Below, in pieces: positions 1 through 37,161 of a stretch of 37,161 bases of DNA; the first letter of the stretch is position 1; the number at the start of each line of letters is the position of its first letter. Source of the stretch: Terriglobales bacterium (GTDB lineage: Bacteria > Acidobacteriota > Terriglobia > Terriglobales > Acidobacteriaceae); NCBI GenBank assembly GCA_035624455.1, contig DASPRM010000111.1:1-37161 (forward strand), given 5' to 3'. Below the pieces are notes generated by a model. It made no database searches. It worked only from the letters and a program-made list of their open reading frames with translations, and was not told the DNA's origin. The position numbers and the translations under genes are program-made.

Positions 1-19
1 TCAGTGTTCAAACCCATCC

Positions 20-60
20 TAAGGGTGCCCCATTCAAGCGCAGCCTAGGCGGGGTATTTC
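20..60 (+). repeat. Dispersed hairpin repeat, copy A
   Basis: An AGGGTGCCCCA...GGCGGGGTA hairpin lies just beyond the 3' end of the amino-acid permease gene. The same sequence recurs at 2634-2685 (inverted) and 36925-36970. The left arm TGCCCCA pairs imperfectly with the right arm GGGGTA. This copy has a shorter middle than the other two. It is non-coding and REP-like; the function is unknown. Confidence 0.7.
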
Positions 61-88
61 TCTTCGCAGCCGGACTGCTAGACGCGCC

Positions 89-1471
89 TCATGGCTGTCG
101 GCGTCGCCGGACCAGTAGATATCCGACGCTGAGGATAAGCAGTCCCGGCAGGCCGCTGACCACCGTTACTCGGGATTGCGGAGTCCACCAGGTGGAGGCG
201 ATCGCAATCACAATTCCCACGAACCCAATGATGGACATCGCAGCACCACCCGGCGCTCGCATGGGGAGCGCCGCGACCTGCGTACGCGGGAGCCGCCGGC
301 GGAACGACACGTGCGCCAGCAGTGAGATGCACCACGCCAGCATGCCCCCAAATAGCGATCCCTCGATGATGTAGAGATAAGCGCGCTCTGGCGCGTATTG
401 GGCTGCCAGCATGGCAACCAGAATTCCGATGCCGGATAGCAGCAGAGCCGCTCGCGGCTCACCCGCGGCGCTTAGCCTGCCCAGTTGTGGGGGAGCGTAG
501 CCGCTTCTCGCTAGCGAAAAAAGCATTCTCGCGGCGACGTAGAGGCTGGCGTTGGCGCCGGACAGAGCCGCCGTGAGCACCACGAAATTCATCACTTGTG
601 AAACCGCTGGAAGTCGAGCCACCTGGAAGACGGTCACAAACGGGCTTTGACTTACGCCAGCTTGTTGCCACGGCATCACACCGACCAACACCACGGTGGC
701 GCCGACGTATACGAACGTCAGGAGAGCGAATGCCAACCTGGTAGCGCGCGGAATCTCCGACTGCGCGCGCGCCTCGCCCGAAGAGACCGCCAGAAATTCG
801 ATTCCGAGAAAGCTGAAAAGGGCAAACGAGATTGCTAACAGGGGTGAAGCCGGCCCATGAGGCAGGAACCCACCACCCTCAGCACGGTACTGCGGGGCCA
901 CCTTCCCAGTCAGCAGCAGGCTGGCGCCGAGCAGCACAAAAATCACGATCGTGATGACCTTGATCATCGAGAACCAGTACTCGATGCGGCCATAATCGTG
1001 CACCGGACGAAGATTGACTACGAGCAGACCGATGGCGAAGACCGCCACCATCAGGACGGTGGGAAGGGCTGGAAACCAGAAATGTGTGTAAGTGGCAGCC
1101 GCAACCAGCTCTGAGCCAATGGCAACGACCAGCGACAGCCAGTATCCATAACGCACGACAAATCCAGCCCAGTTGTTCAGGTAGAGATCGGCATACACTC
1201 CGAACGATCCCGCCGCCGGATGTACACTGGCCATCTCGCCTAGCGCGTTGATCACCGTCCAGGCGAGGAAGGCGCCGAGCGCGTAAGTTAGGATGACCGC
1301 CGGCCCCGCCATCTGAATAGCTGCGCCCGATCCCAGCAGCAGGCCGGTGCCAATCGAGCCGCCGACGGCCACCATCGCCATTTGCCCGGCGCTGAGTTGC
1401 CGCCGCAAGCCTGCTTCCTGCGTGCTAATAGCGCGCTCGGCAGTTGATTGGGCGTCTGCTGATTCCGACAT
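89..1471 (-). CDS. APC-superfamily amino-acid permease
   Basis: This is a 460-residue secondary transporter of the amino-acid/polyamine/organocation superfamily, closest in look to the LysP/GabP/AroP (AAT) group. Such proteins carry amino acids across the inner membrane in symport with protons. The first membrane segment has the family signature AVGGSIGTGLLLGSG, followed by ALGEMASVHPAAGSF, a typical second-helix motif. About twelve hydrophobic segments follow, ending in a short Arg-rich tail (VRRRRQP). The frame is open further upstream to about 1807, but that extension is rich in Arg/Cys and runs through a dispersed repeat, so the ATG at 1471 (MSESADAQ) is preferred; a GGAGG lies about 15 bases upstream, a little far. 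The substrate cannot be told from sequence. It stands alone, with no obvious operon partner. Confidence 0.88.
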   Translation of the reverse strand: MSESADAQSTAERAISTQEAGLRRQLSAGQMAMVAVGGSIGTGLLLGSGAAIQMAGPAVILTYALGAFLAWTVINALGEMASVHPAAGSFGVYADLYLNNWAGFVVRYGYWLSLVVAIGSELVAAATYTHFWFPALPTVLMVAVFAIGLLVVNLRPVHDYGRIEYWFSMIKVITIVIFVLLGASLLLTGKVAPQYRAEGGGFLPHGPASPLLAISFALFSFLGIEFLAVSSGEARAQSEIPRATRLAFALLTFVYVGATVVLVGVMPWQQAGVSQSPFVTVFQVARLPAVSQVMNFVVLTAALSGANASLYVAARMLFSLARSGYAPPQLGRLSAAGEPRAALLLSGIGILVAMLAAQYAPERAYLYIIEGSLFGGMLAWCISLLAHVSFRRRLPRTQVAALPMRAPGGAAMSIIGFVGIVIAIASTWWTPQSRVTVVSGLPGLLILSVGYLLVRRRRQP

Positions 1472-1907
1472 TACAGATACAGGAAACCTCCGGTTCGATA
1501 GGCACAGGGTGGGATTGTAGCGTGAAAGGAGGCCGGGCTTGAGGTACAGAATAAGGACCGACCCAGGCTGCCATGGACGGGGCTGCTTAGATGCTTCGCT
1601 TCGCTCAGCATGACCCGCTTTGAGAAGACCATATCCCGCGCGGAACATCTCTAGGATGATTTTCCTCCTACAGTGCCTGGCAACACGTAGCGAAATGCAC
1701 AGCGGCCTTTGGAATAGGCGGTCGGCACCCATTCCACAACACTTAGAGATGGCGAGAGATGTTCGACCTGAAATGGAATCGACCTGGTACGGACAGTCTG
1801 TTCCCATTCGTAGACGGGGCTGGATTCCTTGCTGATTACGTTCTTGGAGGCTGAGCTGCGCTTCACATTGGTGCCTGAACTGGCGATTTAATTCGGCCGC
1901 CGCGCTC
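1472..1907. other. Intergenic region with an ERSEAS-type repeat
   Basis: These 436 bases lie between the start of the permease and the end of scoB. I see no convincing gene. Bases about 1587-1625 hold a short element (GATGCTTCGCTTCGCTCAGCATGA and flanks) which, read on the minus strand, gives the peptide AERSEASK. That peptide is a known false-ORF signature of interspersed repeats in many bacterial genomes. Open frames across the rest look non-coding in composition. Confidence 0.5.
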
Positions 1908-2597
1908 TCAAATCTCCATAACTTTCAGATCAGGGCTTACGATCAGTCTGGGCTCAGTCGCACGTTGGACATCTTCTGACGTGATGCCCGGGGCTATCTC
2001 TTCCAGCACCAGACCCTCCCGTCTCACCCGGATGTAGGCCATTTCGGTGACGATCGTGTCCACCACCCTGGCGCCGGTCAATGGCAGAGTGCAGCTGCGA
2101 AGAATTTTCAGCTGGCCTTCGCGTGTGGTGTGCTCCATCGCTACTACTACACGTCGGGCGCCGGCCACCAGGTCCATAGCGCCGCCCATGCCCTTCACCA
2201 TTTTGCCGGGGATCATCCAATTGGCAATATTGCCTTCCTCATCGACCTCCATTGCTCCCAGCACGCTCAGGTCGATGTGGCCGCCACGGATCATGGCGAA
2301 CGAATCTGCGCTCGAGAAATATGCTGTACCGGGAATTTCGGTCACTGTCTCCTTGCCGGCATTAATCAAGTCGGGATCTTCCCGGCCCTCGATGGGATAC
2401 GGCCCGACTCCAAGCATGCCGTTCTCGCTTTGCAGGACAACCTGCACGCCTTTGGGCACCATGTTGGCGACCAGTGTGGGCAGTCCGATGCCCAGGTTCA
2501 CATAGAAGCCGTCCCGCAGTTCGCGAGCGATGCGCCCGGCAATGCGCTCACGCTTGACCATATCCAGAGTCTTAACCGGTTTCGAAACTGTACTCAT
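1908..2597 (-). CDS. scoB: 3-oxoacid CoA-transferase subunit B
   Basis: This is the beta subunit (229 aa) of a class I CoA-transferase (SCOT/AtoDA type). The enzyme moves CoA between succinyl-CoA or acetyl-CoA and acetoacetate or a related acid, so it links ketone-body or short-chain acid use to the TCA cycle. The catalytic glutamate is E58 in the SENGMLGVG motif, where the enzyme forms its glutamyl-CoA thioester. The glycine-rich [14 protein letters not shown] and [13 protein letters not shown] segments are also typical. Full length for the family. The ATG at 2597 follows GGGAGA at good spacing. It lies on the same strand as scoA, separated by a small unknown gene and a dispersed hairpin. 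Confidence 0.93.
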
Positions 2598-2633
2598 CTA
2601 GCTTTGATCTCCCAGGCATTTCATAATTCCGGT

Positions 2634-2685
2634 AACTGCCCCACCCTAGACGAAAGCGGCTTGGATGGGGCACCCTCAGGGTCCT
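2634..2685 (-). repeat. Dispersed hairpin repeat, copy B (inverted)
   Basis: Read on the minus strand this is GAGGGTGCCCCATCC...GGGTGGGGCAG, matching copies at 20-60 and 36925-36970. It sits in the 122-base gap between the 95-aa unknown gene and scoB, inside the likely CoA-transferase operon. In the transcript it would fold into a stem of about 15 pairs with mismatches. Confidence 0.75.
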
Positions 2686-2719
2686 TCGCATATTCAGCAT
2701 TCGCACGCAATACAAACCC

Positions 2720-3007
2720 TCACCAGGCAGCCTCGGTCCGCCGGAAGTCAGTTAGTGCCCGCTCCAACTCTTCATACGACGTCATCGGATTCGACTGCGA
2801 TTCCTGCCGATACTGAAACGCCGTCGCCAGCAGCCCACCCCAATGGTCTCCAATGCCGCCCATGGCGTGATCGTAAGCGGGAGCCATCACTGCTAATTCG
2901 GATGCGAGATCGGACAGCGTGAGATTGCCTTCCTCGTACATACGAATGTACTTCAGCACGCTGGCACGAACTTCCTCAATCGTGCTGTCCGGCGCTGGCA
3001 TGCTCAT
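2720..3007 (-). CDS. Unknown 95-aa protein between CoA-transferase subunits
   Basis: I do not recognise this gene. It encodes a 95-residue soluble protein, mostly helical and acidic in its first half ([20 protein letters not shown]), with a central Gly/His-containing stretch ([19 protein letters not shown]) and a C-terminal helix ending RRTEAAW. There is no signal peptide or membrane segment. Its ATG overlaps the scoA stop codon as ATGA, the classic sign of translational coupling, so it is very likely a real gene of the same operon. The position between scoA and scoB is unusual, because the two subunits are normally adjacent. It might be an accessory or stability factor, or an insertion that has been tolerated; no function is assigned. 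Confidence 0.75.
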
Positions 3008-3717
3008 GCTCCAATGATAGGTCCGATCTTGCGCACTGTACGCCTCTCAATCCGCTTCTCCGACCGCGTCACCTGAAAAATCCGCTGCACGTAGATGCTG
3101 GGAGTGTGCACCTCGTCCGGAGAAATCTCTCCCACCTCGACCAGGTGCTCAACTTCGGCTATGGTGATCCTCGCAGCGGCCGCCATCATGGGATTGAAGT
3201 TGCGCGCCGTCTTGCGATAGACCAGATTGCCCCAGGTATCGCCTTTCCATGCGCGGATGAGCGCAAAATCCGCGGTTAGCGCTCGCTCCATCACGTAGTG
3301 GCGTCCATCGAACTCACGCGTCTCCTTGCCCTCGGCTACGATCGTTCCATAACCCGTAGGCGTGAAGAAGGCAGGGATGCCCGCGCCGCCGGCACGAATG
3401 CGCTCCGCCAGGGTCCCCTGCGGATTGAGCTCTAAATCCAGCTTCCCGGAGAGAACCATCTGCTCAAACATCTTGTTCTCACCCACGTAACTGCCGATGT
3501 GTTTGCGGATCTGCCCACTTTGCAGCATGACACCCAGGCCGAAATCATCCACTCCGGCGTTGTTGCTGATCGTGGTGAGATTGCGGACGCCTTTGCGGTG
3601 CAGGGCTTCGATCAGACTTTCTGGGATACCGCAAAGGCCGAAGCCCCCTACCATGAGGGTCGCTCCATCCTGGATATCGCATACCGCTTCGTCGGCATTG
3701 GCCACAACTTTATTCAT
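3004..3717 (-). CDS. scoA: 3-oxoacid CoA-transferase subunit A
   Basis: This is the alpha subunit (237 aa) of the same CoA-transferase as scoB. It begins [20 protein letters not shown] and carries the CoA-binding glycine-rich signature [14 protein letters not shown] near residue 25. Further family motifs are [18 protein letters not shown] and the substrate-binding [24 protein letters not shown] region. Length is normal. The start is preceded by a weak GAGACGG. The stop codon overlaps the start of the 95-aa gene by ATGA, followed by scoB, so all three are probably co-transcribed. The exact acid substrate (acetoacetate, 3-oxoadipate or another) is not decided by these motifs. Confidence 0.93.
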
Positions 3718-3743
3718 AGACGCCGTCTCACAAATCGGTTTTG

Positions 3744-3806
3744 AAAGGGCACGGCTTCAGCCGTCCCGACGAGGCTCGGAAATATGAGGGCTTTAGCCCT
3801 TGGGGG
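3744..3806. repeat. Paired palindromes upstream of scoA (REP-like)
   Basis: Two perfect short hairpins lie in tandem: ACGGCT-TC-AGCCGT (3751-3764) and AGGGCT-TT-AGCCCT (3787-3800), each flanked by G/C-rich bases. The spacing and the GGCTTCAGCC / GGCTTTAGCC cores look like a bacterial interspersed repeat pair. They sit in the gap between the hydrolase gene and scoA, both on the minus strand, so they could also act as an mRNA-stabilising or attenuating structure. Confidence 0.6.
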
Positions 3807-3832
3807 AACACCCGGCTTACTCATTCGGTTCA

Positions 3833-4414
3833 TTATGAGATAGCTTCTAGTCCCTTTGTCTTCGGCGCAGGCACATCGGGAGCCGCGAAGCCTCGCATCT
3901 CCGCCAACAAATGTTCTCCCAGCGGCCACGGACCAAACCCGGCATCGGCATTGATATGGCCCGCCGGACCAGCATTCACGAAACGGCTTCCCCATGCCTC
4001 CGCCAGCGACCGGCTGCGTTCCAGAGTGCTCCAGGGATCGTTTTCGCTGGCCACGAGCAGGCTGGGGAACGGCAAGCGTTGCCTCGGCACAGGCAAGAAG
4101 TCCGATTCGGCCCTTTCGCCCATATTCTCCAGATCGGGAGGCGCAACCAGCAACGCACCATGCAATTGTCGCGTGTACTGCTTGGCCCAGTGAGCGACGG
4201 TCAGGCAGCCCAGGCTGTGCGCGATCACGAGCGGCGCCGTTTTCGCCTCACTGATATGGAAATCGAGCCGCTTCACCCATTCCTCACAAATGGGGAAATC
4301 CCAGTTCTCCTGCTCGACGCGCCGAAAATTCGGATATTTGTTTTCCCAGAGAGATTGCCAGTGCCCAGGACCGGAGTTGTTCAGGCCGGGAACAATGAGG
4401 ACAGGAGGCGCCAT
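3833..4414 (-). CDS. RBBP9/YdeN-type serine hydrolase
   Basis: This is a 193-residue alpha/beta hydrolase of the RBBP9/YdeN family, small cytoplasmic serine hydrolases of largely unknown substrate. The N-terminus MAPPVLIVPGLNNSGPGHWQ is typical, as is the ENWDFP segment. The triad can be read as S67 (AHSLGC nucleophile elbow), D126 (SENDPW) and H153 (GHINADAGFG). Length is normal. The ATG at 4414 is used; no strong ribosome site is seen. It is followed on the same strand by scoA after about 115 bases holding two palindromes. A link with the CoA-transferase is not evident. Confidence 0.88.
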   Translation of the reverse strand: MAPPVLIVPGLNNSGPGHWQSLWENKYPNFRRVEQENWDFPICEEWVKRLDFHISEAKTAPLVIAHSLGCLTVAHWAKQYTRQLHGALLVAPPDLENMGERAESDFLPVPRQRLPFPSLLVASENDPWSTLERSRSLAEAWGSRFVNAGPAGHINADAGFGPWPLGEHLLAEMRGFAAPDVPAPKTKGLEAIS

Positions 4415-4513
4415 GGCGAACAGGAGATTGTATATCAGGCTGCTTTGGGCAATTGAGGGCTGCGGGAAGTACGAGGAAGTTGAATGGCGCAGTTGAGGCC
4501 GTGCCGCTTGGCG

Positions 4514-4921
4514 TCAATTGACCCCGCTGACTTCGTAGAGCTGTCCTGCATCCACCTTCATCCTCTTGAACTCTGAGCCCCTGTATGCGTCCACGAGGCA
4601 TGCGAGCGTACCACGCGTCGTCAGTCGACACCGATAAGTCTCAGGGCCCTCGTCGGCCCCAAAATCGACTGGAAATTCCACACTCCCCTTATGATCCGGC
4701 CTCATCATCACCTTCTGGGGATACGTCATTCCTATTGCGTGCAACTCGACCGAGTACCCGACTGCGACCAGCACGAATTCGAATTTGCTCGCCCGCTTGA
4801 CGCCTGAACAATTCAGACTGTTTTGAGATGAGGGATCGTTATATACCTCGCCGATTTCCACCCAAGTTCCCGTAATTTGTGAAGCCAGAGGAAGTCGCCC
4901 TTGCTCAAAAGAGCTTGCCAA
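4514..4921 (-). pseudogene. C-terminal part of a frameshifted secreted protein
   Basis: This open frame encodes a beta-rich domain (ITGTWVEIGEVYND ... LYEVSGVN) that I do not recognise. It has only a poor TTG start at 4921 and no ribosome site. About 200 bases upstream, in another frame, lies a strong start (AAGGAG, 9 bases, ATG at 5114) with a clean signal peptide. That frame stops at 4905, just after this frame opens. The simplest reading is one secreted protein of about 200 residues broken by a +1 frame change between about 4905 and 5030. This could be a true mutation or a sequencing error. The gene would follow tyrA in the same transcript. Confidence 0.55.
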
Positions 4922-5114
4922 TTCCTGATGGAACTGCGGTTGACCGCGACAAGGCGCTTTTCTGAGGAATGGAGTTTCGGGGTATTTCTTCCGATGATGT
5001 CTCGCTTGAAAGAGAACTCTGTGACTGAGCCCCGCTCACCCTCAACGCAAGCAACGGAGCATTGGTTGGAAGGAGAAGGAGCAGGAGAAGTGTCAACCTG
5101 AGCGATGGAATCAT
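4905..5114 (-). pseudogene. Signal-peptide part of the frameshifted secreted protein
   Basis: The ATG at 5114 has a near-ideal ribosome site (AAGGAG with a 9-base spacer) lying across the end of tyrA. The peptide begins MIPSLRLTLLLLLLLPTNAP, a textbook Sec signal peptide with a poly-Leu core, with likely cleavage after residue 29 (VSGA-Q). The following Ser-rich stretch then runs into a stop. The mature domain continues in the neighbouring frame at 4514-4921. If the frame is truly broken, only a 69-residue remnant is made. Confidence 0.5.
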
Positions 5115-5132
5115 GGCGACTAACTCCTTGCC

Positions 5133-5984
5133 TCACTCCCTCCGAAATCGGTTCCCCCGCTCGAACTCTTCCCGCAACTCAGCGCTGCGCAGGTTCTCGC
5201 GGATGTGCGCCAGCCGCTGCTCCAGCCGCAACAGCGCCTGCTGGATATGTTCTGTGTTCGTAAGCGCGATGTCGCGCCACATCGAATATGGGCTCTGTGC
5301 GATGCGCGTCATCTCGCGTAACGCGCGCCCTCCGATAGCGCTAGCTTCGGGATAATCACCGAGCACTTCAAGCAATGTAGACGCGAGCCCCGTCGAGACC
5401 ATCTGCGGCAGATGGCTCAGCCAGGCACAGAGCTCATCGTGTCGTGCCGCATCAAGCAGCAGCAAGCGCGCACCTGTGCCCTCGATTAGGCTGGCATACT
5501 CGCCGCAAATCCCACTCCGAATTTCCTGCCCTTCAAAGGGAGCAAATATCCAGACCGCGTCCTGGAAAAGAGCTGCGTCTGCGACCTCCACGCCGCTGTG
5601 CTCCTTGCCTGCCATGGGATGACCAGCAAGGAATCTGTTCTTAACCTCACTGCCAAAAACATCACGCGCCCGCGCCACAATCTCCGCTTTCGTGCTGCCC
5701 ACATCGCTTAGCAAGGTCGACCGCGGCAGAAGCGGGCCGATCTTCTCGATCAGATCAATAATGCTGCCCACCGGCGTCGCCAGAACCACCACATCGCTGC
5801 CCCGAACAGCAGCCCCAGCGTTCGTTTCTCCCGCATCAATCATTCCTCGCACTTTCGCCTGCTCCAGCACCGCCTCGCGATCGCAGCCCACGATTCGTCC
5901 GCGGAAGCCGCACTTTTTGAGTGCCAGTGCCAGCGAGCCTCCGATGAGGCCGGTACCAATAATCGTGATTTGCTGGATCGCCAA
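5133..5984 (-). CDS. tyrA: Prephenate dehydrogenase
   Basis: This 283-residue enzyme oxidatively decarboxylates prephenate to 4-hydroxyphenylpyruvate with NAD(P)+, the committed step to tyrosine. The N-terminal Rossmann motif is GTGLIGGSLA (residues about 10-19), followed by GCDRE at the end of beta-2. Family motifs DVVVLATPVG, LLSDVGSTK, GHPMAGKEHSGVEVA and AWLSHLPQMVSTGLA are present; the histidine of GHPMAG and that of LSHLPQ bind substrate. There is no ACT domain, so feedback control by tyrosine through that domain is not expected. It lies 29 bases after the DAHP synthase gene, as the last enzyme of the aromatic block. Confidence 0.94.
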   Translation of the reverse strand: MAIQQITIIGTGLIGGSLALALKKCGFRGRIVGCDREAVLEQAKVRGMIDAGETNAGAAVRGSDVVVLATPVGSIIDLIEKIGPLLPRSTLLSDVGSTKAEIVARARDVFGSEVKNRFLAGHPMAGKEHSGVEVADAALFQDAVWIFAPFEGQEIRSGICGEYASLIEGTGARLLLLDAARHDELCAWLSHLPQMVSTGLASTLLEVLGDYPEASAIGGRALREMTRIAQSPYSMWRDIALTNTEHIQQALLRLEQRLAHIRENLRSAELREEFERGNRFRRE

Positions 5985-6013
5985 GATTGCAATTGCGACT
6001 GTCTTCTGATCCG

Positions 6014-7033
6014 CTATGCGATGCTGCGCCCCACAGCCGCCGCGATCATGCGCAACTCTCCCATCAACTTCTCGAATTGCTCCGGAAACAGCGACTGCGG
6101 CCCATCGGAGAGCGCCTTCTCAGGATTATGGTGAACTTCAATCAGCAAGGCGTCGGCTCCAGCAGCTACCGCTGCGCGCGCCATCGGCGCCACTTTGTCG
6201 CGCCGCCCGGTGCCGTGCGAAGGATCCGCCGTGATCGGCAAGTGCGACAGCTTCTTGGAAATCGGGATGGCAGATATATCCATGGTGTTGCGCGTGTAAG
6301 TCTCAAAGGTGCGAATGCCGCGCTCACACAGGATCACGTCATAATTGCCACCTGCCATGATGTACTCGGCGGAAAGCAGCATCTCCTCGATAGTAGCGGC
6401 GATTCCTCGTTTCAGCAGCACCGGCTTCCGAACTTTACCGAGTTCCCGCAGCAGATTGAAGTTCTGCATGTTGCGGGCGCCCACCTGAAGAATATCGACG
6501 TAGGGCATCATCAGCGCGATCTGTGATATCTCCATCACTTCGCTGATTATCAGCAGCCCGAAATTGTCGGCCACCTCCCGCAGCAGCTTGAGACCCTCTT
6601 CTCCAAGACCCTGGAACGAGTAGGGCGACGAGCGCGGCTTGAAGGCCCCGCCCCGCAATACCCGGGCCCCGGCCTTCGCTACCAACTCCGCGGTGGTGAA
6701 CAGCTGTTCGCGCGACTCCACCGAGCAAGGCCCGGCCATCACCACGACTTTTTCCCCGCCGATGGCGAGCCCGTTTCGCAGCTTGACCTGTGTCCCCTCC
6801 GGCCGGAAATTTCGCGCCACCAATTTGTACGGCGCGGATATTCGGTGAACCTGCTGCACGCCGTCGAGAACTTCGATTTCTCGAACGTCGAAATCGATCA
6901 GCTTGCCCACCGCACCCAGCACCGTCTGCTGTGCCCCGGTGCTGCGATGCACCTCGAATCCCATGCCCACCAGGTGCTCGATGATGCGCTGGATCTGCTC
7001 TTCCGACGACCCGGGTTGCATGGCAACGATCAT
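6014..7033 (-). CDS. aroF: DAHP synthase with N-terminal regulatory domain
   Basis: This 339-residue enzyme joins phosphoenolpyruvate and erythrose-4-phosphate to DAHP, the first step of the shikimate pathway. It is of the type I-beta (KDO8P-synthase-like) group. Residues 1-75 form a ferredoxin-like domain as in Thermotoga DAHP synthase, where it binds tyrosine or phenylalanine for feedback control. The barrel begins at AGPCSVES (residue 100) with GGAFKPRSSPYSFQG, GARNMQNF, LLKRG and ADPSHGTG; the Cys, His, Glu and Asp of these motifs bind metal. The ATG at 7033 follows GAGG by 12 bases. It lies between aroQ and tyrA on one strand, so feedback-regulated pathway entry is tied to the tyrosine/phenylalanine branch. 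Confidence 0.93.
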   Translation of the reverse strand: MIVAMQPGSSEEQIQRIIEHLVGMGFEVHRSTGAQQTVLGAVGKLIDFDVREIEVLDGVQQVHRISAPYKLVARNFRPEGTQVKLRNGLAIGGEKVVVMAGPCSVESREQLFTTAELVAKAGARVLRGGAFKPRSSPYSFQGLGEEGLKLLREVADNFGLLIISEVMEISQIALMMPYVDILQVGARNMQNFNLLRELGKVRKPVLLKRGIAATIEEMLLSAEYIMAGGNYDVILCERGIRTFETYTRNTMDISAIPISKKLSHLPITADPSHGTGRRDKVAPMARAAVAAGADALLIEVHHNPEKALSDGPQSLFPEQFEKLMGELRMIAAAVGRSIA

Positions 7034-7074
7034 ATTGGTTCAGTTCCTCGAATGTTGAGGCAGCCAAGTCGCTC

Positions 7075-7386
7075 TCAATCGTTGGTCTCGGCTTCGATTT
7101 CCGTGTCCCCGCCCCCTGGAGCGGTGACATCGTCTCTCTGAAATTTGCGCATCACGTCCATCAGGCGTTCAAAAATCCGAAGCAGATCGGGGTTCGGCAG
7201 CGGCCCTTTGTTCGCACTGGCAACGTTGTCAAACACTTCCTTCTCCCGGTCCGGCTCATAGATTGGCAGATTCGTATTCTGCTTCAGCTTGCCGATTTCC
7301 CGCGCGGCGCGCGCGCGTTCGCCGATCAGCTCTACCAGCTGCAAATCGATCTCGTCGATTCTCTTGCGCCAGTCCGCGATATCCAT
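7075..7386 (-). CDS. aroQ: Chorismate mutase, AroQ class
   Basis: This is a 103-residue stand-alone chorismate mutase that rearranges chorismate to prephenate. It shows the all-helical AroQ pattern: WRKRIDEIDLQLVELIGER with the conserved first-helix Arg and Asp, ARAAREIGKLK with the Lys that binds substrate, and YEPDREKEVFDNV. The C-terminal tail is acidic and probably disordered. Residues match the family's active-site pattern of Arg, Arg, Lys, Glu. It is followed 41 bases later by the DAHP synthase gene; a physical mutase/synthase complex is known in other bacteria and is possible here by inference only. The ribosome site is weak. Confidence 0.92.
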   Translation of the reverse strand: MDIADWRKRIDEIDLQLVELIGERARAAREIGKLKQNTNLPIYEPDREKEVFDNVASANKGPLPNPDLLRIFERLMDVMRKFQRDDVTAPGGGDTEIEAETND

Positions 7387-7494
7387 GACGGTCGGGTTAC
7401 CTAGCTTTTAGCACTACCGATTTAGACGGCACAACATAATTGATAACGAATCCGCCCTCTACTTGTGGGGACGCAAGCACTTCGATTCGCGCCC

Positions 7495-8292
7495 CTAACG
7501 CACCGCAGAAATCACCCGTGAATCCCCGGCACCCGCTCGCAGCTCGCGAATAAATCCCGCCACCGCTTCCGCCGCTTTGGTCCCAGAACCGGCGGCTTCC
7601 ATCACCTGCACGATTCCGCTGCCGACCACCGCGGCGTCCGCGAACTCGCCAACTTCGGCGAATTGCTGCGGGTTGGAAATGCCGAAGCCTACCGCTATAG
7701 GCAAATTCGTATAACGACGCAGCCGTTCGACCAAACGGCGAGCATCGCCAGCCAACTCCTGGCGCGTTCCGGTCACCCCGGTTCGGGAGACTGCATACAC
7801 AAATCCCGACGCCACCTCAGCAATGGCGCGCAGCCGCTCATCCGTGCTCGTGGGCGCTGCGAGGAAGACGGTGTGCAATTCCCTAGCCCGCATTGTGCGC
7901 AAATATTCGTCAGCTTCCTCGACCGGAAGATCGGTGACCAGCGCGCCATCGACGCCAGCTCGCGCGGCCTCCCCAGCAAAACGGTCCTGCCCGTAGCACA
8001 GGATGGGATTGAAATAGGAAAACACAATCAATCCCGCGTTGGATTGCCGGCGAAGGCGCTGCGCTAGCTTCAACACATCCGCGAGCGACGTTCCGCGGCG
8101 CAAGGCGCGCTCGCTGGCTCGCTGGATCACCGGTCCATCCGCCACCGGATCGCTGAAGGGCACACCCAGCTCGACCACATCCGCGCCCGCGGCGATCGCC
8201 GCCAGTGCTACCTCCTGCGAAGTCTCCAAATCGGGGTCTCCGCAAGTCAAATACGCCACCAGTCCCGGTTTGCGATGAAATTCCAGCGCCAT
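7495..8292 (-). CDS. trpA: Tryptophan synthase alpha subunit
   Basis: This 265-residue TIM-barrel subunit cleaves indole-3-glycerol phosphate to indole, passed to TrpB through a tunnel. It begins MALEFHRKPGLVAYLTCGDP. The catalytic pair is E41 (VVELGVPFSDP) and D52 (ADGPVIQ), spaced as in the Escherichia coli enzyme. SRTGVTG and the phosphate-binding GFGISNP and VVGSGIV loops are present. The frame is open nine codons further upstream to a TTG, but the ATG at 8292 gives the family N-terminus. It starts 34 bases after the trpB stop, so it is in the same operon. A gap of 108 bases without an obvious terminator separates it from aroQ. Confidence 0.94.
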   Translation of the reverse strand: MALEFHRKPGLVAYLTCGDPDLETSQEVALAAIAAGADVVELGVPFSDPVADGPVIQRASERALRRGTSLADVLKLAQRLRRQSNAGLIVFSYFNPILCYGQDRFAGEAARAGVDGALVTDLPVEEADEYLRTMRARELHTVFLAAPTSTDERLRAIAEVASGFVYAVSRTGVTGTRQELAGDARRLVERLRRYTNLPIAVGFGISNPQQFAEVGEFADAAVVGSGIVQVMEAAGSGTKAAEAVAGFIRELRAGAGDSRVISAVR

Positions 8293-8326
8293 GCCCCTCA
8301 ACCCAGACCAAAGCAGCAACAGCCAT

Positions 8327-9532
8327 CTAGAAGCGGATGTTTTCGCGCAAAATCCCTATGTCTTTATCCCCGCGTCCGGAGACATTCACGATGATGATTT
8401 CGTATGGCTTCATGTTCGGGGCGCGCCGGACACATTCGGCTACGGCGTGGGCTGACTCGAGCGCCGGAATGATACCTTCGGTGCGCGCCAGCAGCTTGCA
8501 GGCCTCGAGCGCCTCGCTATCGGATGCCGATACGTATTCCGCGCGGCCCATGTCTCGTAGCCATCCATGCTCGGGGCCGATGGCCGGATAGTCCAAGCCT
8601 GCCGAAACCGAGTGCGTATTCGCGATCTGTCCGGCTTCATCCTGCAGCACGTAGGAATAAGTCCCTTGCAGAACGCCGGGCGAGCCGCCCTGAAACCGCG
8701 CGGCGTGCTGGCCGAGTTCGCTGCTTCGCCCGCCGGCTTCCACCCCCACGAGCCCGACCTGTGTCTGCGGAATGAATTCGTGAAAGATGCCGATGGCGTT
8801 CGAGCCGCCGCCGACACAGGCGAGGATCATGTCCGGCAGCCGTCCTTCTGCCTTGGTAATCTGCCAGCGTGTTTCCCTTCCGATTACGCGATGGAAGTCG
8901 CGCACCATGGTGGGATAAGGATGTGCCCCCAACACGCTGCCCAGCAGGTAATGCGTGGTTCGCACATTCGTCACCCAGTCGCGCATGGCCTCGTTGATAG
9001 CGTCTTTCAACGTGCGTGAGCCCGATTCCACGCCGCGGACTTCGGCTCCCAGCAATCGCATACGGAAGACATTCAACTCCTGGCGCCGCATGTCCTCCGT
9101 ACCCATGTAGACCACGCAGTCAAAGCCAAATAGTGCGCATACCGTTGCTGTTGCCACTCCGTGCTGACCGGCGCCGGTTTCGGCAATCACACGATGCTTG
9201 CCCATCCGCTTGACCAGCAGCGCCTGTCCCAGGCAATTGTTGATTTTGTGCGCGCCAGTGTGCAGCAGGTCTTCGCGCTTCAGATAGATTTTGGCGCCTC
9301 CAAGTTTTTCCGTGAGCCGCTCCGCAAAAAACAGCGGCGTAGGCCGTCCCGCGAATTGCCGCAGAAGCAAATCCAGTTCACGCTGGAACTCCGGATCTTG
9401 CCTGGCTTGCTCGTAGGCGCGTTCCAACTCTTCCAGGGCAGCAACCAGAGTCTCAGGCACATATCGGCCTCCGTACGGACCGAAGCGCCCTGGCTTTGCG
9501 CTGACGGATTGGCTCGGGGTTGCCGGCATCAT
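8327..9532 (-). CDS. trpB: Tryptophan synthase beta subunit
   Basis: This 401-residue PLP enzyme condenses indole with serine to give tryptophan. The start region reads [15 protein letters not shown], typical of the TrpB1 type. The PLP lysine is K96 in HTGAHKINN, the ETGAGQHG loop binds the serine carboxylate, and [10 protein letters not shown] binds the cofactor phosphate. The C-terminal SGRGDKD motif is complete. The start codon overlaps the trpF stop as TAATG, so the two are translationally coupled. A second in-frame ATG follows directly and may be used instead. Confidence 0.96.
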
Positions 9533-10212
9533 TAATTTCCTGTTGCTCGGCCGCGGGCTGCCGACACAAAAGCACGCACCTTCGCGGGGTCTTTCTTGCC
9601 GGGGCTGCTTTCGACACCGGAAGCGATATCTACGCCATACGGCGCCAGCAGGCGAATCGCCTCATCTACATTATCCGGACGAAGCCCGCCGGCAACGATC
9701 ACTGGTAGCACGCATTGCATCGCTTCGACCAGAGGCACGGCGGATTCCCAATCAAATTTCTTACCTGCCCCACCCCACTTTCCTTCTTGCCCGCAATCCA
9801 ACAGCAGCGCGTCCGGCTTGGCATCTCCGTCAGGCCATCTGAACCCGACCTGCAGTCCAGCTTCGAACTTCTCGGGAAGATGGATCACACGATAGAGCTT
9901 CGGCTTCTGGCCTTTCGTCGTGTGCATAGAGTTAATCTCCGCCAATAGCGGTTCAGGCTCCTCCCCGCTGAGTTGGATAGAGGTCAAGCCGGTGCCTTTC
10001 ATGATGGTGCGGATGCGTTCCGCTCTCTCATTCACGAATACTCCCACCTTCTCCAGGGTATCGGGCAGTTGCTGCACGATTTCGCGGACCTGCTCCGGGG
10101 TTACACGACGCGGGCTTGCCGCAAACACGAACCCCACTGCATCCGCGCCAGCTTCGACCGCCAGCCGCGCGTCTTCGAGGTTCGTAGTTCCGCAAATCTT
10201 CACCCAGGTCAT
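9532..10212 (-). CDS. trpF: Phosphoribosylanthranilate isomerase
   Basis: This 226-residue TIM-barrel enzyme isomerises phosphoribosylanthranilate to its ribulose form, the third step of the tryptophan branch. The general base C7 is in VKICGTT and the general acid D139 in [26 protein letters not shown], the glycine-rich AGGLRPDNV and [14 protein letters not shown] are all family motifs. The usual QLHG motif reads QLSG here, a mild departure. The ATG at 10212 is chosen; a GTG directly upstream is possible. The gene begins 5 bases after the trpC stop and its own stop overlaps trpB. Confidence 0.93.
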
Positions 10213-10217
10213 CACGC

Positions 10218-11036
10218 TTAGTGCACCACCACCTTGCGTGCAGCACGCTTGGTTTCCCGTAACAGGTTCGCGAGCTCCTGCCCGGGACGGTCAGCCGCCA
10301 TCAGGGATTCGCCAATGAGAAACGCCTGATAACCTGCCGCCTGAAGTGTGAGCAGGTCATTGGCGCTGTGAATGCCGCTTTCTGCCACGCGCAACACTCG
10401 CTCTGGCAGCTTCGTACCGAGTCGCAGGGCTGCATTCAGATCGACCGTAAAGGTTCGCAAATCCCGGCTGTTAACACCCAATATTTCAAATCCATTGTCC
10501 AGCGCAATTGTTAACTCGCGTTCATCATGGATTTCGCAGAGCACATCTAATCCCAGACTTCGAGCCTGCGCTCCCAGATGGCCTAGCTGCTCCAGCGTCA
10601 ACGCCGCTATGATCAGCAAGATCGCATCCGCGTGATTGGCCCGGGCTTCCAGAATCTGAAATTCGTCGACGATAAAATCCTTGCGCAGGCATGGCAGTGG
10701 CATCGCCGCAGAGGCTTCCCGCAGGTAGTCAAGGGAACCCTGAAAAAACTGCTCCTCCGTCAGCACAGAGAGTGCAGACGCACCGCTCTCGAACAGCTCG
10801 CTGGCAAGTCCCGCAGCATGGAAACTGGCCCGTATCATGCCGCGCGACGGTGAAGCCTTCTTCAACTCCGCAATCACGGCTGGACCGGCCGCAGCCGCGG
10901 TCCGCAAGGCTTTCGCGAAACCTCGCGGCGTATGGTTGGCCGCGTCGCGCTCCAGTGCCTTGAGGTCGGTATTCTTCGTAGCCTCGGCTACACGCGCGCG
11001 AACGGCGCTAACGATCTCGTCTAAAGAGACGGGCAT
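10218..11036 (-). CDS. trpC: Indole-3-glycerol-phosphate synthase
   Basis: This 272-residue TIM-barrel enzyme closes the indole ring of carboxyphenylaminodeoxyribulose phosphate with loss of CO2 and water. Motifs are IAELKKASPSRG (catalytic Lys, phosphate-binding Ser), LRKDFIVDEFQI (catalytic Lys about 119), DVLCEIHDERE (catalytic Glu), GVNSRDLRTF, AESGI and LIGESLM. The frame is open to about 11612, but the upstream part lies antisense to the next gene and has no homology features, so the ATG at 11036 (MPVSLDEIV) is taken. A TATAAT box lies just upstream. It is the first gene of the trpCFBA-aroQ-aroF-tyrA block. Confidence 0.94.
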   Translation of the reverse strand: MPVSLDEIVSAVRARVAEATKNTDLKALERDAANHTPRGFAKALRTAAAAGPAVIAELKKASPSRGMIRASFHAAGLASELFESGASALSVLTEEQFFQGSLDYLREASAAMPLPCLRKDFIVDEFQILEARANHADAILLIIAALTLEQLGHLGAQARSLGLDVLCEIHDERELTIALDNGFEILGVNSRDLRTFTVDLNAALRLGTKLPERVLRVAESGIHSANDLLTLQAAGYQAFLIGESLMAADRPGQELANLLRETKRAARKVVVH

Positions 11037-11052
11037 GGCTCGGAATCCCCTG

Positions 11053-11082
11053 ATTATACGGGGCTGCGCGTTGCTCTGCACG
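11053..11082 (-). promoter_or_regulatory. Candidate promoter of the trpC block
   Basis: On the minus strand a perfect TATAAT (11053-11058) lies 16 bases upstream of the trpC start. The matching -35 position has only a weak TGCAGA at 17-base spacing (3 of 6 to consensus). If used, transcription would begin near 11046 and leave a leader of about 10 bases, too short for an attenuator or a leader peptide. Confidence 0.4.
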
Positions 11083-11165
11083 ATGGAGAAACTGAATGTT
11101 GCATGTTTCGAGCTGCTGCCATTAGCATGCGGAAGCCATTGCGTTGCTTCGCGGAGGAAGAGCCC

Positions 11166-11579
11166 ATGCCTCGTCCGGCTGGCGTAACGCTGCTTGCCAT
11201 TATCAATTGGATGTTCGCCTGCGGTCTCGTCATTCTCGCCCTGGGTTTTTTTGTTGGCTTCCGATTTCTTGGAGCGATTGGCGCCATGGGAATGCCCGCC
11301 GAACTCTTTACCGCTATCGGCACTTTTGCCGGAATCCTTTTTCTCTTCTTTGCTGCTGTGGAAGCTTTTGTCGGCTATGGACTCTGGAACCTGCAGGAGT
11401 GGGCGCGAGTCGTTGAGATCGTACTGTTTGCTATCCATCTTTTGTTTTCGATTCCGCGATTGCTGTTTCCGCACATGGCGGTATTTCTGCTGCCCCGCCT
11501 GGTCCGCATGGCTATCGACGGATTGGTGATCTGGTATCTGATGCAGCCGCAAGTGCGCGCTGCTTTTGCCCCTCGCTAG
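11166..11579 (+). CDS. Small integral membrane protein, unknown
   Basis: This 137-residue protein has about four hydrophobic segments: VTLLAIINWMFACGLVILAL, a segment around TFAGILFLFFAAVEAFVGYG, one after WARVVEIVLFAIHLLF and a last one near VRMAIDGLVIWYL. The GLWNLQEWARVVEI motif between segments recurs in small membrane proteins of Acidobacteria with no known role. The ATG at 11166 has a strong ribosome site (GGAGG, 8-base spacer); upstream in-frame starts are rejected. It is transcribed away from trpC, and ilvE follows 67 bases later, perhaps in the same transcript. No function is assigned. Confidence 0.8.
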   Translation: MPRPAGVTLLAIINWMFACGLVILALGFFVGFRFLGAIGAMGMPAELFTAIGTFAGILFLFFAAVEAFVGYGLWNLQEWARVVEIVLFAIHLLFSIPRLLFPHMAVFLLPRLVRMAIDGLVIWYLMQPQVRAAFAPR

Positions 11580-11646
11580 AGCCTTTTCCCAGCGCGCCTT
11601 GAGGTTCTGCAATTACACTAGAGAAATTCCCACACGAGGTTTTCCG

Positions 11647-12723
11647 ATGCCTGGCAAAGACGCGATTGCGGCTCGCATTCGTGTTGAATGCGTAACCAAC
11701 TCCGGGGTCAAGGAAGTCGACTTCACGAATATCCCCTTCGGCAGCGTATTCAGCGACCACATGTTTACCGCTGAGTATCAGGACGGTCGCTGGAGCGAAG
11801 GTATCATTCGACCCTTTGGTCCGATCCCGCTCTCTCCCACCTCTAGCTCGCTGCACTATGGGATCTCGGTTTTCGAAGGCATGAAGGCGCACAAGTCGGC
11901 TGATGGCCATCCACTTCTGTTTCGTCCGCGTGACAATGCACGGCGTTTCCAGGGCTCGGCAGCTCGGCTAGCGATGGCTCAGGTGCCGGAGGACTTGTTC
12001 CTAGATGGCCTTCACGAGTTGATCCGCCTGGATCAGGCATGGATTCCTCCAGCCGATAAGGGTGCTCTGTACATCCGGCCAGTTCTCTTTTCCAGTGACC
12101 CCTCGCTCCGAGTAAAACCGGCCGATAAATACCAGTTCATCATTTTCACCTCTCCTTTCGGGGCGTATTTCTCCGTGCCAGTGGACGTGTTGGTGAGCGA
12201 ACACTACGTCCGGGCCTTTCCGGGAGGCACCGGGGACGTGAAGCCGGCCGGGAACTACGCTGCCGCGCTCCTGGCCGATCAGGAAGCTCGCGAAGCCGGA
12301 TGCCACGCCGTTTTGTGGCTGGACGCGCAGGAGCATCGCTTCGTGGAAGAATGCGGCGTTATGAATGTGTTCTTCCTCGTGGGCGAAGAAGTCATAACGC
12401 CACCCCTGACCGGCACGATCCTCCCTGGCATCACTCGCGATAGCGTGATTACGCTCCTGCGTGATATGGGAATTCCCGTCCGGGAAGAGCGGATCTCGAT
12501 CGATGAACTGCTGGAGTCTCACGAACAGGGCTGTCTTCGCGAATGCTTCGGGACAGGAACCGCCGCTACCGTCTCGCACGTAGGCCGAATTCGATATCGC
12601 GGAAACACTCTCCTGCTGCCGCCGGTCGAAGAACGCAAAATCGGGCCAGCGGTGCGGCAAAAACTGGTCAGCATTATGACTGGGCGCGAGCCTGATCCGC
12701 ACGCTTGGGTTGAAGCCATCTGA
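11647..12723 (+). CDS. ilvE: Branched-chain amino-acid aminotransferase
   Basis: This 358-residue fold-type IV PLP aminotransferase makes leucine, isoleucine and valine from their 2-oxo acids with glutamate. It is of the longer eukaryote/Gram-positive-like type. Motifs include LHYGISVFEGMKAHK, RPRDNARRFQGSAARLAM, LYIRPVLF and the PLP lysine K199 in GTGDVKPAGNYAAAL, followed by EECGVMNVFF and the C-terminal FGTGTAATVSHVGRI loop. The start at 11647 has GAGG with a 7-base spacer. The family shows a glycine-rich end and full length here. No other branched-chain genes are in the window. Confidence 0.94.
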   Translation: MPGKDAIAARIRVECVTNSGVKEVDFTNIPFGSVFSDHMFTAEYQDGRWSEGIIRPFGPIPLSPTSSSLHYGISVFEGMKAHKSADGHPLLFRPRDNARRFQGSAARLAMAQVPEDLFLDGLHELIRLDQAWIPPADKGALYIRPVLFSSDPSLRVKPADKYQFIIFTSPFGAYFSVPVDVLVSEHYVRAFPGGTGDVKPAGNYAAALLADQEAREAGCHAVLWLDAQEHRFVEECGVMNVFFLVGEEVITPPLTGTILPGITRDSVITLLRDMGIPVREERISIDELLESHEQGCLRECFGTGTAATVSHVGRIRYRGNTLLLPPVEERKIGPAVRQKLVSIMTGREPDPHAWVEAI

Positions 12724-12800
12724 GCGAACCGATTATCGCCATACCCGAACTCAGAACCCGAAGTCCAAACTCAGAGCGAACAGGAGAAAAACGACTCCAA

Positions 12801-13121
12801 ATGCACTACCTCTTATTTTACGAAGTGGCTGACGATTACGTTTCCCGGCGGGCACAGTTCCGGGCAGCTCACCTTGAAAAGGCATGGAAATCGAGTGAGC
12901 GGGGCGAACTGGTGCTGGGCGGTGCGCTGGCCAATCCCGTGGATGGCGCTGTTCTGTTGTTCCGGGGCGACTCGCCCGAAGTCGCGGAGAGCTTCGCCAG
13001 AGCTGACCCTTATGTTACCAGCGGAGCGGTAAAGCGCTGGTACGTCCGCGAATGGACAACTGTCGTGGGCGCAGGAGCCGCAGACCCGATTAAACCGAAA
13101 ACAGGAATCACAACAGGCTAA
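12801..13121 (+). CDS. YCII-like domain protein
   Basis: This 106-residue protein matches the YCII family (ferredoxin-like alpha+beta fold, often dimeric). The pattern is MHYLLFYEVADDY, a conserved His (H24 in AAHL), LVLGGALANPVDGAVLLF, and the conserved acidic ARADPYV (D69). The family's His-Asp pair suggests an active site, but few members have a known reaction. It starts 77 bases after ilvE with AGGAG lying rather far upstream. The C-terminus is extended by about 15 disordered residues. The next gene begins 23 bases later. Confidence 0.85.
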   Translation: MHYLLFYEVADDYVSRRAQFRAAHLEKAWKSSERGELVLGGALANPVDGAVLLFRGDSPEVAESFARADPYVTSGAVKRWYVREWTTVVGAGAADPIKPKTGITTG

Positions 13122-13144
13122 GCCGTGTCCGCTACAATGCCGCC

Positions 13145-13981
13145 ATGCAGAGGCAACCGCCGCCCATCCTAACTGCACACCTTTTTTCACCACTCGAAGC
13201 CAAGCTGCTGGAGCTGCTCCGTTCGCTCTCGCCGGAGGAGTGGGCGACGCAGACGGTCTCGCCAAGGTGGAAGGTGAAAGATGTGGCCGCGCACTTGCTG
13301 GACACCGCTCTACGCAAGCTATCTCTGGTGCGCGATGGCTGGGGCGCAACGACTCCTGATATCCGTTCCGCTGCTGATCTTGCTGCGTTCGTGAACGAGA
13401 TGAATCGCAAGGGCGTCAGCTTCTTTGGCCGTCTCAGTCCGGCCGTCTTGGTCAGTCTGATGGAGGTAGCATCGCGCGAAAGCAGCCGCTATCACGAGTC
13501 CCTGGATCCGATGGGGCCCGCCAGATTCGCTGTGAGCTGGGCGGGCGAGAGTGAATCGCTTAACTGGTTCGACACGGCTCGCGAGTTCACCGAGCGCTGG
13601 CACCATCAGCAACAGATTCGATTGGCTGTGGGAAGGCCTGGCATTATGGTTCGCCAGTATTACCATCCGGTGCTCGACTGCTTCATGCGCGCTCTGCCTT
13701 TCGCCTACCGTGCCATTCCTGCCAGAACAGGTTCCCTAGCACAGTTCAATGTCTCGGGAGACTGCGGGGGGAGCTGGTTTCTGTATCGCAAAGAAGCTGG
13801 CTGGCGCCTGCTTCGCTCGCCTGAAGGCGACACGATATCCGAGACCACGATCCCGCAGGAAATCGCCTGGCGCATCTTTACCAACGGTATCGATCGCGAA
13901 TCCGCAACGGCACAAGTACAAATCAGGGGTGATCGAGTGGTTGGCGGGCACGTCCTCGACATGATTGCGATTGTGGCGTGA
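13145..13981 (+). CDS. Maleylpyruvate isomerase/DinB-like metal protein
   Basis: This 278-residue protein has the MDMPI N-terminal (DinB-like four-helix) domain, found in mycothiol- or other thiol-dependent isomerases and transferases. The first conserved metal ligand is H50 in VKDVAAHLLDT; the second site is in EFTERWHHQQQIR (E150, H153, H154). A C-terminal half of about 100 residues is beta-rich (FNVSGDCGGSWFLYRK ... AQVQIRGD) and resembles the sterol-carrier-like second domain of this family. Acidobacteria are not known to make mycothiol, so the thiol partner, if any, is unknown. The exact reaction is not predictable. Confidence 0.8.
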   Translation: MQRQPPPILTAHLFSPLEAKLLELLRSLSPEEWATQTVSPRWKVKDVAAHLLDTALRKLSLVRDGWGATTPDIRSAADLAAFVNEMNRKGVSFFGRLSPAVLVSLMEVASRESSRYHESLDPMGPARFAVSWAGESESLNWFDTAREFTERWHHQQQIRLAVGRPGIMVRQYYHPVLDCFMRALPFAYRAIPARTGSLAQFNVSGDCGGSWFLYRKEAGWRLLRSPEGDTISETTIPQEIAWRIFTNGIDRESATAQVQIRGDRVVGGHVLDMIAIVA

Positions 13982-14136
13982 GGAAACCGATTCACGCACA
14001 TTGAGTGCCACACGGTCCTTTGCTGCACAGCCTGGCGGTTTGTCCCTCGCGGCTCGGTCGCCGCTCGTGATGACAACCAGAGGGCTGCGATCGCTCAGCT
14101 TGCCTGTCCTACCAAAGGCTACCTCCCCTTCAGCCC

Positions 14137-14165
14137 TTGACACCTAACCATGTTTCTGCAAATAT
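14137..14165 (+). promoter_or_regulatory. Candidate arsR promoter and operator
   Basis: A perfect -35 TTGACA (14137-14142) is followed after 17 bases by AAATAT. The heptamer AAATATG occurs twice in tandem (14160-14166 and 14168-14174), covering the -10 region and the arsR start codon, where a repressor could bind. Transcription from this promoter would begin at or very near the ATG at 14172, and no ribosome site is present, so the message may be leaderless. Confidence 0.5.
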
Positions 14166-14171
14166 GGAAAT

Positions 14172-14543
14172 ATGTCGAGTGCAGCTACTAAGAGCTCGGT
14201 CAACGCCAAAGACAGCCAGCACGTTGCCCGCTATGCCGATATGTTCTCCGCCATGGGACAGGAGCCCAGGTTGCGCATCATGCAGCTACTGCTTTCTGCG
14301 CATCCCGAAGGATTGGTGGTCGGTGAGCTCCTGGCGGAACTGGATATCCCTAATTCCACTCTTTCTCATCATCTGGATAAGCTGCGCAATGAGGATCTCG
14401 TACAAGTGCGCCGCGAAGGCACATTCCTGCGCTACACCGCGAATACCGCGGCGCTGCAGGAGCTGCTGCAGTTTCTCTACGCGGAGTGCTGCACGCGCAA
14501 CCGGGCCCTAAAGCCGCGCGATATCGTGCAAATCTGCCGTTAG
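14172..14543 (+). CDS. arsR: ArsR-family As(III)-responsive repressor
   Basis: This 123-residue winged-helix repressor has the ArsR/SmtB pattern: MFSAMGQEPRLRIMQLLLSA, then the recognition helix IPNSTLSHHLDKLRNEDLV and the wing VRREGTFLRYTA. The usual metal site in the recognition helix (CxC) is absent. Instead a vicinal pair C106-C107 lies near the C-terminus, as in the Acidithiobacillus-type ArsR, where C-terminal cysteines bind As(III) or Sb(III). It precedes arsM by 8 bases and should control arsR-arsM-arsC. No ribosome site is seen before the ATG at 14172. Confidence 0.9.
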   Translation: MSSAATKSSVNAKDSQHVARYADMFSAMGQEPRLRIMQLLLSAHPEGLVVGELLAELDIPNSTLSHHLDKLRNEDLVQVRREGTFLRYTANTAALQELLQFLYAECCTRNRALKPRDIVQICR

Positions 14544-14551
14544 GAGACGAA

Positions 14552-15373
14552 ATGGAAACCAACATTAAAGAGATCGTGAAAGAGAAGTACGGTCAGGCAG
14601 CCCTTCGAGTTAAAAGCGGTGGAAGCTCTTGCTGCGGTGCCACGGCTGCTACGGATTCTTGTTGCGATCCCATCACCTCAAATCTGTATGGCGTGTCGCA
14701 AATTCAGCAGATACCGGAAGAAGCTTTGCTGGCTTCGCTGGGATGCGGCAATCCCACCGCCCTGGCTGAATTGAAACCCGGAGAGGTGGTGCTCGATCTG
14801 GGCTCCGGTGGCGGAATTGACGTGTTGCTGTCGGCCAGGAGGGTGGGACCGACCGGAAGCGCCTACGGGCTCGACATGACGGACGAGATGCTTGCACTGG
14901 CCAACGAGAACAAACGCAATGCAGGCATGACCAACGTCGAGTTCCTCAAAGGCGAGATCGAAAACATCCCCCTGCCGGACAACTCAGTGGACGTCATTAT
15001 TTCCAATTGCGTGATCAATCTTTCCGCGAACAAGGACCGCGTGTTAAGCGAGGCCTTCCGCGTGCTCAAGCCGGGAGGACGTTTTGCAGTTTCGGACGTG
15101 GTTACGCGGGGAGAGATCAATGAAGAAGTGCGTCGGAGTGTGCTGCTCTGGGTGGGATGTGTCGCAGGCGCGCTGAGTGAAGATGAATATCGCGAGAAGC
15201 TGAGGTTTGCCGGATTCGACCAGGTTTCAATTGACCCGACGCGTGTTTATCACGTGGAGGATGCGCGCGAATTCCTTGCCGCAGCCAATGTGGACGTGGA
15301 CGCCATCGCGCCCCAAGTGGATGGCAAGTTCATGAGCGCGTTCGTGCGAGCGACGAAACCGACAGCCCGTTAA
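14552..15373 (+). CDS. arsM: Arsenite S-adenosylmethionine methyltransferase
   Basis: This 273-residue enzyme methylates As(III) with SAM to mono-, di- and trimethyl arsenicals. The SAM site is [14 protein letters not shown] (about 82-95) with GLDMTDEML. Family cysteines are present: C65 (SLGCGNP), C153 (SNCVINLS) and C203 (VGCVAGALS), which bind arsenite, plus two CC pairs (C27-C28, C37-C38) in the N-terminal segment. The ATG at 14552 follows GGAG by about 5 bases; a longer frame overlapping arsR is rejected. Downstream is arsC. Volatile trimethylarsine release would give resistance. Confidence 0.94.
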
Positions 15374-15424
15374 ACCGACAGCCCTCTACTGTCCCTGGTA
15401 ATCTCGGGCCGAAAGGAAATTGAT

Positions 15425-15937
15425 ATGCGAGGACGCTACAACGTGTTGTTTCTGTGCACGGGCAATTCCGCGCGCTCGGTCATGGCCGAAGCCATCCTGA
15501 ATTTCAAAGGCCAGCCCAACTTCACTGCCTACAGCGCAGGCAGTCATCCCACGGGGATGGTGCGGAAGGAAGCGCTGCAACAACTCCAGATCGTTCGCAT
15601 ACCGGCAAGAGATCTGCACAGCAAGTCCTGGGACGAATTTGCTCAGCCCGGCTCCCCAAAGCTGGATTTCGTGTTTACGGTCTGCGACAACGCGGCTAAT
15701 GAAGTCTGCCCGGTGTGGCCAGGGCAGCCGCTGACGGCGCACTGGGGAGTTCCCGATCCTGCTGCCGTGCGCGGCTCGCCGGGGCAGATCGAGCACGCGT
15801 TCCGCGAAGCATATCTCATCCTCGACCGCAGGATCAGCCTGTTTCTATGTCTACCGCTAGACAGCCTGGACAAGCTTGCGATCAAGAAAGAGATCGACAA
15901 GATTGGCGAAACCATGGCGCCGGTCCCGCAAGAGTAG
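15425..15937 (+). CDS. arsC: Arsenate reductase, thioredoxin-coupled type
   Basis: This 170-residue protein belongs to the low-molecular-weight tyrosine-phosphatase fold. The P-loop is C11-TGNSA-R17 (CX5R) followed by SVMAEAIL. The other two redox cysteines of the pI258-type arsenate reductases are seen as C87 and C95 (TVCDNAANEVCPVWPG), and the catalytic acid is D111 in VPDPA. A relay of the three cysteines reduces As(V) to As(III) and is recycled by thioredoxin. It is a little longer than usual (about 130-145). AAAGGA lies 8 bases before the ATG. It closes the arsRMC operon. Confidence 0.9.
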   Translation: MRGRYNVLFLCTGNSARSVMAEAILNFKGQPNFTAYSAGSHPTGMVRKEALQQLQIVRIPARDLHSKSWDEFAQPGSPKLDFVFTVCDNAANEVCPVWPGQPLTAHWGVPDPAAVRGSPGQIEHAFREAYLILDRRISLFLCLPLDSLDKLAIKKEIDKIGETMAPVPQE

Positions 15938-16005
15938 CCCTCCCTCTCATTTGAGGAAAGCGGATTCGACTTCCGGAAGTGACCGCGGATCGATTCTCAC
16001 AAGCG

Positions 16006-16887
16006 TCATTTAGACGTTTCGAGAACGGCTCCGACGAGATCACCGAGTTGCTGTGGAGTGAACTCGTTTCCTTCGAGATTGGCAACAAGGTTCCGGTCAC
16101 GACCGATCACCGCCGTATGCAGGGAATGCACAAAGAGCCCCTCGTCCTGGACGAAATTCACGCCGAATAGATCGCAGACGCGTTGTACCTCGGCAGCAGG
16201 GCCAGTCAGAAACCGCCAGTTATCGGGATCCGCCTTCCAGATCCCCGCATACTCGCTCAAAATTTCCGGTTGGTCGTGCACCGGATCAAAGGTCACCGTC
16301 AATAGGATTAGTTCCCGGCCCATTAGATCCTTATATCGTTTTTGCAAGGCTCCAAAATTGTTCGACAGCCGATAGCAGTAATCGGGCAGTGCGCAGCGCG
16401 TATACACGAAATTCAGTGCGACAACTTTCCCCGCGAAATCGCTTAGACGAACCCGCCGCTTGTTTTGATCAGTCAACACAAAATCAGGTACCGCCTGGCC
16501 GACCGAGAGTGCAGGCGAACCCGGTCCCCCCAGCGCCTCATCAAGCGTCTTGAGCCTGCGCGACTTCGAGGGCTCACGTTCAGCGCTCGTATATCCCACT
16601 ATGCGGACGTCTTCCGCATGAGAAGCCTCTTTTGTGACAACTAGCGTGAACTGTATTTGTGCACCGCTGGCAAGACCGTCCAGAGACTTGGGATCGGCAA
16701 CCTTGAACGACATGACCATCGCGTCCATGTAGCCGGGGATTTCCTGACAGGAAACCAGCATCTTCTGGTGCGCACGATCTACGCGGAGGACCAGTCCCCT
16801 TACGAGATAACGTTGTTGTCCGTACGAAGCTGCTGGACTTAGCAAAAGTTGAACTACCAGAGCCAGCAGGAGCAATCCCCGATTCAT
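16006..16887 (-). CDS. SCO1/SenC-like copper protein with CusF-like N-domain
   Basis: This 293-residue exported protein begins with a Sec signal (MNRGLLLLALVVQLLLS). Residues 26-100 resemble the copper-binding CusF/CopC-like domain (GYMDAMVMSFKV, with Met 58 and 60). Residues 125-293 form a SCO1/SenC thioredoxin-like domain: VPDFVLTDQNKRRVRLSDFAGKVV, then C165 and C171 (TRCALPDYC) and H254 (FVHSLHT), the copper ligands of SCO proteins. The cysteines are spaced CX5C rather than the usual CX3C. SCO proteins deliver copper to cytochrome oxidase or act as thiol reductases. It begins 20 bases after the ASPIC/UnbV gene, as the last gene of that operon. Confidence 0.88.
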   Translation of the reverse strand: MNRGLLLLALVVQLLLSPAASYGQQRYLVRGLVLRVDRAHQKMLVSCQEIPGYMDAMVMSFKVADPKSLDGLASGAQIQFTLVVTKEASHAEDVRIVGYTSAEREPSKSRRLKTLDEALGGPGSPALSVGQAVPDFVLTDQNKRRVRLSDFAGKVVALNFVYTRCALPDYCYRLSNNFGALQKRYKDLMGRELILLTVTFDPVHDQPEILSEYAGIWKADPDNWRFLTGPAAEVQRVCDLFGVNFVQDEGLFVHSLHTAVIGRDRNLVANLEGNEFTPQQLGDLVGAVLETSK

Positions 16888-16907
16888 AGAATTCTCAACA
16901 CCCGATT

Positions 16908-19622
16908 CTATTTCTTTTCCGCCCTCTTCGTCGGAGTCCCCTCAGAAGCCGGCGCCGACTTTGCGCCCAGGTGGAAGGCTGCCCGTTCGAGGCGAGTGAA
17001 ATCCTTGGCACCCTCTCGGATTTCGAGAAACTGATTCTTGTGCACGTCGTTAAAAACTTGATGAGTTTGGCTGGCCGGCCACCAGATCTCCAAATTCACA
17101 ATGCGAGCATCCTTGCCCAAACCGATGTGCTGTTGTAGCGGTGATGCACCAAACGATCCCCCGCTGCCAACTGTGCGATAGATGGAGCGCTGCGCCTGGC
17201 GCTGATTCTGGACCGTCACCTTGATGCGAGCTCCAACTGCCGCGCGATTACTCTTCACGCCGACCAGTTTCAGCGTAATCCAGTCATTTCCATTCCCGGG
17301 ATTTTCGAATAGCCGGATTGCGTGGCGGTCCCCCGGCACCGCGCCGCCGATTTCGGCCACTATGTCTTCATCGCCGTCATTATCCAGATCGGCAAACGCA
17401 ACGCCGTGTCCCTTGTGTAACTCGCCCGTACCAGAAGAGGCCGTGACATCCATGAACTTCTTGCCGCCCTGATTGTGAAACAAAACATTGGGCAGGATAT
17501 CTCCGTAAGGCGGGGTCCCCGTCCCCAGGTAGAAATCGAGAAATCCATCATTGTCGATATCACCAAAATTCGAACCCATGGGATTGAACACTCGATTTAA
17601 CCCCACTTCCGCGGTCACATCTCGGAATGTCCCATTGTGCTCATTGTGATAGAGCTTGAGCGTTTCCACGTTATGCGGAAGTCCAAGTAGGCTGCGTAGA
17701 TTCTCTTCCGGAGACATGTAGTAGCTGGTTACGAAAAGGTCGGGCCACCCATCGTTGTCATAATCGAAAAACCACGTAGCAAAGCTCATCCAGGGCTGCT
17801 GCTGCACACCTGCCTGTGCCGCCACTTCGGTGAAGCTGCGGTCGTGATTGTTGTGGTAAAGGAACTTATTTCCTCCCAGATTCGAGACGTAGAAGTCCAT
17901 GTATCCGTCGTTATCGTAGTCGGCTGCAATTACGCCCTTGGTGAACGCCACCCGGTCGACTCCAGCCGAATGCGAAATATCTTCAAAGGTACCATCTCCC
18001 TTGTTGCGATAAAGCCGGCTGGGCCCCTGCTCGTTTCCAATGAATAGGTCCAGAAATCCGTCGTTGTCTATATCTGCCCACACGGCGGTTTGCGATGCCA
18101 TCGGCTCCGCCAGCCCGGCTTCGCGAGTGACATCCGTGAACGTGCCATCGCAGTTGTTGCGCAGCAGCGAAGGGCGCATGGGAAACTGCCAACCGCCACG
18201 CAGAACCAAGATGTCCATGCAGCCATCATTGTTGTAATCTGCCTGGATGATGTTCAGACCGCCTAACTGATCGCCCAGTCCAGCTTGCAGCGCACGGTCT
18301 GTAAATGTTCCGTCCCCGTTGTTATGAAAAAAGTGAAGCGGCTCACAAGGATCGAAGCTTGAGGTAACCACATCGAGCAGGCCATCATTATCAAAGTCGT
18401 CGACGATCACGCCACCCGCTTCGGAGAATGAATTGAGGCCTGCAGACGGCGCAATATCGGTAAAGCGAACCACGTTCTCCTCCGACTCGAATACGGATGG
18501 TGCGATCAGGTAGTTCGCTGGAACTCCCTCGGGATATTTTCCCAATGTCATGTATGCCAGGTTCAGCAGCCACCGCACTTCCTGAGCATCCGGTTTCTGC
18601 TCCAGATATTTCGAAAAGTACTCAACTGCTTTTTCGGAATCTGCTTTTTGCGTAAATACAAACGGCTTGACTGGCGGGAACAGACACCGATCGCCGGGTT
18701 GGCGATAGACATTATTTTCCATCTCGGACTTATGCATATACGCAGTTCCGAGAACTTCCAGCATCTCCGGCACCATCTCGGGAGCCTGCGCCTGCGCTAG
18801 CTTATACGCCTCAAGCCAATGTTGGATCGCGGGATCCATTTCTCCCTGATACGCCAGGAGTTGCGCTAAAACAAAGTGCACCTGTCCTACCTGCTCTGGC
18901 TTGGTCGAGACATAGCTATCCGGATCATTCGGATCCAGGAGTTGTTCTAAGTGGCCCACGGCCCGCCTCAGCGAGTACTGCCTCATCTGGCAGATTGATC
19001 GCAAGTCACGATCCCAGCCGGGAGGCTTCGGCATGTGCCGGAACGCAATCTCGACTTCCACGGCTCCGGAGACATCAGGGGGATATGCAATTTTGCCGCG
19101 CCCGGCGAGCGCAAGCGTGGCGGTCGGCATCATGCCTTGGCCGCTGCCGGAGGGGAGACTCGCTCCCGTTGTGGGAGGCACATTCGGCGTCGAACGTTGC
19201 GAATTGTTACCGCTCGGGGCCCCCGAAAAAGTTCTTAGGATTGCGTAACCAGTCGGGATTTTTACCGGGCCGGCGAATTTTCCGGGACCGACAGCTCGTA
19301 AAGCCTCCTGCAACTCGTAGCGCAGAGTGCTCAGGTCAACCCGTCCCAGAGATCCACCCGCATCGGAGCTTGCGTCAATTGATTTCTCCCGCGCCAGTGT
19401 CGCAAAATCTTCTCCGCTACGCAGACGCTGCAGTATTCCCTCCGCTTCGGTCTGCGAACTCACTACAATAATTTCCAACTCAGATGACGCCGGCAGAGTC
19501 TGCTGATTTTGAGCCCCCACTACCGAAGTCAAGCCGAACAGCAAAAGCAAGAAGAGCGTGCGATTCCAAAGCAAGCCCTGCCAAGCCGATTGTCGCAAGC
19601 TTCGGATTCCGCCTACTTCCAT
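16908..19622 (-). CDS. Parvulin-TPR-FG-GAP-ASPIC/UnbV fusion protein
   Basis: This 904-residue exported protein has an unusual domain order. Residues 21-38 are a signal segment. Residues about 48-133 look like a PpiC-type parvulin peptidyl-prolyl isomerase (SGEDFATLAREKSIDASSDA, GGSLGRVDLS, PVKIPTGYAILR). A TPR-like helical region follows (about 190-370). From about 400 to 750 there are seven FG-GAP/VCBS blades with calcium motifs such as DFDNDG, DIDNDG and DYDNDG. A C-terminal ASPIC/UnbV domain (about 770-870, RAAVGARIKVTVQNQ ... RTVGSGGSFGASP) ends it, as in CRTAC1-type proteins. The ATG at 19622 is chosen. It lies between a TPR protein and a SCO1 protein in one operon. Confidence 0.85.
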   Translation of the reverse strand: MEVGGIRSLRQSAWQGLLWNRTLFLLLLFGLTSVVGAQNQQTLPASSELEIIVVSSQTEAEGILQRLRSGEDFATLAREKSIDASSDAGGSLGRVDLSTLRYELQEALRAVGPGKFAGPVKIPTGYAILRTFSGAPSGNNSQRSTPNVPPTTGASLPSGSGQGMMPTATLALAGRGKIAYPPDVSGAVEVEIAFRHMPKPPGWDRDLRSICQMRQYSLRRAVGHLEQLLDPNDPDSYVSTKPEQVGQVHFVLAQLLAYQGEMDPAIQHWLEAYKLAQAQAPEMVPEMLEVLGTAYMHKSEMENNVYRQPGDRCLFPPVKPFVFTQKADSEKAVEYFSKYLEQKPDAQEVRWLLNLAYMTLGKYPEGVPANYLIAPSVFESEENVVRFTDIAPSAGLNSFSEAGGVIVDDFDNDGLLDVVTSSFDPCEPLHFFHNNGDGTFTDRALQAGLGDQLGGLNIIQADYNNDGCMDILVLRGGWQFPMRPSLLRNNCDGTFTDVTREAGLAEPMASQTAVWADIDNDGFLDLFIGNEQGPSRLYRNKGDGTFEDISHSAGVDRVAFTKGVIAADYDNDGYMDFYVSNLGGNKFLYHNNHDRSFTEVAAQAGVQQQPWMSFATWFFDYDNDGWPDLFVTSYYMSPEENLRSLLGLPHNVETLKLYHNEHNGTFRDVTAEVGLNRVFNPMGSNFGDIDNDGFLDFYLGTGTPPYGDILPNVLFHNQGGKKFMDVTASSGTGELHKGHGVAFADLDNDGDEDIVAEIGGAVPGDRHAIRLFENPGNGNDWITLKLVGVKSNRAAVGARIKVTVQNQRQAQRSIYRTVGSGGSFGASPLQQHIGLGKDARIVNLEIWWPASQTHQVFNDVHKNQFLEIREGAKDFTRLERAAFHLGAKSAPASEGTPTKRAEKK

Positions 19623-19665
19623 TTGCCTGTGCCTTCTACAATCCACGCTAACCAAGCTTCTGTGC

Positions 19666-21225
19666 TCACGGTGGCGTCAGCTGTTTCCTTGCATTCTTGG
19701 CGGCCTGGTGTTCGGCTTCTTGAAGTTCGCGGTAACGCTCCATGTGGAGCTGGGCCTCTTGGGAGCGTCCCAATTTGCTGAGGGCCAGGCCGATCTCGTA
19801 TTCGGTCTTGGCGAAACTCGGATCAGCCGCAGCCGAACGCTGGAGTACGCTGAGCGCCTTCTCCAGTTCGCCCGACTCCAGATACAAGGTGCCCAGGCTG
19901 AACAGCGCTTTGGCGTGCGCAGGCCGTATTTCGACGGCGCGCTCCTGATGCTGGACGGCTTGCCGCGTGTTGCCCTCCTTGGCGTAAACCAATCCCAGCT
20001 CATATTCGGCTTCGGCGAGGCTCGGATCCAATTGCAGCGCGCGCTCTAGGGCGTTTCGTGCCTCTGGATAACGCAGTTGGCTCAGGTAGGAAATCCCTAG
20101 TCCCAGGTATGCTTTCGGCTCATTGGGTCGCACCCTGACATAGTCTTCCAGAAGCTGGGTCGCAGCGCGGTACTCTTCCTGCTGCAGCATCACGGCGGCG
20201 GCCAGATACTTATCATCAGGATTCTGCGGGCTTTTCTTGATGAGATCGGAAGCAGCTTCCTTGGCAATCAGGTTGCGGCCCGTGGCCATTGCCTCCACTA
20301 CCACGTGACGAAGCACGGGCAGCGAGTCAGGATCCAGAGCGCGTGCCCGCTGCAGGGCGGCTAAAGATTCGTCATGCTTATTTTGAGCGGCGTAGGTTTC
20401 TGCCATCGCGAGCAGGCTTGGAATTGTCTTGGGATCGAGTGCAAGTGACTGGCGATAAGCCGCCAGCGCGGGTCCGAATTCCTGCTTAGCTTTCAGTGCT
20501 TCCCCTTTCAGATAGTAGAAGCGAGCTGGAAGACGCCTGGATGCCGGCGCCGCCAGGTTGAGTGCTTTCAGCGCATCATCGGGCCGATGAGCAGCGAGAA
20601 AGACGTCAGCCAGGTCCATGGCTATAGGGGGAGAGTTTCTGGCCCGATCGATCAGGGCTGCTGCTTCTGAGGCGCGACCCACACCAAGTAAGCTGGCGGC
20701 CTTGACTGGAACCGCGGAGCCGGGGAGGCGGTCGCGAGGAATGGCTTCGATCGTGGAAAGCGCATCGGCAAAATTGCCTCTGCCCAGATAAAGCCGGGCG
20801 AGTTCCACTCTCAGATCCGGATCTTGGGGAGCGAGCTTCTCTGCCTGCTTGTACTGCTCGACGGCCTCGTCCAGCTTGTCTTGTGCGAGCAGCGCACTGC
20901 CCAGATAGCGGTATGCAAGCAGCGATTTGGGATCAAGCTCCAGCACGCGCTTGAACAGCGACTCGGCCTCGGCATAGCGCTGCTGGCGCCCGCGTATAAT
21001 GCCTAGCAGCGTCAGAGCGTCAGTCTGGCTGGGGTTAGAGGAGAGCATGGACCAGACCGACTTTTCGGCCTGAGAAAGATCGTTTCGTTCTAAGGCGGTC
21101 CGTGCTGCAGCCAACTGAGGGTTACTAGCGGATTGCTGTGCCGCGACAGACAGGTCGAGAAAAAGGAGAAGAATCGCGAGCAAAGCCTTGCAGCACTGGC
21201 CGATGTTAGTTTGTTTGCGGGACAT
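19666..21225 (-). CDS. Exported TPR-repeat protein
   Basis: This 519-residue protein has an N-terminal hydrophobic segment (CCKALLAILLLFLDLSVAAQ), a probable signal peptide, then tandem tetratricopeptide repeats over nearly its whole length, e.g. LLGIIRGRQQRYAEAESLFK and YRYLGSALLAQDKLDEAVEQ. Such arrays are scaffolds for protein contacts. The start is ATG 21225 (MSRKQTNI), with GAGG 5 bases upstream, inside the end of the preceding TPR gene (20-base overlap), which indicates coupling. The next gene starts 43 bases downstream. The client protein is unknown; its position suggests a role with the parvulin/CRTAC1 protein. Confidence 0.85.
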   Translation of the reverse strand: MSRKQTNIGQCCKALLAILLLFLDLSVAAQQSASNPQLAAARTALERNDLSQAEKSVWSMLSSNPSQTDALTLLGIIRGRQQRYAEAESLFKRVLELDPKSLLAYRYLGSALLAQDKLDEAVEQYKQAEKLAPQDPDLRVELARLYLGRGNFADALSTIEAIPRDRLPGSAVPVKAASLLGVGRASEAAALIDRARNSPPIAMDLADVFLAAHRPDDALKALNLAAPASRRLPARFYYLKGEALKAKQEFGPALAAYRQSLALDPKTIPSLLAMAETYAAQNKHDESLAALQRARALDPDSLPVLRHVVVEAMATGRNLIAKEAASDLIKKSPQNPDDKYLAAAVMLQQEEYRAATQLLEDYVRVRPNEPKAYLGLGISYLSQLRYPEARNALERALQLDPSLAEAEYELGLVYAKEGNTRQAVQHQERAVEIRPAHAKALFSLGTLYLESGELEKALSVLQRSAAADPSFAKTEYEIGLALSKLGRSQEAQLHMERYRELQEAEHQAAKNARKQLTPP

Positions 21226-23659
21226 CGCGCCCTCGATGGCGATTCTTGAGGGCCTGATAGAGCTTGATTTCACGCTCGGCATCTTCGCTGCGAGCATCGC
21301 GCCGGTAGGCCATCGCCAACTGATAATGGATGTAGTCGCTGTCGGGACTGAGCCTGCTTCCCGTCTCTAGGCTGGAGATCGCCGACTTAGCATCCCCCCG
21401 CTCCAGTTGCAGCTTGCCTAATTCGTAATAGGCGTCAGCATATTTCGGATCCTGGCGAATAACTTCCTGGAGAAGGACGGCTGCCTCGTCCTTTTTCTGA
21501 TCCTGAACCAGCGCAAAGGCCAGGTGGTACTTGGTGCTGGCATCACGAGGATTGAGCTTGAGCGCGGTTCGCAATTCCTGCACAGCCTCGGCGGGGTTTC
21601 CCTGGCGTATCAAAGCCAGCCCAGCCAAAAAATGCGTTTGTGCCTGGTTGGGATCGAGGGCAATTGAGCGGTGATATTCCGCCAAGGCATTGTCATCTTC
21701 TCTCTGATCGGCAAATGCTTGCCCGAGCAGGGAGTGAATCTCCGCCGAGTCGGGATTGGCTTGGGCAATGGTCTTCAGGCGACGGATTCCTTCCGCGTAC
21801 TCGCCCGTCTTCACCAGCGAAAACGCGTAAGCGTAGGCTAGGCCGGGATCGTCCGCGACCTGGGTCTCTACGGGTTTCAGCGTCTCCAGTACCTTGGGAT
21901 AGCTCTGCACCATAAAGAAGCAGAGGCCCAGCACGCTGCGGATCCGCAGGTCGTCGGGATGACCCGCCAGTTGCCGACTCAAGGGAGCAATCGCCTGATC
22001 GTACTGCTTGGCGTAGAACGCGGCCATGCCCCAATTTCGGTCGAGGGCGTTGAGAGAGGGATTCCATTCTCCCGCTTTGCGGAAATATTCCAGCGCCTCG
22101 GCGTATTGCTTCTGCCCGGCCAATAACACACCCAGATTGTTATAGGAGTCCGCGATCGCCGGCCCGATCTGCTCTATGAAAGCTTTGGCCTGCTTCTGCT
22201 CTTCCGGCGATGCGGACGCAGCTGCGCCGGCGGAGGCAGCGCCTTTCTTTGCCGGGGAGAAGCTGGCTACATCAGTAAGCTTCTTGGTGTTCGCACCGGC
22301 TGGAGTATTTCCGCTGGCAGAATTGGTTACAGAATCGGGACGATTCAAGCGGTTACGAAGCTCTTTGGAGAGCCCCAGTTCCTTTTGGCCTTCGGCCTGG
22401 CGCCCCGTGCGCAAGAGAATACGTCCCAGCACGTAGTGTGCGCGGTTGATCTGGTATTCGTTGCGAGAGACGTCTGTGGTTAGAGCAATAGCCTTGCGCA
22501 TAATAGCTTCGGCCTCGCTGTCGCGGCCTGCATCCTCGTAAAGCTTTCCAAGGTAAATTAGAGGATCGGGATTCTGCGGGTCGAGAGCCGCAGCACGCAG
22601 CAGTTCGGCTTCCGCCGTCTTCGAATCGCGCTGTTTGATCGCGATATAGCCGAGCAGATAGTGAGAGCGGGCATCATTGGGATTGAGTTTTACCTCGGCT
22701 TGCAAGGCGGGAACAGCCTCGGGAAAGCCTGCTTCTCCATCACGCATGAGGTGGGCAAGGGCGAGAAAGTAATGCGCCTGCGGCGCCTTGGGATCGATGG
22801 CAACTGCCTTTTTGAACTCCAGAATGGCATTGTCGAGCGCTTCCCACTCGCCTTCCCCGTAGGCGCGACCGAACATAATGTGCAGTGGAGCTGTGTCCCC
22901 CAGACCGGTCTGCATGTCGTCGAACAGCAGCCGCGTGTGGGTCATATCGTTCAGCTTGATATAGGTGATCCCCAACAGATAGCCCACATCGAAGGTCGGG
23001 GTAGCAACAACGGCAGTTTCCAGGTGCTGCCGTGCGCCCTGGTAATTCCCCTGGTCGAACAGGACACTGCCCAGAACAGCATGAGCTTTGGCGTCATCGG
23101 GAGAAGCTTGGAGGATTTTCTCCAGCTGCGATTGCGCTTCGCTGAGCTTGCCCTGCTGGGCCAGCATGGAAGCGAAGTCGAGACGGATGGCAGAGGAATC
23201 GGGTGCCAGCCGCAACGCCTCTTCGAACAGCGGCTGCGCCTTGTCCGATTGGTTCAGATGCAGGTATGCGTTGGCAGAGGCCCGAAGCGCATCCACGAGG
23301 AAGGCGCGAAATTCGGCGGCGGCATGCTCCTGATCGCCACTGAGCTGAAAGGTCCTGGCGGCGTCGTAGTGTTGTTGCAGGCGCTCCTGCGCCGAAGGCT
23401 CAGGTTTCGTGGGCGCGGAAGGCTTGTTCGGCGATGCTGTCTTGCGGCTTGGGCTCGATTTCGCGCCCGGGGTTCTTGGTGTCTGGGTCTGCGCGACGAC
23501 CGTGCTTAAAAGGAGCGAGGCTGCGAGAGCAGCGCCAGCGCAGGCGCCGAAACGTTCGTGGATGCGGGAAAAGAGTGCAGTCGACGAATCCTGCTTACAG
23601 ACCCTGGTCACCGGAAAAGCATACCCGAAAAACAGAAAAGGGTGAGACCCGACGCGCAT
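21206..23659 (-). CDS. Large exported TPR-repeat protein
   Basis: This 817-residue protein starts with a hydrophobic segment (about 37-57, GAALAASLLLSTVVAQTQ), probably a signal peptide with a long N-region, then a Pro/Ser/Lys-rich linker and many TPRs (e.g. LYEDAGRDSEAEAIMRKAI, AYYELGKLQLERGDAKSAI). The ATG at 23659 has GAGG 10 bases upstream but lies in the loop of the terminator that ends the preceding receptor gene. A GTG at 23611 (VTRVCKQD) is an alternative start with no ribosome site. It heads the four-gene run TPR, TPR, parvulin/ASPIC, SCO1. The function is not known. Confidence 0.83.
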   Translation of the reverse strand: MRVGSHPFLFFGYAFPVTRVCKQDSSTALFSRIHERFGACAGAALAASLLLSTVVAQTQTPRTPGAKSSPSRKTASPNKPSAPTKPEPSAQERLQQHYDAARTFQLSGDQEHAAAEFRAFLVDALRASANAYLHLNQSDKAQPLFEEALRLAPDSSAIRLDFASMLAQQGKLSEAQSQLEKILQASPDDAKAHAVLGSVLFDQGNYQGARQHLETAVVATPTFDVGYLLGITYIKLNDMTHTRLLFDDMQTGLGDTAPLHIMFGRAYGEGEWEALDNAILEFKKAVAIDPKAPQAHYFLALAHLMRDGEAGFPEAVPALQAEVKLNPNDARSHYLLGYIAIKQRDSKTAEAELLRAAALDPQNPDPLIYLGKLYEDAGRDSEAEAIMRKAIALTTDVSRNEYQINRAHYVLGRILLRTGRQAEGQKELGLSKELRNRLNRPDSVTNSASGNTPAGANTKKLTDVASFSPAKKGAASAGAAASASPEEQKQAKAFIEQIGPAIADSYNNLGVLLAGQKQYAEALEYFRKAGEWNPSLNALDRNWGMAAFYAKQYDQAIAPLSRQLAGHPDDLRIRSVLGLCFFMVQSYPKVLETLKPVETQVADDPGLAYAYAFSLVKTGEYAEGIRRLKTIAQANPDSAEIHSLLGQAFADQREDDNALAEYHRSIALDPNQAQTHFLAGLALIRQGNPAEAVQELRTALKLNPRDASTKYHLAFALVQDQKKDEAAVLLQEVIRQDPKYADAYYELGKLQLERGDAKSAISSLETGSRLSPDSDYIHYQLAMAYRRDARSEDAEREIKLYQALKNRHRGRDVPQTN

Positions 23660-23671
23660 CAAGTCTCACCC
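23628..23671 (-). terminator. Intrinsic terminator after the first Oar-like gene
   Basis: On the minus strand GGGTGAGAC pairs perfectly with GTCTCACCC (23663-23671 with 23640-23648; 14-base loop), followed by TTTTCTGTTTTT. It lies 20 bases past the receptor's stop codon. The loop contains the start codon, and one arm overlaps the ribosome site, of the next gene. Confidence 0.75.
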
Positions 23672-23690
23672 TCGTCTGGCAAGGATATGC

Positions 23691-26600
23691 TCAGAAGTTG
23701 ATCTTCAGAGCATATTGGATTTCACGCGGTCCTTTGTCCACCGTCGCCTGGCCAAAGGTCGGGTTCACCGAAACCGAGCAAATCGTATTGTTGGTGGCAC
23801 ACTTCGTGGCTCCGCTATCGTAAAGCGTAGTCACGTTCGTCGTGCTCTGGTAGTTACCCAGGAATTGCACCTTGTTGAACAGGTTGAAGAACTCCATACG
23901 GAACTGCATGGTGACCCGTTCTTTCACTTTGAAGTTCTTGTAGAGGGAGAAGTCAGTGTTGGCGATGCCGGGTGAGAGGCAGTCACCGATGCTGCCGTCG
24001 CCAAAGGTGCCGAGCTGGTAGCCAATCAATGTGTAGCGATTGGGATTCAACCACTGGTATTTGGGAGACCCCGACGGAGCACGGCAACCCTGACCGGGCA
24101 CAACGTTGGGACGGGTGTTGTTTTGACCGGCACCCGTGCCCGAGATGCCGCCGGGAGCGCCGGTGACCGAGTCATTGGCAAACACGGTCATCGAGCTACC
24201 GCTGGCGTACGAAAGGATTGCCGCCATTTCCCAGCCTCCAAGGACACCGCGCACCGCGGCATTGTGCCCGACCAGAGTGGGCGTGTCATATACGATGTTC
24301 GACACGAAAACGTGGGGGCGGTTGATCTGGCTAGGCCCATAGTTCAGGTGAGGATTGGTAGGATCCAGTAGCGCGCTGCTCTGATTAATATTGCCGCTAT
24401 TGGTAAGGTCCGTGTTGGTCAGAGACCTGGACCAGGTGTAGGCGAATTGCGCGTCCAGAGCCTTCAAACGCGTGCGGAACAACGCCTGCAGCGAGTGGTA
24501 ATTGGAATTGCCGCCCCAGAAGGCATCGTTTATCCGGCCCCAATTTCCTGCACCAAACGGACGAAGGGCGGCGGAGTTAGTCAGAGCGAATGCTAACTGG
24601 TCCGCTGGCGCTAGGCGATTGGCATCCGTGTAGGTCAGCAGGTGAATACCACGATTACCTACATAGGCCACTTCCATCTTGCTATCGTGGAATACCTCTC
24701 GTTCCAATGTGAGGTTCCACTGCCAGGTGTTGGGCAGGATGTCGCTAGTATCCTGATCCCATGCAGGGGTCCCGGAAGCACTCAACGAGCCTGGTGCGGG
24801 AGGCGTAGAAAAGGCGCGATTGTAACCTACCGCCAGGTTAAAGGGAGGATTGGTGGCCAACTGCAAGTTGTTGTTCAAGCGTTCGCGCTGGAAGAACTGC
24901 CCGACACCGGCGCGGATCGCCATCTTGCCATCGCCATAGGGATCCCAGGCAATACCGACACGCGGCGCGATCGCATGATTGTTGTTCTCCTTAAGTGCGC
25001 GGTTAGGTCCGTCGGCCCCCCCCTTGAACCCTGCCGCCGCGCAGGCGCTGCTGCCGGGCGGCAAGAGCAATCCGTTACAAGGGTCGCCACCAAGGGCCGG
25101 GTTGTACGCAGCAGGGGAGAAAGTGGCGATCTTGTCGGGACCGCTATACGGGAAACGCAGGAAAGACCAGCGGAAGCCATAGTCCAGCGTCAAGTTTCGA
25201 CGGAACTTCCAGGTATCGCCGAAGTAAGGTTCAATGTCGTGCCATCGGATCTGGGAGTACGGGTTGGTCGAACTCTCTCCGCCGCCCCACTGCACTTGAT
25301 TCCACAACATATTGAAGGCGCCGTTTCCGGTGTCGTTCGAGGCTGCGCCCCAGTAAAAGGCGTTCTCCTGGGACTCGTTGTTAACCATCTCATTTTTCTG
25401 GTTGTTGCTGACCAGCACGCCAACTTTGAAAGTGTGGTTGCCCAGAACCTTGGAGAAATCATCCTTCCAGATCATGAGCTGCTCGTTGTTGTGCCAAGGC
25501 GCCTGCGTCCACAGATTGGAGCCAGTCGCGCAATCGGGACCGCATCCACCCCAGAATCCCGGATAACCAATCTTCGAGCCCTGCAGTTTGTCGGAGAGCG
25601 GGAAAAACGTGGGATTATCCGCAATGATGGTGTCGTTCAATCCCGGATTGGTTCCCGAGCGGGTGGCATTGATGCGGTTGGAAGCGTAAGAGAACTGGAA
25701 GTCGTTCACTGCCGTGGTGCCTAGCAGCTTCGTCACCTTAACCGTCCCCTGATAACCGGGCTGCTTCCAGCTGCTCTCAATGGAGGGGAATTGGTCGTCG
25801 CCCCACAGTCCTTGCGTATTCGGAAAGGGGTTTTCCCAGTGATCCTGGGTATAGCGCCCCATGATGCTCCAGGTTTTCCCTATTTTGTAATCACCGCGGA
25901 TGTTTTCTTCTCGCCAATAAACCGGGGATCCGACCGACTCCGCCCAGTTATTGCAGTTCACCGGATTGGGAACGTTCGGATCTGGCAGCATCGAGAGATA
26001 TTCCTGGCCGCCCTTGGACAGCCCGCCAGTCGGCACCTGGTTGATGTTGGTCAGGACGATGCCGCCAACCTTGGGGGCGGGATCGCATGCCGCCCCGGCG
26101 TTGCTTTTATCGGTTCGCAAGTTGCTAAAGTCGCCGCCCTTCTCTGCCGCCGTGGGCACGTCTCCGACGCGTGCCTTGCCACGAATTTCCCTGTTCCACT
26201 CCTGCGACCAGAAGAAGAACAGCTTGTCTTTCACGATCGGGCCGCCGATGTTGTAGCCAAAGTCGTTGCGGCGCAGCTTGTCCTTGGGAATCTGGTTCAG
26301 GCCGTTGAAGTAGTCCTTGGCGTTGAGAACATCGTTGCGGCCGAAATAGAAGACGCCTCCGTGGAACTGATTCGTTCCCCCCTTGGTGATGATGTTAACG
26401 ATAGCGCCGCTGGCCTGCCCATACTCCGGGCCATAGCTGTTGCGTAGGATCTTGAACTCCTGGATGGCATCGATCGACGGATAGACCAGGATGGTGCGGT
26501 TCGATCCGACATCATTATTGTTGACACCATCCACGTTGAACATGTTTGCGGTGCTGGAGTTGCCGCTTACAGAGAAGTCAACACCGGCCTCCAGACCCTT

Positions 26601-27212
26601 GTGCTTGGAATCGAAATTAGCTTGTGGCGAGACGCCGGGCATCAACTGGGTTAACTGCACGAAGCTGCGGCCGTTGAGGGGCAATTCACGGACCTCATTG
26701 CCTTCGACCACATTGCCGACCGCGCCGGATGCCGTCTCCACGGCAACGGTATTGGCCTCCACTGTAACCTGCTCGCTAACCGCGCCCACTTCCAGCGTGG
26801 CATTCACGGTTGCGATGCTGGAGACGTGCACCTCAACACTCTTGCTGACAAATTCCTTGAAGTTGGTCTGCTGGATGCGGACGTCGTAAATGCCTGCGGG
26901 CAGGTCAGGGAAACTATATTCCCCGGAAGTACTCGTGGAGGTAGTGCGCGTGGCGCTGGTGCCGGTATTGGTCACGGTCACCGTGGCGCCTCCGATGGCG
27001 GCACCCGATTTATCGACCACCGCTCCTTCAATGGTACCGGTAAATTTCTGCGCCAACGCGGGCGTCGCAGCAAGCAACAGCAGAAGGATCCCAGCCAGGC
27101 AGGCGTGTAGCATAAATCGGAAATCCGGCCGATGGTGTTGTAGCTGAGGGGAGCGACGGCTCGCCCAGACAGAATGCGAAGGCAGACTGCGAGAGTCAGT
27201 GTTGCAGTTCAT
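23691..27212 (-). CDS. Oar-like TonB-dependent outer-membrane receptor
   Basis: This 1173-residue protein has a signal peptide after a long N-region (core ACLAGILLLLLAATPALA, cut near residue 54). Residues about 56-140 form a carboxypeptidase-regulatory-like beta domain (GTIEGAVVDKSGAAIGGATV). A plug domain follows (about 150-290: ELPLNGRSFVQLTQLMPGV, FNVDGVNNNDVGS, ASGAIVNIITKGGTNQFHGG). The remainder is a large beta barrel ending in phenylalanine (YALKINF), as outer-membrane proteins do. Acidobacteria carry many such receptors, probably for uptake of large organic ligands. The ATG at 27212 has AGGAG at 6 bases. A terminator separates it from the TPR operon. Confidence 0.92.
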   Translation of the reverse strand: MNCNTDSRSLPSHSVWASRRSPQLQHHRPDFRFMLHACLAGILLLLLAATPALAQKFTGTIEGAVVDKSGAAIGGATVTVTNTGTSATRTTSTSTSGEYSFPDLPAGIYDVRIQQTNFKEFVSKSVEVHVSSIATVNATLEVGAVSEQVTVEANTVAVETASGAVGNVVEGNEVRELPLNGRSFVQLTQLMPGVSPQANFDSKHKGLEAGVDFSVSGNSSTANMFNVDGVNNNDVGSNRTILVYPSIDAIQEFKILRNSYGPEYGQASGAIVNIITKGGTNQFHGGVFYFGRNDVLNAKDYFNGLNQIPKDKLRRNDFGYNIGGPIVKDKLFFFWSQEWNREIRGKARVGDVPTAAEKGGDFSNLRTDKSNAGAACDPAPKVGGIVLTNINQVPTGGLSKGGQEYLSMLPDPNVPNPVNCNNWAESVGSPVYWREENIRGDYKIGKTWSIMGRYTQDHWENPFPNTQGLWGDDQFPSIESSWKQPGYQGTVKVTKLLGTTAVNDFQFSYASNRINATRSGTNPGLNDTIIADNPTFFPLSDKLQGSKIGYPGFWGGCGPDCATGSNLWTQAPWHNNEQLMIWKDDFSKVLGNHTFKVGVLVSNNQKNEMVNNESQENAFYWGAASNDTGNGAFNMLWNQVQWGGGESSTNPYSQIRWHDIEPYFGDTWKFRRNLTLDYGFRWSFLRFPYSGPDKIATFSPAAYNPALGGDPCNGLLLPPGSSACAAAGFKGGADGPNRALKENNNHAIAPRVGIAWDPYGDGKMAIRAGVGQFFQRERLNNNLQLATNPPFNLAVGYNRAFSTPPAPGSLSASGTPAWDQDTSDILPNTWQWNLTLEREVFHDSKMEVAYVGNRGIHLLTYTDANRLAPADQLAFALTNSAALRPFGAGNWGRINDAFWGGNSNYHSLQALFRTRLKALDAQFAYTWSRSLTNTDLTNSGNINQSSALLDPTNPHLNYGPSQINRPHVFVSNIVYDTPTLVGHNAAVRGVLGGWEMAAILSYASGSSMTVFANDSVTGAPGGISGTGAGQNNTRPNVVPGQGCRAPSGSPKYQWLNPNRYTLIGYQLGTFGDGSIGDCLSPGIANTDFSLYKNFKVKERVTMQFRMEFFNLFNKVQFLGNYQSTTNVTTLYDSGATKCATNNTICSVSVNPTFGQATVDKGPREIQYALKINF

Positions 27213-27421
27213 TTGGGTCTCCTGCGTCTTTGTTCAAGCGCCGCAAGAGCGGCGCGCAGCAAAACCGATTTCACGTTTGGCGGGAAAGACCGGGGAACGA
27301 GTCGGAGAGACAGAAACTCAGCGAGGCGCCCCTGGTTTGTTCCATCGCCAATCCCTGGTCGTGATGCCGTCACCTACACTTGTGCTCTCTGTCACATTGT
27401 GAGGTGATGGTATGGCCGCGG

Positions 27422-27451
27422 TTTTTACACACTTTTTCGATCATCTGTCAA
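27422..27451 (-). promoter_or_regulatory. Candidate promoter of the first Oar-like gene
   Basis: A perfect minus-strand TTGACA (27446-27451) is preceded by an AAAAAAAATT tract, like an UP element. After 18 bases comes TAAAAA (27422-27427, 4 of 6 to the -10 consensus). It implies a leader of about 200 bases before the ATG at 27212. Confidence 0.45.
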
Positions 27452-27588
27452 ATTTTTTTTCAAGCCCGGCGATGGGGGCGCGATTCCAGCGGTTTTCTAT
27501 GCGGCAACGGCTCCTAAGTGGCTGCAGGCGCGGGAAGTGGGGAGTTCCGTTTCGGGAACAGGAATCGCGGTTTTATTGCCCGAAAAAT

Positions 27589-27604
27589 GTTCGAACGTTC
27601 GAAC
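27589..27604. promoter_or_regulatory. 16-bp perfect palindrome, putative operator
   Basis: GTTCGAACGTTCGAAC is a perfect inverted repeat made of two direct copies of the palindrome GTTCGAAC. It lies 82 bases upstream of the sialidase-fold gene. It could bind a dimeric or tetrameric regulator. It does not have the spacing of known LexA boxes. Confidence 0.45.
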
Positions 27605-27685
27605 GAATTGTGCCTGCGGCTTGCGCCCGGATGAGAGATGGTGCGTGTCCACAAATTGTCGGTCCGGTAATATCGCCCTTCGCAT

Positions 27686-29224
27686 ATGCGGACTATGGGA
27701 CAGCCAGACTACGGGGTTGTGAGGAGAGCAGGCTGCATGGTCTTGCCTGCCATGCTCATCGTCCTCTTCGGATGTGGTTCAGGAAGTCCGCCAGATTCGG
27801 GCTCCTCCACGAGTCCGCCACCGCCAGCGCAAGCGTCACAGCTGCTAACACGCTTAAGCACCGATACTTTTTTCGACAATTCCGGCCAACATGCTACCGA
27901 GGTTGAACCCGATTTGGCTGCTTTTGGGTCCACGCTGGTCGCCACTTTTCAGATTGGACGCTTCTTCGGAGGTGGTTCCACCGACATCGGATTTGCGACC
28001 TCGACGAATGGAGGAGTGAGTTGGACCAACGGCTCCTTGAGTGGAATCACTGTCTTTGCCGGAGGCGCTTACAACGCGGTCAGCGATCCCGCTGTTGCTT
28101 ACGATCGCGCGCATGCGGTGTGGCTGATCAATTCCCTGGCGATCGTTCAAACCAGCACCGTAGTCGTCAGCCGTTCACCCGACGGCCTCCATTGGGGAAT
28201 TCCGATTGTCATCAGTAACTCTCCTGATGCCGACAAGAATTGGATCGCGTGCGATAACGGCCAGGCCAGCCCGTTCTTTGGCCATTGCTACGTGGAATGG
28301 GACGACCCCAGCCAGAAGGGACTGATCTGGATGAGCACGTCAACCGATGGCGGCCTCACCTGGAGTCCCCCGGCCAATACGCGGGATATGGCGACTGGCG
28401 TGGGTGGCCAGCCCGTCGTGCAGCCCAACGGCACAGTGATTGTGCCCATCCAGGATGGCTCGGGCACGCACGTGATTGCGTTTTCGTCGCAGGATGGAGG
28501 CGCCAACTGGAGTTCGGCGGCCACCGTGGCCGACATCGGCGATCATCTGGTCGCAGGCGGTCTTCGCACCGACGCCCTGCCCTCCGCAACGGTCGATGCA
28601 GTGGGAGAGATCTACGTGGTCTGGCACGACTGCCGTTTTCGGACGGGGTGTTCGTCCAATGACGTAGTGCTGAGCAAGTCGTCGGATGGAATCACCTGGA
28701 CGGCTCCGGTGCGGATTCCGCTGGATGACGTGAGCAGCACGGTCGATCACTTCATTCCAGCCATCGCTTCCGACCCGGCCACCAGCGGAGCTTCGGCGCA
28801 TCTGGCAATCTTGTACTACTACTATCCGACCGCGGCCTGCGATGAGACTAGTTGTGCGCTCAATGTGGGCTACACGAATTCGCGGGATGGCGGCAACACC
28901 TGGAGTGCACCCAGCTTGCTAGTCGGACCGATGTCGATCGACTGGCTGGCAAATACCAAGACCGGGCGAATGGTGGGTGATTATTTTGCGGTTGCGTACT
29001 CTAACAGCAATGCATTCCCAGTATTTACCGTGGCCCGCGCGAACAACGGAACCCAATTCGACGAGGCAATCTACACCACGAGTGAACCGCTGGTGCAAGC
29101 TGCCGTGGGAGTGAGTTCACAGAGCGAGCAGCCCCGCGGCGAAGTGAAATCTGACCATGGTCCACGGCGGTTTTATGATCTGGAACACCGGTATCCGGTG
29201 AAACCCAAAATTCAGCCGAACTGA
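27686..29224 (+). CDS. BNR/sialidase-fold lipoprotein
   Basis: This 512-residue protein starts with a lipoprotein signal (VVRRAGCMVLPAMLIVLFGC; lipobox cysteine 30) and a Ser/Pro-rich linker. The body is a six-bladed sialidase-like propeller with at least five Asp-box (S-x-D-G-x-x-W) motifs: STNGGVSWT, STDGGLTWS, SQDGGANWS, SSDGITWT and SRDGGNTWS. These are structural, and the arginine triad of true sialidases is not clear, so an enzyme activity is uncertain. Start choice is open: ATG 27686 has no ribosome site, GTG 27719 gives an ideal short signal, and ATG 27737 has GAGGAG but no positive N-region. It faces away from the receptor gene and may bind glycan or protein at the cell surface. Confidence 0.8.
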   Translation: MRTMGQPDYGVVRRAGCMVLPAMLIVLFGCGSGSPPDSGSSTSPPPPAQASQLLTRLSTDTFFDNSGQHATEVEPDLAAFGSTLVATFQIGRFFGGGSTDIGFATSTNGGVSWTNGSLSGITVFAGGAYNAVSDPAVAYDRAHAVWLINSLAIVQTSTVVVSRSPDGLHWGIPIVISNSPDADKNWIACDNGQASPFFGHCYVEWDDPSQKGLIWMSTSTDGGLTWSPPANTRDMATGVGGQPVVQPNGTVIVPIQDGSGTHVIAFSSQDGGANWSSAATVADIGDHLVAGGLRTDALPSATVDAVGEIYVVWHDCRFRTGCSSNDVVLSKSSDGITWTAPVRIPLDDVSSTVDHFIPAIASDPATSGASAHLAILYYYYPTAACDETSCALNVGYTNSRDGGNTWSAPSLLVGPMSIDWLANTKTGRMVGDYFAVAYSNSNAFPVFTVARANNGTQFDEAIYTTSEPLVQAAVGVSSQSEQPRGEVKSDHGPRRFYDLEHRYPVKPKIQPN

Positions 29225-29245
29225 TCTCGCTCGTGAGGGATCCTC

Positions 29246-29605
29246 CTACACAGCGGGCTTGACCGTGCGCTGCTCATAGTCGCTGGCGATCGGGAACCCG
29301 GCGCTGATCCAGTCGGCTTTTCCGCCAACGTAACGCCGGACATTGATATAGCCCATCTCGGATAATTCGGCGGCGGCTTCTTTGGATTCGGGACAGTCCG
29401 GACCGGCGCCGTACACAATCATTTCCATGTCCTTGTTAGGCAGCTGTTCCGCCGCCTGCCCGCGCAGCTGAGCCGCGGGAATGTTGATGGCTCCTGGAAG
29501 GTGCGCCCGAGAATAGTCTTGTGGCGGCAGCACCTCAATCAGAGTGAATCTCCGCGGGTGATCCAGTTTCTGTTTTAGCTCGTCGCGTGTGATTTCGCTG
29601 ACCAT
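29246..29605 (-). CDS. Rhodanese-like domain protein, first cysteine missing
   Basis: This 119-residue single-domain rhodanese shows FTLIEVLPPQDYSRAHLPGA (the D-x-R type entry region), INIPAAQL and the RRYVGGKADW end. In the active loop many relatives have two cysteines, VYC...C; here the first is G66 and only C71 remains (VYGAGPDCPESK). It may be inactive as a sulfurtransferase, or may use C71. The frame is open to 29728, but the ATG at 29605 (MVSEITRDEL) fits the family start; no ribosome site precedes it. It is convergent with the sialidase-fold gene (21-base gap). Confidence 0.85.
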   Translation of the reverse strand: MVSEITRDELKQKLDHPRRFTLIEVLPPQDYSRAHLPGAINIPAAQLRGQAAEQLPNKDMEMIVYGAGPDCPESKEAAAELSEMGYINVRRYVGGKADWISAGFPIASDYEQRTVKPAV

Positions 29606-29679
29606 GTTTAGTTTTTGGTAAATAGTAGCGCTATCTCTTCGATGCAGTATTGGATCGGTAGGATGCGCGACGCAGCCTG

Positions 29680-29716
29680 GGAAAGGACGAGGGGCGCTGC
29701 TCGCCCCAGCCTTTCC
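29680..29716 (-). terminator. Strong hairpin after the second Oar-like gene
   Basis: Two nested stems form one hairpin: outer GGAAAGG/CCTTTCC (29710-29716 with 29680-29686) and inner GGGGCG/CGCCCC (29702-29707 with 29691-29696). It begins 8 bases after the receptor stop. There is no T-run after it, so it is a terminator-like or mRNA-stabilising hairpin rather than a classic intrinsic terminator. Confidence 0.5.
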
Positions 29717-29724
29717 TTTCAAGG

Positions 29725-32448
29725 TCAAAAATGAAAACCCAGTTGGGCGGTATAGCTTCGCGGCGTGACGTAGTGCGTTCCGCTGAAGGTGGAAAGGAAA
29801 TTGTAGAGCGCTACCTTGTTAGTCAGGTTAATGACGTTGAATTGCACGCTCCACTTGAAACGATCGCCGTGAAAGATGTTGTCATGGCCGATCGCAAGAT
29901 CGAATAGATGACGGGCGGCGATACGCGGAGGATTGTGATCGTCATCTTCGGTTCCAGGTGCCGGGATCTTTATTAATGTCGAACCGTACTGGCCGGCAGG
30001 ACAGAGGTTCGGACCCAACCTCGAACTGATTGGCGTTGTTGGGGTAGCACGGACCGATCCGCAAAACAGGCCCGCCTCGAATTGCTGATTCGGGCTAATG
30101 GCGGATGCGTCCACCACCGTATCGTCTCCAGCTGGACCGTTGGCGCAGTTACCTCCTGCGCACGGAACCGCACCGGCTACCAGACCACTGTCATACCGCC
30201 AGTTGAAGCCTACCCAAGGCCCCTTTTTCCAAGGCTGATATTGCAAGTGGGTTGTCTGATTGAATTTTTCGTCGTGATCGATACGGAAGACACCGGTAGG
30301 CGCTCCCGCTGCCGGAACTGAACCAGCTCCACCCACCTGGGGATTGAAGAAACGTGCTGCCACGCTGGAGAAGACCACCAGCGCTGTGAATCCGTGAAAG
30401 TTAGGTACGCTCACCCGGCCGGCCACTCCCGGAATCTTGGAGCGCTGCCAGGCTATGGGAAAGGTGATCGGCGTGTTGCCCAGAACGCTGAAGTCGTAGG
30501 CATTGTGCGTGTACTTCCAGATGTACTCGACGGAGGCCACCATGTACTTGCCGAAGGCTTGTTCAACACCGGTATGGAACTCGTTCCGCCAGCCCGGACT
30601 GATTGGGGTTACCTCGCCTTGCGCGAAGCAACCAAGCAGTGGGTTCAGCACCGGAGACGCGCAGCCAATGCTGGAAAGCACCAGGTTTTCATTAAACGGC
30701 GTCTCCAGAATGCGACCATAGGAAACGCGCAGGACGGTATTGGTCTTCTTGATGTTGTAGGACATGCCGAGGCGCGGCTCGGCTTCGTTATGGCTAGAAA
30801 GGCCGTTGTAGAAATCGCCGCGCAGCCCAAGGTTAAACGACCAGGGTCCCTTGCTGATCGTATCCTGCAGGTAGAGAGCAAGCTCCTTGACATCGGTGTG
30901 CCCGTGAAACAAGAACAGGCTGCCTCCCCGAGTGAGGTCGAAGGGCGCCAGAGTTGTGCATGGCGGCGCGATCGGATTGCCATTTGCATCCACGCAGGAG
31001 TTGCCATTGTCATCGAGCAACCCGCCGATGAAGTTAGGATCGACGATGCCCAGGTGATCATTCTCGGTGAGGAAGGTGTGTTCGTAAGTCGCTCCCACCT
31101 TCAGGTTGTGGATGCCTTTTACGTAGGAAATGTTGGTGTGAAGCCCGGCATTGGTGAGGGTGCGGTCCTGCCTGACTGACTCTTCCTGCAGGCCTGCGGG
31201 CGCGAGATCGGCAAAGGGATTGTTGCTGGGATAGTAGTTATATTGGTCGCGCCGTACGTAACCCCCGAGAGTGAAAACTGTGGTTGGGCTGATAATGCGC
31301 GTCCAGGAGGGAGCGATGTTGAAGGTATTTATCTTCGAGCGCTGATCGGCAGGACCGACGGGGATGCCATCAGGACCAATCCCGCCATTGTCGACCACCA
31401 GGCCATTCCACGCGGTGGCGTTTTGGGCGTCGTAAGAATTCGGGGTCTGGAACCAGGAGCGGGTGAAGCCCAGGTTGAAGTGAAGGCTATTTGCCTCGTT
31501 TAACTGGTAATCCACTCGGTCAAAAATATTCTCCTCGTTGCCCTTGGCATGAAATATGCGGAACTCAGGAGGATCGAGGAAGCGGCCGCTGTCCAGGCCA
31601 TTCACAGAGATGAAATTTCCCCAGTTCTGTCCGCCGTAGGCGAGATTGAAACCGGGATTGGTGGTGCCAAACGATCCATAGGAAGCCGTGACGCTGCCAT
31701 GTGGCGTGGTAACGCCCTGGCCCGAGCGGGTCGTGACATTGATGACCACGCTGGTTTTATCGCCGAATTCAGCCGGAGGTGCACCGGCGAAGACTTCCAT
31801 CGACTCGATCGAATCCAGGGGAATTTGGTTGGAAAAGACCTTGCTCTGTTGATCGGTAATGGGCTGGCCGTCAACGGAGAAGGAATTTTCTGCATGATCG
31901 CCAATGCCATGAAACAAGCCGTTGGAATCGGCCGCGATTCCAGGTGTGGCCAGCGTGACCAGCGAACTCACGGATGATGACTGGCTCTCCAGTGGGAGCT
32001 TGTCGAACAACGCGCGATCCACATCGGTGTGAAATGACGGCGTGTTTTCCAGCAGGTCTTCCGCAGAAGCTTCCACAGTCAGGGTGGTAGCGGCGGTTTC
32101 CACCGCCAACTGAATACTGAGATTCACGGGCACCGTGGATCGAACATCAACGTCCTGCGCATAGGAAGCGAATCCATGACCGGTGACCGTGAGGTGATAA
32201 GGATTGAAGGGGACGTTGGGGATGGTAAATTTTCCTGCGGCATTGGTAGTGGTGGTGCGTTCAAAGGCGCTGACTGGGTTGCGAATCTCGACGACCGCGC
32301 CGGGCACGACTGCGCCCGAAGGGTCCAACACCGTGCCGGTTACCGAAGTCGAGCTTCCGCCTGACTGCGCGTAGCCGCTGACCGCGAATCCCGAAACGAG
32401 ACCTGTTAACAAAACCGAACACCACAACTTCTTGCATAAGAGCAGCAT
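29725..32448 (-). CDS. Second Oar-like TonB-dependent receptor
   Basis: This 907-residue outer-membrane protein has a signal peptide (residues 1-27, KKLWCSVLLTGLVSGFAV, cut after GYA), a carboxypeptidase-regulatory-like domain (about 36-125, VTGTVLDPSGAVVPGAVVEI), a plug domain (LDSIESMEVFAGAPPAEFGD, INVTTRSGQG) and a beta barrel ending in a terminal Phe (YTAQLGFHF). The ATG at 32448 has GGAGG 4 bases upstream, rather close. The frame is open further up, but that part is Arg/Ser-rich and unlike protein. It follows the small His/Cys protein by 67 bases on the same strand, so the two may be one transcript. The ligand is unknown; a metal is one possibility from context. Confidence 0.9.
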   Translation of the reverse strand: MLLLCKKLWCSVLLTGLVSGFAVSGYAQSGGSSTSVTGTVLDPSGAVVPGAVVEIRNPVSAFERTTTTNAAGKFTIPNVPFNPYHLTVTGHGFASYAQDVDVRSTVPVNLSIQLAVETAATTLTVEASAEDLLENTPSFHTDVDRALFDKLPLESQSSSVSSLVTLATPGIAADSNGLFHGIGDHAENSFSVDGQPITDQQSKVFSNQIPLDSIESMEVFAGAPPAEFGDKTSVVINVTTRSGQGVTTPHGSVTASYGSFGTTNPGFNLAYGGQNWGNFISVNGLDSGRFLDPPEFRIFHAKGNEENIFDRVDYQLNEANSLHFNLGFTRSWFQTPNSYDAQNATAWNGLVVDNGGIGPDGIPVGPADQRSKINTFNIAPSWTRIISPTTVFTLGGYVRRDQYNYYPSNNPFADLAPAGLQEESVRQDRTLTNAGLHTNISYVKGIHNLKVGATYEHTFLTENDHLGIVDPNFIGGLLDDNGNSCVDANGNPIAPPCTTLAPFDLTRGGSLFLFHGHTDVKELALYLQDTISKGPWSFNLGLRGDFYNGLSSHNEAEPRLGMSYNIKKTNTVLRVSYGRILETPFNENLVLSSIGCASPVLNPLLGCFAQGEVTPISPGWRNEFHTGVEQAFGKYMVASVEYIWKYTHNAYDFSVLGNTPITFPIAWQRSKIPGVAGRVSVPNFHGFTALVVFSSVAARFFNPQVGGAGSVPAAGAPTGVFRIDHDEKFNQTTHLQYQPWKKGPWVGFNWRYDSGLVAGAVPCAGGNCANGPAGDDTVVDASAISPNQQFEAGLFCGSVRATPTTPISSRLGPNLCPAGQYGSTLIKIPAPGTEDDDHNPPRIAARHLFDLAIGHDNIFHGDRFKWSVQFNVINLTNKVALYNFLSTFSGTHYVTPRSYTAQLGFHF

Positions 32449-32515
32449 GAATCCTCCCAAATGAATTAGGACTGCAGAACGAATCAAACACCCAGACAGG
32501 TGATTCTTCTGAGAC

Positions 32516-32815
32516 CTAAACCGCAGGAGGCGGACGGACGCTGAGCGCAAACGCAATGAGGCGCTGCCTGGCGGAAACCGGCTCCACGCGCGGGCTGGGG
32601 ATGGGAACAAAATACGCCTGCGCGAGGACGAAACTACTTTCCGGAGAAGCGGAATGGGCGACGATGCAGACGGTACATTTCGAGTCCGCAGCCGTCCCGG
32701 AGTGGTGGTGCACAACAACCGCCGCTGCAGACCATAAGGTCAGTACTAAGCACAGCAGGGCTATGGCTTTGGCAGTCGATCGCAACGAACTTACCCACCC
32801 AAACGAGTGTTCCAA
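32516..32815 (-). CDS. Small membrane protein with HHH and CxxC motifs
   Basis: I do not recognise a named family. The protein (99 residues from TTG 32815) has one membrane segment (AKAIALLCLVLTLWSAAAVV), then three histidines (HHH, 36-38) and C47-x2-C50-x3-H54 (KCTVCIVAH), a likely metal site on the outer side of the membrane. The C-terminus is Pro-rich. The frame is open further upstream to 32911 but without ATG and with unlikely composition; the start is therefore uncertain. It precedes the second receptor gene on the same strand, which suggests a shared role, perhaps metal-related uptake. DUF2946-like proteins have similar His/Cys spacing, but I cannot confirm a match. Confidence 0.65.
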   Translation of the reverse strand: MEHSFGWVSSLRSTAKAIALLCLVLTLWSAAAVVVHHHSGTAADSKCTVCIVAHSASPESSFVLAQAYFVPIPSPRVEPVSARQRLIAFALSVRPPPAV

Positions 32816-32911
32816 TCTACACTGAAATGATGGTCGCCCGCAATGCGACCGCTGGTGACGAGTCGGGTAATCCCAGGTCCTGCCGCGTTGATCCCAGATG
32901 CTGGGCGTCAA

Positions 32912-34483
32912 TCAGTGAGAAGAGGTCGCATACAGCTGCTGCAGCCGCTTCGAAGTCCTATTTTCTTTTTGTCCGTTCAAATCCAGACCGAAGGATGGCA
33001 TCTCATAAGTACCGGTGAGCTTTACTGGGACCACTGATCCCTGCGGCTTTCTCTTGAAGAAGGGTTCCATGAACTTCATGATCAATGCCTTTGCCCCGTG
33101 GGCCGTATGAGACAGAGACGCATCCATCTTCAGTGTCCCATGGAGATCGACCTGGTGCGAGATCACGTCATAGGTCCCCTGCATCTGCGCGAAAGCGCCG
33201 GGAATACTGAACGAGAGATCGGTGAATGTGGCGATCCCATCAATCAACTTCACGTGGCCTTTCAGGCCGGAAAGAACGGTGCCAGGATCGTGATCGTCCT
33301 GGTCTCGTGATTCTGCGCTCAGCTTGTTCACATTCTCCTGGGTTTGCGGTGTTGTAAAGCTCCCAGTATCGATTCCGAAATCGCCTTCTAACTCTACCTG
33401 CCTTAGGAACGGACGTTCTTGCGCAGGAAGCGAAACGTTTGCGCAGAAACTCGTACTGCCGGTCATGGGAGAGCGATCCGCCTTGGTGAACAAAAGCAGC
33501 AGGTCCTGGATTCTTCCCGCTTTTGAACAGACATTGAGAGTCGTCAAAGTTCCGTGTGTGCCTTCATGCTTGGCAACGATTCCAGTGGAAACGAGATGGG
33601 TGCGGCGAAATTGCGAATCCACCCGCTGAAGCTGCGTTTCGCCAGTGGTTGCGTTTACTACGGCCTGGAATTGGTTCTTGAGATCGGCTTTGTGACGACT
33701 GGACGTAACCGTGAAATTTCGCGTATCGGCGGAACCTTGCACCGCAATGTGCTCCAGCGTGCCCTCGAAGTCTCCGCGGGAGGAAAGCAACCCGGCGATT
33801 CCGTGGAAAATGCTGAGATCGGCTCGTTGAAAAATGTAGTGTCCAGAAAGCGGCGTGTGGCCGGCATCAGCACCATTCCACGGCCCGAAGCTGCCACTCG
33901 CCTCTATCTCTCCAGGAGGTTCAGGATTCGAAAGGCGGACCTCGAAAAGCATCGCTCCCGAACCTCCAACATTTCGCAATCTTCCCCAGTGAATCGAAAA
34001 CTCCAGCGGTTTCTTCTCTGCTCGGGGAAATATCAGGGTGGCTTTGTTGGCGATCAGCTCATCGATTACAAACTTGCTGGTCGACTTGAATTTCTCATCA
34101 GTCTGGCGAGGGATTTGAATCTGCATTCCGTCAATTCGGAGCGTCCTGACGTGATGCCTCAGCATACCTAGGAATGAGCTTTGGACCGCGAGTTGGCGAA
34201 TGGTGATAAGCGGCGGACCATTGCTCCCAGGGTCGTGCACAAAGGCGACATCTCGCGCTACACATCCCGGATGGGGAAAATACAGGCTACGAAAGCTCCC
34301 TATCCTGACTTTACTGGAGCTGGCAGCTTCCAGCGACTGAACCACGGCGGACTCCGTGAATGGCCAGTGTCGCACCAGCAGGGCGAAGGCGCTTATGGCG
34401 AGAATCACGGTTATCGTGGCAACCAGGAGCCAGCCCGGGATCGGGAAGCGTCGGCGAAGCTGGAGCGGGACCTGGGCTGCCAT
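32912..34483 (-). CDS. AsmA-like membrane-anchored protein
   Basis: This 523-residue protein has one N-terminal membrane anchor (PGWLLVATITVILAISAFALL, residues 16-36) and a long beta-rich periplasmic part in the style of AsmA/YhdP-type proteins, which bridge inner and outer membrane and are tied to lipid transport. Features include SSSKVRIGSFRSLYFPHPGC near the start, the pattern LRTLRIDGMQIQIPR, and the C-terminal AsmA-like FTDLSFSIPGAFAQMQGTYD ... KLTGTYEMPSFGLDL. It ends KRLQQLYATSSH. The next gene's frame opens directly after its stop codon. The match is at the fold level only. Confidence 0.75.
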   Translation of the reverse strand: MAAQVPLQLRRRFPIPGWLLVATITVILAISAFALLVRHWPFTESAVVQSLEAASSSKVRIGSFRSLYFPHPGCVARDVAFVHDPGSNGPPLITIRQLAVQSSFLGMLRHHVRTLRIDGMQIQIPRQTDEKFKSTSKFVIDELIANKATLIFPRAEKKPLEFSIHWGRLRNVGGSGAMLFEVRLSNPEPPGEIEASGSFGPWNGADAGHTPLSGHYIFQRADLSIFHGIAGLLSSRGDFEGTLEHIAVQGSADTRNFTVTSSRHKADLKNQFQAVVNATTGETQLQRVDSQFRRTHLVSTGIVAKHEGTHGTLTTLNVCSKAGRIQDLLLLFTKADRSPMTGSTSFCANVSLPAQERPFLRQVELEGDFGIDTGSFTTPQTQENVNKLSAESRDQDDHDPGTVLSGLKGHVKLIDGIATFTDLSFSIPGAFAQMQGTYDVISHQVDLHGTLKMDASLSHTAHGAKALIMKFMEPFFKRKPQGSVVPVKLTGTYEMPSFGLDLNGQKENRTSKRLQQLYATSSH

Positions 34484-34571
34484 GGCGTGCTTCGAAGTGG
34501 CATGTCTTAGAGGCGGTAGCTCTGAATTTGGTTGTTATGGGTAGGGAAAGCGCGAACGAGATTGATCAGGC

Positions 34572-34593
34572 TGGCGGAGACAGGGACTTGAAC
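34572..34593 (-). pseudogene. Broken tRNA 3' tail
   Basis: On the minus strand bases 34593-34572 read as a tRNA T-loop, T-stem and acceptor end with CCA (GTTCAAGTCCCTG then TCTCCGCCA). Compared with the neighbouring tRNA-Ser tail it has a 2-base deletion and two changes. The bases before it do not form a T-stem, and no other arms of a tRNA follow. It lies about 70 bases past the tRNA-Ser gene and looks like a relic of duplication or integration. Confidence 0.55.
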
Positions 34594-34662
34594 TTGAGAG
34601 GGTTTGCCGGCGTCTGAGCCCGCAGGGGAAATCCCGAGCGAAGCGACGGACCTGGAATTCGC

Positions 34663-34752
34663 TGGCGGAGAGAGAGGGATTCGAACCCTCGATACCCTTT
34701 CGAGTATACACGCTTTCCAAGCGTGCGCCTTCAGCCACTCGGCCATCTCTCC
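34663..34752 (-). tRNA. tRNA-Ser(GGA)
   Basis: The minus strand from 34752 to 34663 folds as a class II tRNA. The acceptor GGAGAGA pairs with TCTCTCC, followed by discriminator G and an encoded CCA. The D-arm is GGCCGAGTGGCTGAAGGC, the anticodon loop is CTTGGAAAG with GGA anticodon (reads serine UCC/UCU), the variable arm is long (TATACTCGAAAGGGTATCG), and the T-loop is GTTCGAATC. Long variable arm and GGA together identify serine. Confidence 0.97.
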
Positions 34753-34808
34753 GGCGCTGCTCGCAGAAGCTGATTTATTCTAGCAGGAAGTGCTCTGACC
34801 TCTGGCGC

Positions 34809-35294
34809 CTAGTCCTCTTCCTCTTCTTCCTTCAACTGCTGCGCCAGATAGTTTTGTATGCCCATCTCGTTAATGGAGTGCAGCTGCGCTTCCAGCCAGT
34901 CGATATGGTGCTCTTCGTCAGTCAGGATGTGCTCCAGCAGCTCGCGCGAGCCAGCATCGTTCTGCGCGCTGGCGGTGTGGATGCCGTCGTTCAGCCGTTT
35001 CACCGCATCGTATTCCAGCTGCACGTCATTCTTGAACTGCTGTTCTACCGTTTGACCGATGTTGATCTTGAAGTAGTCGCTCATGTTGGGCGTGCCGTCG
35101 AGGTAGAGGATGCGCTCCATCAGCTTCTCGGCGTGCGTCATCTCTTCTATTGATTCCTTGCGGACTAGGTTTGCCAGCCGCTCATAGCCCCAGTTCTCGC
35201 ACATCTCGGCGTGCAGGAAATACTGATTGATTGCGGTCAATTCTGCCTTCAGGACTTCGTTCAGCACGGCAATTACCTTAGGATCGCCCTTCAT
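34809..35294 (-). CDS. bfr: Bacterioferritin
   Basis: This 161-residue ferritin-like four-helix protein stores iron in a 24-mer. The di-iron ligands are all in place: E18, E51, H54, E94, E127 and H130. The heme ligand is M52 (IEEMTHAEKLMERIL), giving heme between subunits. The KGDPKVIAVLNEVLKAELTAINQYFLHA start is typical. The C-terminus is acidic (KEEEEED). It has an ATG at 35294; no Bfd is near. Located beside tRNA-Ser, with no operon partner. Confidence 0.96.
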   Translation of the reverse strand: MKGDPKVIAVLNEVLKAELTAINQYFLHAEMCENWGYERLANLVRKESIEEMTHAEKLMERILYLDGTPNMSDYFKINIGQTVEQQFKNDVQLEYDAVKRLNDGIHTASAQNDAGSRELLEHILTDEEHHIDWLEAQLHSINEMGIQNYLAQQLKEEEEED

Positions 35295-35397
35295 ACCTGC
35301 TCCTTCAAATGACGCTCACGGCTGCCGCACGCACCCGTTCCCCGCAATGCGCGCTTTCGTGTATGGATTGAGGACGGGGAATTCTAGCAGAAGGGAT

Positions 35398-35584
35398 TGC
35401 ACGGAGCACGGAGCACGCAGCAGTCAGCACTCAGTAATTAGCACTTGGGAGTCGTCGCGGCCCTTACCAGTGGCAGTTAGCAGTTCGCAGAGCAGCTAAG
35501 AAGGTGTAATGCCCCGCCCTAACCAAAAAAGCGGGCTAGCGAGGGCATCCTCAAGTTTATCGGCTGATTGCTGACTGCTGATTA
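35398..35584. repeat. Short tandem motifs and TCAGCA-type microrepeats
   Basis: The space between bfr and the regulator gene holds tandem heptamers (GAGCACG-like, about 35398-35417), then a TCAGCACTCAGTA cluster (about 35422-35435) and a GCTGATTGCTGACTGCTG cluster (35563-35580) running into the regulator's stop. Similar motifs recur at 36875-36893 and 37009-37027. A GC-rich inverted repeat surrounds a six-A run near 35512-35548. No gene is seen. Confidence 0.5.
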
Positions 35585-36388
35585 ATCCGAGTTCATTTGC
35601 AGCGGCTTGTCGGTATCGAGGCCGTTGCCGTTGCCGTTCTTGACGGGAGGATTCGGAGTATTTTCCAGCAGCCGGTGATGCACGCAGTAGAGCGCGAGTT
35701 CGAGGCGATCGGAGACACCCAGCTTGTCGTAAACCCGGCGCAGATAATTTTTGACCACCTGTTCGGTCGTTCCGATCTCACGCGCGATGTCTTTGTTCTT
35801 CATTCCCTGCGCCACACAGGAGACGATCAGCAGTTCCTTATCGGTCAGGCGATTCTTCGATCGCGGCGAGCCCACCATGGATGATTGTGAGCGGTAAGCT
35901 TCAATCACCCAGTTAACGCCCTGATTGTCGAGCCAGGTCTCGCCTGCCGCCACCTTGCGCACGCACCGGATAAGCAGGTCGGGAGCGATATTGCGCGAGA
36001 TCATGCCGCGCACACCACGCCGCAGATAGTCAACGGTCTGATTCTCGTCCAAATCGCCAGTGGTGATCACGATCTTCAAATTGGGGGCGCGTTTGACAAC
36101 TTCGGAAATCGCCTCCGCCGGATTGGGGGTGAGGCGCGCCTCAAACAACAACACGTCGGCGGGATGCTTGGTCACTGCCGCCAGGGTCTGGCCCAGCGTT
36201 TCGGCTTGCGCCACCATGCGGATGTCATCTTCCAGCGCCAACACCTTGCGTACGCCTACGCGGAAGATGGCTTGAGTGTCGGCAACAATCAGGCGGATCC
36301 CTTCGGTCGGCAGCGTTGCTTCGCCGGGCTCCGCCCCAGCAGACGGTTTCGTCCCATTGGCTGGCGTCTTGTCCGGCCCCGTGGCCAT
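35582..36388 (-). CDS. NarL/LuxR-type regulator with degenerate receiver
   Basis: This 268-residue protein has a disordered N-terminus (about 28 residues), a receiver domain (about 30-145) and a LuxR/GerE helix-turn-helix (about 200-250: LTDKELLIVSCVAQGMKNKD, EIGTTEQVVKNYLRRVYDKL). The receiver lacks key residues: the first acidic pair reads A36-D37 (IVADT), the phosphoacceptor Asp is E83 (LLFEAR) and the conserved Lys is R132 (MISRN). It may work without phosphorylation. The ATG at 36388 follows AAGGGG by 7 bases; a longer frame to 36469 is rejected. It starts 13 bases after the PilZ gene. Confidence 0.85.
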   Translation of the reverse strand: MATGPDKTPANGTKPSAGAEPGEATLPTEGIRLIVADTQAIFRVGVRKVLALEDDIRMVAQAETLGQTLAAVTKHPADVLLFEARLTPNPAEAISEVVKRAPNLKIVITTGDLDENQTVDYLRRGVRGMISRNIAPDLLIRCVRKVAAGETWLDNQGVNWVIEAYRSQSSMVGSPRSKNRLTDKELLIVSCVAQGMKNKDIAREIGTTEQVVKNYLRRVYDKLGVSDRLELALYCVHHRLLENTPNPPVKNGNGNGLDTDKPLQMNSD

Positions 36389-36401
36389 GGTGGTTCCCCT
36401 T

Positions 36402-36722
36402 CTATCCCCGTTCGAATCGATACTCATCGATGACCGCCGCAACTGCCCTCCGGCCGTCTTCTGCGGCACAACGCACTACGCGCCCGGCGCCGCTGACTTG
36501 CACATTAGAGGGGGTCCCGATGACATCTGCGGGGATGGAAATCGTGAATTCGATATTGGCACCCACCGACATGTCGGTGTCCGTATCGAAGAGAACCCCA
36601 CACGCGGAAATGTTCTGCGTCCGCCCGCTGAGCGATACCGAGCTGGTTTTAATAAACATCGGCAGCCGTAGGGGGAAACGAACTGCGCTCCGCAATTCCG
36701 AGATGTTTCCGTTGTTGAACAC
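36402..36722 (-). CDS. PilZ domain protein
   Basis: This 106-residue protein is a single PilZ domain. The c-di-GMP binding signature is complete: RSAVR (RxxxR) near residue 11-15 and NISACG (N-x-S-x-x-G) near 38-43, on a beta barrel (GVLFDTDTDMSVGANIEFTI ... GRVVRCAAEDGRRAVAAVI). The start is GTG 36722 (MFNNGNIS), with GAGGGG rather far upstream (15 bases). It precedes the degenerate-receiver regulator by 13 bases, so the pair is probably an operon that joins c-di-GMP sensing to transcription control. Confidence 0.88.
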   Translation of the reverse strand: MFNNGNISELRSAVRFPLRLPMFIKTSSVSLSGRTQNISACGVLFDTDTDMSVGANIEFTISIPADVIGTPSNVQVSGAGRVVRCAAEDGRRAVAAVIDEYRFERG

Positions 36723-37037
36723 GCAGGCTACAGAGTACCCCTCACTTTGGCTGGCGCAAACATTACTAAAGTATTAAAAAACGGGTACTTCGGCGGATTT
36801 GAAGAAGGTACAAGCGGGGCTTCTGAGCACTCGAAAGGTCTCGCCAAAGGGGTTAGACGGCAGGGGCCATCAGTGGTCAGTAGTCAGTAGTCTTTACTCA
36901 GCAAATCGCGCTCGGCTAGAACTTGAGGGTGCCCCACTCTAGCCGCCTTTAGGCTTGGGTGGGGTAGTTCATTCCAGCCGCTGCCACAGCTAATGCCACT
37001 AATGAGGGTGCTGATTGTTGACTACTGAGAAGTGGTC
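36723..37037. other. Repeat-rich intergenic region
   Basis: These 315 bases between the PilZ gene and the transposase fragment have no gene. They hold a tandem TCAGTAG heptamer (36875-36893), the third copy of the dispersed hairpin (36925-36970) and a TGATTGTTGACTACTGA motif (37012-37028). The IS end should lie just before 37038, but I cannot place its inverted repeat. Confidence 0.5.
36925..36970 (+). repeat. Dispersed hairpin repeat, copy C
   Basis: Bases GAGGGTGCCCCACTC...GGGTGGGGTAG repeat the copies at 20-60 and 2634-2685. The arms TGCCCCACTCTAGCC and GGCTTGGGTGGGGTA form a stem of about 15 pairs with two to three mismatches. It lies upstream of the PilZ gene, beside the IS fragment. 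Confidence 0.75.
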
Positions 37038-37161
37038 TCACAAACGTCTCAGCAGGATCAACATGGATGCCAGTTGAATCATGCCGAGGAAGTTTGCGCT
37101 ATGTCGTTCCCAACGCACCAGCAGGCGCCGGAAGTTCTTCAGCCAGGCGAAGAGGCGCTCG
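37038..37161 (-). mobile_element. IS5-type transposase, C-terminal fragment cut by the window
   Basis: The minus-strand frame reads [20 protein letters not shown] followed by [20 protein letters not shown] and a TGA at 37038-37040. It is the C-terminal end of IS5-family (IS427/IS1031-like) transposases, with the conserved W-x-x-NFRRL and YERHxxNFLG-type motif (here [10 protein letters not shown]). The rest lies beyond the right edge, so completeness is unknown. Confidence 0.85.

Follow-up and report, generated by a model that had tools for sequence, protein, structure and literature searches.

The closest published arrangement to the locus described here is the mtoX-SCO1/senC-mauG operon of the copper-dependent methanethiol oxidase. 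According to the account in PMC5739008, an enzyme gene is followed there by a SCO1/SenC gene, this order is conserved in many bacteria, and the SCO protein was proposed to act in copper maturation. For Streptomyces, a SCO gene was described in a small unidirectional copper operon encoding Sco, a PCuAC-like protein and one more predicted cuproprotein; as portrayed there, this operon is without CRTAC1, its Sco carries a CXXXC motif, and it is tied to the oxidase and to development (PMC3603459). The copper of E. coli CusF is reported to be bound by one histidine and two methionines plus a tryptophan (PMC7558416). Among the matches listed in the open PMC literature, no bacterial CRTAC1 protein with a tested function was found.

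In the window (the whole stretch of 37,161 nucleotides that was analyzed) a copper chaperone gene lies directly behind one secreted propeller gene, an arrangement present in many soil acidobacteria. Compared to the mtoX operon, the partner is a PpiC-TPR-CRTAC1 propeller and not an SBP56 protein, and the SCO protein carries a CusF domain and a C-x5-C motif. MtoX itself is a propeller. No Pfam match to an SBP56-type enzyme or to MauG was obtained among the window genes scanned, and MauG was missing from the 25 most frequent of 118 neighbor families. The following features were assigned:

16006..16887, minus strand: CusF-SCO fusion protein of 293 amino acids, CRTAC1-linked clade (CusF_Ec at residues 27-87, SCO1-SenC at 134-259)
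16375..16395, minus strand: SCO-domain motif C165-x5-C171, third candidate ligand H254 (alignment)
16627..16809, minus strand: CusF domain with candidate Cu(I) ligands C47, M54, M57 and M59 (Pfam match and alignment)
16908..19622, minus strand: PpiC-TPR-CRTAC1 protein, start ATG 19622, in-frame TTG 19655 (reading frame, domains, model)
17025..18479, minus strand: FG-GAP beta-propeller plus UnbV/ASPIC domain, the latter at 17025-17240 (Pfam, structure comparison)
18531..18998, minus strand: TPR-like helical region holding H308, codon 18732-18734 (model, column counts)
19230..19493, minus strand: parvulin-like domain, probably not catalytic (Pfam and alignment to 2m08)
19666..21225, minus strand: TPR-B, a neighbor outside the conserved pair (TPR domains)
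21206..23659, minus strand: TPR-A, start codon uncertain (TPR domains)
23638..23673, minus strand: conserved terminator-like hairpin between receptor and TPR-A (scan and comparison)
23691..27212, minus strand: TonB-dependent receptor with CarboxypepD_reg and OMP_b-brl_4 (Pfam), presumably Oar-like

Two gene modules at the locus

A sequence-only reading had proposed that four exported proteins, encoded in one direction with small gaps or overlap, might form a periplasmic assembly line for a secreted copper or multi-domain enzyme. The layout was as claimed: TPR-A, TPR-B, CRTAC1 and SCO are all encoded on the minus strand, TPR-A (end 21206) and TPR-B (start ATG 21225) overlap by 20 bases, 43 bases lie between the TPR-B end at 19666 and the CRTAC1 start ATG at 19622, and 20 bases lie between the CRTAC1 end at 16908 and the SCO start at 16887. 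Export of the four proteins is predicted, judged from their hydrophobic N termini. Pfam-type domains also agreed with the proposed set (TPR repeats in TPR-A and TPR-B; Rotamase, FG-GAP and UnbV/ASPIC in the CRTAC1 protein; SCO1-SenC in SCO), while the N-terminal CusF domain of SCO (PF11604, residues 27-87) had been overlooked.

The gene order, whose conservation across Acidobacteriota had been set in advance as the test of this proposal, recurred in none of 34 CRTAC1 loci with at least 5 kb upstream (of 44 other whole-genome loci), in none of 53 testable among 79 named loci (best 80 of 412 candidates, thus leaning to close relatives) and in none of the 16 whole genomes bearing the CRTAC1-SCO pair. 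The 44 loci were picked from earlier search matches, and the two sets overlap, many of these contigs recurring among the named loci. The sole co-directional upstream TPR-like match was a weak one of about 64 bits in L108/L145 (same contig). Genome G027 has all parts, with receptor, TPR-A and TPR-B running one way and CRTAC1-SCO the opposite way. As the order recurred in none of these loci and the G027 parts run divergently, the four-gene operon was rejected and the assembly line is unsupported as a unit; the conserved and exclusive pair strongly supports a link of CRTAC1 to the copper/thiol protein. Two modules meet at this locus, receptor/TPR-A/TPR-B and CRTAC1/SCO, and the other genes first grouped with the pair are neighbors that come and go.

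An outer-membrane receptor was indeed found directly upstream at 27212-23691, and the hairpin at 23673-23638 stands between it and TPR-A. This hairpin (16 pairs, z -5.3) was the only standout site of a scan in which terminator-like sites were overall no more frequent than expected (14 against 15.3). Its sequence is unique in the host genome, which led to rejection of a dispersed-repeat copy; Rfam gave no match at the hairpin and one sub-threshold match elsewhere. Because the assumed ATG at 23659 sits inside this strong hairpin, the true start of TPR-A is uncertain. Among the 16 pair-bearing genomes a close match to TPR-B was found only in G027 (53%), which also matched TPR-A (59%); TPR-A accompanies the receptor in some relatives (L146, L147, L150). 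The receptor and TPR-A/TPR-B are best read as a second, loosely attached uptake-type module.

That all genes including the receptor belong to a single locus for taking up a glycan or a copper complex, with SCO and CRTAC1 processing the cargo, is improbable. Within the 79 named loci (best 80 of 412; many short) a receptor-like match above 90 bits occurred in 23, which is not rare, although receptors of this kind may be frequent in these genomes anyway; 56 were without such a match, and matches above 120 bits were obtained for TPR-A in 5 and for TPR-B in 0. Receptor and TPR-A are adjacent to CRTAC1-SCO in the window, G027, L147 and L150, which would fit an uptake locus, as would a LacI-like regulator and a ROK-like fragment, assigned by eye, in L147 and L150 and a BNR_2 sialidase-like gene in the window at 27686-29224. 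Against it, the conserved hairpin separates the receptor from TPR-A. The literature on glycan loci yielded nothing further.

Adjacency and exclusivity of the CRTAC1-SCO pair

SCO was located directly 3' of CRTAC1 on the same strand in 55 of the 79 named loci (best 80 of 412 candidates) and in 32 of 45 whole-genome loci, the window counted in. In the remaining 24 named loci, SCO was found elsewhere in the locus (5), the contig ended too early (5) or CRTAC1 was without SCO within the examined stretch (14). For these counts tblastn was employed, since the simple longest-ORF script used for the gene maps sometimes took an antisense frame over SCO (L116, L121-L124); the broken SCO gene of L051/L153 was used as a partial match, G666 and L189 are apparently the same contig counted in both sets, and the contig of L241 carries just the final part of CRTAC1. 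The linkage occurs in several families and reaches beyond the host's class, where the pair was kept in 3/3 testable loci. It is present in Terracidiphilus gabretensis, Acidicapsa dinghuensis and Occallatibacter savannae, and is therefore experimentally testable in strains with species names.

All 60 SCO matches in these CRTAC1-chosen named loci (best 80 of 412) were of the linked type (42-69% identity). A first control of stand-alone CusF-SCO loci showed CRTAC1 nearby in 0 of 24, a biased sample picked partly since no strong CRTAC1 match was known to adjoin. A systematic control was therefore added, taking every fourth row (rows 2-118) among the CusF-SCO matches listed regardless of CRTAC1; the 30 loci included 10 that had been collected earlier. 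Linked-type genes had CRTAC1 directly upstream in 3/3 cases; for stand-alone-type genes (28-36%), the retrieved stretch contained a CRTAC1 match in 0/27. In the CusF-SCO tree the linked type (64) and the stand-alone type (24) were split with a support of 100/100.

The functional unit is best read as two genes, PpiC-TPR-CRTAC1 and the directly following CusF-SCO. The pairing of a helper with one secreted propeller suggests a role of the helper in preparing this propeller. Our preferred but tentative explanation is that CusF-SCO serves as a dedicated Cu(I)/redox maturation factor for its PpiC-TPR-CRTAC1 partner, with the receptor/TPR module being separate. The adjacency is observed; copper binding, the direction of transfer and CRTAC1 as the target are what we infer. 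In the CusF barrel, methionines, joined by a cysteine in most members, would hold Cu(I); the SCO domain with two cysteines and one histidine would hand CRTAC1 either Cu(I) alone or Cu(I) together with reducing power; the TPR region around H308 might take part in docking or loading; and mature CRTAC1 would be a copper-carrying periplasmic or surface propeller. The conserved and exclusive partnership with a copper chaperone provides a specific, testable idea for bacterial CRTAC1 function.

Alternatively, CRTAC1 might be the scaffold of a complex with CusF-SCO that delivers or senses Cu(I) on behalf of a third protein whose gene lies elsewhere. We consider this unlikely, even though the CRTAC1 protein is made of scaffold-type parts (parvulin-like, TPR, propeller) and a gene annotated as CRTAC1 family is described next to hydrazine-synthase-like genes in other bacteria (PMC12758564). 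No third gene was prominent among 98 neighbors in 118 families, the most frequent families being other CRTAC1 (10) and TPR (up to 8), a result which bears on linked genes only. Of 105 chosen neighbor proteins 98 were scanned and 7, mostly long, were dropped; as these included receptor-like proteins, the count of 3 barrels in 98 neighbors is too low.

The CusF-SCO protein

The N terminus of CusF-SCO is signal-like and non-lipoprotein. Sco structures were the top Foldseek matches of its predicted model (pLDDT 88.9), consistent with a thioredoxin-like fold. The SCO domain scored 58.5 bits with PF02630 (cut-off 22.8) and the CusF domain 41.6 bits with PF11604 (cut-off 27), the latter region forming a strand-rich segment (25-96) in the model. 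C165, C171 and H254 were kept in 64/64 rows of the linked clade and in 24/24 of the stand-alone type. The classic CxxxC spacing is absent, with C-x5-C and a distal histidine in its place; judged from this motif, the protein is an SCO variant and not a classic Sco1.

Among the 64 linked rows, M54, M57 and M59 of the CusF domain were found in 60, 60 and 61, while position 47 held a cysteine in 41 rows and a histidine in 9. The methionines were altered in 4 of the 63 rows covering them, and all three were lost in L052 and L141, both with the pair retained. Similarity to E. coli CusF lies in the CusF_Ec Pfam match above cut-off; differences are the fusion to SCO, the extra methionine M54 and a cysteine in place of the histidine in most linked members (ligand alignment by eye). 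A lipobox pattern was matched by 14/24 stand-alone versus 10/61 linked proteins; by eye, a lipobox-like cysteine was seen in 24/24 stand-alone proteins.

With its fold and its C, C, H ligands, the protein might also serve cytochrome c oxidase as classic Sco1 does, its place behind CRTAC1 being a historical accident. This is extremely improbable and was rejected, since the host genome carries a separate CxxxC SCO within an ACIII-cox cluster at G000:C74 (cluster neighbors named by eye). No cox linkage was found for the CRTAC1-linked SCO, whose linkage to CRTAC1 across several families and beyond the class likewise argues against an accident. This SCO subfamily with altered motif appears devoted to something besides cytochrome oxidase.

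The PpiC-TPR-CRTAC1 protein and residue H308

Residue numbers of the CRTAC1 protein count from TTG 19655, and those of the model are 12 lower. An FG-GAP propeller with C-terminal UnbV/ASPIC domain was found, as in CRTAC1, and the predicted model (pLDDT 86.5) aligned to murine CRTAC1 (PDB 9etn) with a Z of 40.5 over 457 residues. The mammalian protein shares the propeller and C-terminal domain; the bacterial one differs by additional parvulin-like and TPR regions and by its SCO partner. A prolyl isomerase-like domain had been predicted and is present, but activity is unlikely, because both histidines of the PpiC-type parvulin 2m08, which we take to be active-site residues, are replaced by I62 and A138. 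Position 62 was Ile or Leu and position 138 Ala in 5/5 aligned CRTAC1 rows.

H308 was the top SCO-discriminating column among 182 conserved columns, being present in 62/62 CRTAC1 proteins with SCO linked or near and in 6/17 without SCO. In favor of a link, the change of H308 to Gln in L199 is nested in an SCO-bearing clade. The correlation comprises few independent events, as many SCO-less proteins lacking H308 form one basal clade. No full copper site could be drawn on CRTAC1, because H747, H778, M273, M312 and C324 are all altered in L183, L195 and L210, which retain SCO.

The SCO partner could instead be a thiol-disulfide oxidoreductase forming or correcting CRTAC1 disulfides, with no copper delivery, and reductase activity is reported for some bacterial Sco proteins (PMC3603459). 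As expected of a disulfide, C222 and C437 were lost jointly in all 9 rows without either, and C479 and C502 often change together. Yet L175, L190, L191 and L206 are without C222, C437 and C502, and C324 is gone in rows such as L161, L163, L164, L166 and L170, while SCO remains in all of these, with C165/C171/H254 in the former four. No CRTAC1 cysteine checked is common to all SCO-linked proteins, and this reading gives no role to the CusF barrel or the distal histidine. Disulfide formation was rejected as sole explanation, since no checked cysteine tracks SCO, and the oxidoreductase alternative as such has a low likelihood. The maturation factor for CRTAC1 stays our preferred reading. Its extension, that acidobacterial PpiC-TPR-CRTAC1 proteins represent a new class of secreted propeller cuproproteins with their own C-x5-C CusF-SCO maturase and H308 as required ligand or docking residue, is rather doubtful; if true, it would give the first chemical function for bacterial CRTAC1 proteins. 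The host genome contains 8 UnbV_ASPIC matches.

Gene arrangement and domains

The genes under study are arranged as follows.

27212-23691, TonB-dependent receptor gene, upstream of TPR-A
23659-21206, minus strand, TPR-A, TPR repeats (Pfam), start assumed
21225-19666, minus strand, TPR-B, TPR repeats (Pfam)
19622-16908, minus strand, CRTAC1, Rotamase, FG-GAP and UnbV/ASPIC domains (Pfam)
16887-16006, minus strand, SCO, CusF_Ec and SCO1-SenC domains (Pfam)

The coordinates bear out the four same-strand genes of the sequence-only reading, with a 20-base overlap of TPR-A and TPR-B followed by gaps of 43 and 20 bases. The TPR, Rotamase/CRTAC1 and SCO domains were likewise recovered by Pfam, but the CusF domain of the SCO protein had been overlooked. 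The receptor gene does lie directly upstream, with a hairpin between it and TPR-A. The domain described as prolyl isomerase-like resembles solved parvulins, but Ile62 and Ala138 (counted from the in-frame TTG at 19655) occupy the histidine positions of 2m08. Judged from these residues, it is probably a binding domain rather than an enzyme. The predicted models were good (pLDDT 88.9 for CusF-SCO, 86.5 for CRTAC1), with Sco structures nearest to the former and murine CRTAC1 (Z 40.5) nearest to the latter. The plus strand at 14172-15937 encodes an ArsR-like regulator, an ArsM-like SAM methyltransferase and a protein resembling low-molecular-weight phosphatases/arsenate reductases (Pfam; ArsM/ArsC names given by eye), a small arsenic cluster that converges with the SCO gene.

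Conservation of the CRTAC1-SCO pair

Among 399 genomes of the class Terriglobia, 95 strongly matched the CRTAC1 alignment and 162 the CusF-SCO alignment. Where a long PpiC-type or related CRTAC1 is encoded (45 loci, window included), the SCO gene was found directly downstream and on the same strand in 32. The same was observed for 55 of 79 named loci (CRTAC1 loci from the best 80 of 412 candidates, leaning to close relatives), while 5 carried the SCO gene at another place in the locus, 5 were untestable because the contig ends, and 14 lacked it in the stretch examined. All named records are labelled Acidobacteriota except L164 and L210 (Pseudomonadota), which group with acidobacterial rows in both trees and are probably mislabelled. 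Outside the class, the phylum search found SCOs of the linked type, resembling the window protein, in 4 of 396 genomes. CRTAC1 was directly upstream in all three testable loci; the contig of L241 covers only its last part.

All 60 SCO matches in the named loci (from the best 80 of 412), which were chosen by CRTAC1, were 42-69% identical to the window protein. No CRTAC1 match lay near any of 24 stand-alone CusF-SCOs used as an initial control, a biased set as they were chosen partly because CRTAC1 was not known nearby. For a systematic control, every fourth row (rows 2-118, n=30) of the CusF-SCO matches listed was taken with neighbours disregarded. Three proteins had 43-55% identity, and all three were encoded directly behind CRTAC1; the other 27 had 28-36% identity, with no CRTAC1 match above 60 bits on the stretch examined. 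A tree of 88 SCO rows separated the 24 stand-alone proteins from a group of 64 with support of 100/100 at the split. In this group 58 rows were scored as linked. Of the six others, L155 stands behind a second CRTAC1 copy, the SCO of L179, L180 and L205 lies on the opposite strand at a distance of 0.9-2.1 kb, that of L169 lies upstream and also on the opposite strand, and L235 had no CRTAC1 match on the stretch examined. A lipobox-like Cys was seen by eye in all 24 stand-alone proteins (strict pattern in 14), whereas most linked ones lack the pattern (present in 10 of 61). The pair was not described in titles or abstract openings of the open-access literature among the matches listed. The individual parts are known; with their pairing and the exclusive CusF-SCO fusion clade they form a variant of the known "cuproprotein with its own SCO".

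Individual loci show further variation. In L065 (8506-8925, genome G031) a truncated linked-type SCO remnant (51% over 92 aa) adjoins a short-form CRTAC1 paralogue, which looks like the loss of the pair. L177 (also numbered L133) and L175 have very similar CRTAC1 proteins on short branches, but L175 has the SCO and the 4.9-kb contig of L177 does not; there a TPR protein gene follows CRTAC1, H308 is kept, and the SCO was perhaps lost recently. In L130-L132, SCO-less tandem copies of CRTAC1 adjoin receptor and TPR genes, with a DUF1501-like and PSD1-like gene pair (by eye) further on.

Ligands and a possible copper delivery

C165, C171 (C-x5-C) and H254 were present in 64/64 linked-clade and 24/24 stand-alone rows, so that C-x5-C marks the whole CusF-SCO group, not the pair alone. 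In the linked clade the CusF methionines M54, M57 and M59 were kept in 60, 60 and 61 of 64 rows. Position 47 was Cys in 41/64 and His in 9/64, compared to His in 16/24 stand-alone rows. L052 and L141 lost the methionines and kept the pair; copper on the CusF barrel may therefore not be essential in every member.

The nearest published parallel found is mtoX-SCO1/senC-mauG, in which a copper enzyme gene is followed by its SCO gene (PMC5739008); the likeness is the SCO gene behind its partner gene. By this analogy, we favour, at slightly less than even odds, the reading that CusF-SCO would pass Cu(I) to CRTAC1 or keep its site reduced during delivery. Observed are the adjacency, the exclusivity and the conserved ligands; the transfer, its target and the copper content are inferences. 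An SCO with CxxxC is encoded in the ACIII-cox cluster of the same genome (G000:C74, L236; neighbours named by eye), and the window's SCO is therefore probably not needed by cytochrome oxidase. Disulphide work by CusF-SCO appears unlikely; each CRTAC1 cysteine checked is missing from at least one SCO-linked protein, which argues against disulphide formation as its sole role.

Among 182 columns with conservation of at least 95% in CRTAC1 proteins that have SCO linked or near, H308 in the TPR region was the best separator, being found in 62/62 of these proteins versus 6/17 of those without. It is replaced by Gln in L199 (nested in an SCO-bearing clade), L193 and L212, and by Arg or Phe in a basal SCO-less clade, of which L202 keeps His. 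With few independent events, this tracking of SCO is suggestive. L183, L195 and L210, all with SCO, lack both H747 and H778, and thus no copper site is definable on CRTAC1. Delivery to a third protein, rather than to CRTAC1, is rated as improbable.

The receptor-TPR module and its hairpin

The sequence-only reading had proposed gene order as a test of its four-gene system. This order was not conserved: it was found in none of the 34 whole-genome loci (of 44 others) and none of the 53 named loci (of 79, from the best 80 of 412) with at least 5 kb upstream. A receptor match above 90 bits was present in 23 of the 79 named loci (from the best 80 of 412). Genome G027 carries receptor, TPR-A (59%) and TPR-B (53%) in the window's order, but opposite in direction to the nearby CRTAC1-SCO pair; no other of the 16 pair-bearing genomes has as close a TPR-B match. 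Because the four-gene order was not seen in these loci and the modules of G027 run oppositely, the window unites two modules that are separate elsewhere. In G166 and G415 weaker matches adjoin in the order TPR-B, TPR-A, on contigs other than the pair's.

The hairpin between receptor and TPR-A (23638-23673) has 16 pairs followed by T-rich sequence, is far more stable than shuffled sequences (z -5.3) and extends over the presumed start of TPR-A. It recurs at the receptor/TPR-A border of L049 (1358-1389), L147 (4769-4786) and L150 (4889-4907), with a core conserved as GACTTGA...TCRGGTC. This core occurs in 6 of 243 loci, these three plus L237, L238 and L243 (the window's own copy). In the alignment of only four sequences 48 of 48 cells were paired and two pairs were compensatory, a number also reached by 84 of 500 shuffles. 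An Rfam scan gave no match, and there was no second copy elsewhere in the window's genome. The hairpin may serve to terminate or attenuate the receptor transcript, separating receptor from TPR expression.

L147 and L150 (0-9.9 kb) each have a closely spaced group of receptor, TPR-A and a shorter CRTAC1 paralogue that diverges from CRTAC1-SCO; a LacI-like regulator lies between the two sets, and a ROK-like fragment comes last (by eye). In the window, the divergent neighbour of the receptor gene encodes a BNR_2 sialidase-like protein (27686-29224, plus strand), and another CarboxypepD_reg receptor follows at 29725-32718 (minus strand), a hint of a glycan-use region.
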